Shown here piece by piece: positions 1 through 64,000 of a stretch of DNA of 64,000 nt (positions are counted from its first letter, which is position 1; each line of letters opens with the position of its first letter). The stretch lies in contig NZ_CP151635.1 in NCBI RefSeq assembly GCF_038397735.1, forward strand, positions 3,038,001 to 3,102,000. The letters are read 5' to 3'. A program made the position numbers and the translations under genes. The stretch is from Microbacterium sp. LWH13-1.2 (lineage in GTDB: Bacteria; Actinomycetota; Actinomycetes; Actinomycetales; Microbacteriaceae). The notes below the pieces were generated by a model. It worked only from the letters and a program-made list of their open reading frames with translations, searched no databases and was not told the origin of the DNA.

Positions 1-2
1 TG

Positions 3-317
3 GTCTCCCGCCAGGAGGACATCGGCTCGACGACGACCCCGATCACGATGCTGATCATGGCGCCGTACGTGCTCGTGATCATCTTCAACGACAATCCGCT
101 GGTGCTGACGATCATGTCGTACGTGCCGTTCTCGGCTCCGGTCGGTATGCCGATGCGACTGTTCGTGGGCGAGGCGCAGTGGTGGGAGCCGTTGCTGAGC
201 CTGGTGATCCTGCTCGTGAGCTGCGTCGCCGCGATCGTGGTCGGCGCGAAGATCTACGAGAACTCGCTGCTGCGCATGGGCTCGCGGGTGAAGCTCGGCG
301 AGGCGCTGCGCGGCTGA
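3..317 (+). CDS. ABC-2 type transporter permease, C-terminal part (5' end outside window)
   Basis: The frame is open from the first bases of the window, so only about the last 104 residues are present. They contain two hydrophobic segments: one around the motif MLIMAPYVLVIIF, and one near the end (LVILLVSCVAAIVVGAKIY). The closing pattern IYENSLLRMGSRVKLGEAL is typical of the last transmembrane helix and tail of ABC-2/NatB-like exporter permeases. The protein would act in the cytoplasmic membrane with an ATPase encoded upstream of the window. The substrate cannot be read from this fragment. A strong hairpin follows the stop, so this is the last gene of its operon. Confidence 0.7.
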   Translation, partial: VSRQEDIGSTTTPITMLIMAPYVLVIIFNDNPLVLTIMSYVPFSAPVGMPMRLFVGEAQWWEPLLSLVILLVSCVAAIVVGAKIYENSLLRMGSRVKLGEALRG

Positions 318-347
318 TCACCGCCCCGCCCCGGACGCCCGCTCCGA

Positions 348-393
348 CGACGAAGCCCCACCCTGCAGATGTCTGCGGGGTGGGGCCTCGTCG
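348..393. terminator. Bidirectional hairpin between the ABC permease and putA
   Basis: A 22-bp stem (348-369 against 372-393) with two mismatches and a 2-base loop lies between the two convergent stop codons at 317 and 415. There is no long T run, as is usual in high-GC actinomycetes. The position suits both genes. Confidence 0.75.
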
Positions 394-414
394 TTCAGAT
401 GGTCGCGGACCGGT

Positions 415-3400
415 TCAGATCAGGCCGTCCGACAGGGTGGTGGGGTTGCCGAACCGGTGGTTGGTGATCGACACGGCCTGCTCGTGCAGGAACGGCAGCA
501 TCTCGACGCGACCGGCACCCGTGACGGCGTGCGACCAGACGGCGACGTCGGGGGTGCCGCCCAGGGCTTCGAACAGAGCAGACGCGTCGCCTCCGACGAG
601 GCGCACCCGCTGCCAGCTGTGCTCGGCCTTCGCGGCGGCCTTGGCGAAGCGCTTGACCCACGCCGCATCCTTCTCGTGGGTCACGGTGATGCCCTGGGCG
701 CGCAGCGCCTTCTCGACCCGCGACGGCAGCGCAGGAGCAGACACCGTGAAAGGGCTGCCACTGCGCAGAGCGGCGGCGACCACGCGGATGCCGTCGGCCA
801 GAGCCGCGGTCTCCCCGATGCGCACGTCGGCGGCGACGGGACGATAGCGGAACACGTTGCGCTCGACGCCGAGGCCGGATCTGTCGCTGACGGTGCCGAA
901 CTCGGTGGTCCACGCACGCTCGTCGGCGGCGGCCGCGCGGTGCAGCCACTCGATCTCGACGGCGCCGAGGTCGGAGCCCGCGGCAGCGAGCAGGGCCTCG
1001 ACGGCGGGGATCACGGCAGCGCCGGGGGCCGAGGCGGGGAGCTCTGCAGGGGCCCAGTCGCCGAGGCCGAACAGGTAGTTCGGTCCGCCGGCCTTCGCAC
1101 CTGCGCCCACGGCCGACCGCTTCCAGCCGCCGAACGGCTGGCGCTGCACGATCGCGCCGGTGATGCCGCGGTTGACGTAGAGATTGCCGGCCTCGACGCG
1201 GTCGAGCCAGGTGGCGACCTCGTCGGAGTCGAGCGAGTGGATGCCCGCGGTGAGGCCGTAGTCCACGGCGTTCTGCAGACGGATCGCCTCGTCGAGGTCC
1301 TTCGCGCGCATGATGCCGAGCACCGGTCCGAAGAACTCGGTCAGATGAGTGGTCGATCCGGGTGCGACGCCGATCTTGACGCCGGGCGTCCACTGCTTTC
1401 CTTCGTCGTCGAGCCTCTTCGGCTCGACGAGCCAGCGCTCGCCCTTCTCGAGGGTCGTCAGTGCCGTCAGCAGCTTGCCGTTCGCCGGCTCGATGATCGG
1501 ACCCATCTGGGTGGCCGGGTCGTCGGGCAGGCCGACGCGCATCGAGGTGACGGCGTCGACCAGCTGACGCTCGAACCGCTTCGAGTCGGCGACCGATCCG
1601 ACGAGGATCGCCAGCGACGCCGCCGAGCACTTCTGCCCCGCGTGACCGAAGGCGCTGCGCGCCACGTCGGCGGCCGCGAGGTCGAGGTCGGCCGACGGCG
1701 TGACGATGATCGCGTTCTTGCCGCTGGTCTCGGCGAGCAGCGGCAGGTCGGAGCGGAACGAGCGGAACAGCTGCGCCGTCTCGTACGCACCGGTGAGGAT
1801 GACACGGTCGACCTCGGGGCTTGCGACCAGGCGGGTGCCGAGGTCACGGTTGGCGAGGTCGACGAGGGCGAGCAGGTCGCGGGGAACGCCCGCCGCCCAC
1901 AGCGCCTCGACCATCACGGCGCCGCAGCGCTGCGTGAGCTTCGCGGGCTTGATGACGACGCCCGATCCCGAGGCGAGGCCTGCGAGCACGCCACCCGCGG
2001 GGATCGCGACGGGGAAGTTCCACGGCGGCGTGACCACGGTCACCTTCGACGGCACGAACTCCGCACCGTCGACGGCCTCGAGGTCGAGCGCGCGCTCGGC
2101 GTAGTAGTGCGCGAAGTCGATCGCCTCCGAGACCTCGGGGTCGGCTTCGGCGATGGTCTTTCCCGCCTCGTGCGCCATGATCTCGATCAGCTGACCGCGA
2201 CGGGCGGCGAGCTCGTCGCCTGCGCGGTGCAGCACGGCGGCGCGCTCTGCCGCAGGCAGCGCGGCCCACGTCGCGGCGGCGGCGGATGCGGCGGCGAAGA
2301 TGCCGTCGAGCTCGTCGGTCGTCTCGACCTTGGCGAGCGCGATCGAGTCGAGACCCAGCGTCGAGTCCACCGAGCGCGCCAGGATCTCGCGACCCCAGGC
2401 TCGGTTGGCGGCGATCGCCGGGTCGCTGTCCGCCTGGTTCTCGAAGCCGTCGGTCACGGCGTCGCTCGCGGCAGCCTCAGCCGCGCGATCCTGCACGCGG
2501 TTCGACGACGGCACCGAGCGGTCGGCCTCGAGACCTGCGAGCGACCGTTCGAAGCGCTCGCGCTCGCGGGTCAGCAGAGCGGGGTTCGAGGCCAGCTCGA
2601 ACACGGCCGACATGAAGTTCTCGGGGCTCGCGTTCTCTTCGAGACGACGCACGAGGTAGGCGATCGCGACGTCGAACTCGGCGGGGTTCACCACGGGCGT
2701 GTACAGCAGCAGCTGACCGACGTCCTTGCGGACCGCCTCCGCCTGGCCCGTCGCCATGCCGAGGAGCATCTCGTACTCGACGGCATCCGTCACCCCTCGC
2801 GCCTGAGCGAGCAGCCACGTGTACGCGATGTCGAACAGGTTGTGGCCCGCGACGCCGATGCGCACGGCATCCAGTCGCTCGGGCGTCATCGACCAGTCGA
2901 GCACGCGCTTGTAGTTGGTGTCGGAGTCCTGCTTGGTGCCGTAGGTCGCGAGCGGCCAGCCGTGCACCTTCGAGTCGACCTCTTCCATCGCGAGGTTCGC
3001 GCCCTTGACGACGCGCACCTTGATCGGTGCTCCGCCCTTCGCGCGGCGGGCGGCGGCCCACTCCTGCAGCTGCTGCATCGCGCCGAGCGCGTCGGGCAGG
3101 TAGGCCTGCAGCACGATTCCGGCCTCGAGGTCCTCGAAGCCCGGCTGGTCGAGGATGCTGGTGAACGCCGCGATCGTGAGGTCGAGGTCGCGGAACTCCT
3201 CCATGTCGAGGTTGATGAACTTGGTCTTGCCTGCGGCCTCAGACGTCGCAGCGAGCTCGTACAGCGGCGTGAGCTTGGTCACGACGTCGGCCACGGCCTC
3301 GTCGAACGACCACATCGACAGCTGGCTGACGACGCTCGAGACCTTGATCGAGACGTAGTCGACGTCCTTGCGGGCGAGGAAGTCGTAGGTGCCCTGCAGA

Positions 3401-3891
3401 CGACGACCGGCCTCGCGCTCACCGAGCACGGCCTCGCCGAGGAGGTTGAGGTTCAGGCGGTTGCCGCTCTTGCGCAGCTTCGCGATCGCCGGTCCCAGCT
3501 TCGACGGCGTCGCGTCGAGCACGAGGTGCCCGACCATGGCGCGCAGCACGCGGCGGGAGATCGGCACGACGACGCCCGGCAGCTTGGGGGCCCAGAAGCC
3601 ACCGGTCTTGATCGCGGCGCGGAGATACCCGGGCAGCAGCGAGGGGGTGATCTCCGACAGCTCGGCGAGCGCCCGGCCCGCGACGCTGAGGTCTTCGGGA
3701 CGCATCACACCATCGACGAAGCCGACCGTGAACGCGAGGCCGTTCGGGTCCTTCAGGACTTCGGAGAGGCGCTGGGCGGCGGGCTCGACGGGGTGGGTCT
3801 CGCTCTCGGTGAGCCAGCGCTGCACGAGGGCTGCGACCTCTTCGGTGCGCGGCGTCGTGTCGGGAGTGGTGGTGTCGGCGACGACAGTCAT
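415..3891 (-). CDS. putA: Bifunctional proline dehydrogenase / L-glutamate-gamma-semialdehyde dehydrogenase (PutA)
   Basis: It oxidises proline to P5C with FAD, and then glutamate semialdehyde to glutamate with NAD. The 1158-residue protein has a proline dehydrogenase (TIM-barrel) region at about 110-460, including VRVVKGANLAMEE and a flavin-site stretch around AVEYEMLLGMA. An aldehyde dehydrogenase region at about 560-1100 carries LLAETSGKNAI and the catalytic cysteine (Cys755) in FGHAGQKCSAA. There is no N-terminal DNA-binding domain, so this PutA is not its own repressor. The start at MTVVADT was chosen because GGAAGG stands about 9 bases before it. The frame stays open further upstream, but that part is implausible. 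A LysR gene is divergent and probably regulates it. Confidence 0.95.
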   Translation of the reverse strand: MTVVADTTTPDTTPRTEEVAALVQRWLTESETHPVEPAAQRLSEVLKDPNGLAFTVGFVDGVMRPEDLSVAGRALAELSEITPSLLPGYLRAAIKTGGFWAPKLPGVVVPISRRVLRAMVGHLVLDATPSKLGPAIAKLRKSGNRLNLNLLGEAVLGEREAGRRLQGTYDFLARKDVDYVSIKVSSVVSQLSMWSFDEAVADVVTKLTPLYELAATSEAAGKTKFINLDMEEFRDLDLTIAAFTSILDQPGFEDLEAGIVLQAYLPDALGAMQQLQEWAAARRAKGGAPIKVRVVKGANLAMEEVDSKVHGWPLATYGTKQDSDTNYKRVLDWSMTPERLDAVRIGVAGHNLFDIAYTWLLAQARGVTDAVEYEMLLGMATGQAEAVRKDVGQLLLYTPVVNPAEFDVAIAYLVRRLEENASPENFMSAVFELASNPALLTRERERFERSLAGLEADRSVPSSNRVQDRAAEAAASDAVTDGFENQADSDPAIAANRAWGREILARSVDSTLGLDSIALAKVETTDELDGIFAAASAAAATWAALPAAERAAVLHRAGDELAARRGQLIEIMAHEAGKTIAEADPEVSEAIDFAHYYAERALDLEAVDGAEFVPSKVTVVTPPWNFPVAIPAGGVLAGLASGSGVVIKPAKLTQRCGAVMVEALWAAGVPRDLLALVDLANRDLGTRLVASPEVDRVILTGAYETAQLFRSFRSDLPLLAETSGKNAIIVTPSADLDLAAADVARSAFGHAGQKCSAASLAILVGSVADSKRFERQLVDAVTSMRVGLPDDPATQMGPIIEPANGKLLTALTTLEKGERWLVEPKRLDDEGKQWTPGVKIGVAPGSTTHLTEFFGPVLGIMRAKDLDEAIRLQNAVDYGLTAGIHSLDSDEVATWLDRVEAGNLYVNRGITGAIVQRQPFGGWKRSAVGAGAKAGGPNYLFGLGDWAPAELPASAPGAAVIPAVEALLAAAGSDLGAVEIEWLHRAAAADERAWTTEFGTVSDRSGLGVERNVFRYRPVAADVRIGETAALADGIRVVAAALRSGSPFTVSAPALPSRVEKALRAQGITVTHEKDAAWVKRFAKAAAKAEHSWQRVRLVGGDASALFEALGGTPDVAVWSHAVTGAGRVEMLPFLHEQAVSITNHRFGNPTTLSDGLI

Positions 3892-4039
3892 CAGGGTGAA
3901 CCTTCCGGGGGATCGCACACCCGGGATCGTGTGCGGCTCGATCATTCTCAGACGCGCGAGTAGGCTACGTCTATCAACCGATTCGAGTGATTTCTGTTCA
4001 GTGTGGATGAACGATTTCACCGCTGCGAAAGAAGTGCGG

Positions 4040-4963
4040 ATGCTCGAGGTCAATCGACTGCGGATGCTGGTCGAACTGTCCCGTCGAGGCACCCTCTCGG
4101 CGGTCGCCGACGCGCTCTCGTACAGCAAGGCGTCGGTCTCGCAGCAGCTCAGCGCGCTCGAACGGGATGTCGGCGTCCCTCTGCTTCGTCGTGTCGGCCG
4201 CGGCGTGCAGTTCACGCCTCAGGGAAACGTGCTCGTGGCAGAGGCCATCGGCATCCTCGATCAGCTCGAGCACGCCGAGGTCGCCGTCGCCGAGTCGTTG
4301 ACCGAGGTCACCGGCACCGTGCACATCGCCGTCTTCCAGTCGACGGCTCACTCGCTGCTGCCCGGCGCTCTCAACACCCTGCGGGAGCAGCATCCGGCCC
4401 TGCGCGTCGAGGTCACCGAGAGCGACCCCGAGACCGGGCTCGTCGGAGTCTCGAGCCGTGACTTCGATCTGATCCTCGCCGAGCAGTACCCCGGTCGCAC
4501 TCGCCCCATCCATGCCGACCTCGACAGGGTGGTGCTCGTGCACGACTCGATCGCACTCGCGCGCAAGCCCGGGGCGGAACAGGCGACGGATGCGACCGCC
4601 GCCGACGCCACGGCCGCGCTGTGGTCGACGAGAGACGACCCATGGGTGCTCGAACCCGCAGGCACCGCGTCGCGGGCATGGGCCGAGCAGCTCTGCCGCA
4701 CGGCCGGCTTCGAACCCGATGTACGCTTCGAGGTCGCCGATCTCACCGCTCATGTGCGCCTGATCCGCGCGGGGCTCGCGGTCGGCCTGCTGCCCGAGCT
4801 CGTGTGGGCAGGCGAGCCGCCGACCGTCGCACTCACCGCGCTCCCCGATGAGCCGCGTCGGGAGATCTTCTCCTCCGCCCGCCGAGTGTCAGCTGCCGCC
4901 CCGTCGATCCGTGCGGTGCGGCGAGCGCTCGCCTCCGCCGCCTCCCGCAACCTGCTCGACTGA
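4040..4963 (+). CDS. LysR-family transcriptional regulator, probably of putA
   Basis: This 307-residue protein has the LysR layout. The N-terminal winged helix (about 1-60) opens with MLEVNRLRMLVELSRRGTLS, and the recognition-helix region is KASVSQQLSALERDVG. A periplasmic-binding-like effector domain follows (about 85-295). An in-frame ATG at 4007 would add eleven residues, but 4040 gives the usual family start and has AAGAAG upstream. A TAGGCT -10-like hexamer stands at 3961-3966. The gene is divergent from putA across about 150 bp, the classic arrangement for a LysR activator of its neighbour. Control of proline use is therefore inferred, not shown. Confidence 0.85.
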   Translation: MLEVNRLRMLVELSRRGTLSAVADALSYSKASVSQQLSALERDVGVPLLRRVGRGVQFTPQGNVLVAEAIGILDQLEHAEVAVAESLTEVTGTVHIAVFQSTAHSLLPGALNTLREQHPALRVEVTESDPETGLVGVSSRDFDLILAEQYPGRTRPIHADLDRVVLVHDSIALARKPGAEQATDATAADATAALWSTRDDPWVLEPAGTASRAWAEQLCRTAGFEPDVRFEVADLTAHVRLIRAGLAVGLLPELVWAGEPPTVALTALPDEPRREIFSSARRVSAAAPSIRAVRRALASAASRNLLD

Positions 4964-5001
4964 GCCTGCTCCTGCCTCATCCACAGTCCGACGACGTCAT
5001 A

Positions 5002-5033
5002 TCCCGTCATCGGGAATATGCATTCACATGCAT
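5002..5033. promoter_or_regulatory. Inverted repeats upstream of the nitroreductase gene
   Basis: Two symmetric elements lie side by side: TCCCG-TCAT-CGGGA (5002-5015), and two copies of ATGCAT separated by four bases (5018-5033). ATGCAT is itself palindromic. They lie 60-90 bases before the GTG start, a plausible operator position. No cognate regulator can be named. Confidence 0.35.
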
Positions 5034-5094
5034 CTGTTGAGATCCTCGTACCCGGACGAAGGAGTCCGATCGATTCCTTCTGAAAGGCACTTCT

Positions 5095-5682
5095 GTGAGC
5101 ACTCCCGTGATCGACCGCACCGCCCCCACCGAGCACCCCGTCCTCGACGTCCTCGCCGGGCGCTGGAGCCCGCGCGCGTACGACGCCGAGAACTCGATCG
5201 ACGACGCCAAGCTGAACGCCGCCCTCGAGGCCGCTCGCTGGTCGCCCTCCGCCTACAACCTGCAGCCGTGGCGCTTCATCGTCGCTCGGCGCGGCACCGC
5301 TCTGTTCGACCAGGTCGTCGACTCCCTGGTCGAGTTCAACCAGCTCTGGGCCTCGAAGGCCTCGGCTCTGATCGTCGCGATCGCCGAGACCGAGTCCGAA
5401 GACGGCAAGGCCATCAGCCACGCCGTCTACGACCTCGGCCAGGCCGTGGCGCACTTCTCGGTGCAGGCCCACCACGAGGGTCTCCTCGTGCACCAGATGA
5501 GCGGTTTCGACCCCGAGGCCGTCCGCGAGTTCGCCGACCTGTCGCCGCGGTTCTCCGCCATCACCGTGATCGCGGTCGGCGAGCTCGGCGACGCTTCGGG
5601 CCTTCCGGAGGGTCTCCAGCAGGGCGAGACGGCGCCGCGCGTGCGTCGCCCGATCGCCGAGACGGTCATCCTCAGCGCCTGA
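5095..5682 (+). CDS. Nitroreductase-family FMN oxidoreductase
   Basis: The 195-residue protein matches the nitroreductase fold. It opens with a family signature (PVLDVLAGRWSPRAYD) and the FMN/substrate-binding stretch ARWSPSAYNLQPWRFIV at about 43-59. A later GELGDASGLPEGLQQGE segment is typical of the short, putative malonic-semialdehyde/nitro-reductase group. These are cytoplasmic, dimeric, NAD(P)H-dependent enzymes with broad substrates, so the physiological one is unknown. The start is GTG, with GAAAGG about 9 bases upstream. The gene is monocistronic: a strong hairpin follows, and clpB converges from the other side. Confidence 0.85.
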   Translation: MSTPVIDRTAPTEHPVLDVLAGRWSPRAYDAENSIDDAKLNAALEAARWSPSAYNLQPWRFIVARRGTALFDQVVDSLVEFNQLWASKASALIVAIAETESEDGKAISHAVYDLGQAVAHFSVQAHHEGLLVHQMSGFDPEAVREFADLSPRFSAITVIAVGELGDASGLPEGLQQGETAPRVRRPIAETVILSA

Positions 5683-5723
5683 CACAGCGCCAGACACAGC
5701 AGTCGCCCCCGTCAGGGGGCACA

Positions 5724-5759
5724 CAAGAGGGGCGGATGCCGCAGCATCCGCCCCTCTTG
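5724..5759. terminator. Bidirectional terminator between the nitroreductase gene and clpB
   Basis: A perfect 16-bp inverted repeat (5724-5739 and 5744-5759) with a 4-base loop lies between two convergent genes. The outer CAAGAGG/CCTCTTG pairs give a short U tract for nitroreductase transcripts. Confidence 0.9.
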
Positions 5760-5771
5760 ACGTACCCGGTT

Positions 5772-7994
<2,223 letters not shown>

Positions 7995-8050
7995 GGGTTC
8001 CTCCTGGGGAGACTCCTTCTGATCACTGTCTTGTTGTCATGGTCCGCAAA

Positions 8051-8075
8051 GTTGAGTGGACTTGACTCAAGTTTA
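8051..8075 (-). promoter_or_regulatory. clpB promoter -10 with HAIR (HspR) operator
   Basis: On the minus strand CTTGAGT-N7-ACTCAAC (8071 down to 8051) matches the HAIR consensus CTTGAGT-N7-ACTCAAG with one mismatch. The -10 candidate TAAACT (8075-8070) overlaps its first bases. The dnaK promoter has the same -10/HAIR geometry, so HspR should block initiation at both. Confidence 0.85.
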
Positions 8076-9287
8076 GCGCATACTGCGCACGGCATCCAGG
8101 ATCGCTCGTGCGACCGCGTGCTTAGAGCCTGACGCGGATGACACGACGGCGCCACCCCCTCCTAGGATCTCGACGGCGTTGTCCCTCTTCTCGAAACCGT
8201 GATCGGCATTCGCGAGGTTGACGGCGAGCAGATCGACGCCCTTGCGCTCGCGCTTGCGGCGAGCACGTTCCCGGCGCTCGACCGGATCCTCCGAGGTCTC
8301 GGCGGCGAAGGCGACGATCGTCTGGCCCTGCGGCGATCGGCCCTCGGCGCGCGATGCGGCGAGGGCGGCGACCACGTCTTCGTTCTCGACCAGATCGAGG
8401 CGCGTCAGCACGCCCTGCTCCTTGGTGAGCTTGTGCTCCGACACCGTCGCGGGGCGATAGTCGGCGACGGCTGCGGCCATGATCACGATGTCGGCCGCCT
8501 GCGCCGCCTCCTTCATCGCGTCGGCGAGCTCCGCTGCGGTCCCGACCGGGACGACCCTGATGGACGGATGCCGCGCATCGGCGAGCACATCGGCCGAGAT
8601 GCCTGCAGCGACCACCGTCACGTCGGCGCCGCGCGCCGCGGCATCCGCGGCGAGCGCGATGCCCTGCCGACCACTCGACCGATTGCCGAGGAAGCGCACC
8701 GGATCGATCGGCTCACGCGTGCCGCCCGCCGAGACGACCACCCGAAGCCCTTCGAGGTCGCGCGGCGCGAGCAGCGCGAGGGCCGCCTCGAGGATCTGCT
8801 CGGGCTCCGCCATGCGGCCGGGTCCGCTGTCGCCGCCGGCGAGCTCGCCGTCGGCCGGGCCGACGAGGTGCACTCCGCGCGACGTCAGCGTCGCGATGTT
8901 CGCCTGCGTGGCGGCGTTGCGCCACATCTCGGCGTGCATCGCCGGCGCGAGCAGCACCGGCGCTTCGGTGGCGAGCAGCGTGGTGCCGAGCAGGTCGTCG
9001 GCGATGCCCGCGGTGATCTTCGCGATCGAGTTGGCCGTCGCAGGGGCGACGATCACCAGATCGGCCCCCTGACCGAGCGCCACGTGTCGGACGCGCGCGA
9101 CGTCGTCGTGCACGCTCGTCGTGACCGGGTGCCGGCTCAGCGCCTCCCATGTCGGCGTGCCCACGAAGCGCAGTGCGTCCTCCGTCGGCACCACGGTCAC
9201 ATCGTGACCCGCCTTGGTCAGCAGCCGCACCAGGTGCACTGTCTTGTATGCGGCGATGCCACCCGTAACTCCGACGACGATGTTCAC
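8073..9287 (-). CDS. coaBC: Bifunctional phosphopantothenoylcysteine decarboxylase / phosphopantothenate-cysteine ligase
   Basis: It makes 4'-phosphopantetheine from phosphopantothenate and cysteine in coenzyme A synthesis. The 404-residue protein has the CoaC flavoprotein half first (about 1-180: MNIVVGVTGGIAAYK at the FMN site and LLAPAMHAEMW, the actinobacterial form of the substrate-clamp motif). The CoaB ligase half follows (about 190-404), with VVSAGGTREPIDPVRFLGN and NRSSGRQG. Length is normal. The GTG start at 9287 was chosen because family members begin at NIVVGVTGG. An ATG eight codons upstream is possible. Its 3' end reaches the clpB promoter, so the clpB -10 lies at the end of coaBC. 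Confidence 0.93.
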   Translation of the reverse strand: MNIVVGVTGGIAAYKTVHLVRLLTKAGHDVTVVPTEDALRFVGTPTWEALSRHPVTTSVHDDVARVRHVALGQGADLVIVAPATANSIAKITAGIADDLLGTTLLATEAPVLLAPAMHAEMWRNAATQANIATLTSRGVHLVGPADGELAGGDSGPGRMAEPEQILEAALALLAPRDLEGLRVVVSAGGTREPIDPVRFLGNRSSGRQGIALAADAAARGADVTVVAAGISADVLADARHPSIRVVPVGTAAELADAMKEAAQAADIVIMAAAVADYRPATVSEHKLTKEQGVLTRLDLVENEDVVAALAASRAEGRSPQGQTIVAFAAETSEDPVERRERARRKRERKGVDLLAVNLANADHGFEKRDNAVEILGGGGAVVSSASGSKHAVARAILDAVRSMR

Positions 9288-9344
9288 GGTTCGATTCTGC
9301 CCCAGCATCCGAGGCCGCGGGCCCGAGACTGCTCGACCCGCTTC

Positions 9345-9350
9345 TAGACT
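9345..9350 (+). promoter_or_regulatory. -10 box of a leaderless promoter (NRDE gene)
   Basis: TAGACT stands 7 bases before the GTG at 9358, so transcription should begin at or next to the start codon. No ribosome binding site is visible. Confidence 0.55.
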
Positions 9351-9357
9351 GAAACGC

Positions 9358-10203
9358 GTGTGCACCGTGGTGATCGATGTGGCCGGCCCCGAGACCGCGC
9401 GGCTGCTCGCGGTGCGAGATGAAGACCCTCAGCGCGAGTGGGACGCCCTCGGCGAATGGTGGCCCGACGCCTACCCCGGAGTCTCGGGCATCCGCGACCG
9501 GCGGGCGGGCGGCGCCTGGCTCGCGGTGAACCCCGCCGAGCGACGACTCGCGGTGCTCCTCAACCGCGCCGACGTCGTCGACCTCGCCGCCGACGTCGCG
9601 GTGTCGCGCGGTTCGCTCGCCTTGGAGTCGGTCATGGGCCGCTCGCCGGCCGCTCCGCCGCCCATGCACGGCTTCAACCTGCTCGAGGTGCGGCCGGAGG
9701 GAACGCGCGTGCTCAGCTGGGACGGCGCCGAACTGCGAGAGACATCGCTCGCCGACGGCATCCACATGATCGCGCACGATGACCTCGACGATCTCGACAC
9801 TCCGCGCATCGCCGCCTGGCTGCCTGAGTTCCGCGCTCTGGGCGCGACCGCCGACAGCCCCGACTGGTCAGGCGCGTGGACCTCGCTGCTCGCCTCGTCC
9901 GCTCGGCTCGACCCAGAGGATGATCGGGCGATCATCCGCGACAACCGTCCGCATGGCTATCCGACGCAGTCGCTGCTGTACTGCACCGCGTCGGTCACCC
10001 CCGAGGGCGTCGACGTGGACTATCGCGCCCTCCCGAGCCCAGGACACTGGGACACTGGGACCACTGAGCGCAGCGCTCGTCACAGCGCCGTTCACGGGGC
10101 TCGTCAAGCGCTCGTTGCGCGCTCGTCGCCGCGCGGCAGGCGATCGAGCGATCAGGCCGCAGACGACTCCGACTCCTCCGCGCACGAGAAGCGCGCGCGG
10201 TAG
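9358..10203 (+). CDS. NRDE (TANGO2)-family protein with a probably altered C-terminus
   Basis: The protein begins MCTVVIDV, the conserved start of the NRDE/TANGO2 family, a cytoplasmic Ntn-hydrolase-like group of uncertain function. The segment LLAVRDEDPQREW corresponds to the family NRDE motif, with Val in place of Asn. The start codon is GTG. The last 48 or so residues after SPGHWD look non-native: they are rich in Arg and Ser and overlap the oppositely transcribed GlxA-type gene by 52 bases. An 8-base unit (GACACTGG) is duplicated at about 10034-10049. With one copy removed, the frame would end two codons after GHW. The C-terminal extension may therefore come from a frameshift. Confidence 0.75.
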   Translation: MCTVVIDVAGPETARLLAVRDEDPQREWDALGEWWPDAYPGVSGIRDRRAGGAWLAVNPAERRLAVLLNRADVVDLAADVAVSRGSLALESVMGRSPAAPPPMHGFNLLEVRPEGTRVLSWDGAELRETSLADGIHMIAHDDLDDLDTPRIAAWLPEFRALGATADSPDWSGAWTSLLASSARLDPEDDRAIIRDNRPHGYPTQSLLYCTASVTPEGVDVDYRALPSPGHWDTGTTERSARHSAVHGARQALVARSSPRGRRSSDQAADDSDSSAHEKRAR

Positions 10204-11129
10204 GCCGTCGGGGTGGTTCCGAGCACCCGCGAGAAGTTCTGCCGCAGCACCGCGGCCGACCCGAAGCCGCATTCGTCAGCGATCTGCTCGAGCGACAGAT
10301 CGCTGCGCTCGAGCATCCGCTGGGCGTGCAGCACGCGCTGTCGCGCGAGCCAGGCCGCAGGAGTCGCACCGTACTCGGCCTTGAACCGGCGGGCGAAGGT
10401 GCGGGGAGACATGAGAGCGCGGGCCGCGAGCTGATCGACGCCCAGGTCGTCACGCAGATGCTCGACCGCCCAATCGGCGACGGCAGCGAGCGAGTCGTTC
10501 TGGGCGACCGGGATCGGGCGGTCGATGAACTGCGCCTGACCGCCGTCGCGCTGCGGCGGAACGACCATGCGGCGGGCGATGCGATTGGTGAGCTCGGCGC
10601 CGAGCTCGATGCGCAGCAGATGCAGGCACGCGTCGATGCCGGCCGCGGTGCCTGCGCTCGTGATGATCCGGTCGTCCTGCACGAAGAGCACGTCGGGATC
10701 GATGTCGATCTGGGGATACATCTCGGCCATGACCTCGGAGTACATCCAGTGCGTGGTCGCCCGCCGCCCGTCGAGCACACCGGCGGCACCGAGGATGAAC
10801 GATCCGCTGCAGATGGTCAGCACCCAGGCCCCCCGCGCCACCGCGTCTCGCGCGACCTCGAGAAGCAGTGGATCGATCTGCGTCCAGTACTCGCGGGGCA
10901 GGGGGCAGAAGATGACGAGGTCGGCCTCGTACGCGAAGGACAGGTCGTGCTCGACGTTGATCGAGAAGCCCAGCTTCGACGTCACGACGCCGGGATGCGG
11001 CGCGATGACCCGGAAGTCGAAGTTCGGCACGCCGTCGTTCGACCGGTCGAGGCCGAAAGCCTCGCAGGCGAGACCGAACTCGAACGGCGCGAATCCGTCT
11101 TGGACGATGCAGGCGACGGTCTTCATCAT
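10152..11129 (-). CDS. GlxA-family regulator: DJ-1/PfpI-like domain plus AraC helix-turn-helix
   Basis: The 325-residue protein has a DJ-1/PfpI-like sensor domain (about 1-175), with the nucleophile-elbow segment LTICSGSFILGAAGVLDG. An AraC-type double helix-turn-helix follows at about 215-315 (LAARALMSPRTFARRFKAEYG, LEQIADECGFGSAAVLRQNF). Members of this group regulate amine, betaine or nitrile metabolism, but no effector can be assigned here. GGGAGAG lies before MMK. It is divergent from a small membrane protein gene. The shared 87-bp space holds several TGGCAG half-sites that may be its own operators. Confidence 0.88.
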   Translation of the reverse strand: MMKTVACIVQDGFAPFEFGLACEAFGLDRSNDGVPNFDFRVIAPHPGVVTSKLGFSINVEHDLSFAYEADLVIFCPLPREYWTQIDPLLLEVARDAVARGAWVLTICSGSFILGAAGVLDGRRATTHWMYSEVMAEMYPQIDIDPDVLFVQDDRIITSAGTAAGIDACLHLLRIELGAELTNRIARRMVVPPQRDGGQAQFIDRPIPVAQNDSLAAVADWAVEHLRDDLGVDQLAARALMSPRTFARRFKAEYGATPAAWLARQRVLHAQRMLERSDLSLEQIADECGFGSAAVLRQNFSRVLGTTPTAYRARFSCAEESESSAA

Positions 11130-11143
11130 GGCTCTCTCCCGGT

Positions 11144-11217
11144 GTGGCAGTTTTCCTACGAAGAGAGTCTATTCTGCCACTCGTGGCAGATCAAGAGTGA
11201 TCGTAGCGTTTCTGCCA
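11144..11217. promoter_or_regulatory. Cluster of TGGCAG/CTGCCA half-sites
   Basis: CTGCCAC-TC-GTGGCAG is a perfect inverted repeat at 11174-11189. GTGGCAG recurs at 11144-11150 and CTGCCA at 11212-11217. All lie between the divergent GlxA-type regulator and small membrane protein genes. The spacing allows loop or multi-site binding, probably by the adjacent regulator. Confidence 0.5.
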
Positions 11218-11378
11218 TGATCCTCCTCATCGCACTTGTCGCCCTCGCCATCTGGGCCATCGTCGCCACCGCCATCGAACTGCGCCGCGACGGACATCGT
11301 CGCGTTCCCACCGACTGGACTCGCGTCGCCGAAAGGGATGCCCTCGACCGCGCGGAGGCCGGTCACGTCTATCGGTGA
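11217..11378 (+). CDS. Small single-pass membrane protein (53 aa)
   Basis: It starts with a hydrophobic helix (ILLIALVALAIWAIVATAI, residues 2-20), followed by a basic and polar tail (ELRRDGHRRVPTDW). Short proteins of this shape with an RRDGxRRxPT-like motif are common hypothetical proteins in Microbacteriaceae. The function is unknown. The ATG lies within the last CTGCCA half-site of the shared control region, so expression may be tied to the divergent regulator. Confidence 0.6.
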   Translation: MILLIALVALAIWAIVATAIELRRDGHRRVPTDWTRVAERDALDRAEAGHVYR

Positions 11379-11419
11379 CCCGGAGCGAGCGATCTCCCCC
11401 ATCCGACGACGCGCACGGC

Positions 11420-11425
11420 TACGCT
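11420..11425 (+). promoter_or_regulatory. -10 box of a probably leaderless promoter
   Basis: TACGCT is 7 bases before the ATG at 11433. The intervening CGGGAGC is too close to act well as a Shine-Dalgarno site, so a leaderless start is more likely. Confidence 0.45.
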
Positions 11426-11432
11426 CGGGAGC

Positions 11433-11933
11433 ATGAGCGAGCCTCAGCAGCCTCCCGCGCAGCCACACGGAACTCCCCCGCAGTTCGCGGGCTCGCACTA
11501 TCCGCCGCAGCCGCCGCAACCGTCACAGCCGGACACCCGCCAGCCCTACGGTGGGCAGGCGTACGCGGGGCATCCATACCCGGCGCAGCCTTATCCTGAT
11601 CCACAGCGTGCGGCTTCCTCTGGCAGCTCAGGACTCGGTCGTCTCGCCTTCCTCCTCGCCGTGATCTCGCTCGGGATCGGACTCCTCGTCACGCTGTCGT
11701 TTCCGCTGATGTACCGGATGATGGGGGATCCATCAGCCATCGGCGCGTTCGGAGCGGTCGGCAACGGGCTCGTGCTGATCATCGCCGTCGTGGGGCTCAT
11801 CCTCGGTCTGATGTCGGTGCGGCGACCAGGGCCGCAGATCCTCGCGGGCATCGCGATCGGCGTCACCGCCTCGCAGCTCGCCGGGATCGTCATCTCGTGG
11901 GTGTCGAACCTCTTCTACGCGTTTTCCTTCTGA
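11433..11933 (+). CDS. Pro/Gln-rich N-terminal, three-helix membrane protein (paralogue 1)
   Basis: Residues 1-66 are disordered and rich in Pro, Gln and Tyr. Three hydrophobic helices follow at about 70-92, 108-128 and 134-158. The end, WVSNLFYAFSF, resembles the end of the next gene's product (WVSNVFYYLGF), and both begin MSEQ/MSEP, so the two arose by duplication. The layout resembles DUF4190-like actinobacterial membrane proteins with a cytoplasmic Pro-rich tail. The function is unknown. The next gene starts 15 bases after the stop, so the pair is probably cotranscribed. Confidence 0.75.
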   Translation: MSEPQQPPAQPHGTPPQFAGSHYPPQPPQPSQPDTRQPYGGQAYAGHPYPAQPYPDPQRAASSGSSGLGRLAFLLAVISLGIGLLVTLSFPLMYRMMGDPSAIGAFGAVGNGLVLIIAVVGLILGLMSVRRPGPQILAGIAIGVTASQLAGIVISWVSNLFYAFSF

Positions 11934-11948
11934 TCGTCCGGAGAATCG

Positions 11949-12551
11949 ATGAGCGAGCAGCAACAGAATCCAGACCGGCCGCAGAACGACGGACAGATCC
12001 CGTATCCGTCGCAGCAGCCCGGCCAGCCCTACGCACAACCGGGCCAGCCGTATGCCCAGCCCGGCCAGCCCTACGCACAATCGGGCCAGCCGTATGCCCA
12101 CCCCGGCCAGCCCTACACGCAACCCGGTCAGCCGTATGCCCGACCTGGCCAGCCGTACGCACAACCCGGCCAGCCGTATGCCCGACCTGGCCATCCCGAT
12201 GGAGTCGCGGCGGCGGCCTATGCTCCGGGCCAGGCGACCGCACGCCGTTCCGGAGGCCTCGGACGCACGGCATTGGTGGTCGCCGTGAGCGCCGTGGCGA
12301 TCGGGCTGCTCTGGCAGCTCGTCACCCCGTTCATGTATGCGAGCGTCGGCTTCGGCGTCGACCTGCTGTCGAACCTCGTGAACCTGGTCGTGATGGCAGG
12401 CGCAGGTGTCGCCCTGGTGCTCGGAATCATCGCGCTTCGACGCCCGGCGCCTCATCTGCTCCCGGCGATCGCCATCGGCGTGGGAGGCAGCACGGTCATC
12501 GGCACGCTCGTCGCGTGGGTGTCGAACGTGTTCTACTACCTCGGGTTCTGA
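11949..12551 (+). CDS. Repeat-bearing Pro/Gln-rich three-helix membrane protein (paralogue 2)
   Basis: The 200-residue protein has a long disordered head with about eight copies of a seven-residue repeat PGQPYAQ (residues 24-79). Membrane helices follow at about 105-127, 137-163 and 169-192. It is a duplicate of the previous gene's product, differing mainly by the repeat expansion. The repeated Tyr/Pro/Gln head could be a flexible cytoplasmic tether or a condensate-forming segment. That is inference, and no function is known. Confidence 0.78.
   Translation: MSEQQQNPDRPQNDGQIPYPSQQPGQPYAQPGQPYAQPGQPYAQSGQPYAHPGQPYTQPGQPYARPGQPYAQPGQPYARPGHPDGVAAAAYAPGQATARRSGGLGRTALVVAVSAVAIGLLWQLVTPFMYASVGFGVDLLSNLVNLVVMAGAGVALVLGIIALRRPAPHLLPAIAIGVGGSTVIGTLVAWVSNVFYYLGF
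12018..12200 (+). repeat. In-frame 21-bp tandem array encoding PGQPYAQ-type repeats
   Basis: Eight units of 21 bp and a partial ninth encode PGQPYAQ variants. Alternate units share codon choice (CCCTACGCACAA against CCGTATGCCCAG), which gives a 42-bp super-period. This suggests growth by duplication of a two-unit block. Every unit is a multiple of three, so length changes keep the frame. Confidence 0.9.
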
Positions 12552-12560
12552 GTCCGAGGA

Positions 12561-13766
12561 TCAGCCCGCGAGCACGCGCTCGTAGACCTCGATCATCGCG
12601 GCCGTGCGCGACGACTGTCGGAACGCCTCCGAGACCTCGCGCATCGGCGTCGGTGCGGTGCCTGCGGCGATGTCGGATGCCGCACGGCGCAGCGTCTCGA
12701 CGAGACCGGCCTTGCGCTGCGCCTCAGTGCCCGCGGCTCCGGGGACGGCCCAGAGCCCGCCTCCGAGCTCGGATGCGATGTCGGGGTCGCTGATCACCGA
12801 CGGCGTACCGAGGGTCGCGGCTTCGAAAGGCGTCATGCCCTGGGTCTCGAAACCGATCGAGGTCTGCACGAGCGCGTCGGCCGAGGCGATGCGGGCGAGG
12901 GTGTCCTGGTAGCTGAGCTTGCCGGCGAAACGCACATTCGAGTGCCCGGCCACGGTCTTCTCAGCCGCCGCGCGCTGCGCACCGCCGCCGATGATCTCGA
13001 GCTCTGCGTCGACACCCGAGGCGACGAACGCCTCGAGGAACGGCAGCAGGCGCTTCTCGGGGCTCATGCGTCCCAGCCAGACGAAACGAGGCCTGCCCGG
13101 CGCGCGGTCCGTCGGCGCGGCGGCGAGCGTCGCCTCGCGCACGTCGTCGTCGATGCCGTTCCAGACGACGTCGACCGGGATGAACACCCCGTGCTCCTCG
13201 ATACGACGAGCGAAGTGGGTCGATGGGGCGGTCACGGCAGACGCACCGCTCGCGATGCCGCGCAGGAACGCCCAACCGTCGGAGCCGCCCACCGGCGCCG
13301 CGACGCCGTGCAGCGCTCGGCGCCGCCAGAGGTTCAGCACTCCGAGCACGGGGCGATGCAGCGGGGTGACCGCGGCGATGCCGACGTCGACCCGATTGTG
13401 CAGGGTGTGCACGACGGGGATGCCGTGGCGTGCCGCGTACCGGTGCCCGATGAACGCGCCCCAGAAATCGGCCTGCACGTGCACGAGGTCGACCGGCGGA
13501 CGATGAGTCATCGCGCGATCGAGGAAGCGATCCGTCGCCCGCCCGGGCCAGCTCATCGAGTACTCGCGGTCGACCGTGATCGGCACGGACGGCAGGTCGA
13601 TGTTCGAGGGGTCCGCGACATCCGACGTGCGCGATCCGTGCATCTTCGGGGCGACCACGGTCACCGTGTGGCCTGCTCGCTCGAGGAACTCGCGTTGCAG
13701 CCGCATCGACACCTGCGCCCCACCGAGGGAGTCCAGGTGCTGATCGCCGAAGAAGACGATGTGCAT
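12561..13766 (-). CDS. GT4-family glycosyltransferase
   Basis: This has a GT-B fold. The N-terminal acceptor domain opens with MHIVFFGDQHLDSLGGAQ (the GGAQ glycine loop). The C-terminal nucleotide-sugar domain has FVWLGRMSPEKRLLPFLEA and a closing GFETQGMTPFEAATLGTP, which contains the ExxxxxE-type element of retaining GT4 enzymes. It probably adds a sugar from NDP- or GDP-donor to a lipid or polysaccharide acceptor at the inner membrane face. The ATG at 13766 is preceded by GAAGG at good spacing. A GTG at 13781, overlapping the upstream stop, is the alternative start. It forms a two-gene operon with the next glycosyltransferase. Confidence 0.85.
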   Translation of the reverse strand: MHIVFFGDQHLDSLGGAQVSMRLQREFLERAGHTVTVVAPKMHGSRTSDVADPSNIDLPSVPITVDREYSMSWPGRATDRFLDRAMTHRPPVDLVHVQADFWGAFIGHRYAARHGIPVVHTLHNRVDVGIAAVTPLHRPVLGVLNLWRRRALHGVAAPVGGSDGWAFLRGIASGASAVTAPSTHFARRIEEHGVFIPVDVVWNGIDDDVREATLAAAPTDRAPGRPRFVWLGRMSPEKRLLPFLEAFVASGVDAELEIIGGGAQRAAAEKTVAGHSNVRFAGKLSYQDTLARIASADALVQTSIGFETQGMTPFEAATLGTPSVISDPDIASELGGGLWAVPGAAGTEAQRKAGLVETLRRAASDIAAGTAPTPMREVSEAFRQSSRTAAMIEVYERVLAG

Positions 13767-13777
13767 CGCGCCTGCCT

Positions 13778-15004
13778 TCACTCGGGCAGGGGCTCGTCGC
13801 GGTACAGCGCCTCGAAGGTGTCGAGCGTGCGGTTGATGTCATGGATCGCGACGCCGTCGAGCGATGCCTTCTGCATACGCGCGTACTCTCCCGGCGATGC
13901 GGTGAGCACGTCGGTCAGTCGTGCGGCGAGGGCATCGGCGTTGCCGGGCTCGAACAGGTATCCGTTCTCACCGTCGTGCACGAGGTGCGGCAGGGCGACG
14001 GCATCCGCTGCGACGATCGGCAGAGCCGAGGCCATGGCCTCCATGGTCGCGATCGACTGCAGCTCGGCGATCGAGGCGATCGTGAAGACGGACGCGCGTG
14101 ACAGCAGTGCCCGCAGCTCCTCGTCGGTCGTGCGTCCATGGAAGGTCACCCGGTCACCGAGACCCAGCTGGGTCGCGAGACTCTCGAGTTGCTTGCGCTG
14201 GTCGCCACCGCCGACGATGTCGAAGGTCGCGTCGAGCGCCGGGTCGAGCTTCGTCATCGCCTCGAGGATCACCTCGACCTGCTTCTCGGCGGTCAGACGG
14301 CCGACGAAGATGATGCGGTTCTTCTCGCGCGGGGCGATGACCGGGGTGTACTGGGTGCGATCGATGCCGCAGCTGACGGGGATCACGTTCTCGACGGCGA
14401 CGGTTCGCTCGAGGAAGTCGGCTGCACGACGCGTCGGCGTGGTGATCGCGCGCGTCAGGGCGAATGTGCGCTTCGCGTCGCCCCAGGCCCAGCGCAGCAC
14501 GAGGTCATCGACCCATTTGGGCATGGTCGTGTGGTCGAGGATGTTCTCGGCCATCACGTGGTTCGTCGCGATCACCGGGATGCCGCGCTCGTGCGCGATG
14601 CGGGCGAGGCCGCGGCCGATCACGATGTGCGACTGGATGTGCACGACGTCGGGCTGCACGCTGTCGAAGATCTTGCGCGCGTAATGCTTCACGCGCCACG
14701 GCCAGACGAAGCGCAGCCAGTCGTGGGGAGCCCACCGCACCGATGGGAGGCGGTGCATCGTCATCGGCTCACCTTCGATGACCTCGGTCTGCGCGGGCGT
14801 GCGGCGGTAGGCCACGTTCGGGGCGACCACATGCACGTCTTCTCCCCGCTGCACGAGACCTGCCGCGAGGCGTTCGGCGAAGCGGGCGGCGCCATTGATG
14901 TCGGGCGCGAAGGTGTCGCATCCGATCAGGATGCGCAGCGGGCGCTGCCCGGGGTCGGGGGCGACGTCGGGTGCACTCGTCGGATCGGAGGTAGAGGAGG
15001 ACAT
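13778..15004 (-). CDS. GT4-family glycosyltransferase, first gene of a two-gene operon
   Basis: The 408-residue GT-B enzyme has LRILIGCDTFAPDINGAARF near the start (glycine-rich acceptor loop). Its later segments IIFVGRLTAEKQVEVILEA and ASIAELQSIATMEAMASALP form the GT4 donor site. It resembles the mannosyltransferase-like PimB/MshA branch that is common in actinomycetes, but the donor and acceptor cannot be fixed from sequence. The stop overlaps the possible GTG start of the following glycosyltransferase gene. The two enzymes probably act in sequence on one glycolipid or wall polymer. Confidence 0.85.
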   Translation of the reverse strand: MSSSTSDPTSAPDVAPDPGQRPLRILIGCDTFAPDINGAARFAERLAAGLVQRGEDVHVVAPNVAYRRTPAQTEVIEGEPMTMHRLPSVRWAPHDWLRFVWPWRVKHYARKIFDSVQPDVVHIQSHIVIGRGLARIAHERGIPVIATNHVMAENILDHTTMPKWVDDLVLRWAWGDAKRTFALTRAITTPTRRAADFLERTVAVENVIPVSCGIDRTQYTPVIAPREKNRIIFVGRLTAEKQVEVILEAMTKLDPALDATFDIVGGGDQRKQLESLATQLGLGDRVTFHGRTTDEELRALLSRASVFTIASIAELQSIATMEAMASALPIVAADAVALPHLVHDGENGYLFEPGNADALAARLTDVLTASPGEYARMQKASLDGVAIHDINRTLDTFEALYRDEPLPE

Positions 15005-15112
15005 TCTGCCTTACGGTACGGCGGTCAAAGAGCCCGATCGGGCGCTGGCCACTCTACCCGAGGGGTCTGTTCGAGCCGCCGAGGCATACCGGCATCCCTC
15101 AGCCTCACCCCC

Positions 15113-15118
15113 TAGCGT
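15113..15118 (+). promoter_or_regulatory. -10 box of a leaderless promoter
   Basis: TAGCGT lies 6 bases before the ATG at 15125, placing the expected transcript start on the start codon. Confidence 0.55.
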
Positions 15119-15124
15119 GGAGGC

Positions 15125-15715
15125 ATGCGACTGACAGCCGACGCCGACCCGCAACTGTGGATCCCCGTGACGGATTCGCTCGGCTGGAAGGGCCGGCGGC
15201 ACCGTAAGGCCGCCATCCGGATGCTGCTGGGGCAGGTGAACTCGGCGATCGGCGTCACGGAACGGCCGGGTTCCCGGTTCGGCGCGTGGGCGATGAGCCA
15301 AGCCGCGCCGATGTTGATGCGCCGGGCGGACGGTCGCGTGCTCGTGTGGACATGGAAGGCGGATCCGGAGTTGGTCGTCGCCATGGCCACCGCGCAGGCG
15401 CTGACGCCCGAGGTGCGGATCGCGCGCGCATCCATGCCGATGGACTACGACGACACGGTGTCGTTCTCTAGCCGGTGGTTGGGTGCGGGCGAGAAGCTCG
15501 TGGTTTCGATGCCGCCGTCGCCCGCGAGCCCTCCGTTCGCGACGTACACGTGGGACACCGGCACGCATCTGGTGACACTGACCGCGATGTGCAGCGACCG
15601 CGAGCGGTTCGGCACGCTTGACGGCGCGCTCGACGATCTGGCCCGCAGCATCCGGATCGCGGACGAACTGTCCGGAGGCGAGTCACCCGAGGTGCTCCGC
15701 CTCGGGCCTGCGTGA
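15125..15715 (+). CDS. Unassigned 196-aa soluble protein
   Basis: I do not recognise a family. The protein has no signal peptide, membrane helix or cysteine cluster. It opens MRLTADADPQLWIPV and has a compact mix of hydrophobic and charged residues typical of an alpha/beta cytoplasmic protein (for example ADGRVLVWTWKADPELVVAM and FATYTWDTGTHLVTLT). It stands alone on the plus strand after two minus-strand glycosyltransferase genes, with its own leaderless-type promoter. Coding character is normal for the window, so it is likely to be real. Confidence 0.65.
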   Translation: MRLTADADPQLWIPVTDSLGWKGRRHRKAAIRMLLGQVNSAIGVTERPGSRFGAWAMSQAAPMLMRRADGRVLVWTWKADPELVVAMATAQALTPEVRIARASMPMDYDDTVSFSSRWLGAGEKLVVSMPPSPASPPFATYTWDTGTHLVTLTAMCSDRERFGTLDGALDDLARSIRIADELSGGESPEVLRLGPA

Positions 15716-15716
15716 T

Positions 15717-15832
15717 CGCGGTTCTACTGCCCGGCGCGCGGTTCTCCTGCCCGATGGGCGGTTGCCAGAGTTCGAACGTAGGACCTTCACTGATGCGAGA
15801 CCTTCACTGATGTGAGACCTTCGCTGACGCCT
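15717..15832. repeat. Short tandem repeats between two convergent genes
   Basis: Two near-identical 20-base units (CGCGGTTCTnCTGCCCG core; 15717-15736 and 15737-15756) are followed by three 17-base units (GACCTTCACTGATGnGA core; 15782-15798, 15799-15815, 15816-15832, the last diverged). They lie in the 166-base gap before the DUF222-HNH gene's 3' end. No coding or terminator role is evident. Confidence 0.8.
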
Positions 15833-15881
15833 GTGACGGTTGTGCTCATGGCCGTGTTCCACTCCTGACGGCTCCGTCGGG

Positions 15882-17453
15882 TCAGACCCGAATCGGGGCG
15901 CCCCGAACGTGTGCGTTCACCGGCAGGCTGAGTCTCGGGGTGCGCCATCGCTGCTCGGGATCCCACCATCGCGGTCCCCGCACCTGCGGAAGGCCCTCGT
16001 CCATGCGGATCTCCCACCCGGAGGATCCGAGGGATCGGTGATGCCACCAGCACAACGGCACACCGTTGTCCGTATGCGTCGGCCCACCCCGCGCATGCTC
16101 GGTGACGTGGTGAATCTCACACCACGACGCGGGAACATGACAGCCAGGGATCAAGCATTCCTTGTCGCGGGCGATGATCGCCCGCCGTTGGTGCACGGTG
16201 AAGACCCGATCCGTGGTGGTGATGCCGATGATCCGGCCCTCATCCATCAGCACCCGTTGGATGGTCCCGGCGCAGGCGACGTGCGCGGCGACCGGGACAG
16301 GGATGTGAGCACCGGATCCGGGGATCGTCGCCCAGCCGCCGTTCCCGTGGGGGCCGCCCGTTCCGGACGCAGCGTTCCCGAATGCCGCACCGGCTGCGTG
16401 CGAGCCGTGAGCGGCGAGGTCTTTCGCGTCGACGGTGACGACGAGCACCGGTGATGACCCACCAAGGGTGGGCATGTCCCTGTGGCGGGCCGCGATCGCG
16501 AACACCATCGCCAGGGCATCGTGGCGTTTCTGCGACGCGGTGCGCTCATCGAGCACGCACCGCGGATCCGAGTTGAACGGATCGGCACCCGCCCCCGCAC
16601 GGGCACCCGCACCCGCACCCGCACCCGCACCCGCACCCGCGTCGGCATCGTCGCCGTCGCCGTCGCCGTCGCTGGGGGCGAAGTGGACTCCGGGCATCGG
16701 CGGGCCGTCACCCTTGGGGTTGAGGATCGCGTCCATGATCACCTGCAGTTGCGCCGCGACGTCCGGGGTCAGATACCCCCGGATCGCGTGCACACCGTCC
16801 GCCAACCGGCCGATCGTGATGCCTCGGCGACGGCGGGAGTCCTCATCCTTCGGTTCTTCCCCGTCCGGGTCGAACATCGACGCGAGATCCTCCGCAAGAG
16901 CCTTCAAGTCCTGCGCCGTCGGCGCCGGCCCAGCATCCGCATCATCCCCCTCGACGCCCGTGTCGACCCCGTGCCCGCGCGCGCACCCCGCCAACGCGAC
17001 ATCCGCCGCCAACCGTTGATCCACGCTGAGGCGGTCCCACACCCGCTCGATCGGGCCCGTCGCCGCGAGAAACCCCGCCACCCCGACCACGCCGTCCAAC
17101 AGTGCGAGCCGCAACTCCGACCAGCGGGCCGGCATCCGCTCCCCCGCCAGACTCACCGGGCGCCGCACCAGATCGACGACCCTGTCGACCCGGGACGCAC
17201 CCCGCACATCCACCCGCACCGTCCGCTGCAACAACTCATTCACACCCCGACACCCCACCGAGTGCGGAAAGTCACCCGCATCACCCGTCGCGATCGTCTC
17301 GACGATCACCGCTTCGACCCGCCGGAAGACGGCCCCGGCACCCTGCAGCACCGTGACCCGATCCGCGTCCGACAGCCCGGCGAGCGCGTCGTCGGACAGC
17401 ACCGTGTCGAGGTCGGCGATGACCCGATCCAGAAGCTCCACGGTGCTGTTCAT
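15882..17453 (-). CDS. DUF222-domain protein with C-terminal HNH endonuclease motif
   Basis: The 523-residue protein has the DUF222 helical region (about 1-340). At about 430-490 it has an HNH nuclease motif with the zinc-knuckle-like DKECLIPGCHVPASWCEIHH and the later DNGVPLCWWHH. Such proteins occur in many copies in Microbacteriaceae genomes, and their role is unresolved. A low-complexity linker at about 263-290 is made of Asp-Gly and Gly-Ala repeats encoded by hexanucleotide microsatellites. AGGGG is very close to the ATG. It is divergent from the MarR gene and flanked downstream by tandem repeats. Confidence 0.85.
   Translation of the reverse strand: MNSTVELLDRVIADLDTVLSDDALAGLSDADRVTVLQGAGAVFRRVEAVIVETIATGDAGDFPHSVGCRGVNELLQRTVRVDVRGASRVDRVVDLVRRPVSLAGERMPARWSELRLALLDGVVGVAGFLAATGPIERVWDRLSVDQRLAADVALAGCARGHGVDTGVEGDDADAGPAPTAQDLKALAEDLASMFDPDGEEPKDEDSRRRRGITIGRLADGVHAIRGYLTPDVAAQLQVIMDAILNPKGDGPPMPGVHFAPSDGDGDGDDADAGAGAGAGAGAGARAGAGADPFNSDPRCVLDERTASQKRHDALAMVFAIAARHRDMPTLGGSSPVLVVTVDAKDLAAHGSHAAGAAFGNAASGTGGPHGNGGWATIPGSGAHIPVPVAAHVACAGTIQRVLMDEGRIIGITTTDRVFTVHQRRAIIARDKECLIPGCHVPASWCEIHHVTEHARGGPTHTDNGVPLCWWHHRSLGSSGWEIRMDEGLPQVRGPRWWDPEQRWRTPRLSLPVNAHVRGAPIRV
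16603..16638. repeat. Hexanucleotide microsatellite inside the HNH gene
   Basis: Six perfect GCACCC units encode a Gly-Ala run on the minus strand. A second hexameric run encoding Asp-Gly follows at about 16649-16666. Because the unit is six bases, slippage would change linker length without a frameshift. Confidence 0.85.
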
Positions 17454-17591
17454 ACCCCTTAGTCAACACGGGACCACCGACATTCACGACCCGAAACCAC
17501 CCCGAATTATCCCAGATCAGAGGCGTATTCCGATCTCCCAGAATGATGCAGAAAAGAGCAGCGCCACCTGAGATCACATACTGTGAATACT

Positions 17592-17613
17592 GGTAACAAT
17601 GTAGTAAGGTAAC
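17592..17613 (+). promoter_or_regulatory. Direct GGTAAC repeats before marR
   Basis: GGTAAC occurs at 17592-17597 and 17608-17613, sixteen bases (about 1.5 helical turns) apart and ending five bases before the marR start. This is a possible autoregulatory site. Confidence 0.3.
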
Positions 17614-17617
17614 CACT

Positions 17618-18115
17618 ATGGAACCCCTCTTCGTCGACCGCCTCCTTCAGATCGCCGATCTGTTTCAGAAGGACATGGCACGTGCGTTCGCCGGCACAGA
17701 TCTCACACCGACTCGCGTGCACCTTCTCTGGGTCCTGCAGCACGCCGGTCCGTCGACCCAGCAGACGCTCGCTGCGCTCTGCGAGGTGACGCCTCGCAAC
17801 ATCACCGCTCTCGTGGACGCACTCGAGGGCTCGGGCCACGTCCGTCGCACCCCGCATCCCTCCGATCGCCGTGCCGTGCTGGTCGAGCTCACTCCGGCCG
17901 CAGTCGAGACCATGGCCCGGATGCAGGAGGAGCACACCCAGCTCAACGAGACGCTGCTGAACGCGATCGCCCCCGACGACCGCGCCGCGGTCGAGCGCGG
18001 CCTGACAGCCGTCGCCGCACATCTCGAGAACCTCGTCACCTCCGCAGCGAGCGCACAGACGCCGGCACAGGCACAGACACAGGCACAGGCACAGGCACAG
18101 GGCGACACCCCATGA
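17618..18115 (+). CDS. MarR-family transcriptional regulator
   Basis: The 165-residue protein has the MarR winged helix at about 25-110. The recognition region is CEVTPRNITALVDALEGSGHVRRT, and the wing motif is HPSDRRAVLVELT, close to the family DxRxxxxxLT signature. The last 20 residues are an Ala-Gln repeat encoded by six GGCACA-type hexamers, unlike the rest of the protein. The stop overlaps the start of the next gene (ATGA), so the regulator and the membrane protein are translationally coupled. It probably controls its own operon. Confidence 0.85.
   Translation: MEPLFVDRLLQIADLFQKDMARAFAGTDLTPTRVHLLWVLQHAGPSTQQTLAALCEVTPRNITALVDALEGSGHVRRTPHPSDRRAVLVELTPAAVETMARMQEEHTQLNETLLNAIAPDDRAAVERGLTAVAAHLENLVTSAASAQTPAQAQTQAQAQAQGDTP
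18064..18099 (+). repeat. Hexanucleotide run at the marR 3' end
   Basis: Six units of GGCACA (one is GACACA) encode the Gln-Ala tail. Slippage would lengthen or shorten the tail in frame. Confidence 0.85.
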
Positions 18116-18771
18116 CCGAGCAGCTGCGCGACAACACCACTGACACCCCGACGCCCCTCGCGCGCGTCCTCAACTTCCTCCATCGCGCATGGATCGCCGA
18201 GCTCCGCGTCTACTCGAGCATCGCGCGTGCGATCGCCCGCCGCCCGGCGATCCCGCAGGGCGGCACCGGCATCGGCTACCACCGCCCCGTCCTCACCATT
18301 CTGTTCATCTTCATCGGGCTCTCGGCGGTGGAGATCCCGATTCTCGACCTGATCGTGCACCCCTGGCCCACCGTGCGCATCACGCTTCTCATCCTCGGCA
18401 TCTGGGGAGTCACCTGGATGGTCGGCCTGCTCTGCGCGATGCTCATGCGTCCGCACACGGTGGGGCCCGACGGCATCCGCGTGCGCAGCGGTCTCGAACT
18501 CGACGTGCCGGTCAGCTGGGCCGACATCGCGTCGGTCGCGATCGATCGCCGCGTCGATGAGCCCAAACAGCCGCGCGTCACAGGCTCGGAGTATGCCGAG
18601 CGGATGCAGGACGAGACCAACATCGAGATCGAGCTCGAACGCCCGGTCGCGATCCGGCTCCCCGGTCTCGCGCCGAAGGGCGGGACGCATCGTGTCGACC
18701 GCATCAGGTTCTGGGCCGACGACCCGCGGGCCTTCCTCGACGCCGCTCGGCCGTTCCTCATGGCAGTCTGA
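18112..18771 (+). CDS. Membrane protein with C-terminal PH-like domain, cotranscribed with marR
   Basis: The 219-residue protein has a basic N-terminal stretch and two membrane helices at about 60-82 (VLTILFIFIGLSAVEIPILDL) and 90-112. A soluble beta-rich C-terminal part (about 118-219, GIRVRSGLELDVPVSWADIASV) resembles bacterial PH-like (bPH) domains. The function is unknown. The start overlaps the marR stop. The next plus-strand gene encodes another two-part membrane/PH-like protein. Confidence 0.7.
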   Translation: MTEQLRDNTTDTPTPLARVLNFLHRAWIAELRVYSSIARAIARRPAIPQGGTGIGYHRPVLTILFIFIGLSAVEIPILDLIVHPWPTVRITLLILGIWGVTWMVGLLCAMLMRPHTVGPDGIRVRSGLELDVPVSWADIASVAIDRRVDEPKQPRVTGSEYAERMQDETNIEIELERPVAIRLPGLAPKGGTHRVDRIRFWADDPRAFLDAARPFLMAV

Positions 18772-18780
18772 GACGGAAGT

Positions 18781-18802
18781 CTGCGGTGTGAGTCGACCGC
18801 AG
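18781..18802 (+). other. Small hairpin between two membrane protein genes
   Basis: CTGCGGT-N8-ACCGCAG forms a 7-bp stem just after the stop at 18771. It is short for a terminator and may only attenuate read-through into the next gene. Confidence 0.35.
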
Positions 18803-18822
18803 TCAGATGACCGGGGGACGAG

Positions 18823-19596
18823 ATGGCTGAACCGATTCCGATGAGGACTGTCGCCAGATCGCCCCGCATCGTCGACGGCTCACGGCTCGTGCATCCGCGT
18901 GGCCGCCTTCCGACCGGGGCACTGGTACTGCTCGGGCTCCTCGCGCTTCTGCCCCTGCTGCTCGCCGTCGTCGACGACCGGTCGGGCTTCCGGCTCGTCA
19001 TGCTGTCACTCGCTCTCTACGCGGGGATGCTGGTCGTCGCCCTCTCTCTCTGGGCGCGATCGCTGCGCGAACGCCTCGTGCGGATCGCGACGTCAGGCCC
19101 ACTGCGCTTCACGCCTCCCGTCCGCGTCCGCGTCGCCCTCTGGCTCGTCCCCACGATCGGGATGCTCCCCGCGGTCGCGAACCTTCTCGTCCACACGCTC
19201 GGCCTCCCGACGATGGGCGGCCGACTCCTCGAGTGGGGGCCATACGCCCTCGGCCTCGTCTCCCTGGTCGGGCTCGTGCGAGAGCTCGTGACCCTGCGCA
19301 CGCCGCTCGGCCTGCTCGTCGACGGACGAGGTCTGCACGGCGTGCGCGGGTCGGCGTCGATCGAGGCGTCGTGGGACGAGATCGACACCGTCGACGTCGT
19401 CGGACCGCACGGCCCGAGACTGGCGATCTCGATCGTCGGTCAGACGCCCGCGATCATCGACGCGCATCGTCTCGGCTCGGATCCGGCATCGGTCGTGAGG
19501 ATCCTCGCCTTCTTCCGCGACCACCCCGAGCACCGCCCCTCCTTGGCAGACGGCGGCACGGCGATGCAGATCGTCACGGGCGAACTGCATCCCTGA
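18823..19596 (+). CDS. Four-helix membrane protein with C-terminal PH-like region
   Basis: The 257-residue protein has four hydrophobic segments at about 32-50, 55-75, 103-125 and 135-155. A soluble tail (about 165-245) contains GLLVDGRGLHGVRGSASIEASWDEI with a split beta pattern like that of the preceding protein. A GGGGGACG stretch precedes the ATG. It is probably part of, or adjacent to, the marR operon. No function can be assigned. Confidence 0.65.
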   Translation: MAEPIPMRTVARSPRIVDGSRLVHPRGRLPTGALVLLGLLALLPLLLAVVDDRSGFRLVMLSLALYAGMLVVALSLWARSLRERLVRIATSGPLRFTPPVRVRVALWLVPTIGMLPAVANLLVHTLGLPTMGGRLLEWGPYALGLVSLVGLVRELVTLRTPLGLLVDGRGLHGVRGSASIEASWDEIDTVDVVGPHGPRLAISIVGQTPAIIDAHRLGSDPASVVRILAFFRDHPEHRPSLADGGTAMQIVTGELHP

Positions 19597-19643
19597 CGCA
19601 CGACGCGCCGGCGCACCCCGGACGAGCCCCGGACGAGCCCCGA

Positions 19644-20054
19644 TCAGTCCAGCCCGCGCTCCGCGAGCCACTGCTTCGCGACGAGCACCGGAGCCCGCAC
19701 GAGCCAGGCGTCCGCGATGATCTCCGCGAGCCGATCCCTCTCGACAGTGTCGAGCTGCACCAGCAGCCCCGGGTACCCGTCGAAATGAGGGATGGAGAAC
19801 AACCCATCGGGCTCCGCAGCGAGCAGCGCCGCCTTCTCCTCCAGGCTCGCCACCCGCACACCGAGCACGGGGCCGTCGGGCCATACGAGTCCGAGATCCG
19901 CGAGCTGGCGGAGGTCCACCTTGCTCGGCCCGCGCACCCAGGCGATCTGACCGCTCGGCAGCCGCCAGGAGGGCTCGCCGGTGTGACCGCCGACGCGCTC
20001 GGTCACACCGGGCAGCGCGAGAGCGATCTCACGGACATCGTCGACGGTCGCCAT
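19644..20054 (-). CDS. MmcQ/YjbR-family protein
   Basis: The 136-residue protein matches the YjbR/MmcQ family, small cytoplasmic proteins with a CyaY-like fold and DNA-binding-like surface. Visible signatures are the opening TVDDVREIALALPGVTE, then PSWRLPSGQIAWVR and the C-terminal TVERDRLAEIIADAWLVRAP. The biochemical role is unknown. The ATG at 20054 was chosen because it gives the family start. The open frame extends 12 codons upstream without family resemblance. The gene is convergent with the preceding membrane protein gene. Confidence 0.8.
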   Translation of the reverse strand: MATVDDVREIALALPGVTERVGGHTGEPSWRLPSGQIAWVRGPSKVDLRQLADLGLVWPDGPVLGVRVASLEEKAALLAAEPDGLFSIPHFDGYPGLLVQLDTVERDRLAEIIADAWLVRAPVLVAKQWLAERGLD

Positions 20055-20122
20055 CCGCCCATCGTCCTCCCCTGACGCGACCCGCCACAATGGCCTCGTC
20101 AGGTCACACGGATTCCGTCGCC

Positions 20123-23116
20123 TCAGCGCACGATGCGCAGCGTCCGCACTTCGAACGGCCGCAGACGCAGCTCTCCACCCTGGCGCCCATCGTCGAGCGC
20201 ATCCTCGATCAGCGACACTTCACGGATCTCCTGGTGCTCGAAATCGGCCACGATCGAACCCACCGCCCTCCGTCCGAGCGCCTCGTAGAGGCGCACGATG
20301 ACGTCGCCTGAACCGTCATCCGCGAGCTTCACCCCCGAGACCACGATGCCCTCGCCTTCGACGGTCACGAGTGGAGCGACCTCGCGGGCGCCGTGCACGA
20401 GCGTCGCCGGGCTGTTGAGCGCGATGCCCTCGGCCGTCGCGATCGCGGCATCCGCTCCGATCACGAAGCCCACCTCGATCGCATGGTGACCGTGATCGGT
20501 GTCGGGGTCGGGGAACCGCGGCGCCCGCAGCAGAGAGAGCCGCACGGTCGTGGCGACCGCGTCATCCGACACCTCGCGCGAGGTGTCGTAGCCGTAGATC
20601 GAGTCGTTCACGAGCGCGACGCCGAAGTCCTGCTCGCGCACCAGCACGAACCGGTGCATCGAGGTCTCGAACTTCGCCGCCTCCCAGCTGGTGTTGGTGT
20701 GCGTCACCCGCGACTGGTAGCCGAACTGCGTCTCGGCCTCGGTGTGCGTGGCCTGGATGTCGAGCGGGAACGCGAGCTTGAGCAGCTTCTCGGTCTCGTG
20801 CCAGTCGATATCGTTGCGCAGCAGCACGGTGCGCTGACCGGGCGCGAGGGTGATGGTCTGCTCGATCGTCGACTCCGAGAACGACCGCGTCACGACGACG
20901 GATGCGGTGCCGTCGACGACGGAGGCCGAGATCGAGTCGACCGCGGTGAGGTCGTCGACGCTGTTGCGGTAGTACTTGTCGATGTCCCACGCGTCCCACA
21001 TGTTCGGGAAGTCCTGGTGCAGCTGGAACAGGTTCGCCGCGCGCCCCTCGGCCACGGCCTCTCGGCCGGATGCCTTGTCGACGGCCGAGACGATGAGCCC
21101 CTCGGCGGAGACGAGCACGGAGACGAGCTCGTTCTCGAGCCGCCATCCGCCGGCCTCCTCCGACAGCGAGACGGATGCCGCACCCGGCGCCTCGACGAAC
21201 GCGGCCCCCAGAGAGCGTCCCCCTCCCACCGAGTTCGGCACGAACCTGAGCTCGCGCTCTCCCTCGCCTGCGAGCGACCGACGTGCGGCATCCGCGAGAT
21301 CCTGCGCATCCGAGAGCACAGCGGAGAGCACCTCGACGGCCTCACGATGCACCCACGCTATGGAAGTGCCGGGCAGGATGTCGTGGAACTCGTGCAGCAG
21401 CACGGTCTCCCACAGGCGGTCGAACTCGGTCTGGGGGTATGCGGCGCCGGTGCGCACGGCATCCGTCGCGGCCCACAGCTCGGCCTCGACCAGCGCGTGC
21501 TCGGCCCAGCGGTGCAGCGCCTTCGTGGCGTGCTGGCTGGTGAGGGTTCCGCGGTGCAGCTCGAGGTAGAGCTCTCCGACCCACACGGCCGGATTCGGGA
21601 TCTCCGCGCGAGCGGCCTCGAAGAAGACATCAGGATGCTCCCACTCGACCCGCGCGCTGCCCTCGAGGTTCTGCAGTCGGGTCGCCTTGCCTGTCATCTC
21701 ACGCGTGGTGCCTCCACCGCCGTCGCCCCAGCCCACCGGGGCGATCGACCGCGATGTCACGCGGTTCTCCTTGAACTGACGCGAGGCCTTGGCGACCTCC
21801 ATACCGCTGAGCTGGGAGTTGTAGGTGTCCATCGAGGGGAAGTGGGTGAACACCTGCGATCCGTCGATGCCCTCCCACAGGAAGCTGTGGTGCGGGAACA
21901 CGTTCTGCTGATTCCACGAGATCTTCTGCGTGAAGAACCACTCGAACCCGGCGCGGCGCATGAGCTGCGGCAGAGCAGGCGAGTAGCCGAAGCTGTCGGG
22001 AAGCCAGACGCCCTTCGAGCGGATGCCGAATTCCCGCTCGAAGAACCGCTGTCCGTACGAGAACTGGCGCACGAGCGATTCACCCGTCGGCATCACCGTG
22101 TCGGATTCGACCCACATTCCGCCGAGCGGCAGGAAGCGCCCCTCGGCGACGGCGGCCTTGACCCTGGCGTAGACCTCGGGCCGGTGCTCCTTGAGCCACG
22201 CGTACTGCTGCGCGCTCGACATGCCGTAGAGGAAGTCGGGCTGCTCGTCGATCAGCGTCGTCATCGACGAGGTGGTGCGGGCCACCTTGCGGATCGTCTC
22301 GCGCACCGGCCACAGCCAGGCGGAGTCGATGTGCGCGTGCCCGATCGCTGAGATGCGGTGTGCGCTCGCCTCGGCGGGGGCTGCGAGCACGCCCGCCAGG
22401 CGAGCGCGGGCATCGGATGCCGTCTGCACGATGCGCTGCAGATCGAGCACGTCGAGGGCGTCGTCCATGGCCTGCAGGATCTGCATGCGTCTCGGCGACG
22501 TCGCCGGCAGCTCAGCCTCCAGCTCGAACAGCACCTCGAGGTCGAGGGACAGCTCGAAGACCTCCTGCTCGAAGACGGCGAGGTCGATGCGGCGGGTGCG
22601 ATAGAGCGGCTCGCGGGACGACGTCTGGACGTCACCCTCCTGCGTCGGCAGGAAGGGGTGGTAGTCGAGCAGCACGGGGTTGGCAGCCGCCTCGAGATAC
22701 AGCTCGACGGGCTCGTCGCCGTGAGCGTCCTCGGTGATCGGCAGCCACTGGTTGCGCGGGTTGATGCTCTTGACCGGGCTGCCGTCAGGCCGGTAGACGA
22801 GCGCCTCGCACTGGAAGCCGGGCATGTTGATGTCGAATCCGAGGTCGATGACGGCCTCGACCCGGCGGCCGGCCCATTCCGCGGGCACGCGACCGGTGAT
22901 CTTGAACCAGGTCGTCGACCAGGCAGGGCCCCACATGCTCGGCACGGAGGCCGGGGCGAAGTCGAGAGCCAGCCCGTCGACGGGGCTGATCGGCTCACCC
23001 GGGAGCTGGTTCACCTCGATCGTGAGGGGCACGGATGCGGAGTGGACGGCCGGGCGGATGCGCTCATCGAGCACCCGCTTGACGCGGCCGACGGTGAGCG
23101 AGGTGTCGTCATGCAT
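20123..23116 (-). CDS. GH38 alpha-mannosidase (cytoplasmic)
   Basis: It cleaves alpha-linked mannose, here probably from imported N-glycan fragments. The 997-residue protein has an N-terminal beta domain, then the GH38 catalytic barrel. GHAHIDSAWLWP at 259-270 includes the zinc-binding pair His262 and Asp264. WLPDSFGYSPAL has the catalytic nucleophile Asp374. The alpha-mannosidase middle and C-terminal beta-sandwich domains follow. There is no signal peptide, so it acts inside the cell. It is divergent from the LacI gene across about 160 bp holding two copies of the locus operator, so the LacI protein should repress it. Length is normal for bacterial GH38 of this subgroup. Confidence 0.93.
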   Translation of the reverse strand: MHDDTSLTVGRVKRVLDERIRPAVHSASVPLTIEVNQLPGEPISPVDGLALDFAPASVPSMWGPAWSTTWFKITGRVPAEWAGRRVEAVIDLGFDINMPGFQCEALVYRPDGSPVKSINPRNQWLPITEDAHGDEPVELYLEAAANPVLLDYHPFLPTQEGDVQTSSREPLYRTRRIDLAVFEQEVFELSLDLEVLFELEAELPATSPRRMQILQAMDDALDVLDLQRIVQTASDARARLAGVLAAPAEASAHRISAIGHAHIDSAWLWPVRETIRKVARTTSSMTTLIDEQPDFLYGMSSAQQYAWLKEHRPEVYARVKAAVAEGRFLPLGGMWVESDTVMPTGESLVRQFSYGQRFFEREFGIRSKGVWLPDSFGYSPALPQLMRRAGFEWFFTQKISWNQQNVFPHHSFLWEGIDGSQVFTHFPSMDTYNSQLSGMEVAKASRQFKENRVTSRSIAPVGWGDGGGGTTREMTGKATRLQNLEGSARVEWEHPDVFFEAARAEIPNPAVWVGELYLELHRGTLTSQHATKALHRWAEHALVEAELWAATDAVRTGAAYPQTEFDRLWETVLLHEFHDILPGTSIAWVHREAVEVLSAVLSDAQDLADAARRSLAGEGERELRFVPNSVGGGRSLGAAFVEAPGAASVSLSEEAGGWRLENELVSVLVSAEGLIVSAVDKASGREAVAEGRAANLFQLHQDFPNMWDAWDIDKYYRNSVDDLTAVDSISASVVDGTASVVVTRSFSESTIEQTITLAPGQRTVLLRNDIDWHETEKLLKLAFPLDIQATHTEAETQFGYQSRVTHTNTSWEAAKFETSMHRFVLVREQDFGVALVNDSIYGYDTSREVSDDAVATTVRLSLLRAPRFPDPDTDHGHHAIEVGFVIGADAAIATAEGIALNSPATLVHGAREVAPLVTVEGEGIVVSGVKLADDGSGDVIVRLYEALGRRAVGSIVADFEHQEIREVSLIEDALDDGRQGGELRLRPFEVRTLRIVR

Positions 23117-23199
23117 GGTGTGATTCTCCGGGCTCGGCGGTGAGTGGGGCGTGGCTCGCGCCCAGGAGCGGGGCGGTCGCCGACAATGCTATCGGATTT

Positions 23200-23215
23200 A
23201 CTAAAGCGATCTAGT
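23200..23215. promoter_or_regulatory. LacI operator copy 1 (GH38/lacI divergent promoter)
   Basis: ACTAAAGCGATCTAGT has dyad symmetry and sits inside a wider TTACTA...TAGTAA inverted repeat. It matches the five-site consensus RCTnAAGCGnTnnAGT. Confidence 0.8.
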
Positions 23216-23252
23216 AACACGCCCGAAAACCGAGTTCGGTGGCTTCCGAGCG

Positions 23253-23268
23253 GCTAAACCGATCAAGT
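23253..23268. promoter_or_regulatory. LacI operator copy 2 (lacI proximal)
   Basis: GCTAAACCGATCAAGT differs from copy 1 at four of 16 positions and ends 12 bases before the lacI start, a position suited to autorepression. Confidence 0.75.
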
Positions 23269-23280
23269 AGTGTGAGGCGC

Positions 23281-24312
23281 ATGACTTCGGGCAAACGCGT
23301 CACCATCGCGGACATCGCGCGTATGGCCGGAGTCTCGCCCGGCGCCGTGTCGTTCGCACTCAACGGGCGCCCCGGCGTGAGCGACGAGACGCGCCAGCGG
23401 ATCCTCTCGATCGTCGAAGAGAACCACTGGCAGCCGAGCTCCGCGGCACGCGCCCTGGTCGGCGCCCGGGCCAACACGGTCGGCTTCGCCCTCGCACGCC
23501 CCGCCCGCTCGCTCGGGTCCGAGGCCTTCTTCACCGACCTCATCGCCGGAATAGAGTCGCGGCTCTCCGAGAGCAAAGTCAGCCTCCAGCTGCGCCTGGT
23601 CACCGACATCGCCGAGGAGATGGAGGTGCATCGGCAGTGGCGGTCGTCGAATCAGGTCGACGGCATCATCCTCATCGATCCCCGCGACGACGATCCCCGC
23701 AGCGACCGGATCGCAGCACTCGACGCTCGCGCGGTCCTGATCGGCTCGAAGCCCTCCCCCGACGGAGCAGTGCCGAGCGTCTGGATCGCCGACGACGAAG
23801 TCGCCGAGACGCTCTTCTCCTACCTCGCAGCCCTGGGGCACACGCGCATCGCCTATGTCGCGGGCCCCGCCGAACTCGAGCACACCCGACTGCGCGCCGA
23901 GGTGCTCGACCGCATGGCGGCCGATGGCATCTCGGGCGACGTGATCACCACGGACTTCTCCCCCGCCAGGGCATCAGCCGTCACTCGCTCCCTGCTCTCG
24001 GGCCGCCTGCGCCCGACGGCGATCGTGTACGACAACGATGTGATGGCCGTGGCGGGCCTCAGGGTCGCACAGGAGATGGGCCGCGCGGTTCCCCGCGACG
24101 TCTCGATCGCATCGTTCGACGACTCGGTGATCGCCGGCCTGATCAATCCGTCGATCACAGCGATGACCCGCGACACGTTCGAGCTCGGCGAGCAGGCCGC
24201 CACACTGCTGCTGCAGCAGATCGTCGCCGGGACGAACCTGCCCAGCGCTCAGGGCCCGACGCCGACCCTCACCGCCCGCGAGAGCACGGCTCCGCCGGCG
24301 GCAGCATCCTGA
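23281..24312 (+). CDS. LacI-family regulator of the N-glycan locus
   Basis: The 343-residue protein starts with the LacI helix-turn-helix (about 5-55: VTIADIARMAGVSPGAVSFALNG, then a hinge helix region ending SSAARALVGAR). A sugar-binding periplasmic-like domain follows (about 65-330, with IVYDNDVMAVAGLRVAQEMG near the end). The repeated 16-bp operator before it, before the ABC lipoprotein, GH5 and GH38 genes, and before the endoglycosidase gene makes it the likely local repressor. The inducer is inferred to be a mannose-containing glycan fragment. The start was chosen at MTSGKRVTIADIA. The upstream open extension covers operator DNA. Confidence 0.9.
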   Translation: MTSGKRVTIADIARMAGVSPGAVSFALNGRPGVSDETRQRILSIVEENHWQPSSAARALVGARANTVGFALARPARSLGSEAFFTDLIAGIESRLSESKVSLQLRLVTDIAEEMEVHRQWRSSNQVDGIILIDPRDDDPRSDRIAALDARAVLIGSKPSPDGAVPSVWIADDEVAETLFSYLAALGHTRIAYVAGPAELEHTRLRAEVLDRMAADGISGDVITTDFSPARASAVTRSLLSGRLRPTAIVYDNDVMAVAGLRVAQEMGRAVPRDVSIASFDDSVIAGLINPSITAMTRDTFELGEQAATLLLQQIVAGTNLPSAQGPTPTLTARESTAPPAAAS

Positions 24313-24344
24313 CGACGGTTCTCCGGCGTCTGGCGACGACGTCG

Positions 24345-25655
24345 TCAGCCGCTGACGACGGTGTTGACGGAGCCGTAGGGGTCGACCCCGCTCGTCGACA
24401 GATCAGGACGGATGAGGCGACGGATGCCGCGCGCGGCGAGCGCTGCATCGTCGAGGGCCGTCTGCGAGGTCACGAACGCCGGGTCGAGGCCGGCCGCGCA
24501 GGCATCCACCCAGGCCTGGAAGACCGCACCCCCGGGGCTGAGAGCCGCGCGACTCACGGGCACCTCGTGCTCGTCGACGTCGACCACGATCGCCGTCTCG
24601 CGCGCTGGCGCCGCAGCGCGCGCGCGCAGTTCGGGGATCAGCTCGGCGAACCGCAGACCGAGAGGCTTGGCCGCACCGCTCTGGTCGATGAGGCCGAGCG
24701 AGTACTCCAGCTCGGGGAAGTCGCCGAGATCGCGGCTCACATCGTGCGAGCACCACCAGGTCACGCCCCAGAGGTTCTCCGTGCGCGCCGCCGATCGCAG
24801 GGTCGCCTCGAGGAAGCCGGGCATCTCGCGCTCGTCGAGGCAGTTCGACGGCGCGCCCACCTCCTGCAGCCAGATCGGTCGCTCGTGATCGATGGCGAAG
24901 GCGCGGGAGAGCTCGATGAGGTACTCGGCGTGGCGGTCTGCGGCGACCGACCTGCCGCCGTAGCGCTGAGCCGTGCCGTTGAAGATCCAGGAGTGGATCG
25001 TGGTCATCTCGCCCAGACGCGATGCGTGCGCGGGGGTGAACCCATGCCCGTCCATGTACCAGACCGCGTCGTACTCGCTGTGGACGTGCGAGAGACCGGG
25101 TGCCGCCCTCTCGGCCGCGGCGAGCAGCGACTCGATCCAGTGCCCTGCTTCGTCGGTCGTGACCGGCCATGGCGACGGGTGCGTGTGCGCCGAGAACTGG
25201 TTCGTCTCATTGCCGAGAGTCAGCCCGAGGAAGTTCGGGGCGTCGCGCAGCGCGCCGGCGAGCGTCTGCACGAGGTCGACCTGCCCGCTGAGCGCGGTCG
25301 GGTCTGTGAACATGTTGCGGTCGTGCCAGGTGTAGAGCCAGGAGGGCACGAAGTCGAAGCTCGACAGGTGTCCTTGGATCACGTCGACGCTGGCGTCGAG
25401 TCCGAACTCGGCCGCGATGTCGACCATGGCGCGGACATCGTCGATCGCCTTCGTGCGGATGAGCGTACGGTTCGGCTGCAGCACCGTCCACAGCGGGAAG
25501 ACCCGCACGTGATCGAGGCCGAGCTCGGCGAGCGCCGCGAAGTCGCGCCGCACGTCATCGGGCGTGAAGTCGAGCCAGGAGTGCATCCAGTCCTTCGACG
25601 GCGTGTAGTTCGCCCCGAATCTCAGGCGAGCATCGAGAGCGCGGCGCTGCGTCAT
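24345..25655 (-). CDS. GH5-type beta-mannosidase (GH5_18-like), N-glycan core
   Basis: The 436-residue TIM-barrel protein begins with [19 protein letters not shown], a pattern I associate with GH5_18 enzymes. Characterised members cleave the Man-beta-1,4-GlcNAc unit at the N-glycan core. The acid/base Glu150 lies in [12 protein letters not shown] and the nucleophile Glu265 in IWLQEVGAP. The usual GH5 WW(C)SHD tail is also present. There is no signal peptide, so it is cytoplasmic. It is divergent from the ABC lipoprotein gene, and an operator copy lies 49 bases before the start. Subfamily assignment is from memory of motif patterns. A general cellulase-like GH5 is less likely given the context. 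Confidence 0.82.
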
Positions 25656-25703
25656 GTGTCCGGACCTTTCCGACTGAGCCCTCCAGCGAGGACATTTCGC
25701 ACC

Positions 25704-25719
25704 ACTATAACGCTTGAGC
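25704..25719. promoter_or_regulatory. LacI operator copy 3 (GH5 gene promoter)
   Basis: Read on the minus strand the site is GCTCAAGCGTTATAGT, which fits the locus consensus. It lies in the 212-bp divergent space between the GH5 and binding-protein genes. Confidence 0.8.
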
Positions 25720-25773
25720 ACCATATCGCTACCCGGAATACCGCCACTTGGCAGCGAGCGGAGTGGCGAGACC

Positions 25774-25820
25774 TTGACAGACACCGCATCCGATGGTTTC
25801 ATCTGCTAAAGCGTTGTAGT
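25774..25820 (+). promoter_or_regulatory. Promoter -35 and LacI operator copy 4 for the ABC operon
   Basis: TTGACA at 25774-25779 is a full -35 match. The -10 is not clear-cut. The operator GCTAAAGCGTTGTAGT follows at 25805-25820, where it would cover the transcription start. Confidence 0.7.
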
Positions 25821-25867
25821 CCATCTCTGTGGGCACCGCGAATCGCCCGCCTCGAGGAAGAAGCACG

Positions 25868-27169
25868 ATGAAAGTTCCCGCACGCATTGTCGCTCTGGCA
25901 ACATTCACGATCGGCGCCCTGGTGCTCGCCGGCTGCACCGGAGGCGGTGCCACATCCGGCGCATCCGGTCCGATCGACACCTCCGGCGAACTGAGCGGAA
26001 CGATCCAGTTCCAGACCTGGTCGCTGAAGAACGAGAAGTTCACGCCGTACTTCGAAGACCTGATCGACGCGTTCGAGAAGGAGCACCCCGACGTCACGGT
26101 CGAGTGGCTCGACCAGCCGGGAGACGGATACCAGGAGAAGATCCTGAGCCAGGCGAACGCCGACACCCTCCCCGACGTGCTGAACCTGCCGCCGGACATC
26201 GCCTACCCGCTCGTCGCGGCTGGAAAGCTCGTCGACCTCGAGACGGCCGATCCCGACCTGAAGTCCGGGTACAACACCGGCGCATGGGACGCATACAGCC
26301 AGTACCCCGACGTCGAGGGCACCTACGGACTGCCCTGGTACCTCTCCAGCGACGCGTCATGGTGGAACCTCGCCCAGCTCGCCCCCTTCGGCGTCACCGG
26401 GGACAACCTCCCCACCACGGTCGATGAGCTCCTCGCTCTCGCCAAGGACGTCGCGACGGAATCGGGCGGCAAGGTGCAGCTGCTCTCGTCGATCCCGGCC
26501 CTCGACACCTTCACCTCCGCAGGGATGGAGGTGATCAACGACGACGGCGAGTTCGACTTCAACACCGCCGAAGCCGCCGAGATCATCGAGAAGTACGCCG
26601 ACGCGTACGCGGCAGGAGCGATGCCCGCCGAGGCCCTGACCGGCGACTACGGCGGAAACGCCGAGGCCTACATCCAGCAGAAGGTCGCCTTCACCACGGG
26701 TGGCACCGGCTTCACTACCGATCTCGCCAAGGACGCGCCGGCACTGCTCGAGAGCACCGTCGCGACGCAGCGGCTCGGCATCCCGCCGCTCTATGTGCAG
26801 GGACTGAACGTCTCCGCCGACTCCGACAACAAGGAGGCCGCTCTCGCGTTCGCCGAGTTCGCGACGAACGAGGAGAACCAGGTCGCGTTCTCGTCGCTCG
26901 CCGTCGGCACGGCGCCCGGCACGTCGTCGGGTGGTGACGCCGTGGTCGAGAACATCTCGTCGTCGATCACCGACGAGAAGCAGCTGTCGGCGATCGACAC
27001 CGTGTTCACCGCGATGGAGGACGCGAAGGCCATCCCGTTCCAGTGGACGTCCGACATGGCGACGTACATGACCCAGCAGATCGCCCTCGCCGTCAACGGT
27101 GAAGCCGACGCTCAGACCCAGCTCGACAAGATCGTCGAGTACGCCAACGCGAACCGCGTGGACCAGTAA
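25868..27169 (+). CDS. Sugar ABC transporter substrate-binding lipoprotein (N-glycan locus)
   Basis: The 433-residue extracellular solute-binding protein has a lipoprotein signal peptide (MKVPARIVALATFTIGALVLAGC; the lipid-modified Cys is in LAGC at about 23). A type-1 oligosaccharide-binding fold follows, as in MalE-like proteins (LIDAFEKEHPDVTVEW, later WYLSSDASWWN). GAGGAAG lies about 8 bases before the ATG. It heads the operon binding protein-permease-permease-GH92 and is expected to capture released high-mannose glycans. The ligand is inferred from the gene neighbours. Confidence 0.9.
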   Translation: MKVPARIVALATFTIGALVLAGCTGGGATSGASGPIDTSGELSGTIQFQTWSLKNEKFTPYFEDLIDAFEKEHPDVTVEWLDQPGDGYQEKILSQANADTLPDVLNLPPDIAYPLVAAGKLVDLETADPDLKSGYNTGAWDAYSQYPDVEGTYGLPWYLSSDASWWNLAQLAPFGVTGDNLPTTVDELLALAKDVATESGGKVQLLSSIPALDTFTSAGMEVINDDGEFDFNTAEAAEIIEKYADAYAAGAMPAEALTGDYGGNAEAYIQQKVAFTTGGTGFTTDLAKDAPALLESTVATQRLGIPPLYVQGLNVSADSDNKEAALAFAEFATNEENQVAFSSLAVGTAPGTSSGGDAVVENISSSITDEKQLSAIDTVFTAMEDAKAIPFQWTSDMATYMTQQIALAVNGEADAQTQLDKIVEYANANRVDQ

Positions 27170-27172
27170 GCC

Positions 27173-28099
27173 ATGAGCGCGGACACCAGCATCCGGAGCC
27201 GGAGGAAGAGCATCACGTCCCACCGGTGGTTCACCCCGTGGCTCCTTCTCGGCCCCGCCGTCATCTGGGTGCTGGTGTTCGCGCTCTGGCCCTTCCTCAA
27301 CACCGTCTTCCTGAGCTTCACCGACGCGCGCCCCCTGCGGACTCCCGAGTTCGTCGGCGGCGCGAACTACGAGCGGATGTTCGGCGACGAGATGTTCTGG
27401 AACGCCCTGACCACCTGCATCATCTACGTGGTCGTCTGCGTGCCGCTGCTCACGGTGCTCCCGCTGCTGCTGGCCCTGCTCGTGCAGAAGAAGCTCCCCG
27501 GCATCGCGTTCTTCCGCACGACGTTCTACTTTCCGGTCATCGCCTCGGTGGTCGTGGTCGCGCTCATCTGGACCTGGCTGTTCGACAGCAGGGGCATCAT
27601 CAACCAGACCCTCGAGTTCCTCGGACTCGTCGACAAGCCGATGGCCTTCCTCGTCGACCGGTGGCTGCTGCTCGGCTGCGCGATCCTGCTGACGGTGTGG
27701 AAGGGGCTCGGCTACTACATGGTCGTGTACCTCGCGGCCCTCGGCAACGTCGGCAAGGAGCTGCACGAGGCCGCGATGCTCGACGGAGCAGGATCCTTCC
27801 GCCGCTTCCTCTCGGTGACGATCCCCTCGGTGCGCGGAGCGATGCTCCTGATCGCCGTGCTCATAGCGGTCTCGGCGATGAGGGTGTTCGCCGAGCTCGA
27901 CGTGCTCTCCAAGAGCACCGGCGGCCCCGGCGGCTACGACATGTCGCTCGTGATGCTGATCCGTCAGGTGGGCTCCGGCCTGAACGGCAACATCGGCTAC
28001 GCCTCCGCGATCAGCGTCGCGCTGTTCCTCCTCACCCTCATCCCGCTGGCCGCGATCGCCTTCATGAATCGCGAGAAGAAGGCGAAGGTCTCCGCATGA
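27173..28099 (+). CDS. ABC sugar permease 1 (MalF-type)
   Basis: The 308-residue inner-membrane protein has six predicted helices and a binding-protein-dependent permease EAA-like loop (GKELHEAAMLDGAGSFRRFLSVTIP at about 200-225) that contacts the ATPase. It starts 3 bases after the lipoprotein stop, and its stop overlaps the next start (ATGA). No ATPase gene lies in the cluster, so a shared MsmK-type ATPase encoded elsewhere is expected, as is usual for this transporter class in Gram-positive bacteria. Confidence 0.9.
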   Translation: MSADTSIRSRRKSITSHRWFTPWLLLGPAVIWVLVFALWPFLNTVFLSFTDARPLRTPEFVGGANYERMFGDEMFWNALTTCIIYVVVCVPLLTVLPLLLALLVQKKLPGIAFFRTTFYFPVIASVVVVALIWTWLFDSRGIINQTLEFLGLVDKPMAFLVDRWLLLGCAILLTVWKGLGYYMVVYLAALGNVGKELHEAAMLDGAGSFRRFLSVTIPSVRGAMLLIAVLIAVSAMRVFAELDVLSKSTGGPGGYDMSLVMLIRQVGSGLNGNIGYASAISVALFLLTLIPLAAIAFMNREKKAKVSA

Positions 28100-29031
28100 C
28101 CACACTCACTCCGCCCCGGGTCGACGATGACCGCCGGCCCGACGAGCAGCCCGCTCCGCCCACGCGCGAGCGCATCTTCCGTCGCCGTGGTTCGGGAGAC
28201 TTCAGCAAGCCGACGCTCGGTGGCCTGATCGGTCGCTACGCGCTCCTGCTGCTTGTTCTCGTGCTCGTCATCGGTCCGTTCATCTGGCAGCTGTCGACCT
28301 CTTTCAAGGGACCGCAGGAGAACATCTACTCGTTCCCGCCCGACCTGATCCCCCGCGATCCGACGCTGCAGAACTATGCCACTGTCGCCGATATCGTCCC
28401 GGTCTACCTGTATGCCTGGCACTCCCTGCTCGTCTCGGTCGGCACGGTGCTCAGCAACGTGGTGCTGGCCACCTTCGCGGGCTATGCGCTCGGATGCATG
28501 CGGTTCCGCGGCAAATGGATCGTCATGGCCATCCTGCTCTCGACCCTGCTCTTCCCCGGCGAGGTCACGGTCACGAGCAACTTCCTCACGATCCGCGCGC
28601 TCGGGCTCGCCGACACCCTGTGGGGCGTGTTCCTTCCCGGCGCCATCAGTGCCATGAACGTACTGCTCATCGCCACGGCCTGCCGCATGATCCCGAAGGA
28701 CGTCCTCGACGCCGCGACCGTCGACGGGGCCACCACCTGGCAGCGGATCCGTCACATCGTGTGGCCCAACATCCGCGGCATGGTCTCGGTCGTCGCCATC
28801 TTCGCCTTCATCGGCGCATGGGACGACTACCTCTGGCCGCTGATCGTGCTCTCCGATCCGGCGAAGTACACACTCACCGTCGGCATGGCCTACCTGAACA
28901 GCAGCTTCTCTGTCGATCCTCGCCTGATCGCGGCGGGCACCATGATCGCGCTCGTGCCGATCGTCATCATGTTCTCGTTCACTCAGCGGTTCTTCTTCAA
29001 GGGCGTGCAGGAGGGTGCGATCAAGGGGTGA
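28096..29031 (+). CDS. ABC sugar permease 2 (MalG-type)
   Basis: The 311-residue permease has a charged cytoplasmic N-terminus (about 1-45), six membrane helices and the loop PKDVLDAATVDGATTWQRIRHIVWP for ATPase contact. It ends FFFKGVQEGAIKG, the typical MalG/LacG tail. It is coupled to permease 1 by an ATGA overlap, and to the GH92 gene by a GTGA overlap at 29028. Confidence 0.9.
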   Translation: MTTLTPPRVDDDRRPDEQPAPPTRERIFRRRGSGDFSKPTLGGLIGRYALLLLVLVLVIGPFIWQLSTSFKGPQENIYSFPPDLIPRDPTLQNYATVADIVPVYLYAWHSLLVSVGTVLSNVVLATFAGYALGCMRFRGKWIVMAILLSTLLFPGEVTVTSNFLTIRALGLADTLWGVFLPGAISAMNVLLIATACRMIPKDVLDAATVDGATTWQRIRHIVWPNIRGMVSVVAIFAFIGAWDDYLWPLIVLSDPAKYTLTVGMAYLNSSFSVDPRLIAAGTMIALVPIVIMFSFTQRFFFKGVQEGAIKG

Positions 29032-32000
29032 GCATCGTGCATCTCGTGCCGGCGGACGGCCCGGCCGACCCTCCCTCGTCCCGTCCGCGGGCAGGAGTGC
29101 TGCGCGGTCAGGTCTTCGCCTTCGCCTTCGACCCGTCGGCCGGTGTGCAGCGGATCGATGTTCCCGGGCTCGCAGACATGCCCGTCACGCCTGACACCGT
29201 GTTGCACTGGGCGTTCTACGCCGACGGCTCCGACGCCGCCCTCGCCCCGCACGCGGCGCTCGCGGTGACGGTCGATGTGCGCGGCGCCGACGACTCGAGG
29301 CTCGGGGAGATCGCCGCCGTGCGTGATCGGTACGACTTCCCCATCACCGCTGGCGCGCAGTTCGCAGCACGCTGGAGCCTGCCGGAGCAGTGGAACGCCG
29401 ACACCGTGTCGCTGGCCCCGATGCTCAGTGACTCGGCGCCGCAGACCTCGGTCACGGTCGAGCTCGTCTTCGGCACCGCGTCACTGGCCTCAGAGCCGCA
29501 CCTGCCGTCACGCGTCAGCGGCTTCGTGCAGTGCGTCGTCGACGAGATGCCGGATTCGGCTGCGGCGGAGGACACTCCTCCCGTCGAACGCGTGGACACC
29601 CGTCGAGGCACGCACTCGGGCCCGCGCTTCTCGCGCGGCAACACGATTCCTGCGGTCGCCGTTCCACACGGCTTCACGTTCGTCACCCCGGCCACCGATG
29701 CGTCAGACACGCGCTGGCCCTACCGCCCGAGCATCCATGACGACGCACCGGGGCGCCGCCTCGAAGCACTCCAGTTCTCTCATCAGCCGAGCCCGTGGAT
29801 CGGCGACCGCTCGGTGCTCCAGCTGATGCCGTTCGACGGGCGCCCGCTGTCTGACCGTGCGGAGCGTCGACGCTGGATCACGCCCGGCACCGAGCGCGCC
29901 CGCCCGCACGAGTACTCGGTCGACCTCGGCGGACTGCGCGCAGAGATGACCGCGACCTCGCACGCCGCCGCCTTGCGGGTGCGCGGCGCCGAGGCCGACG
30001 CCGTCGTCGGGTTCGTGATCGATCAGCCGACCGACGAGGGGCAGCTGGAGTGGACGGATGACGGGGGCTTCGAGGGGTGGACGCCCGAGGGTCCCGCGGA
30101 CTGGGGCAACGCTCCGCGCTGCTACTTCGCCGGCATCGTGCTGCGGGGCGAGGGCGACGACGCCCCGGGCCCGCATGGCACGCTCGACGACGACGGGCGA
30201 GCCCGGGTCACCGGCTACGTCGGCGGCCGAGGGTCGCTCGAGGTGCGGGTGGCGGTGTCGTTCGTGTCGGTGGAGCAGGCCAGGCGCAGCCTCACGCTCG
30301 AAGCACCGGCTGAGGTGACCTACGAAGAGTTGCGGGCGGCATCCGCAGCATCCTGGAACCGTGTGCTGGGGCGCGTGACCATCCCGCCCCTCCCCGAGGC
30401 GGAGGCTCCGTATCGCCGACTGGCGCACGACGAGCATGTGAGCCGGATCGCCGCGGCCCTGCACCGGATGCATCTCTATCCGAACACCGCCGCCGAGAAC
30501 GCGGGAACCACCGACGCCCCGTACCTTCGGTTCGCCGACGTCTTCGCGGCGCGCGAGCCGTTCGGCGAGCGCGCCACCAGCGCCCCGATCGTCGATGGCG
30601 AACTCGTGGTGAACAACGGATATTGGGACACCTACCGCACCGAATGGCCGGCGCTCGCGATGCTGGATCCTGCGCTGACCGGCAGGCTGCTCGATGGGCA
30701 GCTCGAGCAGTATCGCCGCGGAGGCTGGATGGCCCGGTGGAGTGCTCCGGGATACGTCGACAGCATGGTGGGAACGTCGAGTGACCAGATCTTCGCCGAC
30801 GCCGCCCGGTGGGGCGTGCAGTACGACCGCGCGGAGGCGTTCGAGAGCGGCTGGCGCAACGCCTGCGAGGCGGGGCCCGATGCGCTGCGCGGTCGCAAGG
30901 GCATCGCCCGCGGGCGCTTCACCGGATTCATCTCGTCGGACGTGCCCGAGGGCATGAGCTGGACCATCGAGAACGCCGTGAGCGATGCCGCACTCGGCCG
31001 GTTCGCCGCGCAGCTCGCCGCCGACGCGGAGCAGCACTCCGACGCGGAATCTGCACAGGATGCCGCGCGCTACCGCTCCTTCGCCCGCTACTTCGCGAAC
31101 CGGGCACTGTCGTACCGCACTCTGTTCGATGCCGACTCCGGGTTCCTCCGCGGCAAGGACACCGCCGGAGACTTCGCCGCCGGCTTCGATCCGCGCCTCT
31201 GGGGCGGCGACAATGTCGAGACGAACGCATGGGGCATGTCGGTCGGTGCCGTGCACGACGGAGCCGGACTCGCGGCGCTTCATGGCGGCGGCGACGCCTT
31301 CGGTCAGCACCTCGACGCGCTCTTCTCGGAGCCCGAGAGCGCCGACGAGCGATTCGGCGGGGCTTACGGCACCGTGATCCACGAGCAGCGCGAGGCTCGG
31401 GCTCTGCGCTCGGGTATGTGCGCGATCTCGAATCAGCCCGCCCACCACATCCCCTTCATGTACGCGTTCAGCGACCGGCCGTGGCGCACCGCGGCGATCG
31501 TGAACGACCTCGCCGGCCGTCTCTTCGCGGGCGCGCACATCGGTCAGGGATTCCCCGGCGACGAGGACAACGGCGAGATGAGCGCGTGGTGGCTGTGGGC
31601 TGCCCTCGGGCTCTACCCGCTCGAGCTCGCGTCGGGAGTGCTGCGGATCGGGTCTCCCCTGTTCGACGACATCCGCGTCGATCGCGGCGACGGCTCGTCG
31701 CTTCGCATCCGCTCTCATCGCAGCGCGCCGGGCGCCCATGTGCTGCAGAGTGCGCGACTCGACGGGGTCGCGCTGCCGCGAGCCGAACTGCCCGTCGAGG
31801 CGCTCGTCGGCGACGCCGAGCTGGAGCTGGTCTTCGGCGCCGACCCTTCGGATGCCCTCGAGACGAGCGATCACGAACCGGCAGATGTCGCAGCCTGGTG
31901 TCGCGATCTGACGGCCGACCGAGCAGACGTGATCGCGTCAGCATCCGTCGTCGATGCCTCGCGTCTCTTCGACGACGGCGATCCGAGCGGTTCGAGCGGC

Positions 32001-32288
32001 GTCGCCCTGGCTGCCGGCGAATGGGCGGGGTGCCGCTTCACCGAGCCCCGCGCCGTCAGCGACCTCACCGTGACGATGGTCGCTGCAGCCCCGTCGTCGC
32101 GCCTGCAATGGGAGGTCATCGATGAGGACGGATGCTGGACCGCGACGCCGACCACGCACGACGCGGAGCTTGCCGCAGACCGCACCACCCCGTTCGCGCT
32201 GGCGTCACGGGCTGTGACCCCGGCGATCCGCGTGCGGGCGGAGGCCGGGGTCACGATCCGTCAGATCGAGGTCTTCGACCTCGGGTGA
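29028..32288 (+). CDS. GH92 alpha-mannosidase without signal peptide
   Basis: GH92 enzymes are calcium-dependent, inverting exo-alpha-mannosidases, often acting on alpha-1,2 links of high-mannose N-glycans. The 1086-residue protein has a beta-sandwich N-domain with NTIPAVAVPHGFTFVTP. Its (alpha/alpha)6 catalytic domain includes NNGYWDTYRTEWPAL, NQPAHHIPFMYAFSD and GFPGDEDNGEMSAWW (Glu846-Glu850). The last 120 or so residues resemble a discoidin/F5-8-type carbohydrate-binding domain. There is no secretion signal, unlike many GH92, which fits trimming after import. The GTG at 29028 overlaps the permease stop. The GTG at 29037 is an alternative with a better-placed GGGGTGAG. Confidence 0.9.
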   Translation: MSIVHLVPADGPADPPSSRPRAGVLRGQVFAFAFDPSAGVQRIDVPGLADMPVTPDTVLHWAFYADGSDAALAPHAALAVTVDVRGADDSRLGEIAAVRDRYDFPITAGAQFAARWSLPEQWNADTVSLAPMLSDSAPQTSVTVELVFGTASLASEPHLPSRVSGFVQCVVDEMPDSAAAEDTPPVERVDTRRGTHSGPRFSRGNTIPAVAVPHGFTFVTPATDASDTRWPYRPSIHDDAPGRRLEALQFSHQPSPWIGDRSVLQLMPFDGRPLSDRAERRRWITPGTERARPHEYSVDLGGLRAEMTATSHAAALRVRGAEADAVVGFVIDQPTDEGQLEWTDDGGFEGWTPEGPADWGNAPRCYFAGIVLRGEGDDAPGPHGTLDDDGRARVTGYVGGRGSLEVRVAVSFVSVEQARRSLTLEAPAEVTYEELRAASAASWNRVLGRVTIPPLPEAEAPYRRLAHDEHVSRIAAALHRMHLYPNTAAENAGTTDAPYLRFADVFAAREPFGERATSAPIVDGELVVNNGYWDTYRTEWPALAMLDPALTGRLLDGQLEQYRRGGWMARWSAPGYVDSMVGTSSDQIFADAARWGVQYDRAEAFESGWRNACEAGPDALRGRKGIARGRFTGFISSDVPEGMSWTIENAVSDAALGRFAAQLAADAEQHSDAESAQDAARYRSFARYFANRALSYRTLFDADSGFLRGKDTAGDFAAGFDPRLWGGDNVETNAWGMSVGAVHDGAGLAALHGGGDAFGQHLDALFSEPESADERFGGAYGTVIHEQREARALRSGMCAISNQPAHHIPFMYAFSDRPWRTAAIVNDLAGRLFAGAHIGQGFPGDEDNGEMSAWWLWAALGLYPLELASGVLRIGSPLFDDIRVDRGDGSSLRIRSHRSAPGAHVLQSARLDGVALPRAELPVEALVGDAELELVFGADPSDALETSDHEPADVAAWCRDLTADRADVIASASVVDASRLFDDGDPSGSSGVALAAGEWAGCRFTEPRAVSDLTVTMVAAAPSSRLQWEVIDEDGCWTATPTTHDAELAADRTTPFALASRAVTPAIRVRAEAGVTIRQIEVFDLG

Positions 32289-32307
32289 TCATTTCGATCT
32301 CAGGGGA

Positions 32308-33516
32308 TCACTTCGACAGGATGAACGACACCTCGGTGGTGTTCCCGGCGACGTCGACGACCTGCAGCGTGTTCGCGCCAGTGACCGCTCCGAAGGCGCC
32401 CGACTTCACGAAGTTCAGGTCGCTCCACTCGTTGTCTGTGAGATCCTTCTCGACGCCGTTGACGTAGAGCCTGTCGATCTTGCCCTCGTCGTAGAGCGTG
32501 AAGCTGACCCGCTGATAGCCGACCGCCGCATCGCCCTTCGTGAACCGCGCGCCCTCCTTGACCGTGACGGTCGGGGGCGTCGTGTCGCGGGGCGCCGCCC
32601 GATACTCGGTCGCCTCGCCCTTCAGCGCCTCGGTGATGCCCGAGAGATACGCCGACTGGTCGGTCGCGGTGAGGTTGTACGCGACATAGACGCCGTAGCC
32701 GTCGGCGACGGTGCGGGTCGCGAAGTCCGCGGCGGTGGCTGCGCTCGTGTTCGCCAGGTCGATGGCCGCAGCCCCGAGCAGACCGCGGTCCTCAAGGCCG
32801 GGAACGACGGGCGCATCGTAGGTCGGGTAGTAGGGGTTCCAGGCGTAGTCGAGCACGCTCGCGGCATCGAACAGCGTGAAGTCGGTCGTCGTATAGGTCG
32901 GGCCGATCGCGTACAGGCTGATGATCTTGTCGGGGCCGAGTCGATCGCGCAGCGCGGTGGCCAGCCATCCGAACGACTCCGCATTGGGCTGCGGCGTGCC
33001 ATTGGCGCCGTAGTTCGTCCACTCGTCGTCGAAGTCGATGCCGTCGAGCCCGTAGGTCGTCACGGCGTCGGCGAGCTGAGCGGCGAACGCATCGGCCTGC
33101 GCGAACGAGGTGAAGTTCGCGAAGCCGGCACCCTGGTGGTTGCCGAGCACCGAGAGCAGCACCTTGGTGCCCTTCGCCTGCACAGGACGGATCTGCGTCT
33201 CGGCATCGTCGAGCGTCTCGGTGACCCGCTCGTTGAAGTGCAGGTATGCCTTCTCACCGTCGTAGTTGATGTTCGCAGCGAAGATCATCGCCATGTCGAT
33301 GGCTGCATCGCCGGACTCGGCGAGCGTGTAGTCGGCGACGTTGGCTAAATCGTTCGAGTTCACCTCGACGTAGACGGCGAGCTTCGGGTCGACGGGCTCA
33401 GCGCTCTCGGCGGCGGCCCCCAGCGAACCGGTGAGAATGCCTGCAGCAGCGGTCGCGAACACCCCCAGCCCGGCGATGCCCTTTCGCAATCGGTGATTCC
33501 TGACGTTCTGACTCAT
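32308..33516 (-). CDS. Secreted EndoH-like GH18 endo-beta-N-acetylglucosaminidase
   Basis: It cuts between the two core GlcNAc residues of high-mannose N-glycans. The 402-residue protein has a signal peptide (basic start then GIAGLGVFATAAAGILTGSLG, cleavage near residue 35). The GH18 barrel carries the DxxDxDxE motif DGIDFDDE at 158-165, with catalytic Glu165. It shares segments with Streptomyces endoglycosidase H, such as PDKIISLYAIGP and DYAWNPYYPTYD. The C-terminal 90 residues (TPPTVTVKEGARF onward) look like an added Ig-like beta-sandwich. AAGGAG precedes the ATG. An operator copy 62 bases upstream ties it to the LacI regulon. It is convergent with the GH92 gene. Confidence 0.92.
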   Translation of the reverse strand: MSQNVRNHRLRKGIAGLGVFATAAAGILTGSLGAAAESAEPVDPKLAVYVEVNSNDLANVADYTLAESGDAAIDMAMIFAANINYDGEKAYLHFNERVTETLDDAETQIRPVQAKGTKVLLSVLGNHQGAGFANFTSFAQADAFAAQLADAVTTYGLDGIDFDDEWTNYGANGTPQPNAESFGWLATALRDRLGPDKIISLYAIGPTYTTTDFTLFDAASVLDYAWNPYYPTYDAPVVPGLEDRGLLGAAAIDLANTSAATAADFATRTVADGYGVYVAYNLTATDQSAYLSGITEALKGEATEYRAAPRDTTPPTVTVKEGARFTKGDAAVGYQRVSFTLYDEGKIDRLYVNGVEKDLTDNEWSDLNFVKSGAFGAVTGANTLQVVDVAGNTTEVSFILSK

Positions 33517-33577
33517 GACGGATCGTCTCCTTCGGCGTCGTTGTCGAATCCGGCCGCACCGTCGCGACCTGCGGCCG

Positions 33578-33593
33578 ACTATAGCGCTTAAGT
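33578..33593. promoter_or_regulatory. LacI operator copy 5 (endoglycosidase promoter)
   Basis: On the minus strand the site reads ACTTAAGCGCTATAGT, an almost complete palindrome and a match to the locus consensus. It lies 62 bases before the endoglycosidase start. Confidence 0.8.
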
Positions 33594-33626
33594 ACGCCAT
33601 CCGGAAGAAGTCCGGTCCGACGGCCA

Positions 33627-33660
33627 GGAGGGGGCGGATGCTGCAGCATCCGCCCCCTCC
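33627..33660. terminator. Terminator after the L-fucose isomerase-family gene
   Basis: A perfect 34-bp palindrome (17-bp arms, loopless on paper; in RNA the centre would open) lies 36 bases after the stop of the minus-strand isomerase gene and before the endoglycosidase promoter. It insulates the two regulons. Confidence 0.88.
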
Positions 33661-33696
33661 CCCGGCCGCCCTCCGGAGTCCGCCCTCACCCAGCGG

Positions 33697-35328
33697 TCAG
33701 ATCGTCACGTCTCCGACCAGGTTGACCTTGATGCCCATGCCCGCGAACATCGCAGCCTTGGCGATCAGCGCCTTGTCTGCCGTCTCGGCATCCGGCGCGT
33801 AGACGAGCTGAGCGTGATTGGCCTTGTGCCGGGCCATGAACTGATCGCGCGAGATGCCGTGCAGGACCACGTGCGCGATCGGCCACTCCGGGTTCGTCGC
33901 GTCCTTGCGGCGCTGGGTCTCCTCGGTCGGGAGCTCGACGACGGAGGCGCGGAAGATGTCGGCCTGCAGGATGCCGTCGGCGATGAACACGCGCGACAGC
34001 ACGATCTCGCCGGGCTTCGAGACGCCGTTGATCGTGGCGCCGCCCGCGGGGAAGAAGACATGGCCCTGACGCCATCCCTCGGCGTTCTGCCACCCGCCGA
34101 GGTGCGACGCGGGGACCGAGCCCGAGATCTCGTAGACCCAGACGAACCGACCGTCGAAGTCCTCACCCCACCGCACGTCGTGCAGCGTGTTGTCTGGCAC
34201 GAGGCCCATCGCGCGCCACACCCGATCGGTGACCAGCGCATCGACCGCGACGCCCTCGTCGGCCTCGTTGAAGTGGGGGAAGGCTCGGCCCTCGTGCAGC
34301 ACGCGCGAGCCGTCACGGGATGTGACGGGCGGGCGCTCGGTCGAGTTGAGGATCCCCTCGGCCAGATCCGATGCCGGAACGAGGTCCTTGAGTCCCTGCT
34401 GGTACTGGATGCCGACGGCGTCGAGGCCGAAGTCGTCGGCGATGCGGAGCGCGGCGATGTACATCTTCAGCTGCCACTGCACCTGCTCGCGGGTCAGCTC
34501 GGTCTCGGCATCCTCGCCGTACCGGAACGTCATGCCCGCGTCGATCAGCCAGTCGTAGGCGGCATCCGCCTCGCCATCGGTGACGTTCAGCATCTCGGCA
34601 TACAGAGCCGACTGCGAGAGACGCTCCTTGTAGATGCCGGTCTTATTGAGCAGCTCGTCGTCGAAGATCGCGTTGTACATGCCCATGCAGCCCTCGTCGA
34701 AGACGCCGATGATGGCCTTCTCGGCGAGCAGCTCTGCGGCGAGCGCCTCACCCAGCGCCTTCTCGGGGCCGTCGGGCAGCTCGGGCAGCGGACGCACGTG
34801 GGACGCGTCGTGCGTGATCGAGCCGGTCTCGGTCCACTCCACGATGCCTCTTCTGAACCACTCGTCGGTGAAATCGACCGACCAGATCGTGGCGTACGGC
34901 TTGTCCATCTTGGTGAGGCCCGCGTTCAGGCCGAGGAGTCCGACGAGGCCGGGCCAGTCGCCGGCGAAGTTCGCGACGGTGAGGATCGGCCCCTCGTGCG
35001 TGCGCAGGCCCGCGAGCACGTGGTGCGAGTACTGCCAGACCGCCTCGGCGACGATCAGCGGAGCATCCGTCGGGATGTTCTTGAAGACCTCGAGACCCAT
35101 GCGCTGGCTCGAGATGAAGCCGTGGCCGGTCGCCGGGTCGACGTCGTTGGCGCGGATGACAGTCCACCCCAGGTCGTTGAAGACGCCGGTCACGCCCGCT
35201 TCGAGCTCGACCTGCACGGGCCAGCCGCCGGTGTTGGCGGCCTCGCGCAGGTCGCCCGAGGCGATCAGGTACGCGGTCTTCGGCGCGGACGCCGGTCGGG
35301 ATGCCGGTGCCGGCAGGGTGTAGGTCAT
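33697..35328 (-). CDS. L-fucose/L-arabinose isomerase-family protein
   Basis: The 543-residue protein is a member of the L-fucose isomerase-like superfamily of metal-dependent aldose-ketose isomerases. Visible segments include TILTVANFAGDWPGLVGLLGLN-like core sequence near 125-145, GVFDEGCMGMYNAIFDDELLN (a likely metal/substrate region with Glu and Asp) and VGIQYQQGLKDLVP. AGGAGG sits 8 bases before the ATG. The promoter contains a TGAAATCGGTTTCA operator, also found before the adjacent LacI gene and a sugar-acid operon at 44.7 kb. The substrate is not certain: L-fucose, D-arabinose or a related sugar. It is followed by a strong terminator. Confidence 0.75.
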   Translation of the reverse strand: MTYTLPAPASRPASAPKTAYLIASGDLREAANTGGWPVQVELEAGVTGVFNDLGWTVIRANDVDPATGHGFISSQRMGLEVFKNIPTDAPLIVAEAVWQYSHHVLAGLRTHEGPILTVANFAGDWPGLVGLLGLNAGLTKMDKPYATIWSVDFTDEWFRRGIVEWTETGSITHDASHVRPLPELPDGPEKALGEALAAELLAEKAIIGVFDEGCMGMYNAIFDDELLNKTGIYKERLSQSALYAEMLNVTDGEADAAYDWLIDAGMTFRYGEDAETELTREQVQWQLKMYIAALRIADDFGLDAVGIQYQQGLKDLVPASDLAEGILNSTERPPVTSRDGSRVLHEGRAFPHFNEADEGVAVDALVTDRVWRAMGLVPDNTLHDVRWGEDFDGRFVWVYEISGSVPASHLGGWQNAEGWRQGHVFFPAGGATINGVSKPGEIVLSRVFIADGILQADIFRASVVELPTEETQRRKDATNPEWPIAHVVLHGISRDQFMARHKANHAQLVYAPDAETADKALIAKAAMFAGMGIKVNLVGDVTI

Positions 35329-35362
35329 GACTCGCGTCCTCCTTGATCGCACGTGTTCTGCC

Positions 35363-35392
35363 ACTGTATGTGAAATCGGTTTCAGACTGCAA
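35363..35392 (-). promoter_or_regulatory. Isomerase promoter with LacI-type operator
   Basis: On the minus strand TTGCAG (35392-35387), an 18-base spacer and TACAGT (35368-35363) form a promoter. The operator TGAAATCGGTTTCA (35371-35384) fills the spacer, so a bound repressor would exclude RNA polymerase. Confidence 0.75.
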
Positions 35393-35510
35393 CCGGTCAT
35401 CCGTTCTGCACTGTCGCCAACTTCGCCGACTTGTGCACACCGAGTGTGAACTCCGGCATACAGCGCGGGACCCCGGTGACATCCTGAGTTCCGCGCCGAA
35501 CAATGGAGGT

Positions 35511-35864
35511 ATGGACTTGAGCGATCCGCAGGCCTGGACGATGATCGGCATCTTCGCGAGCGCGATGCTCGGCGGCATGACCCTGATGACGACACAGTTC
35601 AGCCGGGTGCTTCGCGCCGAGATCGGGGGCCTTCGCGGCGAGCTCGGCGGCGAGATCGGCGGCCTTCGCGGCGAGCTCGGCGGGCTTCGCGGCGAGTTGC
35701 GCGGCGAGATCGACGTGCTGCGCACTGAGATGCGAGCCGGTTTCGAGGTGATGAACGTGCGGCTCGACTCCCTCGACACCCGACTCACTCGTGTCGAGGG
35801 CAAAGTCGACGACCTCGACACCGAGCTCACGCACCTCGCGACTCGGTTCTGGCGGTCTCAGTGA
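35511..35864 (+). CDS. Small membrane-anchored coiled-coil protein (117 aa)
   Basis: The ATG has GGAGGT directly before it, so the spacing is very short. Residues about 8-27 (WTMIGIFASAMLGGMTLMTT) form one membrane helix. The rest is a heptad-rich coiled coil with an in-frame repeat of GGLRGELGGEI-type units (about 40-70), then a Leu-rich end (LDSLDTRLTRVEGKVDDLDTE). The function is unknown. Single-helix coiled-coil proteins of this type are common and often annotated hypothetical. The repeat encodes alternating Arg/Glu, ideal for oligomerisation. Confidence 0.65.
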   Translation: MDLSDPQAWTMIGIFASAMLGGMTLMTTQFSRVLRAEIGGLRGELGGEIGGLRGELGGLRGELRGEIDVLRTEMRAGFEVMNVRLDSLDTRLTRVEGKVDDLDTELTHLATRFWRSQ

Positions 35865-35880
35865 GGGACCGCGGGTGCTG

Positions 35881-36876
35881 TCAGCCCCTGGCCGCGGCGA
35901 CGGCGCTGGCCGGCTGGATCTCGTTGCGCAGCACCACCGTGCGCGACGGCTGATCATCGCCGCCGATGCGCTCCAGCAGCATCCGCGCCGCCGTCACTCC
36001 CATATGACGTGCGGGCAGCCGCACGACCGTCACGGCTGTGGGCGAGAGCGTCGTGAAGGGCAGCGAACCGATCACCGCCACGCCGACCTGCGGCGGAGTC
36101 AGTCCCTGCTCGGTCAGCACCTGGATCGCTCCAACGCCGATGAGGTTGTTGCCGGCCACCACCGCGTCAGGCGGCTCGGGGAGGGCGAGCAGCTGCTCCA
36201 TCGCCTCTCGCCCGCCGTCGACGCGGAACGTGGTGAACCGCTCGAGGTCGTCGAGGTCGAGATCCGGGTGCGCTGCGCTCAGCGCCTGGCGCCAGCCCGC
36301 GGCCCGCTCGGCCGCAGTGTCGATGTGCTCGGGGCCGCCGATGTAGGCGATGCGCCGGTATCCGGCATCGATGAGATCTTCCGCGGCCGAGGCACCGGCC
36401 GCCCGGTTCGCCATGACGACGCCGTCGATGTCGTAGGTCGTGCTGCGGTCGACGGCGACGACCGGCCGCCCCGTCGCGAGGATGCCGCCGAGGTCGGAGC
36501 GCTCGTCGGCGGTCGCGATGATCACGCCGGACATGTGCTCGGAGATCGCGATCTGCAGATAGGTCGCCTCCTTCTCGAGCTGTGAGTCGGAGTTGCAGAG
36601 TACGACCGAGTACCCGGCCTCCGAGGCGACGTCTTCGACACCTCGGGCCATCTCGGTGAAGTACGGGTTCTCGATGTCGGGGATCACGAGGCCGATGACC
36701 TCGGAGCTCTGCCGCCGCAGGGTGCGAGCGGTGCGGTTGGGGGTGAAGCGCAGCTGTTCGGCGGCTCGACGCACCGCCTCGACCTTCGACGCCGAGACGC
36801 TGGTGCCGTTGAACACGCGCGAGACGGTGGCCGGCGAGACCTGCGCGAGTCGAGCGACGTCGTAGATCGTGACCAT
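35881..36876 (-). CDS. LacI-family regulator of the isomerase and sugar-acid regulon
   Basis: The 331-residue protein begins with a canonical LacI helix-turn-helix (VTIYDVARLAQVSPATVSRVFNG). A sugar-sensing domain follows, with the motifs VIGLVIPDIENPYFTEMARGV and GYRRIAYIGGPEHIDTAAER. The ATG at 36876 is preferred because a TACAGT -10 box ends 6 bases upstream, giving a leaderless transcript. A GTG two codons earlier is possible. A near-match of TGAAATCGRTTTCA overlaps that -10, so it is probably autorepressed. The inducer is unknown but should be the sugar handled by the genes it shares operators with. Confidence 0.87.
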   Translation of the reverse strand: MVTIYDVARLAQVSPATVSRVFNGTSVSASKVEAVRRAAEQLRFTPNRTARTLRRQSSEVIGLVIPDIENPYFTEMARGVEDVASEAGYSVVLCNSDSQLEKEATYLQIAISEHMSGVIIATADERSDLGGILATGRPVVAVDRSTTYDIDGVVMANRAAGASAAEDLIDAGYRRIAYIGGPEHIDTAAERAAGWRQALSAAHPDLDLDDLERFTTFRVDGGREAMEQLLALPEPPDAVVAGNNLIGVGAIQVLTEQGLTPPQVGVAVIGSLPFTTLSPTAVTVVRLPARHMGVTAARMLLERIGGDDQPSRTVVLRNEIQPASAVAAARG

Positions 36877-36882
36877 CGGCAC

Positions 36883-36898
36883 ACTGTAACCGATTTCA
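36883..36898 (-). promoter_or_regulatory. Autoregulatory promoter/operator of the second LacI gene
   Basis: TGTAACCGATTTCA (36885-36898) matches 12 of 14 positions of TGAAATCGATTTCA. The minus-strand -10 TACAGT (36888-36883) overlaps it. Confidence 0.65.
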
Positions 36899-36941
36899 AT
36901 CGCGTCGGGGAGCTCGCGATCAGGCAGACGAGGCCCGACGG

Positions 36942-38639
36942 TCAGCCGGCGAGCATCCGATCCCGCACCTGGCGGCGCAGCACCTTGCCGATCAGTGAAC
37001 GAGGAAGATCATCGACCGCCGTGATGCGCTTGGGCACCTTGTAGGGGGTCAGCCGGGTGCGACAGAAGTCGCGCAGCGCGCCCGAGTCGAGTGTCGCACC
37101 CTCGCGGAGCACGACCGCGGCGGCGACCTCTTCGCCCCCGCTCGCTCTCGGAAGGCCGACCACGGCGGCGGCGACCACGTCAGGGTGCGCCTCGAGCGCA
37201 TCCTCGACCTCGCTGGGCGAGACGTTGAACCCGCCTGTGATGATGAGCTCCTTGAGGCGGTCCACGATCGTCACGAAGCCGTCGGCAGAGACCTCGGCGA
37301 TGTCCCCGGTGCGCAGCCAGCCGTCGGCGAGCAGCACGTCGGCGGTGTCACCCGGTCGACGCCAGTATCCCTGGAAGACCTGCGGACCGCGGATCAGCAG
37401 CTCGCCGCTCTCACCCGACGGCATGTCGATGTCGGTGTCCGCAGGATCGACCACGCGGATCTCGGTGCTCGGGAACGGCACGCCGACCGTGCCGGGGCGA
37501 CGGCTGCGGCCCATCGGGTTTCCGAGCGCGACGGGCGAGCTCTCGGTCATGCCGTATCCCTCGACGAGCAGGCCGCCGGTCGCCTCCTCCCACCGCTGCA
37601 CGGTCGCGACCGGCAGGCTCATCGCACCGGAGATCGCGAACCGGACTGTGGAGAGGTCGATGGTCCCGCGTGACGCGGCACGCGCGAGCTGGTCGTAGAT
37701 CGGCGGCACGGCAGGGAGGAAGGTCGCAGGGCTCGTGCGCGCCGCCTTCGTGACGAGGTCGAGGTCGAAGGTCGGGAACAGCACGAGCTTCGCGCCGATG
37801 CTCATCGCGAACGTCAGGCACAGCGTCATCCCGTAGGCGTGGAACAGCGGCAGCACACCGTAGAACGTCTCCTTGCCGTCGACGAGTCCTGGCACCCATG
37901 CGCGACCCTGCATCGCGTTGGCGCGCAGGTTCGCGTGAGTGAGGATCGCGCCCTTCGGGTCGCCCGTCGTCCCACTCGTGTACTGCAGCAGCGCGGTGTC
38001 GTCCAGCGAAGGGCCCTCGATGCGACGCGAGAGCGGACGATGGTCGACCAGCTTCTTCCAGGCCAGCGCGCGACGCGTCTTCGGGGTGGCTGTCAGCTTG
38101 GCCCTCGACGCCCGCGCCTTGGGTATGGGCAGTCGCAGGAGCAGCCGCTGCGGGGCGGGCATGGCCTCGGTGAGGTCGACGCTCACGATGTGCTCGACCC
38201 GCAGGTCCGAGGGGAAGTCCGCGATCGTGTCGACCGTCTTGTCCCAGACGATCGCGACCTTCGCGCCGTGATCCTCGAACTGATGCCGCAGCTCCCTCGC
38301 CGTGTAGAGCGGGTTGTGCTCGACGACGATGGCGCCGAGGCGGAGTGCCGCATAGAAGGCCACGACATGCTGGGGGCAGTTGGGCAGCACAAGTGCGACC
38401 CGGTCGCCCTTGCGCACACCGAGGCGCCGGAGACCCTCGGCAGCGCGCGTGATCTGGTCGCCGAGCTCGCGGTAGGTCGTCACCGCGCCGAAGAACTCGA
38501 GCGCCGGTCGACGCGCGAATGCGGAGACGCTGGCCGCCATCATCTCGGGCAGCGTCTGAGTCGGAGCCTCGATCTCCGCGGGAACGTCATCTGCGTAGGA
38601 GGCGAGCCATGGCCGGGATTCGTGCGGGTTGACGGACAT
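36942..38639 (-). CDS. Long-chain fatty acid-CoA ligase (AMP-forming)
   Basis: The 565-residue adenylate-forming enzyme activates fatty acids with ATP and CoA. Core motifs are present: TALLQYTSGTTGDPKGAILTH (A3 P-loop), EGYGMTESSP (A5), DGWLRTGDIAEV (A7) and DRLKELIITGGFNVSPSEVE (A8). The C-terminal lid ends in LPRSLIGKVLRRQVRD, with the catalytic Lys. It is soluble or membrane-associated. The start at MSVNPHESRPW was chosen for homology-like length. The region before it is Arg/Ala-rich and unlikely to be coding. It follows the aldolase gene by 62 bases but is not obviously part of the same pathway. Confidence 0.88.
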   Translation of the reverse strand: MSVNPHESRPWLASYADDVPAEIEAPTQTLPEMMAASVSAFARRPALEFFGAVTTYRELGDQITRAAEGLRRLGVRKGDRVALVLPNCPQHVVAFYAALRLGAIVVEHNPLYTARELRHQFEDHGAKVAIVWDKTVDTIADFPSDLRVEHIVSVDLTEAMPAPQRLLLRLPIPKARASRAKLTATPKTRRALAWKKLVDHRPLSRRIEGPSLDDTALLQYTSGTTGDPKGAILTHANLRANAMQGRAWVPGLVDGKETFYGVLPLFHAYGMTLCLTFAMSIGAKLVLFPTFDLDLVTKAARTSPATFLPAVPPIYDQLARAASRGTIDLSTVRFAISGAMSLPVATVQRWEEATGGLLVEGYGMTESSPVALGNPMGRSRRPGTVGVPFPSTEIRVVDPADTDIDMPSGESGELLIRGPQVFQGYWRRPGDTADVLLADGWLRTGDIAEVSADGFVTIVDRLKELIITGGFNVSPSEVEDALEAHPDVVAAAVVGLPRASGGEEVAAAVVLREGATLDSGALRDFCRTRLTPYKVPKRITAVDDLPRSLIGKVLRRQVRDRMLAG

Positions 38640-38701
38640 GTCCTCCATCCTGCCCCGGGCGGCTGTGAGGCGCCCCCGCGCTGCGCCCGAGGCCGGCCCG
38701 G

Positions 38702-39613
38702 TCACAGCTCGGCGAGATACCCGTCCAGCGTCTCGGCGAGCCTGTCCAACCTGATGCGATCGTCTGCCGTCAGCGGTCGGAACGGCATCCGGCAGTCTCC
38801 GAGCACCCCTGCGCCGCCCGCGCTCCGTCCGGAGAGGTACTTGGCCGCCGGGAACACGTCGACCGCAACGAGTTCCGAGATGACATGGTTGATCCGTCGC
38901 TGTACGCGCTGAGCTGCCGGCAGATCACCGGCGTCGAGCAGGCTCCGAGCAGCACGGAAGAGCTCGATCTGCAGGCCGACCGTGGTTCCGATCGTGCCCC
39001 GTGCCCCCGCTGCGACAGCGGGGACGTAGACCTCGTCGAAGCCGTTGATGTATGCCTTGTCCGGGTAGGCGGCCTTCATCCGCTCGAGGGCGTACATGTT
39101 GTGCGCAGTCTGCTTGATCCCTATCACGCGCGGATCGTCGAGGAGCGCTCCTGCGGTGACGACATCGAACTCCGTGCCCGTGAACTGCGGGATGTTGTAG
39201 ACGATCAGCGGAAGATCGACGGCGTCCAGTACCGCTCGGTAGTGCGCGACTATCGTCTCCGCGTCGAAGGAGTAGTAGATCGGAGGGATCATCGACAGGG
39301 CGCTCGCCCCTGCCTGTTCGGCGCGCTGCGCGAGAGCGATCGCCTCGCGCGTCGACAGAGCGCCCACATGAGCCACGACAGGCAGCCGACCCTCGGATGC
39401 GGCCACGACGGTCTCGACGACAGCTGTGCGCTCGTCAGGGGAGAGAAGCAGCCCTTCGCCGGACGACCCGCAGCAGTAGATCCCCTCGACGCCCCTCTTC
39501 GCATAGTCATCGACGAGTGCTGTGAGGAGCCCCATGTCCACCTCGCCATCCGCGTCATAGGGCGTCGCGACCGCGGCCATCAGCACGCCGATATCTGCGG
39601 CCGTGGTCACCAT
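38702..39613 (-). CDS. DapA/NanA-fold aldolase, last gene of the sugar-acid operon
   Basis: The 303-residue TIM-barrel protein belongs to the dihydrodipicolinate synthase / N-acetylneuraminate lyase superfamily. It has the GSSGEGLLLS phosphate-like loop (about residues 43-52), LPLIVYNIPQFTG with the catalytic Tyr, and VIGIKQTAHNM with the Schiff-base Lys. The C-terminal segment GDCRMPFRPLT is typical of sugar-acid aldolases. It probably cleaves a 2-keto-3-deoxy sugar acid to pyruvate plus an aldehyde. The ATG overlaps the upstream SDR stop by seven bases. The exact substrate is unknown. Confidence 0.82.
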   Translation of the reverse strand: MVTTAADIGVLMAAVATPYDADGEVDMGLLTALVDDYAKRGVEGIYCCGSSGEGLLLSPDERTAVVETVVAASEGRLPVVAHVGALSTREAIALAQRAEQAGASALSMIPPIYYSFDAETIVAHYRAVLDAVDLPLIVYNIPQFTGTEFDVVTAGALLDDPRVIGIKQTAHNMYALERMKAAYPDKAYINGFDEVYVPAVAAGARGTIGTTVGLQIELFRAARSLLDAGDLPAAQRVQRRINHVISELVAVDVFPAAKYLSGRSAGGAGVLGDCRMPFRPLTADDRIRLDRLAETLDGYLAEL

Positions 39614-40434
39614 GCCGTCCACCCGCCGTCGACCACGAGGTTCGCACCCGTCATGTATCGGGAGGCATCCGAGAGGAGGAAGACGGCCGCGCCGTTGAAG
39701 TCCGTAGCCTCGGCCATGCGTCCGATCGGGATGCGGTCGGTGTAGTTCTTCTGGAAGGTGGCGTCCTGCGTATCGCGCCCCACGCCGGAAGGAGTGAGAG
39801 TGTTCACGCGGATCCCCTGGCGCCCCCAATACGTCGCGCAGTAGCGGGTGAGGTTGTAGAGCCCGGACTTCGCCGCGGAGTATGCGACGGGCTTCACGAA
39901 CGGCACACCGGTCTCCTCCTCCCGGTAGGCATAGATGTCCTGCACAGGCGAGACCATGCCGTAGATCGAGCCGACGTTCACGATGGAGCCGGCTCTCCCC
40001 GCCGCACGCATGCGTGCCCCGGCCGCCTGGGTGACCACGAAGGTGCCCACGAGATTCACATCCACGACTTCACGGAAGATGTCGATCGGGAATTCCTCGA
40101 ACGGCCCGGACACCTCCGCGGGAGCGCTCGGCTGCGTATCGAGCCCCGCGTTGTTGATCACCGCATCGGGGCAGGCCCCCCACTGCTGTTCGATGGCGTC
40201 GAGGGCCGCTTCGACGCTGGGCTTCGAGACGATGTCCATCGCCAGGGGCATCAGGCGATCACTGCCCACGAGGTCAGGGAACACCGCGTTCAGGCGCTCG
40301 GCGTCCGCCGTGCGAGACGCCACGGCTACCCGAGCGCCACGGCCATGCAGTTCACGCACGAAGGCGGCGCCGATCTGACCGAGGCCTCCGGTCACCAGGA
40401 CGATGCGTTCGGCGACGTCGAAGATGTCTGTCAT
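39607..40434 (-). CDS. SDR-family NAD(P)-dependent dehydrogenase
   Basis: The 275-residue short-chain dehydrogenase has the nucleotide motif VLVTGGLGQIG near its N-terminus, NNAG at about 95, and catalytic SIYG and YSAAK (Tyr and Lys at about 195-199). It ends with the family tail TGANLVVDGGWTAW. GGAAGG lies 7 bases before the ATG. In this operon (importer, dehydratase, SDR, aldolase) it should oxidise or reduce the imported sugar or a keto-acid intermediate. It may equally be an L-fucose-type sugar dehydrogenase. Both choices are inference. Confidence 0.85.
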   Translation of the reverse strand: MTDIFDVAERIVLVTGGLGQIGAAFVRELHGRGARVAVASRTADAERLNAVFPDLVGSDRLMPLAMDIVSKPSVEAALDAIEQQWGACPDAVINNAGLDTQPSAPAEVSGPFEEFPIDIFREVVDVNLVGTFVVTQAAGARMRAAGRAGSIVNVGSIYGMVSPVQDIYAYREEETGVPFVKPVAYSAAKSGLYNLTRYCATYWGRQGIRVNTLTPSGVGRDTQDATFQKNYTDRIPIGRMAEATDFNGAAVFLLSDASRYMTGANLVVDGGWTAW

Positions 40435-40449
40435 GAGTCGTCCTTCCAC

Positions 40450-41535
40450 TCAGAGCACCGCGAGGCGCGCGAGATTCTCTCGGTCGTACTCCAGGCCGTT
40501 GCCCGGAGCTCGGTTCGGCACGAAGAAGCCGTTCTGCGGCAGTTGAGGCTTGATGACCCCGAGATCGGACAGCGTTCCGCCGTCGGTCATCTCTCCGAAC
40601 AACGCGTTCGGCACCGCGCACAGCACGTTCGCGGTGAGCTCCATCACGAAGTGCGGGGTCATCGGCGCGCTGAACGCACGCCCGAGTGCAGCGATGTCCA
40701 TGTAGGGAGTGATCCCGCCCACGCGACCGACGTCGGCCTGGATGAAGTCGCACGCATCGGCCACGAGGTACTGGTTGAACTGCTGGAGCGTGTAGACGTT
40801 CTCTCCGAGACCGATCGGGATGGGCGACCGAGCCCGGAGCCGCGCATGAGACTGGACATCGTCGACTCGCAGCGGCTCCTCGACCCAGTACAGGTTGAGG
40901 TCGCGGAAGCGGGTGACAGCCCGTACGGCCTCGCCATACGTCCAGCCCTGGTTCGCGTCGACCATCAGCGGGTATTCGCCGACCGCTTCGCGGATCTTGG
41001 TCAGGCGGTAGACGTCTTCCTCGAGGTCCGGCTTGCCGACCTTCACCTTGCCTGCCGCGTATCCGTCTGCCTTCCACGACTTCACCTGCTCGACGACCTC
41101 CTCCGCCGACAGGTTCAGGTTGATCCCGCTGCCGTAGAGAGCCACCCGATCACGGACCTGTCCGAGGAGCTTCGCAAGAGGCTCCTGATAGTGGAGACCC
41201 AACAGGTCCCACAGCGCGATGTCGATCGCCGCCAGCGCGAGGGTCGTCGTGCCACCGGGGCCGTTGTCCCGCAGGTACTGCCAGGAGTGCTGCCAGACGG
41301 CGCGAGGATTGACCTCCCGACCGATGAGCGTGGGGATCAGCTCGCGCAGGGCTGCCATCATCATCTGACCGCCCACACCGGAAGTGTGGCTGAATCCCGT
41401 GCCCACCAGACCGGAGTCGGTCGTGATGTCGGCGAGGATGATCTCGATGTGGGTGACCTTGTGGATCTGATCTCCCCATGGCCCCTTGGGGAGGGGGATC
41501 CGGGAGAGCTGGAGGTCGATGGATTCGATTTTCAC
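40450..41535 (-). CDS. Enolase-superfamily sugar-acid dehydratase (mandelate racemase group)
   Basis: The 361-residue protein has the capping domain and a barrel with KVKVGKPD (KxK catalytic lysines), MVDANQGW and WVEEPL and GLGENVYT (metal ligands Asp, Glu, Glu). TPHFVMELTANV supplies His and Glu. These mark the mandelate racemase subgroup, which contains L-fuconate, rhamnonate and other aldonate dehydratases making 2-keto-3-deoxy acids. The start is GTG with GGAAGGA at good spacing. Its place between an ABC importer and an aldolase supports an aldonate dehydratase role, though the precise substrate is open. Confidence 0.85.
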   Translation of the reverse strand: MKIESIDLQLSRIPLPKGPWGDQIHKVTHIEIILADITTDSGLVGTGFSHTSGVGGQMMMAALRELIPTLIGREVNPRAVWQHSWQYLRDNGPGGTTTLALAAIDIALWDLLGLHYQEPLAKLLGQVRDRVALYGSGINLNLSAEEVVEQVKSWKADGYAAGKVKVGKPDLEEDVYRLTKIREAVGEYPLMVDANQGWTYGEAVRAVTRFRDLNLYWVEEPLRVDDVQSHARLRARSPIPIGLGENVYTLQQFNQYLVADACDFIQADVGRVGGITPYMDIAALGRAFSAPMTPHFVMELTANVLCAVPNALFGEMTDGGTLSDLGVIKPQLPQNGFFVPNRAPGNGLEYDRENLARLAVL

Positions 41536-41579
41536 GCGTGGTCCTTCCGATGTGTGCGTCGTGGATGTGGGGTGCGCGG

Positions 41580-42437
41580 TCAGCCCTTGACAGCACCGGC
41601 TGCGAGGCCGGCGACGAGGCGCTTCTGCACGATGAGGAAGCCGATCACGACCGGAAGCACGGAGAGCACTCCGCCCGCAGTGAGCAGATCCCAGCGGATC
41701 TGGTACTCCCCGATGAACAGGTGGAGTCCGACGGGAAGCGTTCGCGTCGCGGTCTGCGACGTGAAAGTCAGGGCATAGAGGAACTCGTTCCAAGTGAGGA
41801 TGAATGCGTAGGTTCCCGCCGCGACCATCCCCGGGCGCAACAGCGGCAGCAGCAACATCCTGATCACCTGCGCGGATGATGCGCCGTCGATCTGCCCGGC
41901 CTCCTCGATCTCGCGGGGGATGGAATCGGCGAAGCCCTTCAGCAGCCAGGTCGCGAACGGCGTGGCGAAGGCGGCGTGCACGAGAGCGAGCCCGACAGTG
42001 GTGTCCATGAGCCCCATGCCGCGCAGCTGGCCCTGCAGCGAGATGACCAGGAGCACGGCAGGGAACATCTGCGCGAGCAGCAGCCCGATCATGACCGCCC
42101 CACGACCCCGGAAATCGAATCGTGACATCGCGATGGCCGCTCCGGTCGAGACGACAAGGGTGATCGGAACCGCGATCGCCGCAACCAGAAGACTGTTGCG
42201 AAGGTAGGTCAGGAACGGTGTGGTGGTGAGCAGCTCCTCGTACGAGGCTGTCGTGAATGCCGAGGGGATGAGGTTGGCCCCTGCACCCGCGAGTTCCGTA
42301 CGCGGAGTCAGGGATGTCAGCAGCATGACGATGTACGGTCCGAGGACGAGCGCGAGCACGCCGATGAGGGCGATCGCGAAGCCTGTCCGGCCCGCGTTGC
42401 GTACGACGCGAACGCGTATGGGTGTCGTGGCGCTCAT
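41580..42437 (-). CDS. ABC sugar permease (MalG-type), sugar-acid operon
   Basis: The 285-residue inner-membrane permease has six helices and the ATPase-contact loop PREIEEAGQIDGASSAQVIRML. It ends FLIVQKRLVAGLAAGAVKG, typical of MalG-like subunits. Its start overlaps the stop of the upstream permease (42434). Binding protein, this pair and the catabolic enzymes form one minus-strand operon. No ATPase is encoded, so it likely borrows a shared one. Confidence 0.9.
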   Translation of the reverse strand: MSATTPIRVRVVRNAGRTGFAIALIGVLALVLGPYIVMLLTSLTPRTELAGAGANLIPSAFTTASYEELLTTTPFLTYLRNSLLVAAIAVPITLVVSTGAAIAMSRFDFRGRGAVMIGLLLAQMFPAVLLVISLQGQLRGMGLMDTTVGLALVHAAFATPFATWLLKGFADSIPREIEEAGQIDGASSAQVIRMLLLPLLRPGMVAAGTYAFILTWNEFLYALTFTSQTATRTLPVGLHLFIGEYQIRWDLLTAGGVLSVLPVVIGFLIVQKRLVAGLAAGAVKG

Positions 42438-43390
42438 GAGCGGCGGGCATCCTTCCGGGTGAGGCGCACGTAGAGCGCGATGAAGACCGCAAGGAACAGT
42501 GCCTGGATCACGGCGTATGCGGCTCCGGCGCCGAAATCACTGGACTTGTATGTCGTGAGGTAGGACTCGAGAGCCAGCGTCGTCGATGACGTGCCAGGAC
42601 CGCCTCCCGTGAGGATGAAGATGAGGTCGACGTAGTTCGACGTCCAGATCAGACGCAGGAGCGTCGTGATCAGGATGGTCGGAAGGATCGCCGGGAGCAC
42701 GACATGTCGGAAGACACCCACAGGCCCGCATCCGTCGATCTGCGCCGACTCCTTCAGTTCACCGGAGACGCTCTGGAGCGCCGCGAGGATCATGATCGCG
42801 AACAGCGGGATGCCCTGCCAGACGTCGATCATGACGAGTGTTGGGAGCGCGGTGCTGTTCTGCGACAGGAACTCGATGGGTGCATCGACGATCCCTGCGC
42901 CGAGGAGCCACTGGTTCAGGACACCGTTGTTCGGGTCGAGCACCCACTTCCACATCAGCGCGACGAGCACGCTGGGCGTAGCCCACGGGATCATGATCAG
43001 ACCGCGGTAGACGCCCCTCATCGGGAAACGGTTGTTGAGCATGAGCGCGAGGCAGAGGCCCCCGACGAGCTGAAGCATCACGGCACCGAACGTCCAGATG
43101 GCCGTGCGACCGAGCGTCGGGACGAACTCCGGCGTGCCGATCACCGCAACGAAGTTGTCGAAGCCGACGAAGTCGAGCACGCCGGTGAAGACGCTCACGT
43201 CGTTGAGTGAGAACCAGATCGAGCGGACGAGCGGATATCCGGCGAAGACAGCGACCAGCACGATGGCCGGCGCCAGCAGGACCAGCGGCGCGACCGTTCC
43301 GCGCCGGGCCCTGCGCGGCGGTCGTGCGCCCGACCGGCGCGGCGCAGGACGCCCCGTGACGACGGCCTCTGTGAGAGTTGAGCTTGTCAC
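42434..43390 (-). CDS. ABC sugar permease (MalF-type), sugar-acid operon
   Basis: The 318-residue permease has a basic Arg/Pro-rich cytoplasmic start and six helices. It has the contact loop GELKESAQIDGCGPVGVFRHV and MalF-like FILTGGGPGTSSTTLALESYL in the periplasmic/late region. The start is GTG, 7 bases after the lipoprotein stop. It pairs with the downstream permease through a 4-base overlap. Confidence 0.9.
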   Translation of the reverse strand: MTSSTLTEAVVTGRPAPRRSGARPPRRARRGTVAPLVLLAPAIVLVAVFAGYPLVRSIWFSLNDVSVFTGVLDFVGFDNFVAVIGTPEFVPTLGRTAIWTFGAVMLQLVGGLCLALMLNNRFPMRGVYRGLIMIPWATPSVLVALMWKWVLDPNNGVLNQWLLGAGIVDAPIEFLSQNSTALPTLVMIDVWQGIPLFAIMILAALQSVSGELKESAQIDGCGPVGVFRHVVLPAILPTILITTLLRLIWTSNYVDLIFILTGGGPGTSSTTLALESYLTTYKSSDFGAGAAYAVIQALFLAVFIALYVRLTRKDARRS

Positions 43391-43397
43391 GTCGACC

Positions 43398-44648
43398 TCA
43401 GCGCAGTACGTCGGCCATCGACGTCAGCGCGTCCTGGCTTGTGAGCTCGCCCTGGAACGCCTTCTGGATGATGGGGTTCCACTCTTTTGCGGCGAGCTCG
43501 GCCACTCCGGCGAGAGCCGGCCACGTCTTCGCGGTCGGGATCGCGTCCACGGCCACCTTCAGGTTGGGGTCGGAGCTGTACGCCTCTGAGTCGATGACCG
43601 ATTCCAGCACGGGGAGCTGACCCTGTGGTGATGCCGACATCTGGTCGACCTGCGCCTCCTCGGTGAGCCACGAGATCCACGCCCATGCCGCATCCTGCTT
43701 CTCGGAACCGGCCATGATGACGTTGCCGCTCATGCTGCCCAGCGTGGCGCCGGGCTCACCGTCGGCCGTCGGAATCGGGACCACGCCGAGCTTGTCGCCG
43801 AAGACGCCCTCGAGCTCCTTGAGAGAACCGGGGTGATGGATCATCATTCCCGTGAGGCCCTCGACGAAGTTGGTCTTCACATCGGCGAAGGCTGCAGTGA
43901 TCGATCCGGGCGGAGCCGCTTCGAGGTCGTTGACGATGCTGAGGTAGTCCTCGTTGACACTCACAGCGGTCTCATCGTCGAGCACCACTTCCCCGCTGTC
44001 ATCGACGACAGACGCACCGCCCGCGTACATCCACGCGAGCCACTGATCCTGGCCGCCCGCTCCGCCGCGCACGTCGATGCCGTAGCGACCGTCGCCCGTG
44101 AGGGCTTCGGCCGCGTCAAGGAGATCCTGCTGGGTCTGCGGTGCGTCGAGGCCGAGTGCTTCGAAGTAGTCCACGCGGTAGTACAGGTAGAGCGTCGTGT
44201 ACTGGTGAGGCAGCATGTAGACGGCGTCCTCGCCCGGAATCTGCCCGGTCGCCCACAGCGAGTCGACGACGTCATCCGACGCCTCCCACTCGTCGATGTA
44301 CGGGCTGAGGTCGGCGATCGCACCCTCGGGAGCGAACTGGCCGAGCCACCAGTCCTTGCTGCGTGCCGCGTCCGGACCGGTGCCGTTCATCGCCGAGGAC
44401 ACCAGCTGATTCTGGTATTGATCGAGCGGGATCGTCTCCAGAGTGACCTCGACGTCGTCCTGCGACGAGTTGAACTCCTCAGCGAGTTCGGTCCACGTCC
44501 CATCGGTCGCGTCGTCCTGCCACAGCCAGTAAGTGATCTCGACTGTGCCGCCTTCTTCCGTGGGTGCCGCGCCACCCGCACAACCCGCCGTGAGTGCCGT
44601 GATGCCCAGCACAGCGACTGCGGGGAGGATCCTCTTCGTGAAACGCAT
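43398..44648 (-). CDS. Sugar ABC transporter binding lipoprotein, sugar-acid operon
   Basis: The 416-residue solute-binding protein has a lipobox (ILPAVAVLGITALTAGC, modified Cys at about 23) and a type-1 oligosaccharide-binding fold (YWLWQDDATDGTWTELAEEFN). AAGGAG lies 9 bases before the ATG at 44648. An ATG eight codons upstream is less likely. It is the first gene of the minus-strand operon down to the aldolase. A perfect TGAAATCGATTTCA operator lies 44 bases before it, so the nearby LacI regulator should repress it. The ligand is probably a sugar or aldonate. Confidence 0.9.
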   Translation of the reverse strand: MRFTKRILPAVAVLGITALTAGCAGGAAPTEEGGTVEITYWLWQDDATDGTWTELAEEFNSSQDDVEVTLETIPLDQYQNQLVSSAMNGTGPDAARSKDWWLGQFAPEGAIADLSPYIDEWEASDDVVDSLWATGQIPGEDAVYMLPHQYTTLYLYYRVDYFEALGLDAPQTQQDLLDAAEALTGDGRYGIDVRGGAGGQDQWLAWMYAGGASVVDDSGEVVLDDETAVSVNEDYLSIVNDLEAAPPGSITAAFADVKTNFVEGLTGMMIHHPGSLKELEGVFGDKLGVVPIPTADGEPGATLGSMSGNVIMAGSEKQDAAWAWISWLTEEAQVDQMSASPQGQLPVLESVIDSEAYSSDPNLKVAVDAIPTAKTWPALAGVAELAAKEWNPIIQKAFQGELTSQDALTSMADVLR

Positions 44649-44691
44649 GATGTGTACTCCTTCGTTCATCATTCGGTGGTCATATGGACGG

Positions 44692-44705
44692 TGAAATCGA
44701 TTTCA
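44692..44705. promoter_or_regulatory. LacI-type operator before the sugar-acid operon
   Basis: TGAAATCGATTTCA is a perfect 14-bp palindrome. It is the same site, with one base changed, as that in the isomerase promoter at 35.4 kb, which links the two operons to the LacI regulator at 35.9 kb. Confidence 0.8.
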
Positions 44706-44722
44706 TTACCGTCCGGCAAAAT

Positions 44723-44739
44723 GGTCCGATATTCGGACC
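44723..44739. promoter_or_regulatory. 17-bp inverted repeat between gntR and the sugar-acid operon
   Basis: GGTCCGA-TAT-TCGGACC is a perfect dyad just after the GntR gene stop and upstream of the binding-protein gene. It may be an operator for the adjacent GntR protein, or a weak terminator of its gene. Confidence 0.5.
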
Positions 44740-44743
44740 GGTG

Positions 44744-45457
44744 TCAGACTGCGAAGCCGCCCGGCACCCCGAACGCGATGTCCGGATAGCGATTGCGCAC
44801 GCCGTAGAAGTGCGCGTCGAGTTCGTGCACCGCGCGGCGCGCATCTCCCGCTTCGATGGCTTCGATGATGCGACCGTGCATCGCCGCGATCGCAGGGTCC
44901 TCCTCGACGTTCTCACCCTTCGCCGACGAGAACACCGCCCAGAACGAGTGGAGGAATTCGTCGACGACAGCGTTCTGCATCGGCGCGAGCAGTCCTCGAT
45001 GGAACTGCTCATCCTGCTCTGCGAAGCTCTCCCCCCGCACAGCCCGCTGCACCATCTCTTCCGAGAGCGCTCGCAACCGGGCGAGGTCCTCGACGGTCAG
45101 CCTCGGAATCACCGTCGGGAGCAGTGAGGTCTCGAGAGCGTGGCGCACCTCGAGGAGCTCTCGTGTCGCCACGTCGCGATCCGTGACGAAGCCCACCCAG
45201 CGAGTGGCGAAGTCCGCCGCACGGATACCCAGCCAGACGCGTCGAGCACCCTGTCTGGCAACGACGATGCCGAACGCCTCGAGCACGCTGAGCGCTTCCC
45301 TGATCCGCTGGCGCCCGACTTCGAGCTGTGCACCGAGCTCGGCCTCGGTCGGCAGCGGATCGCCGACCTGAACCCCTGAGGACTGCAGATGCTGCGCGAG
45401 GCGCCGATAAAGCGCATCAGACAAGTCAGGTTCCACCGGAACTTGGTTGTCTGACAT
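44744..45457 (-). CDS. GntR-family (FadR/FCD) regulator
   Basis: The 237-residue protein has the GntR winged helix (PTEAELGAQLEVGRQRIREALSVLEAFGIV) and a C-terminal FCD helical ligand domain. The latter has a likely metal/acid-binding pattern (EQDEQFHRGLL, AMHGRIIEAIEAGDARRAVHELDAHF). FCD regulators respond to carboxylic or sugar acids. It lies directly upstream of the sugar-acid operon on the same strand, so that operon may be under double control (LacI and GntR). Inverted repeats lie in its own upstream region. Confidence 0.87.
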   Translation of the reverse strand: MSDNQVPVEPDLSDALYRRLAQHLQSSGVQVGDPLPTEAELGAQLEVGRQRIREALSVLEAFGIVVARQGARRVWLGIRAADFATRWVGFVTDRDVATRELLEVRHALETSLLPTVIPRLTVEDLARLRALSEEMVQRAVRGESFAEQDEQFHRGLLAPMQNAVVDEFLHSFWAVFSSAKGENVEEDPAIAAMHGRIIEAIEAGDARRAVHELDAHFYGVRNRYPDIAFGVPGGFAV

Positions 45458-45537
45458 ATTCTGTCCACTTCGTCGTGTTTTGGCGGGGATGCCGTTGTCT
45501 TCACGCTATAGCACAGGCGAGAACTGATCAAGATGTC

Positions 45538-45575
45538 GACATGATTGCATGTCAAACAATAAACTTGTCAGACAA
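45538..45575. promoter_or_regulatory. Inverted repeats upstream of the gntR gene
   Basis: GACATG-ATTG-CATGTC (45538-45553) and TTGTC-A-GACAA (45565-45575) lie upstream of gntR. A related TTGTCTGACA lies over its start codon. A minus-strand -10 candidate TATAGC occurs at 45510-45505. They suit FCD-type autoregulation. Confidence 0.45.
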
Positions 45576-45597
45576 ATTACGGGTTCTCCGGGACAGA

Positions 45598-45631
45598 AAA
45601 GGGCGGCAGGGCCTGAGCCCTGCCGCCCTTT
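45598..45631. terminator. Terminator after the tct-linked aldolase gene
   Basis: A perfect 15-bp inverted repeat (45598-45612 and 45617-45631) with a CTGA loop lies just past the minus-strand stop at 45645. The A/T ends give a short U run in that direction. Confidence 0.9.
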
Positions 45632-45644
45632 CCGACGAACGCGT

Positions 45645-46514
45645 CTAACGGTGCGCGGCCACCACCTGCGCGACGGCCTGTCGCTCGGCATCCGTCGGCT
45701 CCGCGATCGCCATGCGGCAGTGCGTGTCGACGACGTCGAGCACGCGGTAGGCCTCCTTCATGCGTGCCATGTCGCCACCGATCAGCGACACGACATCGTC
45801 GACGGCGGCCTGGGCTGCGGCGATCGCGTCCGCATCGCCGGAGCGGCCGGCGTCGGCCAATGCACGGAACGGCTTCGGAGTGACGGAGGAGACCCCGGAG
45901 ACGACCCCTTGCGCGCCCGAGCGGACCGCCGCGATCAGGTCGCGGTCAGCGCCGGTGTAGAGGTCGAAGTCGGCCGGGACCGCAGCCCGGTAGGCGGCGA
46001 TCTCGTCGAGAGACAGTTCGCTGACCTTCGCGCCCACGATGTTCGGCAGCGCGGCCAGGCGCGTCAGCAGCTCGACCGACACCGGATTGCCGCTGCGGGC
46101 CGGGTAGATGTAGACGTAGAGCCGACCGTCGCCGACCGCCGCCGACAGCGCTTCGAAGTACTCGAAGATCGACTGGTCGGTGGCCTTCAGGTAATAGGGG
46201 GTGAGCGCGGCGAACTCGGTCGCACCGAGGCCCTTCGCGATCTCGACGAGACGCAGCGCCTCGAACGCACTCGGCTGACCGACATGCACGACGACGCGCA
46301 TGCGATCCTTCAGCTCGGCCAGCGCAGCCTCGACGATCGCGGCGAACTCGGTCGCGTCGATCGCGGGGAATTCGCCCGTGGTGCCGAGGATGAACGCACC
46401 CTCGTTGCCTGATCCGGCGACGAAGCGGAAGATCGCTCGTGACCCCTCGAGGTCGAGTGCACCGTCGCTGTGGAAGGCGGTCGGCACGGCGGTGAGGATG
46501 TCGTAGCGGGTCAC
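45645..46514 (-). CDS. DapA-family aldolase linked to the tripartite transporter
   Basis: The 289-residue TIM-barrel protein is from the dihydrodipicolinate synthase superfamily. It has GTTGEFPAI (Thr-Thr/Glu loop), YVYIYPARSG with the active-site Tyr, and NIVGAKVSEL with the Schiff-base Lys. The YPARSG context differs from lysine-pathway DapA (YNVP), pointing to a catabolic keto-acid aldolase or dehydratase, perhaps for aldarate-type acids. The GTG start overlaps the TctA stop (GTGA), so uptake and cleavage are translationally coupled. The substrate is unknown. Confidence 0.83.
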   Translation of the reverse strand: MTRYDILTAVPTAFHSDGALDLEGSRAIFRFVAGSGNEGAFILGTTGEFPAIDATEFAAIVEAALAELKDRMRVVVHVGQPSAFEALRLVEIAKGLGATEFAALTPYYLKATDQSIFEYFEALSAAVGDGRLYVYIYPARSGNPVSVELLTRLAALPNIVGAKVSELSLDEIAAYRAAVPADFDLYTGADRDLIAAVRSGAQGVVSGVSSVTPKPFRALADAGRSGDADAIAAAQAAVDDVVSLIGGDMARMKEAYRVLDVVDTHCRMAIAEPTDAERQAVAQVVAAHR

Positions 46515-48166
46515 TTCTCGTTCTCCTTGGGGTTCTTTCGGGTCTTTCGCGGCCGCCGCGCGGGAGCGTCGACGTTGCGGACGGTCGAGGTGAGCAGATC
46601 CGGATCTGCGGCGAGCTCGCCGTGCGCCTTCTCGATCTGCTCGCGGCTCTCGGCCTGCAGGATCGAGTCCTCCAGCGAGGCGCGCTCCGCACGGGGTGTA
46701 CGGGCGGCGCGGATGGCCGGCATCACGATCGAGAGCACCGCGAGAGCGAGCAGCACGATCGCGATCGGGCTCACGACCTCGAAGAACGGTCGGGTCGGGA
46801 GGATCGCCAGCGTTCGAGCCAGGTTCTCCTCGGCGAGCGGGCCGAGGAGAAGGCCGAGCACGATGGGACCCGCGGGTACCTGCATCCGCTTGAGCAGAAC
46901 TCCGATCACGCCGAAGACGAGCATCGTCACGACGGTCGAGAGACTGTTCGAGGTGGCATACGTGCCGATGATGCAGAAGATCAGGATGCCGCTCCACAGG
47001 TACGGCTGCGGCACGTCGAGCAGCTTCACCATGCCCTTCATCCGGACGAGGCTCAGCGCCAGGGACAGCAGCGTCGCGACGAGCATGATGCCGACGATCG
47101 AGACGACGAGGTCGGGACGGTTGGTGAAGAGCGTCGGCCCGGGCGTGATGCCCCAGATGATCATCGAGCCGATCATCACGGCCATCACCGAGTCACCCGG
47201 GATGCCGAGCGCCATCGTGGTCGTGAGCGAGCCGCCGAGCGTCGCGCTGGACGCCGTGTCGGAGGCGGCGACGCCCTCGATGGATCCCTTGCCGAACATC
47301 TCGGGGTGCTTCGACGCCTTGCGCGCGCGTTCCCATCCGATGAGGCCTGCGATGTCGCCACCGGCCGCGGGGATGAGCCCGACGCCGAGTCCGACGGCGC
47401 CGCCGACGGCAGTGGCGCGTCCGCTCTGCTTCAGCTCCGAGCGATTCGGCCACCAGCGCCCGAGGCTCGAGATGGGGCGCACGTTCGACTTCCGGTACGT
47501 GAGCAGCTGGTCGAAGAGCTCGGCGATGCCGAAGAGACCGATGATCACGGCGATGAAGTTCACGCCCTCGACGAGTTCGAGCACCCCGAACGTGAAGCGC
47601 TGGTCTGCGGTCGCGGCGTACGTCCCGACGGTGCCGAGCATCAGACCGAAGAGGCCGGCGAGGATGCCCTTGAGCATCGACTTCGACGAGATGCCGATCA
47701 TGATCGAGATGCCGAAGATCACCAGCGCGAACAGCTCGGGCGACTTGAAGTAGTCGCGGGCGAAGCTCGCGATCGGCACTGCGGCGACCGCGAAGAGCAC
47801 GAGCGAGGCGAGGATGCCGACGGCCGAGACGATCGCCGAGATCGTGAGCGCGAGACCTGCACGTCCCTGTTTCGCCATCGGATAGCCGTCGAGAGTCGTC
47901 GCGATCGAGGCGGGAGTGCCCGGGGTGTTGATGAGGATCGAGGGCACCCGGTCGCCGAAGTTGGCTGCGACGTAGATCGTCAGCAGCACGGCGAGACCCT
48001 GGACGGGCTCGAGGGTGAGGGTGAAACCTGCGGCGAGCGCGACCGCCATGGTCGCAGTGATGCCGGGGAAGGCTCCGACCATGAAGCCGAGCAGGAGTCC
48101 CACGAGCATGTAGAGCAGGATCGAGATGTCGAGGAGCGAGTTCAGCCCCTCCATGAGCGCGTTCAC
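46511..48166 (-). CDS. tctA: Tripartite tricarboxylate transporter large membrane subunit (TctA)
   Basis: The 551-residue protein has about 11-12 membrane helices and the TctA family signatures NTPGTPASIATTLDGYPMAKQG (about residues 70-90) and the later GIPGDSVMAVMIGSMIIWGI. It forms the ion-driven channel for organic acids with TctB and binding protein TctC. The GTG start overlaps the tctB stop (GTGA). The cytoplasmic C-terminal tail is long and basic (PARRPRKTRKNPKENEK). Confidence 0.93.
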   Translation of the reverse strand: MNALMEGLNSLLDISILLYMLVGLLLGFMVGAFPGITATMAVALAAGFTLTLEPVQGLAVLLTIYVAANFGDRVPSILINTPGTPASIATTLDGYPMAKQGRAGLALTISAIVSAVGILASLVLFAVAAVPIASFARDYFKSPELFALVIFGISIMIGISSKSMLKGILAGLFGLMLGTVGTYAATADQRFTFGVLELVEGVNFIAVIIGLFGIAELFDQLLTYRKSNVRPISSLGRWWPNRSELKQSGRATAVGGAVGLGVGLIPAAGGDIAGLIGWERARKASKHPEMFGKGSIEGVAASDTASSATLGGSLTTTMALGIPGDSVMAVMIGSMIIWGITPGPTLFTNRPDLVVSIVGIMLVATLLSLALSLVRMKGMVKLLDVPQPYLWSGILIFCIIGTYATSNSLSTVVTMLVFGVIGVLLKRMQVPAGPIVLGLLLGPLAEENLARTLAILPTRPFFEVVSPIAIVLLALAVLSIVMPAIRAARTPRAERASLEDSILQAESREQIEKAHGELAADPDLLTSTVRNVDAPARRPRKTRKNPKENEK

Positions 48167-48717
48167 AGCGGGATCCTCAGGAGCATGCCGAACACGACGT
48201 AGACGAACGCCGTGACGGAGGCGGAGTAGATGATCAGGCTCAGCCAGCGGCGGTGACCGTAGAGGAGCATGAGGGCGGCCATCAGCACGGCGGCGGCGAT
48301 CGGGAAGACCTCGATGCGGTAGCCGAAGAGGATGACGGATCCGAGCGACCACACGGCGATGAAGGCTGAGGCGATCGCGAGGGTGAGGATGACGCGGGTC
48401 GTGCCACCCGGCTGGATGCGGTCGAGGTCCTCGCGGCCGGGAGCCGGACGCGTGATCGCGATCGCCAGGACGGCGAGGGAGATGACGACGGCCGTGACGG
48501 CGATGACCATGGGCCAGAAGCGTGCGTCGATCTGGCCGGGGAGGGCTTCACGGCGCAACGGGATCTGCGTGGTGAGGAACAGATAGCCCGCGCTGAAGGC
48601 CAGGGAGACGACCCCGAAGACGATCTCGAGCGGTCTCGACGCGGGCGCACCCTGGTGTTCGTCCTGCTCGACCCGATCGGTGTGGTCGACCGCGGGGGTG
48701 GACTCGGCGTGGGACAT
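48163..48717 (-). CDS. tctB: Tripartite tricarboxylate transporter small membrane subunit (TctB)
   Basis: The 184-residue protein has four membrane helices (about 30-48, 70-88, 105-128, 140-182) and an acidic N-terminal head. Its position between tctC and tctA and its size fit TctB, a poorly conserved subunit required for transport. It is coupled to tctA by a GTGA overlap and separated from tctC by about 80 bases. Confidence 0.87.
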   Translation of the reverse strand: MSHAESTPAVDHTDRVEQDEHQGAPASRPLEIVFGVVSLAFSAGYLFLTTQIPLRREALPGQIDARFWPMVIAVTAVVISLAVLAIAITRPAPGREDLDRIQPGGTTRVILTLAIASAFIAVWSLGSVILFGYRIEVFPIAAAVLMAALMLLYGHRRWLSLIIYSASVTAFVYVVFGMLLRIPL

Positions 48718-48796
48718 GGTTCTCCTTCCCTGGTCTGGCGTGCGGCGGGGACGGTGCGGGGCCGGCGATGAGACCGGCCCCGCATTCCCGGGCCGG

Positions 48797-49765
48797 TCAG
48801 CCCAGGAGGTCCTTGAAGAGGTCGAACTGCTCGTTCACGAAGGTGGTCCACTCGGCGGAGTCGCGGTAGACCACGAGGTTGCCGGCGTCCTTCTGGAACT
48901 GCTGGTAGGTGTCGGACTCGACGGCCTCCTTGACGGCCGCCTCGAGCTCGCTCTTCACGTCGTCCGGCAGGCCCTTCGGAGCGTAGATGCCGCCCCAGCC
49001 GCCGAAGACCACGTCTTCGCCGATCGCCTCGTCGACGGTGGGGACGTCTTCGGCATCCGGGTGGCGCTCGTCGTTCATGACGCCCAGGATGCGCACGGCC
49101 TCGCCCTGCGCGAGTGCCTCACCGAGACCGGAGACGGCGGCGACGGTCTCGCCCGAGGCTGCGGCTGCGACGGCCGTGGCTCCTCCGTCGTACGGCACGG
49201 GCGTGAAGGTCGAGTCGGTCGCATCGCCGAGGCCGATGGTCGCGGCCTCCCAGATCGAGCCGGCGCCGGAGTTGGCCACAGTGACGGCCCCGGACTTCGC
49301 CTGGGCGACCAGGTCTTCCAGAGTCTCGATGCCGCTGTTCGCGCCGACCGTGACGACACCGGGCGCGAGCATGATCTGGCCCAGAAGGTCGAAGTCCTCC
49401 GGCAGCACGTTCGCGCTCTGCGTGGTGTTGAGCATCGCGATCTCGACCGGAGCGAAGCCGATGACGTAGCCGTCCGGATCCTGCGCGCCGACGTACTCCA
49501 TCGCGAGGGCGCCGGCTGCGCCCGGCATGTTCTCGGGGATGACGCTGACGCCGAGGATTCCTTCGAGCTCGGTCGCGAGTGCACGCGACGACAGGTCGGA
49601 TCCGCCGCCGGGGTTCGCCTGGATGATCAGGCGGATGTCGTTCTCGGGAAAGGCGGATTCCGCGTCTTCACCCTCTTCGACCTTCGTGCAGGCCGACAGG
49701 ACGAGAGCGGTGGCGGCGACGGCCGCGAGTGCGGCGGCGGCACGGGTGATGCGCGTGCGGGGCAT
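48797..49765 (-). CDS. tctC: Tripartite tricarboxylate transporter binding lipoprotein (TctC)
   Basis: The 322-residue protein has a lipoprotein signal (RITRAAAALAAVAATALVLSAC, Cys at about 26) followed by the Bug/TctC fold. Visible are IRLIIQANPGGGSDLSSRALA, VIPENMPGAAGALAMEYV and GGWGGIYAPKGLPDDV. Bug proteins bind a carboxylate through this loop. Unlike the proteobacterial periplasmic form, it is lipid-anchored. GAGGAG precedes the ATG. A large palindromic operator overlaps its promoter. Confidence 0.92.
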   Translation of the reverse strand: MPRTRITRAAAALAAVAATALVLSACTKVEEGEDAESAFPENDIRLIIQANPGGGSDLSSRALATELEGILGVSVIPENMPGAAGALAMEYVGAQDPDGYVIGFAPVEIAMLNTTQSANVLPEDFDLLGQIMLAPGVVTVGANSGIETLEDLVAQAKSGAVTVANSGAGSIWEAATIGLGDATDSTFTPVPYDGGATAVAAAASGETVAAVSGLGEALAQGEAVRILGVMNDERHPDAEDVPTVDEAIGEDVVFGGWGGIYAPKGLPDDVKSELEAAVKEAVESDTYQQFQKDAGNLVVYRDSAEWTTFVNEQFDLFKDLLG

Positions 49766-49807
49766 CTTTGCTCCTCTACGTGGGTCGACCGTGTTGTCGA
49801 CACCATG

Positions 49808-49840
49808 ACCGTAGCAGTGTTGACTGTTAACAGTCAACAC
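49808..49840 (-). promoter_or_regulatory. tctC promoter overlapped by a 24-bp palindromic operator
   Basis: The minus-strand -35 TTGACT (49837-49832), 18-base spacer and -10 TACGGT (49813-49808) form the promoter. A perfect 24-bp palindrome centred on GTTAAC (49817-49840) covers the -35 and spacer. It shares the core CTGTYAACAGTYAACA with a site before the neighbouring gntR gene, so that GntR protein is the likely repressor. Confidence 0.8.
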
Positions 49841-49874
49841 TTACAGGGATGACCATCGTTCAGACCGTGCGCGA

Positions 49875-50540
49875 TCAGGTCTGGCGGTCGGCGAGCTCGC
49901 TCAGCATCCGATCGCGGGCGCCGTCGAGATGGGCGGTCAGCACCGCGGCGGCCTCCTCCGGGGTGCCGGAGCGCATCACGTCCATCAGTTTCCGGTGATC
50001 CTCCGACGACTCGTGGAGGTCGTCGTCGTGGTTGATCGTGACTTCGAGGAGCGAGGCGAACGTCGGCAGGTACTGGCTCCAGGCACCCTGCAGTCGCGGG
50101 TGGTCGGCCAGCGCGTAGATCTCGGAGTGGAACTCGAGGTCGGCGGCGACGAAGGCCGCGTGATCACCGCTGTCGGCCGCGGCCCCCATGCGCCCGACGG
50201 CGGCGACCATCGCCGCCCAGCGCGCGTCGTCATCGACCCTCATGGCCCGGGAGAGCGCCAGCTGCTCGAGCGCGCCGCGCAGGCTGTACAGCTGATCGAC
50301 GTCGTCCTGCGAGAGTCCGGTGATGTACACGCCGCGCGGTCGCTGCACCTCGACGAGCTTCTCGAAGCTGAGCTGGGTGAGTGCGTCGCGGATCGGCCCT
50401 CTGCTCACCGAGAACTCCTCGGCGAGCGCCTCTTCGGTGATGCGCGCACCGCGCGCCAGCTCCCCGCGGACGATTCGCTGGCGCAGCACCTGCGCCACCT
50501 GCGCGCCGAGTGACTCCCCACGCTTGACGGTGTCTGTCAC
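49875..50540 (-). CDS. GntR-family (FCD) regulator of the tct operon
   Basis: The 221-residue protein has a GntR winged helix with RITEEALAEEFSVSRGPIRDAL and an FCD effector domain (LEFHSEIYALADHPRLQGAW, then EDHRKLMDVMRSGTPEEAAAVLTAHLDGAR). The GTG start follows AGGAGG by 5 bases. It precedes tctCBA on the same strand. Both its own leader and the tctC promoter carry the shared operator, so it probably represses both and is released by the transported acid. Confidence 0.9.
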   Translation of the reverse strand: MTDTVKRGESLGAQVAQVLRQRIVRGELARGARITEEALAEEFSVSRGPIRDALTQLSFEKLVEVQRPRGVYITGLSQDDVDQLYSLRGALEQLALSRAMRVDDDARWAAMVAAVGRMGAAADSGDHAAFVAADLEFHSEIYALADHPRLQGAWSQYLPTFASLLEVTINHDDDLHESSEDHRKLMDVMRSGTPEEAAAVLTAHLDGARDRMLSELADRQT

Positions 50541-50549
50541 GGTGACCTC

Positions 50550-50566
50550 CTGTTAACTGTTGACAG
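50550..50566 (-). promoter_or_regulatory. GntR operator in its own leader
   Basis: The minus strand reads CTGTCAACAGTTAACAG, matching the core of the tctC operator (CTGTYAACAGTYAACA). A TATCCT -10 candidate ends at its edge (50570-50565), so binding would block initiation. Confidence 0.75.
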
Positions 50567-50588
50567 GATACACACGGGCGAGACAGCA

Positions 50589-50615
50589 GAGGGAGCGCCT
50601 CGACGGCGCTCCCTC
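50589..50615. terminator. Terminator after doxX
   Basis: GAGGGAGCGCC-TCGAC-GGCGCTCCCTC forms an 11-bp perfect stem between the minus-strand doxX stop and the gntR promoter. Confidence 0.85.
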
Positions 50616-50645
50616 CCTCGACTCCCGCCGAGCACGACCTCGCGG

Positions 50646-51086
50646 TCAGCTGAGCCAGGCCGGCACGCGACCGCGCAGGAACGCGCCGTCGAGTGAGAAG
50701 CGCCCGGCGCCGGTGAACGCCAGCGCGAGTGCGGCGACGCCGAGCACGGCGACGAACTCGTAGCCGCCCTCACCGACCCAGAGTCCGGCGGGAAGGTGCA
50801 CGGCGAAGAGGGCGACGATCATGTCGACCGCGAGCAGGATCCCGACAGGCCGCGTGAAGAGGCCGAGCGCCAGAAGGATTCCGCCGATCAGCTCGACGAA
50901 CGCCACGACGGGTGCGGCGATCTCGGGCAGGGGCACCCCCATGCCTGAGAAACTGCCGATGGTTCCCGGGATCGTGTATTCGAAGATCTTCTGCGCTCCG
51001 TGAGCGGCGAAGACGGCGCCGACGACCACGCGGAGGACGAGGAGTCCGAGCGAAGTGGCGGCAGAGGGGGCGGTGGTGTTCGTCAT
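50646..51086 (-). CDS. DoxX-family membrane protein
   Basis: The 146-residue protein has four membrane helices and the family pattern LLVLRVVVGAVFAAHGAQKIFEY at the start, then FVELIGGILLALGLFTRPVGILLAVDM. DoxX proteins are small inner-membrane proteins linked in some species to redox or thiol stress complexes. The role here is unknown. It is monocistronic, ending in a hairpin. Confidence 0.9.
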   Translation of the reverse strand: MTNTTAPSAATSLGLLVLRVVVGAVFAAHGAQKIFEYTIPGTIGSFSGMGVPLPEIAAPVVAFVELIGGILLALGLFTRPVGILLAVDMIVALFAVHLPAGLWVGEGGYEFVAVLGVAALALAFTGAGRFSLDGAFLRGRVPAWLS

Positions 51087-51292
51087 GAGGAGGTGTTCCT
51101 TCGTGGCAGGACACCGCGCGCCAGGCGCGGAGCAGGGTCGATCCCTGCTCTCACGCTAGGAAGAGCACTTTTCCATCTCCTGAACGCGGGTCGCCGCAGC
51201 CTTCGCCCCCGCGGGCTTCCGTAGACTCGCCGGATGGCGCGATTCGCGTCGGGGAGGACGATGGGCGAAGCCGGGAAGGGGCAGGGGCGAAG

Positions 51293-51937
51293 GTGAGGGC
51301 ACGATCGCTCTTCGGCGTGCTGCGCCTGGCCACAGCCACCGTCTGCACGGTCGCACTCGTGCATCGGCTCTTCTGGGGGCTGAGCTCGCGGACGATCGCC
51401 GGAGAGAACTTCTTCGCCTACCTCACCGTGCAGTCCAACTGCGCACTCGTCGTGGTGCTGCTGACCGGGGCGGTGCTGGCTTTCATCCGCGCCACCGATC
51501 CGCGGTGGTTCACGGTGTCGCTGGCACTCGTGCTCACCTGGACGATCACCGCCGGTCTCGCCTTCGCTCTGATCGTCTGGCAGGCGGGTCTGCGCGGCAT
51601 CCGGGTCGACGTGCCGTGGTCGGATCAGGTGCTGCACTTCTGGCTGCCCGCGTGCACGGCGATCGCCTGGGTGCTCACGCCCGGGCATCGTGGAGTGCCG
51701 TGGTGGGTGGTGCCGACCGCGCTCGCATTCCCCCTCGCATGGGGTGGCGTGACACTGTGGCGCGGCCCCTCGGTGGGCTGGTATCCGTACTACTTCCTCG
51801 ACCCGCGGCAGGTGTCGGGCCCCCCGGAGTTCCTGATCACCAGCGGCATCGCGCTCGCGATCTTCGCCCTGGTCGCCACCGTGATCGTGCTCGTCAGCAG
51901 GATGCGACGGCGAGGGCACGAGCGCCCCGAGGTCTGA
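51293..51937 (+). CDS. Pr6Pr-family membrane protein
   Basis: The 214-residue protein has six predicted membrane helices. Its family signatures are FFAYLTVQSNCALVVVLL, VLHFWLPACTAIAWVLTP and GWYPYYFLDP. Pr6Pr proteins (FAR-17a/AIG1-like) are related to integral-membrane hydrolases of fatty-acid esters in animals. The bacterial role is unknown. The start is GTG after a purine-rich GGGGCGAAG. The open frame overlaps no neighbour. Confidence 0.82.
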   Translation: MRARSLFGVLRLATATVCTVALVHRLFWGLSSRTIAGENFFAYLTVQSNCALVVVLLTGAVLAFIRATDPRWFTVSLALVLTWTITAGLAFALIVWQAGLRGIRVDVPWSDQVLHFWLPACTAIAWVLTPGHRGVPWWVVPTALAFPLAWGGVTLWRGPSVGWYPYYFLDPRQVSGPPEFLITSGIALAIFALVATVIVLVSRMRRRGHERPEV

Positions 51938-51992
51938 GGTCTGCCGTCTGTGGCGGGCGGCGTGAGGGATGCGGTCTGCGGCGGGATGCCGG

Positions 51993-53408
51993 TCAGGCAG
52001 GCGCCGTCAGGAAGGGCGCGAGCGACGCGATGGCCGCCTCCAGCGCTTTCTGATCGTCGAGCTCGGCGAAGTCCGCCGCCGCGTCTCCCCCGACGAGGCC
52101 CACCACGACGTTCTCGCCGGTCGCCGGGGCGAGGTTGATCCAGGTGCGGATCAGGGCGTCACCGCCGACGACATGCCAGAGCGACGGGTCGACGGCGGCA
52201 TCCGTCTCGGCATCCGTGTCACCCTCCGCAGGCGGGGCCGCCGCAGTGAGCGGATCGTCGAAACGCAGCCACACGGTCTCGATCCGCCCCATGCCCAGGT
52301 CGTCGATCGCGCCACGGTGCCCGAACGGCAGCGCAGGGGCGAACTGCAGCCCCTCGCTCTTGAGCACGCCGAGCGGCACCGTGATGAGCACCCGGTCGAA
52401 CGACAGCGATTCTCCCGACGCGATGCCGAGACTGACCCCGGCCTCGTCATACGCGACCCGGCCGACCGGCGACGACAGACTGAGCTTGGCGCCCTCGAGC
52501 AGGCCCTCGATCACGGGTGTCAGGTCACCCAGAGGTGCGCTGTACTCGTCGGCGGGGAGGATCGGCGGGAACCAGGTCGACGCATCCGCGGCGTCGGCCC
52601 CGGACGACGCCGAGATCGCGGCAAGCAGGGCCGCGAGCCCCGGCTCGGTCGGATCGGCACCGGCCGCCGTGAGCGCATCCTCGAGCGAGGTGTCGGTCAG
52701 CCCCTGCTGGGCCGTGGCGATCGCGGCCTGCACGGGCTCGGCGGATACCGCGTCGACGTCGCCCTCGCTCGATCGCCACAGGGATCCGGCGATCTGTGCG
52801 GTGCGGATGTCGAGCGCGTTCAGAGAATCGAGCAGAGCGCCGTCGGAGGCGCCGACGAGCCAGCCGCCCAGCTGCGCAGGAAACGGCCAGGCCTTGTCGT
52901 CGACGACCGAGTGGATGCGCCCCCCGACACGGTCGCGCGCCTCGAAGACCGTGACCTGCAACCCCTCGGCGACGAGTCTCGAGGCGGCGGTCGCACCCGC
53001 GAGTCCCGCACCGATGACCGCGACGCGTTCACCGGCGTCGGCGGCGCGCAGAAGCTGCTCGGCGGCCCGCTCCCCCGATCGGAGCGCAGCGGCCATCGTG
53101 CCGGGCCCCTCCGAGTCGGTCGCCTCGCCCGACAGGAACAGGCGGCCATCGATCGGCTCGGCCAGCGCGTCGCGGGCCGTCGCCTGAGTGCCGACGGGCG
53201 TGAAGCTCGCGGCGCCGAGCGCGAAGGGGTCCGTCGACCAGGAGCTGCGGGCGAACGCCGCCGGGCTGATCGCGTCGCTCGTCGGCTTCGGTGTCGGCGA
53301 GCGGTCGGGCGTGGGTGACGGCGCCGGCTCGGGCGTGCAGGAGGCCAGCAGGACTCCCAGGACACCGGCTCCGGCGCCGATCAGCAGTGTGCGACGCGTC
53401 ATCCTCAT
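51993..53408 (-). CDS. Flavin amine oxidase-like lipoprotein, apparently circularly permuted
   Basis: The 471-residue protein has a lipoprotein and probable Tat signal (TRRTLLIGAGAGVLGVLLASC, lipid Cys24), then a Pro/Thr-rich linker. Residues 54-121 (SSWSTDPFALGAASF, GRLFLSGEATDSEGPGTMAAALRSG) match the sequence that normally ends monoamine-oxidase-family enzymes. The FAD Rossmann motif, usually at the N-terminus, comes only afterwards (VAVIGAGLAG, residues 129-138, and EARDRVGGR, 156-164). The protein ends where the canonical C-terminal block would start. All parts are in one frame. It is presumably an exported FAD oxidase, with unknown substrate. A TATCGT -10 sits 9 bases before the ATG. 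Confidence 0.82.
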   Translation of the reverse strand: MRMTRRTLLIGAGAGVLGVLLASCTPEPAPSPTPDRSPTPKPTSDAISPAAFARSSWSTDPFALGAASFTPVGTQATARDALAEPIDGRLFLSGEATDSEGPGTMAAALRSGERAAEQLLRAADAGERVAVIGAGLAGATAASRLVAEGLQVTVFEARDRVGGRIHSVVDDKAWPFPAQLGGWLVGASDGALLDSLNALDIRTAQIAGSLWRSSEGDVDAVSAEPVQAAIATAQQGLTDTSLEDALTAAGADPTEPGLAALLAAISASSGADAADASTWFPPILPADEYSAPLGDLTPVIEGLLEGAKLSLSSPVGRVAYDEAGVSLGIASGESLSFDRVLITVPLGVLKSEGLQFAPALPFGHRGAIDDLGMGRIETVWLRFDDPLTAAAPPAEGDTDAETDAAVDPSLWHVVGGDALIRTWINLAPATGENVVVGLVGGDAAADFAELDDQKALEAAIASLAPFLTAPA

Positions 53409-53474
53409 CGTGTCGCAACGATACCGCGCGCGGATGGATGCGCGGGTGCGGGGAAGATGCGATGAAGCGGGAGG

Positions 53475-53906
53475 TCAGTCCCGCCCGCCACCCGGGCGCC
53501 AGAGGACGACCTCTGCCGAGCGGCGCATGCGGCGGCCGTTCGGCATCGGGATGACTCCCGACGCACCGGCGGCGAACACACGGACACCGGGGCGGCTTTC
53601 TCGCTCGGCCCGCAGGGCGGCATCGAGTTCGACGACGCGGCGGCGCAGCATCCGGTTCTCATCCTCGAGGTCGAGGAGTCGCGCGATGGCCGGAAGACTC
53701 ACGCCTTCAGACGACAGCTGGGCGACCTCGCGGAGCTGCTCGATGTCGCGTGTGGAGTACCGGCGCGAGCCGCCGGATGTGCGACCGGGCACCACGAGTC
53801 CGATGCGGTCGTACTGTCGCAGAGTCTGCGGGTGCATTCCCGCGAGCTCGGCAGCGACGGCGATCGCGAACACCGGGGTGTCGGCGTCCATGCGCTGGTC
53901 AGCCAC
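53475..53906 (-). CDS. hspR: Heat-shock repressor HspR (MerR family)
   Basis: The 143-residue protein starts with the HspR/MerR helix-turn-helix (PVFAIAVAAELAGMHPQTLRQYDR, then GLVVPGRTSGGSRRYSTRDIEQL). A short helical tail for DnaK co-repressor contact follows. It is the last gene of dnaK-grpE-dnaJ-hspR, the classic actinobacterial arrangement in which HspR with DnaK represses the HAIR sites found before dnaK and clpB here. The GTG start at 53906 has AGGTGA at good spacing. An ATG at 53891 would give a protein five residues shorter. Confidence 0.93.
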   Translation of the reverse strand: MADQRMDADTPVFAIAVAAELAGMHPQTLRQYDRIGLVVPGRTSGGSRRYSTRDIEQLREVAQLSSEGVSLPAIARLLDLEDENRMLRRRVVELDAALRAERESRPGVRVFAAGASGVIPMPNGRRMRRSAEVVLWRPGGGRD

Positions 53907-53963
53907 AGGGGATCACCTCTTCCTCGGTGTTCGCGTTCGTCATCTGTCTCTTCCGCTGATTCT

Positions 53964-54953
53964 CTATCGGCGCGCTTTCGCAATGAGGTCGGCGCGCGGA
54001 TTCTCGGCGGGCTCGAGGGACTGGAACTTCTCCAGCGCCTCACGAGCGGCATCGTCGAGGTGCGACGGCACCGCGATCTGCAGCTCGGCGAGCAGGTCGC
54101 CCGTGCCCTTGCTGGTCGTCACTCCCCGACCCTTGACGCGCAGCACGCGTCCTGACGGGGTGCCGGGCGCGACGCGGAGCTTGACCGTGTCGCCGCTGAG
54201 CGTGGGGACCTCGATGGTCGCACCGAGCGCGGCCTCGGTGAACGTCACCGGTACGACCACGCGCAGGTTCAGCCCTTCGCGGGTGAACACCGGATGCGGT
54301 CGCACCGCGATCTGCACCACGACGTCGCCGTTCTCCCCGCCGTCGGGCGAGGGGCGACCGCGTCCGCGGAGCCTGATCTTCTGACCGTCGGCCACACCGG
54401 CCGGGATCTTCACCTTGAACGGCTTGCCGTCGTCGCCCTGCAGGCTGATGGTCTCACCCTGCACGGCGGTGGCGAAGTCGAGCGTGGTGCGCGCCGTGAC
54501 GTCGGCGCCCTTCTGGGGGCCGCCGAAGCCTCGGTACCCGCCGGACGTCTGCCCGAACCGACCGGAGCCGAACGAACCGCCCTGACCCTGGTTGAACATC
54601 GCGAAGATGTCCTCGAAGTCAGCGGACTGCTGCTGCCCGCGCCCCTGCTGCCCGAACCGGCTGAAGACGTCTTCGAAGCCTCCTGCACCCGTGCCGCCCG
54701 CCGTGAAGCGTGCGCCCGAGCCCATCGCGCGGATCTCGTCGTACTCCTTGCGCTGTTCGGCGTCAGAGAGCACCGAGTACGCCTCGCTGATCTCTTTGAA
54801 CTTCGCCTCGGCCTTCGAATCGCCCTGATTGGAGTCGGGGTGATACTTGCGAGCGAGCTTTCGGTACGTCTTCTTGAGATCGGCGTCGCTGACGTCTTTC
54901 GAGACCCCGAGGGTCTTGTAGAAGTCCTTGTCGAACCAGTCCTGGCTAGCCAT
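53964..54953 (-). CDS. dnaJ: DnaJ-family co-chaperone without zinc fingers
   Basis: The 329-residue protein has a J domain with the HPD motif at 38-40 (KYHPDSNQGD) and a Gly/Phe/Gln-rich linker (about 75-150). C-terminal peptide-binding domains follow (VKIPAGVADGQKIRLRGRGRPSP, VRPHPVFTREGLNLRV). The CxxCxGxG zinc-finger repeats of class I DnaJ are absent, so it is class II (CbpA-like), as is usual for the operon-linked DnaJ1 of actinomycetes. It lies 7 bases after grpE and 57 before hspR. Confidence 0.95.
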   Translation of the reverse strand: MASQDWFDKDFYKTLGVSKDVSDADLKKTYRKLARKYHPDSNQGDSKAEAKFKEISEAYSVLSDAEQRKEYDEIRAMGSGARFTAGGTGAGGFEDVFSRFGQQGRGQQQSADFEDIFAMFNQGQGGSFGSGRFGQTSGGYRGFGGPQKGADVTARTTLDFATAVQGETISLQGDDGKPFKVKIPAGVADGQKIRLRGRGRPSPDGGENGDVVVQIAVRPHPVFTREGLNLRVVVPVTFTEAALGATIEVPTLSGDTVKLRVAPGTPSGRVLRVKGRGVTTSKGTGDLLAELQIAVPSHLDDAAREALEKFQSLEPAENPRADLIAKARR

Positions 54954-54960
54954 CGATCAC

Positions 54961-55602
54961 CTACTCTGCGGGTACGGCGACGACGACCTTCGCGGGACGC
55001 AGCTCGACGTCACCGAGGCGGTAACCCACCTCGACGACCTCGAGCACCGTGGTCTTGTCGGCGCCCGGCGTGGGCTGCTGGAAGATCGCCTCGTGGCGCT
55101 GCGGGTCGAATTCCTCGCCCTTCTCGCCGTACGAGACGACACCGAGCCGCTCCACCACCGTGCGCACCTTGCCGGCGATCACGGCGAAGGGAGTTCCCTC
55201 GACCAGATCACCGTGCTGAGCGGCGCGGTCGAGATCGTCGAGCACGGGGATGAGGCCCTTGGCGGCCTCGCCCTTGGCGCGCTCGATCTCGACCTGACGC
55301 TGCTCTTCGGTGCGGCGGCGGTAGTTGGCGTACTCGGCCTGGAGGCGCTTGAGGTCGTTCAGCAGCGTCGACTCCAGGTCGGCGAGCACAGCGTCTTCTG
55401 CTGCGGCCTCGCCGGTCTGGGTGGCGCCGAGGATGTCGTCGACCGTCAGATCGTCGGGCGCGCCGTCGATCGGCGTCTCGTCGGATCCTTCTGCGGCCGC
55501 GGCCTCGCGCGAGTCGGGATTCTGCGGCGCGGGGCCGGATGCCTGAGCATCCGACCCCTCGCTGCGAACCTCGTCGTCACCTTCGAAGTTCTTGTCCGTC
55601 AT
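54961..55602 (-). CDS. grpE: Nucleotide exchange factor GrpE
   Basis: The 213-residue protein has an acidic, disordered N-terminus (about 1-70, many Glu/Asp/Ala), then a coiled coil (LKRLQAEYANYRRRTEEQRQVE). The GrpE head contains LIPVLDDLDRAAQHGD and FDPQRHEAIFQQPTPG. It releases ADP from DnaK. It lies 2 bases after dnaK, so the two are coupled. Confidence 0.95.
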   Translation of the reverse strand: MTDKNFEGDDEVRSEGSDAQASGPAPQNPDSREAAAAEGSDETPIDGAPDDLTVDDILGATQTGEAAAEDAVLADLESTLLNDLKRLQAEYANYRRRTEEQRQVEIERAKGEAAKGLIPVLDDLDRAAQHGDLVEGTPFAVIAGKVRTVVERLGVVSYGEKGEEFDPQRHEAIFQQPTPGADKTTVLEVVEVGYRLGDVELRPAKVVVAVPAE

Positions 55603-55604
55603 GA

Positions 55605-57574
<1,970 letters not shown>

Positions 57575-57579
57575 ACAAA

Positions 57580-57600
57580 GTTGATATGAACTGGCTCAAC
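57580..57600. promoter_or_regulatory. Second, degenerate HAIR-like site upstream of dnaK
   Basis: GTTGATA-N7-GCTCAAC keeps the TTGA and CTCAA cores with the same 7-base spacing. It lies just upstream of the dnaK -35 and may raise HspR occupancy. Confidence 0.5.
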
Positions 57601-57646
57601 TTTGGATTCGAGGTTCGGAATCAGGCCGTCGTGCAAGAATCCCGGC

Positions 57647-58378
57647 GTGAGCCAACTGCCCCTCGACATCCCCGGCCTCGCGAATGCGCGCGACCTCGGG
57701 GGTCTGCCACGCCGGGACGGCAGCGTCACCCCGCATGGCGTCTTCATCCGCTCCGATGCCCCTGATCTCGTGTCGTCCGAGGGATGGAACCTCCTACGCG
57801 AACACAGGGTCACGACCGTGATCGACCTGCGGCGACCGGATGAGCGGACGACCGGCGTGCCCGACGACATCGACCTGATCGCCGTCGATCTCGACGGGGA
57901 CGAACGCGCCTTCTGGGAGCCGCTCGAGGCCGACGGCCGCTGGGGCACTCCCCTCTACTACGGGCCGCATCTCACCGATCTGCCCCATCGAATGGCGGGG
58001 GTGCTGCAGGCGATCGCGACGGCGCGCCCCGGCGGCATCCTGTTCCATTGCGCAGCCGGATGGGATCGCACCGGTCTCGTCGCGATGATCCTGCTGCGCG
58101 CGCTCGATGTGACGACCGAGGCCGCGCGCCGTGACTATGCGACCTCGTTCGCGAACGCGACCAGGATGGAGGCGCTCCGCAGCAGATCGCAGCACGCCGA
58201 GGAACGCCGAGCGGTGCTGACGCGCTTCGGCCACACACCGGAGTCCGCGTTCGCCGACGCGTACGAGTCGCTGGACCTCGAGGAATGGTCGAGGTCGGCA
58301 GGGCTCGACCGGGGCGTCGTGGTCGCACTGCGCACGTGGCGGAACTCCGTGCCCAGCCGCGGTCGCAACCCGAGTTAG
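57647..58378 (+). CDS. Protein-tyrosine phosphatase-like protein
   Basis: The 243-residue protein belongs to the bacterial tyrosine-phosphatase group with the loop HCAAGWDRTG (HCxxGxxR, catalytic Cys and Arg) in its second half. It has the usual opening (IPGLANARDLGGLPRRDGSV and VFIRSDAPD) and TVIDLRRPDER. It is cytoplasmic and could act on phosphotyrosine, phosphoinositide-like or other phosphoesters. The GTG start was chosen at SQLPLD. It is divergent from dnaK. Confidence 0.88.
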   Translation: MSQLPLDIPGLANARDLGGLPRRDGSVTPHGVFIRSDAPDLVSSEGWNLLREHRVTTVIDLRRPDERTTGVPDDIDLIAVDLDGDERAFWEPLEADGRWGTPLYYGPHLTDLPHRMAGVLQAIATARPGGILFHCAAGWDRTGLVAMILLRALDVTTEAARRDYATSFANATRMEALRSRSQHAEERRAVLTRFGHTPESAFADAYESLDLEEWSRSAGLDRGVVVALRTWRNSVPSRGRNPS

Positions 58379-58427
58379 GTGACCCTCAGTCGCGAGGTGG
58401 CAGACTGGACGTGACAGAAGGGCACTG

Positions 58428-59375
58428 ATGACTGACACGGACGCCTACGACGTGCTCGTGATCGGCGGCGGCCCCGCCGGGCTCTCCGCCGCGCTGAATC
58501 TCGGACGCTCGCTCATGCGCGTGCTCGTCGTCGACGCGGACCGTCCCCGCAACGCCGCCACTCTGAACTCGCACGGCTTCCTCACCCGCGACGGGGTGCC
58601 CCCTCACGAGCTGCGGCGCATCGCGCGCGCGGAGCTCGCCGCCTACCCGAACATCGAGGTGCGCACCCGCGTGCGAGTGCTCGAACTGTCGAGAGCGGAC
58701 GCCGCCGGCGGGGGGCGACGCCGGTTCACGGCGTCCATCGGTCGCAAGGACCCGACCGACATCGTCACCGCGCACTCGGTGCTGCTCGCCACCGGGCTGC
58801 GCGAGACCCTCCCCGACGTGCCCAACCTGCGCGGCTTCTACGGCATCAGCCTGTTCAGCTGCGCGGCCTGCGACGCGTGGGAGATGCGCGGGAGACGACT
58901 CGCGCTCATCGGCACGACGGGCGACCTCGCCGACCGCGCCCGGCTCATCGCACGCTGGACCGAGGATCTCACCGTCTTCACGCTCGGCGCCGACACCGTG
59001 ACGAGCGCGCAGGAGGCCGAGCTGGCCGCGGCGGGCGTCGCGGTCGCGCGTCATCCGATCTCCGAACTCGTCGGCGATCGCGGCCGCATCGAGGCGATCA
59101 GGCTCGACGACGGAGCCGTCATCCCGGTCGAGGGCGGGTTCGTGCGGCCGGAGTGGGAGACCGATCTGTCGTTCCTGCGCGGCTTCGCGCCGTCGATCGA
59201 TCCCGACGGCCATCTCGTGACCGACCGCTCGGGGCGCACCGACGTCCCCGGGCTCTACGCCGCCGGCGATGCGGCGATCCCCGGCCCGCAGCAGCTGATC
59301 GTCGCGGCGGGAGCGGGGGCGCGCGTCGCCTCGGTGATGGTGCAGGATGCCGTCGGCATCGCATCCGCGCACTGA
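58428..59375 (+). CDS. Thioredoxin reductase-like FAD/NAD(P) oxidoreductase
   Basis: The 315-residue flavoprotein opens with an FAD motif (YDVLVIGGGPAGLSAAL) and has the redox pair SCAACD at about 145-150. A second nucleotide domain begins near RRLALIGTTGDLAD. Its glycine fingerprint is weakened compared with true TrxB, so NADPH use is uncertain. The end GLYAAGDAAIPGPQQLIVAAGAGA is the FAD-binding tail. It resembles the short TrxB-like group whose partners are unknown. Confidence 0.85.
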   Translation: MTDTDAYDVLVIGGGPAGLSAALNLGRSLMRVLVVDADRPRNAATLNSHGFLTRDGVPPHELRRIARAELAAYPNIEVRTRVRVLELSRADAAGGGRRRFTASIGRKDPTDIVTAHSVLLATGLRETLPDVPNLRGFYGISLFSCAACDAWEMRGRRLALIGTTGDLADRARLIARWTEDLTVFTLGADTVTSAQEAELAAAGVAVARHPISELVGDRGRIEAIRLDDGAVIPVEGGFVRPEWETDLSFLRGFAPSIDPDGHLVTDRSGRTDVPGLYAAGDAAIPGPQQLIVAAGAGARVASVMVQDAVGIASAH

Positions 59376-59418
59376 CAGCCCTGCCCGGAATCGTCCCGCA
59401 GGGGCGCGCAGGCCCGGC

Positions 59419-59424
59419 TAGGCT
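59419..59424 (+). promoter_or_regulatory. -10 box of a leaderless promoter
   Basis: TAGGCT lies 7 bases before the ATG at 59432, matching the pattern of several leaderless genes in this window. Confidence 0.55.
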
Positions 59425-59431
59425 GACCGGC

Positions 59432-60106
59432 ATGACGCGCATCTCGCAGGTCTCCCCGCTCGTCCGCCTCGCCGCAGCCTCCGCGGTCGCCCTGGCAGTG
59501 CTGCCGCTCAGCGGATGCCTGTACGCGCAGATCCCCGTGAACACCCCCGACGGCGACGGCCCCGACCCGGCCCCCACCGCGAGCCCGACCGAGCAGCCGT
59601 CCGGAGACCTGCCCTCGTCGCTGACCTTCGCTGCGGGGGCCGACCTGCCCGCCACGGCCTACATCCAGTGGGGAGACGGCTTCGTGGTCGACGACGGCTG
59701 GAAGATCGTCAAGCCCGACGACGGCAACGGCGGCTGGACCTACGGCACGGTCGACGACACATGCACCGCGCAGTTCTGGCAGGGGCTCATCCCCGATGTG
59801 CCGACGGTCGCGGGCGATGACAGCGTCAGCTCCGACGCGATGCTCGCCGTGATCCTGGGTGAGGCGGATGCAGCGGCCATCACACCGCTCTCGACGACCG
59901 GCGCCTTCAGCTACCAGATCGGCGGCAACACCGACGTCGAGAACCGTCAGGTCGAGGGCGAGGCCGGCGAGCGCACCTGGAGCATGGCCGCGCGGGCCTT
60001 CACCGCGACCGGCGTCGGACTCTACGTGATCGTCGACTGCACGGGTGGCGACATCGACGCGACCATGGCCGAGGTCATCGACAAGAACGCCGTCGTCGTG
60101 CAGTGA
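59432..60106 (+). CDS. Secreted lipoprotein of unknown function
   Basis: The 224-residue protein has a lipobox (LAAASAVALAVLPLSGC, Cys at about 30) and a Pro/Thr/Asp-rich linker to about 55. A soluble domain follows with WTYGTVDDTCTAQFW and a late VDCTGG, giving two cysteines that could pair outside the cell. I do not recognise a family. It lies alone before an array of 21-bp repeats. Confidence 0.75.
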   Translation: MTRISQVSPLVRLAAASAVALAVLPLSGCLYAQIPVNTPDGDGPDPAPTASPTEQPSGDLPSSLTFAAGADLPATAYIQWGDGFVVDDGWKIVKPDDGNGGWTYGTVDDTCTAQFWQGLIPDVPTVAGDDSVSSDAMLAVILGEADAAAITPLSTTGAFSYQIGGNTDVENRQVEGEAGERTWSMAARAFTATGVGLYVIVDCTGGDIDATMAEVIDKNAVVVQ

Positions 60107-60117
60107 CGCGCGCCGGG

Positions 60118-60222
60118 CGTCACTTGCCTCGGGGCGGACGTCACTTGCCGCCGGGCGGACGTCACTTGCCGCCGGGCGGATGTCACTTGCCTCGGGGCGG
60201 ACGTCACTTGCCGCCGGGTGGA
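60118..60222. repeat. Five 21-bp tandem repeats copying the 3' end of a DUF3817 gene
   Basis: Five head-to-tail units of 21 bp (TGTCACTTGCCNCCGGGCGGA type, with a CTCGGGG variant in the first and fourth) run from 60118 to 60222. The last overlaps the final codons of the minus-strand DUF3817 gene. Each unit encodes, on that strand, the tail PPGGK or a variant followed by the stop. Confidence 0.9.
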
Positions 60223-60665
60223 CCGACCAGCAGCAGGATCACGTACAGCGCGACGATTCCGACGACGAGCAGGATCGCGAGCACCCACGGACGGCGCAGG
60301 AACCACCGCATGAGCCGGTCGTACCACCGGGCGTCCCGTGGGTCGGCGGTGTGCTCCAGCCGCCAGTCGCCGGCCAGTCTCCCGGTGCGGTGCAGCCAGA
60401 TCTCCATGGGGATCGTCGCGTAGGGCACGATCGCGCTGACCACGGCGAGGATCGCGACGCCGAGGTGCCAGCGCTGGTTCAGCGCGACGAGCACGGCGGT
60501 CGCCGCATACGCGAGGAACACGAAACCGTGGATGCCGCCGCCCACCGTCACGACGATGCCGGGCGCACCGACGGCACGGGCGATGATCGCCGAGATGAGA
60601 ATGGTCCAGGTGATCGCCTCGGCGATCGCGAGGACTCGGAACAGGCGGTCGGGTGTGCGGAACAC
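60204..60665 (-). CDS. DUF3817-family membrane protein
   Basis: The 153-residue protein begins VFRTPDRLFRVLAIAEAITW and has three or four membrane helices (about 10-30, 38-60, 68-90, 128-148). The last is VLAILLVVGIVALYVILLLV, before the end PPGGK. This fits DUF3817, a small integral membrane family common in actinomycetes with unknown role. The GTG start has GAGGAG 5-6 bases upstream. The 3' end is inside the repeat array. Confidence 0.82.
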   Translation of the reverse strand: MFRTPDRLFRVLAIAEAITWTILISAIIARAVGAPGIVVTVGGGIHGFVFLAYAATAVLVALNQRWHLGVAILAVVSAIVPYATIPMEIWLHRTGRLAGDWRLEHTADPRDARWYDRLMRWFLRRPWVLAILLVVGIVALYVILLLVGPPGGK

Positions 60666-60734
60666 GGGACTCCTCGGGTGGGGTCCTTCCAGAGTATCCG
60701 GAATAGCTATGAGCCCCTGGGCGTTGCCGAAGGC

Positions 60735-61652
60735 ATGGTGACCGTCGATTCCGCAGCCCTCGGGCACGTGCTCGACTCCGTCGACCTGCGGGTCGGCATC
60801 GCCCGACGCGTGCCGCTCGCCGCCGGAGGGATCCTGCCGATCCCCGCAGGCTCTGCCACCCTCGTGTACATCGCGGACGGCTCGGTGCACGGGCATCCGC
60901 CGCTGACCACGGGATGCCGCCTCGACGTCGACCGAGCAGCGCAGATCATCGCAGTGGACGATCGACCGCTGCACGCGAACCTGGTCGCCGGAGATGCGTT
61001 CCTCACGCTCGGGCGCGCGTCGATCGCCCTCGAAGCCGACGGGGTCACGGACCTCGTGGTCGTCGACCTGGAGTTCTCGGACAGTGCCGCGATGATCGCC
61101 GCGCTTCTTCCCGATCCGATCACCGTCATGTCGTTCGCAGCGCTGGAACCCGCAGCCGCCGCACTCGCCGGCAGCATGGGTCCCACCGATCCCGCCACGT
61201 GCCCCTCACGCCAGGGCGATCCGGTGATCTGCCGGATGATGGCCCAGACCGTGCTGCTCTCCGTGATCCGCGCGTGGGCGGCGAACGGCTGCGCGCCGGC
61301 AGGCTGGCCCTCCGTGACGAAGGATCCTTTCCTCGACCGCGTGATCGACGCGATCCACGAGCAACCAGGCCGCGACTGGACGGTCGAGCGCCTCGCGAGC
61401 GTCGGAGCCATGTCGCGCTCGGTGTTCGCCGAGCGCTTCCGCGCCGCGATCGGCCGATCGCCCGCCGACTACGTCACCGAGGTGCGCGTCGACGCGGCGA
61501 AGCGGATGCTGGGCTCCGGCCGATCCGTCAGCGAGACCTCACGCGAGCTGGGCTATGCCTCGGACGAGGGATTCAGCCGCGCGTTCCGCCGCCGCACCGG
61601 GCTGACGCCTTCGGCCTGGCGTGCGGCGGAGCTGACCGCGGTTCCCGCCTGA
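60735..61652 (+). CDS. AraC-family transcriptional regulator
   Basis: The 305-residue protein has a cupin-like N-terminal sensor (about 15-120, GILPIPAGSATLVYIADGS and the following barrel). A C-terminal AraC double helix-turn-helix lies at about 205-300 (VERLASVGAMSRSVFAERFRAAIG, VSETSRELGYASDEGFSRAF). ATG at 60735 is used, but GTG at 60738 has better spacing from GAAGG. It is convergent with an MFS gene, not divergent, so the MFS may or may not be its target. Confidence 0.85.
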   Translation: MVTVDSAALGHVLDSVDLRVGIARRVPLAAGGILPIPAGSATLVYIADGSVHGHPPLTTGCRLDVDRAAQIIAVDDRPLHANLVAGDAFLTLGRASIALEADGVTDLVVVDLEFSDSAAMIAALLPDPITVMSFAALEPAAAALAGSMGPTDPATCPSRQGDPVICRMMAQTVLLSVIRAWAANGCAPAGWPSVTKDPFLDRVIDAIHEQPGRDWTVERLASVGAMSRSVFAERFRAAIGRSPADYVTEVRVDAAKRMLGSGRSVSETSRELGYASDEGFSRAFRRRTGLTPSAWRAAELTAVPA

Positions 61653-61709
61653 GGCCGCCGGCCCGCGAGCGGGAGACGAGGCGACGAGCGAACGAGCGAA
61701 CGAGGCGAC

Positions 61710-62912
61710 TCAGACGAGCGCCGCCGCCGTGTTCCTGCGGTTCGACATTCCGAAGAGCACGGCGCCGACCAGCAGCGAGATCGCCCCGAGCACATAGACG
61801 AACTCGACGTCGAGGGTGTCGACGAGCAGACCTCCGAGACCGGCCGCGATCGTGATCGCTCCCTGGAAGCCGACCACGACGAGGCTGCCGCCGGCTTCGA
61901 GGCGGTCGGGGGTGCGATGCCCCACCCAGGTGTTGATCACGAGCAACCACGACGAGAAGAAGAATCCCCACACCAGCACGACGATTCCGATGCCGAGGAC
62001 GGACCCGGAGAGGAAGATCATCGACAGCACCGAGGCGGCGATCACGAGCGGGGCGAACACCGCGAAGAACGCGAAGGTGCGGTCGATGAAGAATCCGAGC
62101 CCGAGGTTGCCGGCGAGGCCGCCGACGCCGAAGAGGGCGAGCAGCAGGATGATCGTCGACGGCTCGACCTCGGGGATGCGCTCGAGCGCGAGCCGCACGT
62201 AGGTGTACGCGAGGAAGTGCCCGAGCACCACGAGCACGTGCCCGACCATGCCGAGCCCGATGCCGGGGCGACGCAGGGTGTCGACGAGCAGACGGATGCT
62301 CGACGCCTGCTCGGCAGGTACCGACGGCAGCATGAATCGCAGCGCCACCGCGAGCACCACCATGAGCACGCCGGCGATCGCGAACACCGTCTGCCAATCG
62401 ACGATCTCGCTGAGCATGACGCCGAGCGGCACTCCCGCGACCGTCGCGAGCGAGACGCCGGCGGAGGTGAACATGACCCCTCGCCCGAGGTGCTCGGGGC
62501 CCGCGAGCCGCACGGCCACCGTGATGGACATCGCCCAGAACGCGCTGATCGCCGCTCCCAGTAGGAACCGTGCGAGCAGGACGATGAGGAGGTTCGGCGC
62601 GACCGCGACGATCAGATTGGATGCGGCGGCGGCGAGCGCCATCCAGATGAGCAGCGACCGACGGTCGAGACGGGGGAAGATCAGGCCGACCGTGGGGGCG
62701 ACGATCAGGCCGACGAGAGCGGTGACGGTCACGGTCTGCCCGGCCTGGCCGGGCGTGACACCGAGCGCGTCTGCCATCTCGGTGAGCACGCCGTTGGGCA
62801 GGAACTCCGCGGTGACGAGCAGGAAGCCCATCAGCATCAGCACGATGAGCCCGCCGTAGCGGATGCCCTCGGTGCGGGCGGTCGTCACGGGTACGGGCGC
62901 GGTGGTGGTCAT
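61710..62912 (-). CDS. MFS transporter (DHA1-like drug/metabolite exporter)
   Basis: The 400-residue protein has twelve predicted helices. The segments YGGLIVLMLMGFLLVTAEFLP (first helix) and the loop LIFPRLDRRSLLIWMA between helices 2 and 3, in the place of the family DRxGRR motif, are visible. The class resembles actinobacterial sugar-efflux/drug-efflux exporters. The substrate is unknown. It has its own promoter region on the minus strand and is convergent with the AraC gene. Confidence 0.88.
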   Translation of the reverse strand: MTTTAPVPVTTARTEGIRYGGLIVLMLMGFLLVTAEFLPNGVLTEMADALGVTPGQAGQTVTVTALVGLIVAPTVGLIFPRLDRRSLLIWMALAAAASNLIVAVAPNLLIVLLARFLLGAAISAFWAMSITVAVRLAGPEHLGRGVMFTSAGVSLATVAGVPLGVMLSEIVDWQTVFAIAGVLMVVLAVALRFMLPSVPAEQASSIRLLVDTLRRPGIGLGMVGHVLVVLGHFLAYTYVRLALERIPEVEPSTIILLLALFGVGGLAGNLGLGFFIDRTFAFFAVFAPLVIAASVLSMIFLSGSVLGIGIVVLVWGFFFSSWLLVINTWVGHRTPDRLEAGGSLVVVGFQGAITIAAGLGGLLVDTLDVEFVYVLGAISLLVGAVLFGMSNRRNTAAALV

Positions 62913-63030
62913 GCGTCAACACTCGCAGTCGCGGGGATGCTGCACCCGACGCTGCGTCCACGGCATCCGACCATTCGTCCGGACCGCGCCCGGAGCACCG
63001 GACCGGCCCTGGGAGTCAGTCGATCGGGTC

Positions 63031-63060
63031 TGGACACGATCCGCCCGTGACCTCTAGGCT
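63031..63060 (+). promoter_or_regulatory. Promoter of the small ORF / RIO kinase transcript
   Basis: TGGACA (63031-63036), an 18-base spacer and TAGGCT (63055-63060) form a good promoter. It lies 53 bases before the small ORF at 63113 and about 150 before the kinase. Confidence 0.6.
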
Positions 63061-63112
63061 CGACGACGCGCCGGGGTTCTCCCGGAAGGTCTCAGCGAGA
63101 GGAGTGGATGAC

Positions 63113-63175
63113 ATGAACGCATTCTCTGTCGCGCCCCTCGCCGACATCCTTCCTCTCGAGGCCGCCCGCTCCTGA
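63113..63175 (+). CDS. Small ORF (20 aa) before the RIO kinase, possible leader peptide
   Basis: A strong GAGAGGAG lies about 9 bases before the ATG. The 20 codons encode MNAFSVAPLADILPLEAARS, ending 33 bases before the kinase start. An in-frame GTG at 63104 would add three residues. It could be a leader peptide controlling the kinase gene, or a short membrane-free microprotein. No family is recognised. Confidence 0.45.
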   Translation: MNAFSVAPLADILPLEAARS

Positions 63176-63208
63176 TCCGCGGTGGCCTCCTTCTCTCGGA
63201 GCCACACC

Positions 63209-64000
63209 GTGTCTGATCTCTTCGCTTCTTACGAAGCATCCTCGTCCCGTCTCTCCCCCGCCCCTTCGTCGACCGGGTCGGCGTTCGACGCCTCTCCCTT
63301 CGAGTCCGTCCCGACGTTCGCCGATGTCGAACCCGGCGACAACCAGCGATGGAGCACATGGCCGGCGGTCACCCCATCGGAGCGCGGCCCCCTGCCGTGG
63401 CCTGCCTGGGTCGTGACGAGCGCCGGCGCGCTCGACACCGAGCTCGGCATCCTCAAGACCGGCAAGGAGGCCGATGTGTTCCTGCTGGAACGGGCGGTGC
63501 CGGACGACGCCGCCCAGCGCACGTTGCTCGCCGCCAAGCGCTATCGCGGCACCGACCACAGCAGCTTCCACCGCTCGGGCGTCTACACCGAGGGTCGCAG
63601 CACCAGGAACACCCGCGACACCAGGGCGCTCGCCAAGAGGTCCGAGCACGGCCGGGCGGTCGCCGCCGCGCAGTGGTCGTTCGCCGAGTTCGATGCGCTG
63701 TGCCGAATGTGGGAGCTCGGCGCGCCCGTTCCCTACCCCGTGCAGGTCAACGGCACCGAGCTGCTCATGGAGTTCGTCGGCGACGCGAACGGCGTCGCCG
63801 CTCCCCGACTCGCGGCGGTGCGCAGCGACCGCGCCGCGCTGGCCGATCTGTACGACCAGATCGTCGACCTGATGCGCATCTTCGCCGCGGCCGGCTTCGC
63901 GCACGGCGATCTCTCGGCCTACAACCTGCTCGTGCACGACGGCCGGGTGCGGGTGATCGACCTGCCGCAGATCGTCGACATCATCGCCAACCCGCAGGGC
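63209..64000 (+). CDS. RIO-type serine/threonine kinase, N-terminal part (runs off window)
   Basis: The frame is open from the GTG at 63209 to the end of the window (264 codons). It has TGKEADVFLLER, a RIO-like nucleotide loop, and LLAAKRYRGTDHSSF with the ATP-site Lys. The catalytic loop FAHGDLSAYNLLVHDGRVRVIDLPQI carries the catalytic Asp and the metal-binding Asp. A disordered Ser/Pro-rich head (about 1-60) precedes the kinase. Bacterial RIO1-like kinases have unknown substrates. GGAG lies 8 bases before the GTG. The C-terminus lies beyond the window. Confidence 0.85.
   Translation, partial: MSDLFASYEASSSRLSPAPSSTGSAFDASPFESVPTFADVEPGDNQRWSTWPAVTPSERGPLPWPAWVVTSAGALDTELGILKTGKEADVFLLERAVPDDAAQRTLLAAKRYRGTDHSSFHRSGVYTEGRSTRNTRDTRALAKRSEHGRAVAAAQWSFAEFDALCRMWELGAPVPYPVQVNGTELLMEFVGDANGVAAPRLAAVRSDRAALADLYDQIVDLMRIFAAAGFAHGDLSAYNLLVHDGRVRVIDLPQIVDIIANPQG

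Follow-up and report, generated by a model that had tools for sequence, protein, structure and literature searches.

Does the gene cluster at 20,123 to 33,516 of a 64,000-nucleotide stretch of the Microbacterium sp. LWH13-1.2 genome (the whole stretch is called the window here) encode the use of high-mannose N-glycans, and if so, where would the glycans be dismantled and how would the genes be controlled? Our reading, to which we give a probability of about 85%, is that the locus holds the structural core of an N-glycan regulon under LacI control, in which one exported endoglycosidase can take the place of another; here it is seen in its EndoH plus GH92, or high-mannose, version. Published systems are cited by PMC number.

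Gene content and predicted functions

Domains of the locus proteins were assigned by Pfam and NCBIfam profile searches, and export signals were sought with a hydrophobicity scan over the first 60 residues, not with a dedicated signal-peptide predictor. The gene set listed in a first-pass annotation of this DNA was recovered completely: GH38, LacI, GH5_18, a solute-binding lipoprotein (SBP), two permeases, GH92 and a secreted EndoH (Table 1). The same annotation had restricted export signals to EndoH and the SBP; permeases aside, a signal-like stretch was indeed seen only in these two, and GH38, GH5 and GH92 have no export signal in the scan. A simple scan for promoters and terminators returned nothing that rose above shuffled sequences. 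The neighbouring gene at 33697-35595, with an L-fucose isomerase C-terminal domain, was rejected as a member because it has no operator upstream, carries a different palindrome there and is absent from the flanks of loci L003, L004, L009 and L013. A gene with this domain nonetheless lies near the locus in many other Microbacterium loci.

Table 1. Locus features in window coordinates, with predicted functions and supporting evidence
Feature	Position	Strand	Evidence or context
Predicted GH38 alpha-mannosidase, without signal peptide	20123..23116	-	PF01074, 7ufs, hydrophobicity scan
Putative operator 1	23199..23216	.	GH38/lacI intergenic region; core of the 20-bp near-palindrome TTACTAAAGCGATCTAGTAA
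Putative operator 2	23252..23269	.	just upstream of likely lacI start 23281
LacI-family regulator	23281..24312	+	PF00356, PF13377
Predicted GH5_18 exo-beta-1,4-mannosidase (Man-beta-1,4-GlcNAc)	24345..25655	-	match to solved GH5_18 enzymes
Putative operator 3	25703..25720	.	divergent GH5_18/SBP intergenic region, GH5_18 side
Putative operator 4	25804..25821	.	divergent GH5_18/SBP intergenic region, SBP side
Solute-binding lipoprotein (SBP), lipobox LAGC	25868..27169	+	PF13416, PF01547 (SBP_bac_1/8)
ABC permease 1	27173..28099	+	PF00528 (BPD_transp_1)
ABC permease 2	28096..29031	+	PF00528 (BPD_transp_1)
Predicted GH92 exo-alpha-1,2-mannosidase, without signal peptide	29028..32288	+	PF07971 312 bits, alignment to 7nsn
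Predicted EndoH-type GH18 endo-beta-N-acetylglucosaminidase, secreted	32308..33516	-	NF045482, 6ve1/1edt alignment
Putative operator 5	33343..33360	.	inside EndoH coding sequence, codons NSNDLA, TTA leucine
Putative operator 6	33577..33594	.	upstream of EndoH

The exported enzyme matches the EndoH equivalog NF045482 over residues 44-304 with 365.7 bits (cut-off 300), aligns with the solved 6ve1 and 1edt, and has an extra C-terminal stretch at about residues 305-402. The GH18 motif follows the rule DxxDxDxE and reads DGIDFDDE at residues 158-165; from its sequence the enzyme is predicted to release high-mannose glycans. In the alignment of GH92 to 7nsn, the catalytic residues Glu731, Asp845 and Asp847 and the +1 triad Trp257, His785 and Glu786 are all present, the roles of the catalytic and Trp-His-Glu residues being those given in PMC10167667. 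The locus GH5 had no match in Pfam or NCBIfam but matches solved GH5_18 enzymes (9y4v with 858 bits, 7lr7, 7lqx, 6mp2, and 6gvb with 364 bits), and residue alignment places its acid/base at Glu150 and its nucleophile at Glu265; the corresponding pair of CaMan5_18 is Glu140/Glu259 (PMC6160142). The checked catalytic residues of GH5_18, GH92 and EndoH are thus all intact by alignment and sequence. Both the GH5_18 and the lacI genes probably start inside their listed open reading frames, at 25655 and 23281 respectively, the latter frame starting at 23239. GH38 matches PF01074 with 307.5 bits as well as three other GH38 domains of Pfam, with N, middle and C parts present, and its best solved match, nearly full length at 813 bits, is the alpha-mannosidase 7ufs, which we take to be from B. 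longum. Since GH125 has no match in the genome, and from the specificity of its relatives, this enzyme would cleave both alpha-1,3- and alpha-1,6-linked mannose. The EndoH equivalog, the alpha-1,2 triad of GH92 and the two catalytic glutamates of GH5_18 support the substrate class first proposed for the locus, and the import by an ABC system and control by LacI proposed with it are supported as well.

Among solved structures we found none that is both closely related to the SBP and known to bind an N-glycan, and it is the gene context only that suggests a specificity for N-glycans. The annotation had also reported that an ABC ATPase, a hexosaminidase and a phosphomannose isomerase are lacking; this holds for the locus but not for the genome, which encodes a UgpC-type ATPase (470.8 bits), three GH20 enzymes and ManA elsewhere, together with NagB and a ROK kinase. 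The UgpC-type ATPase is the likely partner of the importer. A glycan released by EndoH has no GlcNAc-GlcNAc bond left, so that the absence of a hexosaminidase from the locus is no gap in the pathway, and on this chemistry we rejected it as one.

The 18-bp near-palindrome and the exported endoglycosidases

An 18-bp near-palindrome occurs at six places in the locus, against 0.18 matches expected in the window for a pattern derived post hoc from the window sites themselves. Operators of the LacI family are even palindromes with a central CG, which this site resembles, and it is presumably the operator of the LacI encoded here. The genome as a whole holds 12 matches, six of them in the locus, and is not enriched (the reversed pattern gives 18); it is the clustering alone that stands out. 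The site within EndoH sits on a rare TTA codon that is fixed in the clade of the window, and this fixed codon is what stands out: no general excess of conserved codons was found at the site, whose six-codon window ranks outside the ten with the highest codon conservation.

A scan of genome contigs for EndoH relatives gave 171, of which the best 80 were kept; L128 (<37% identity) was left out of the tree. Among these best 80 of 171, 43 loci have at least three of the six core genes, in several orders: 18 Microbacterium loci, in named genomes, share the gene order of the window over the whole extent of the available contig or flank, and three more Microbacterium and 22 other loci, mostly of Curtobacterium, have other orders. 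The gene set, which the annotation had proposed to seek in related genomes, is conserved as a unit, more than chance grouping would give. At least one operator site is present in 21/21 of these Microbacterium loci and in 21/22 of the others, recurring in the rearranged Curtobacterium loci, while EndoH loci without the core have four sites in 35 loci; of 22 further same-genus core loci, 21 carry one or more. An orthologous GH92 (at least 50%) was found in 0/22 Curtobacterium-type EndoH loci within the available flank, and EndoH and GH92 are therefore not an obligate pair.

Among 149 genomes of the same genus, 42 encode GH5_18. EndoH is present in 20, an EndoS-type GH18 in seven and GH85 in seven, all within these 42, so that at least one of the three accompanies GH5_18 in 29/42 genomes (none in 13) as against 0/107 of the others. 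Before counting, EndoH matches under the family cut-off were dropped (G004, G048, G114 twice, G124, G128), as were EndoS-type matches below 100 bits, including one in G114 (27.1 bits; cut-off 27) and weak matches of EndoH genes; GH5_18 matches with one in-frame TGA each were kept in G042, G085 (only 39% identical) and G148. Loci were retrieved by region for seven of the 20 EndoH genomes. A strict operator occurs in 36/42 GH5_18 genomes and 18/107 others, with 11 versus 22 sites in the reversed-pattern control. With a matrix built from the window sites alone, an operator was found 51-106 bp upstream of six of the seven GH85 genes, all six on contigs other than that of GH5_18; leaving out G107, the case that prompted the search, the count is 5/6. 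The GH85 gene of G096, the sole one adjoining GH5_18, has no operator, and for three of six EndoS-type genes the 300 bp upstream contain no strict operator.

We lean towards a wider interpretation, in which a single LacI operator marks out a modular N-glycan regulon in Microbacteriaceae: unrelated exported endoglycosidases (EndoH-type GH18, EndoS-type GH18, GH85) would have been repeatedly recruited and exchanged, retuning the bacterium to different N-glycan classes around a constant importer and cytoplasmic core, and in the clade of the window the operator in the EndoH frame, on its fixed rare TTA, would serve repression through a loop or a roadblock. The operator also offers a testable handle for finding further endoglycosidases, and GH85 genes on separate contigs have been traced with it; the results also hint at the glycan class that each endoglycosidase serves, and the new EndoH-, EndoS- and GH85-type enzymes may be useful as reagents.

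Proposed pathway and alternatives

In the proposed pathway, secreted EndoH would release high-mannose glycans from glycoproteins by cutting the bond that joins the two GlcNAc units of the core, and the ManxGlcNAc product would enter through the lipoprotein and the two permeases, with energy from an ATPase whose gene lies outside the locus. Once inside the cytoplasm, the product would lose its alpha-1,2-mannose to GH92 and its alpha-1,3/1,6-mannose to GH38, and GH5_18 would split the remaining Man-beta-1,4-GlcNAc, the mannose going to ManA and the GlcNAc to the Nag enzymes. LacI would repress the units through the common operator, with release presumably by an imported intermediate, and the exported endoglycosidase would be a swappable module, the same core and operator being combined with EndoH, an EndoS-type GH18 and/or GH85.

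The location of trimming could be mixed, with a GH92 at the surface and import of Man5 or smaller only, as modelled for Streptococcus pneumoniae (PMC10154615, PMC5215778). The genome does encode a second, multidomain GH92 of 2042 aa with a signal-like N-terminus, a C-terminal membrane tail, a His-Glu pair and a GDEDNG motif, which could trim glycans outside, and for this reason the import of whole glycans is unproven. We consider such surface trimming rather unlikely, since the genome-wide scan found no operator match near this gene, and the GH92 of the locus, unexported and directly behind the importer genes, leads us to expect alpha-1,2-mannose inside the cell. The large surface-type GH92 would also fit a locus for fungal alpha-mannan or mannoprotein, importing mainly alpha-manno-oligosaccharides of yeast or fungal walls; mannoproteins would then be the target of EndoH, and N-glycans only a minor substrate. 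Mannan breakdown likewise uses GH92 and GH38 (PMC10154615). GH5_18 and EndoH, though, target the core of N-glycans, a structure absent from the side chains of mannan, GH125 is missing from the genome, and three kinds of endoglycosidase track GH5_18; a mannan locus is thus improbable.

As for control, the assignment of the 18-bp sites to LacI rests on sequence conservation, and another regulator might bind them, the adjacent LacI controlling itself alone or nothing here. We find this very improbable, given that the gap between lacI and its neighbour contains sites, and that sites accompany lacI into rearranged loci in which LacI is only about 55% identical.

Relation to known N-glycan systems

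The annotation had contrasted the locus with outer-surface trimming in Bacteroides, a contrast that PMC10154615 does not support: there B. thetaiotaomicron and B. longum alike have their exo-mannosidases inside the cell, and in neither does trimming precede the action of the endoglycosidase. Bifidobacterium longum has moreover already been described as trimming N-glycans in the cytoplasm, and the same has been proposed for Cutibacterium acnes, so that the claimed novelty of such trimming falls. PUL-type import in Bacteroides proceeds through SusC/D. The locus has an ABC importer instead, and a Pfam scan of its eight proteins and one neighbour found no SusC/SusD; the B. thetaiotaomicron high-mannose PUL is similar in that the endoglycosidase acts first and the exo-mannosidases are intracellular (PMC10154615).

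The high-mannose pathway of B. longum also starts with an endoglycosidase, followed by glycan import and GH38 action inside (PMC10154615), and a GH38/GH5_18 pair is reported there (PMC6160142). As in the B. longum and C. acnes type of pathway, an endoglycosidase, an SBP with two permeases, and unexported GH38 and GH5_18 lie in one locus here. B. longum differs in having three GH38 enzymes and a GH125 in one operon (PMC10154615); the present locus has a single GH38 together with a cytoplasmic GH92, and the genome lacks GH125. The available text of the Bifidobacterium regulon paper PMC4746261 mentions neither N-glycan nor mannosidase. The proposed NGD locus 1 of C. acnes shares signal-less GH38 and GH5_18, an SBP, permeases, a regulator and a GH18 candidate; unlike ours it has its own GH20 and ATPase genes, both of which lie elsewhere in the present genome, the GH18 there is given as having no signal, and the available text makes no mention of GH92 (PMC6160142).

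In the EndoD/NgtS-P1-P2/GH92/GH38/GH125 system of S. pneumoniae, endoglycosidase-released ManxGlcNAc likewise enters through an ABC importer whose ATPase gene lies elsewhere (MsmK is proposed), and the SBP binds Man5GlcNAc; by contrast EndoD is a GH85, the genes are dispersed according to their locus tags, GH125 is present (PMC5215778), and GH92 is modelled outside the cell (PMC10154615). Within the genus of the window, the characterised GH92 alphaMan2 of Microbacterium sp. M-90 carries a CBM32 (PMC10167667), unlike the GH92 of the locus. Judged by its description, alphaMan2 appears closer to the multidomain GH92 encoded elsewhere in the genome. Microbacterium and Curtobacterium are soil and plant bacteria. 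Our results would extend to them a foraging on N-glycans that has so far been known mainly from gut, skin and pathogenic bacteria (PMC10154615).

Gene content and conservation of the locus

All eight genes described in the first-pass annotation were found at the places it gave, in a genome consisting of one contig of 3.77 Mb. Its claim on export agreed with a hydrophobicity scan, in which only EndoH and the solute-binding lipoprotein (SBP) look exported, the permeases being membrane proteins. EndoH scored 365.7 against an NCBIfam cut-off of 300, and its DxxDxDxE motif is intact. The alignment of GH38 with the alpha-mannosidase 7ufs spans nearly the full length. The GH5, whose nearest named relatives are Microbacterium proteins at 93% identity and below, was assigned to GH5_18 by match to solved structures and retains Glu150 and Glu265, the equivalent of the CaMan5_18 glutamate pair (PMC6160142). 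Aligned with 7nsn, GH92 keeps its general acid Glu731 and the bases Asp845 and Asp847, and also the Trp257/His785/Glu786 set, which PMC10167667 links to alpha-1,2 specificity.

Features discussed in the text, with window positions unless a locus or contig is named
Feature	Position	Strand	Description
Locus genes, in order			GH38 (-), lacI (+), GH5_18 (-), SBP-permease-permease-GH92 (+), EndoH (-)
In-frame operator	33343-33360		within the EndoH frame; covers AAC TCG AAC GAT TTA GCC
22-bp perfect palindrome	33633-33654		GGCGGATGCTGCAGCATCCGCC, between the FucIC-like gene and EndoH
Next-door genes	33697-44672	(-)	fucose-isomerase-C-domain protein, LacI, AMP-binding enzyme, DHDPS-type aldolase, SDR, permease, SBP
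2042-aa GH92	L101:4222-10350 (C1, the genome's own contig, about 3332221-3338349)		signal-like N-terminus, F5/8C and PKD domains
Sulfatase of locus L108	L108:7753-9180		between SBP and GH5_18 genes

The annotation had suggested looking for the same gene set in relatives, and three or more of the six core genes indeed recur in 43 of the best 80 of 171 EndoH loci found in a scan of named genomes. Within these best 80, the core is present in 21 of 23 Microbacterium loci, the remaining two being short contigs, and in 22 loci of other genera, mainly Curtobacterium with one Nocardioides; the remaining 35 loci outside Microbacterium (from Streptomyces, Kribbella, Nonomuraea, one Curtobacterium and others) carry EndoH with no core inside the examined flank. 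The gene order of the window is kept in 18 Microbacterium loci, as far as contig or flank extends, and other orders are seen in loci L023-L025 and in those of Curtobacterium type. GH92 at 50% identity or more occurs in all 21 Microbacterium core loci versus none of the 22 others, with weaker matches (34-37%) in loci L045, L068 and L070.

The next-door genes include a regulator of their own and appear to form a distinct cluster for a sugar or sugar acid. The 22-bp palindrome between them and EndoH, which the terminator scan did not flag, is perhaps a terminator stem.

The putative operator in the locus and across genomes

A near-palindrome of 18 bp, about TACTAAAGCGCTTTAGTA, is common to the GH38-lacI and GH5-SBP intergenic regions and to the region upstream of EndoH. 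The window holds 6 matches to the pattern RCTNNANCGNTNNAGY, whereas 100 shuffles average 0.18 and never attain that number; genome-wide the pattern has 12 matches, 6 of them the locus sites, and since the reversed pattern has 18, it is the clustering of the sites, not their total, that is notable. Because the pattern was built from the very locus sites it scores, the tests in related loci, genus genomes and upstream of GH85 weigh more.

Every one of the 21 Microbacterium core loci has at least one site, as do 21 of 22 core loci from other genera and 21 of 22 further Microbacterium core loci, and the 35 coreless loci (690 kb) hold just 4 sites. GACTATAGCGCTTTAGTC is the top-scoring site in 7 of the 16 matrix-scanned Curtobacterium-type core loci, at or beside the lacI start on the importer-facing side, and it recurs there although LacI identity is only about 55%. 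The stricter pattern ACTNNANCGNTNNAGT was sought in 149 Microbacterium genomes: it occurs in 36 of the 42 that have GH5_18 (76 sites) and in 18 of the 107 that lack it (21 sites; Fisher 3.9e-15), its reversed control giving 11 and 22 sites, respectively. One of the 4 sites in coreless loci is a strong operator in Curtobacterium sp. Leaf261 (L026), upstream of an EndoH gene with no core within 10 kb, and we read this gene as a putative remote regulon member.

In one genome, G107, a site was found on a separate contig, upstream of the gene for a GH85 endoglycosidase that is exported and whose N-terminus is twin-arginine-like. GH85 is present in 7 of the 149 genomes, and a matrix made solely from window sites detected a site of at least 20 bits, 51-106 bp upstream, in 6 of the 7 genes (5 of 6 when the discovery case G107 is left out). 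All six lie on a different contig from GH5_18, though G030 and G108 are fragmented assemblies in which linkage may exist. The seventh gene, in G096, is a few kb from GH5_18 within locus L125, where no operator site was found at GH85 nor at the core.

One of the window sites lies inside the EndoH gene. Codon 57 is TTA in 21 of 21 sequences (window and L003-L022), a codon used for only 6 of about 580 leucines elsewhere in these genes, and the EndoH of L023-L025 has a different residue there and no TTA. These sequences are related and do not count as independent cases, and other parts of EndoH exceed the site in mean codon conservation, so the evidence is suggestive of an auxiliary operator, of the kind present in the lac system.

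Endoglycosidases associated with GH5_18

EndoH exceeds the cut-off in 20 of the 149 genomes, all of them among the 42 with GH5_18, and the two genes are at most 10 kb apart on one contig in 18 of the 20, the remaining G023 and G030 being fragmented. From the 22 GH5_18 genomes without EndoH we examined 23 loci. Two of these, L106 and L107 (G134 and G126), have the other seven genes in the order of the window, with the FucIC-like gene beside GH92; such strains are possible scavengers of glycans freed by others. In six more (L111, L113, L116, L117, L119, L122) the place of EndoH is taken by a GH18 that carries the EndoS TIM-barrel domain and begins with a signal-like stretch (the four scanned score 287-305 bits with PF23916, and the solved structures most similar to one such enzyme are 6kpl, 7puj, 8uen and EndoS). 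Operators lie at most 130 bp upstream of three of these six genes and none was found within 300 bp upstream of the other three; GH92 was searched for in the six loci and not found.

The EndoS type occurs in seven genomes, none of which also has EndoH over the cut-off (chance of zero overlap 0.006). GH85 accompanies EndoH in G014, G030 and G107, the EndoS type in G108 and G111, and neither in G096 and G115, so the mutual exclusion is limited to the two GH18 types. At least one of the three enzymes is present in 29 of 42 GH5_18 genomes versus 0 of 107 others (Fisher 4e-21); the 13 with none may be scavengers or depend on an enzyme that escaped recognition. Label changes were counted on a GH5_18 tree with 72 rows: the EndoS type, present in 7 rows, requires 7 changes, a number no lower than after shuffling and with at least five forced by well-supported branches, and EndoH requires 10. 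Since this tree contains long branches and does not represent the species phylogeny, the pattern may still have arisen through transfer of entire loci.

Four genomes (L108, L109, L111, L113) carry a sulfatase between the SBP and GH5_18 genes, with domains PF00884/PF16347 in L108, perhaps serving sulfated N-glycans. Locus L110 (G042), with an in-frame TGA in its GH5_18 match, a half-length GH38 match, no match to the importer and two operators still in place, appears to be decaying.

Distant functions and comparison with known systems

One UgpC-type ATPase in the genome, alone among 124 matches, exceeds its cut-off (470.8 bits against 432); the pneumococcal N-glycan importer also has no ATPase gene nearby, MsmK having been proposed (PMC5215778). 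The genome also encodes ManA (TIGR00218, 180 against 116) and a NagB and ROK-family kinase adjoining a GH20, and a genome-wide search for GH125 gave none. The second, 2042-aa GH92 ends in a membrane tail after an LAGTG-like motif and retains the His-Glu pair. The genome-wide pattern search placed no operator near this gene, the ATPase, ManA, NagB or the kinase.

The division of labour that the annotation set against Bacteroides is already known: PMC10154615 describes it for B. longum and for B. thetaiotaomicron itself, and for C. acnes it was proposed with one enzyme shown (PMC6160142). Within the genus, a GH92 from Microbacterium sp. M-90 had been characterised much earlier, as PMC10167667 reports. 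Among the matches listed from the open-licence literature none described an N-glycan locus or regulon for either Microbacterium or Curtobacterium, and three features seem new with respect to the known systems: the operator, the way endoglycosidases are exchanged and the site within the EndoH frame.
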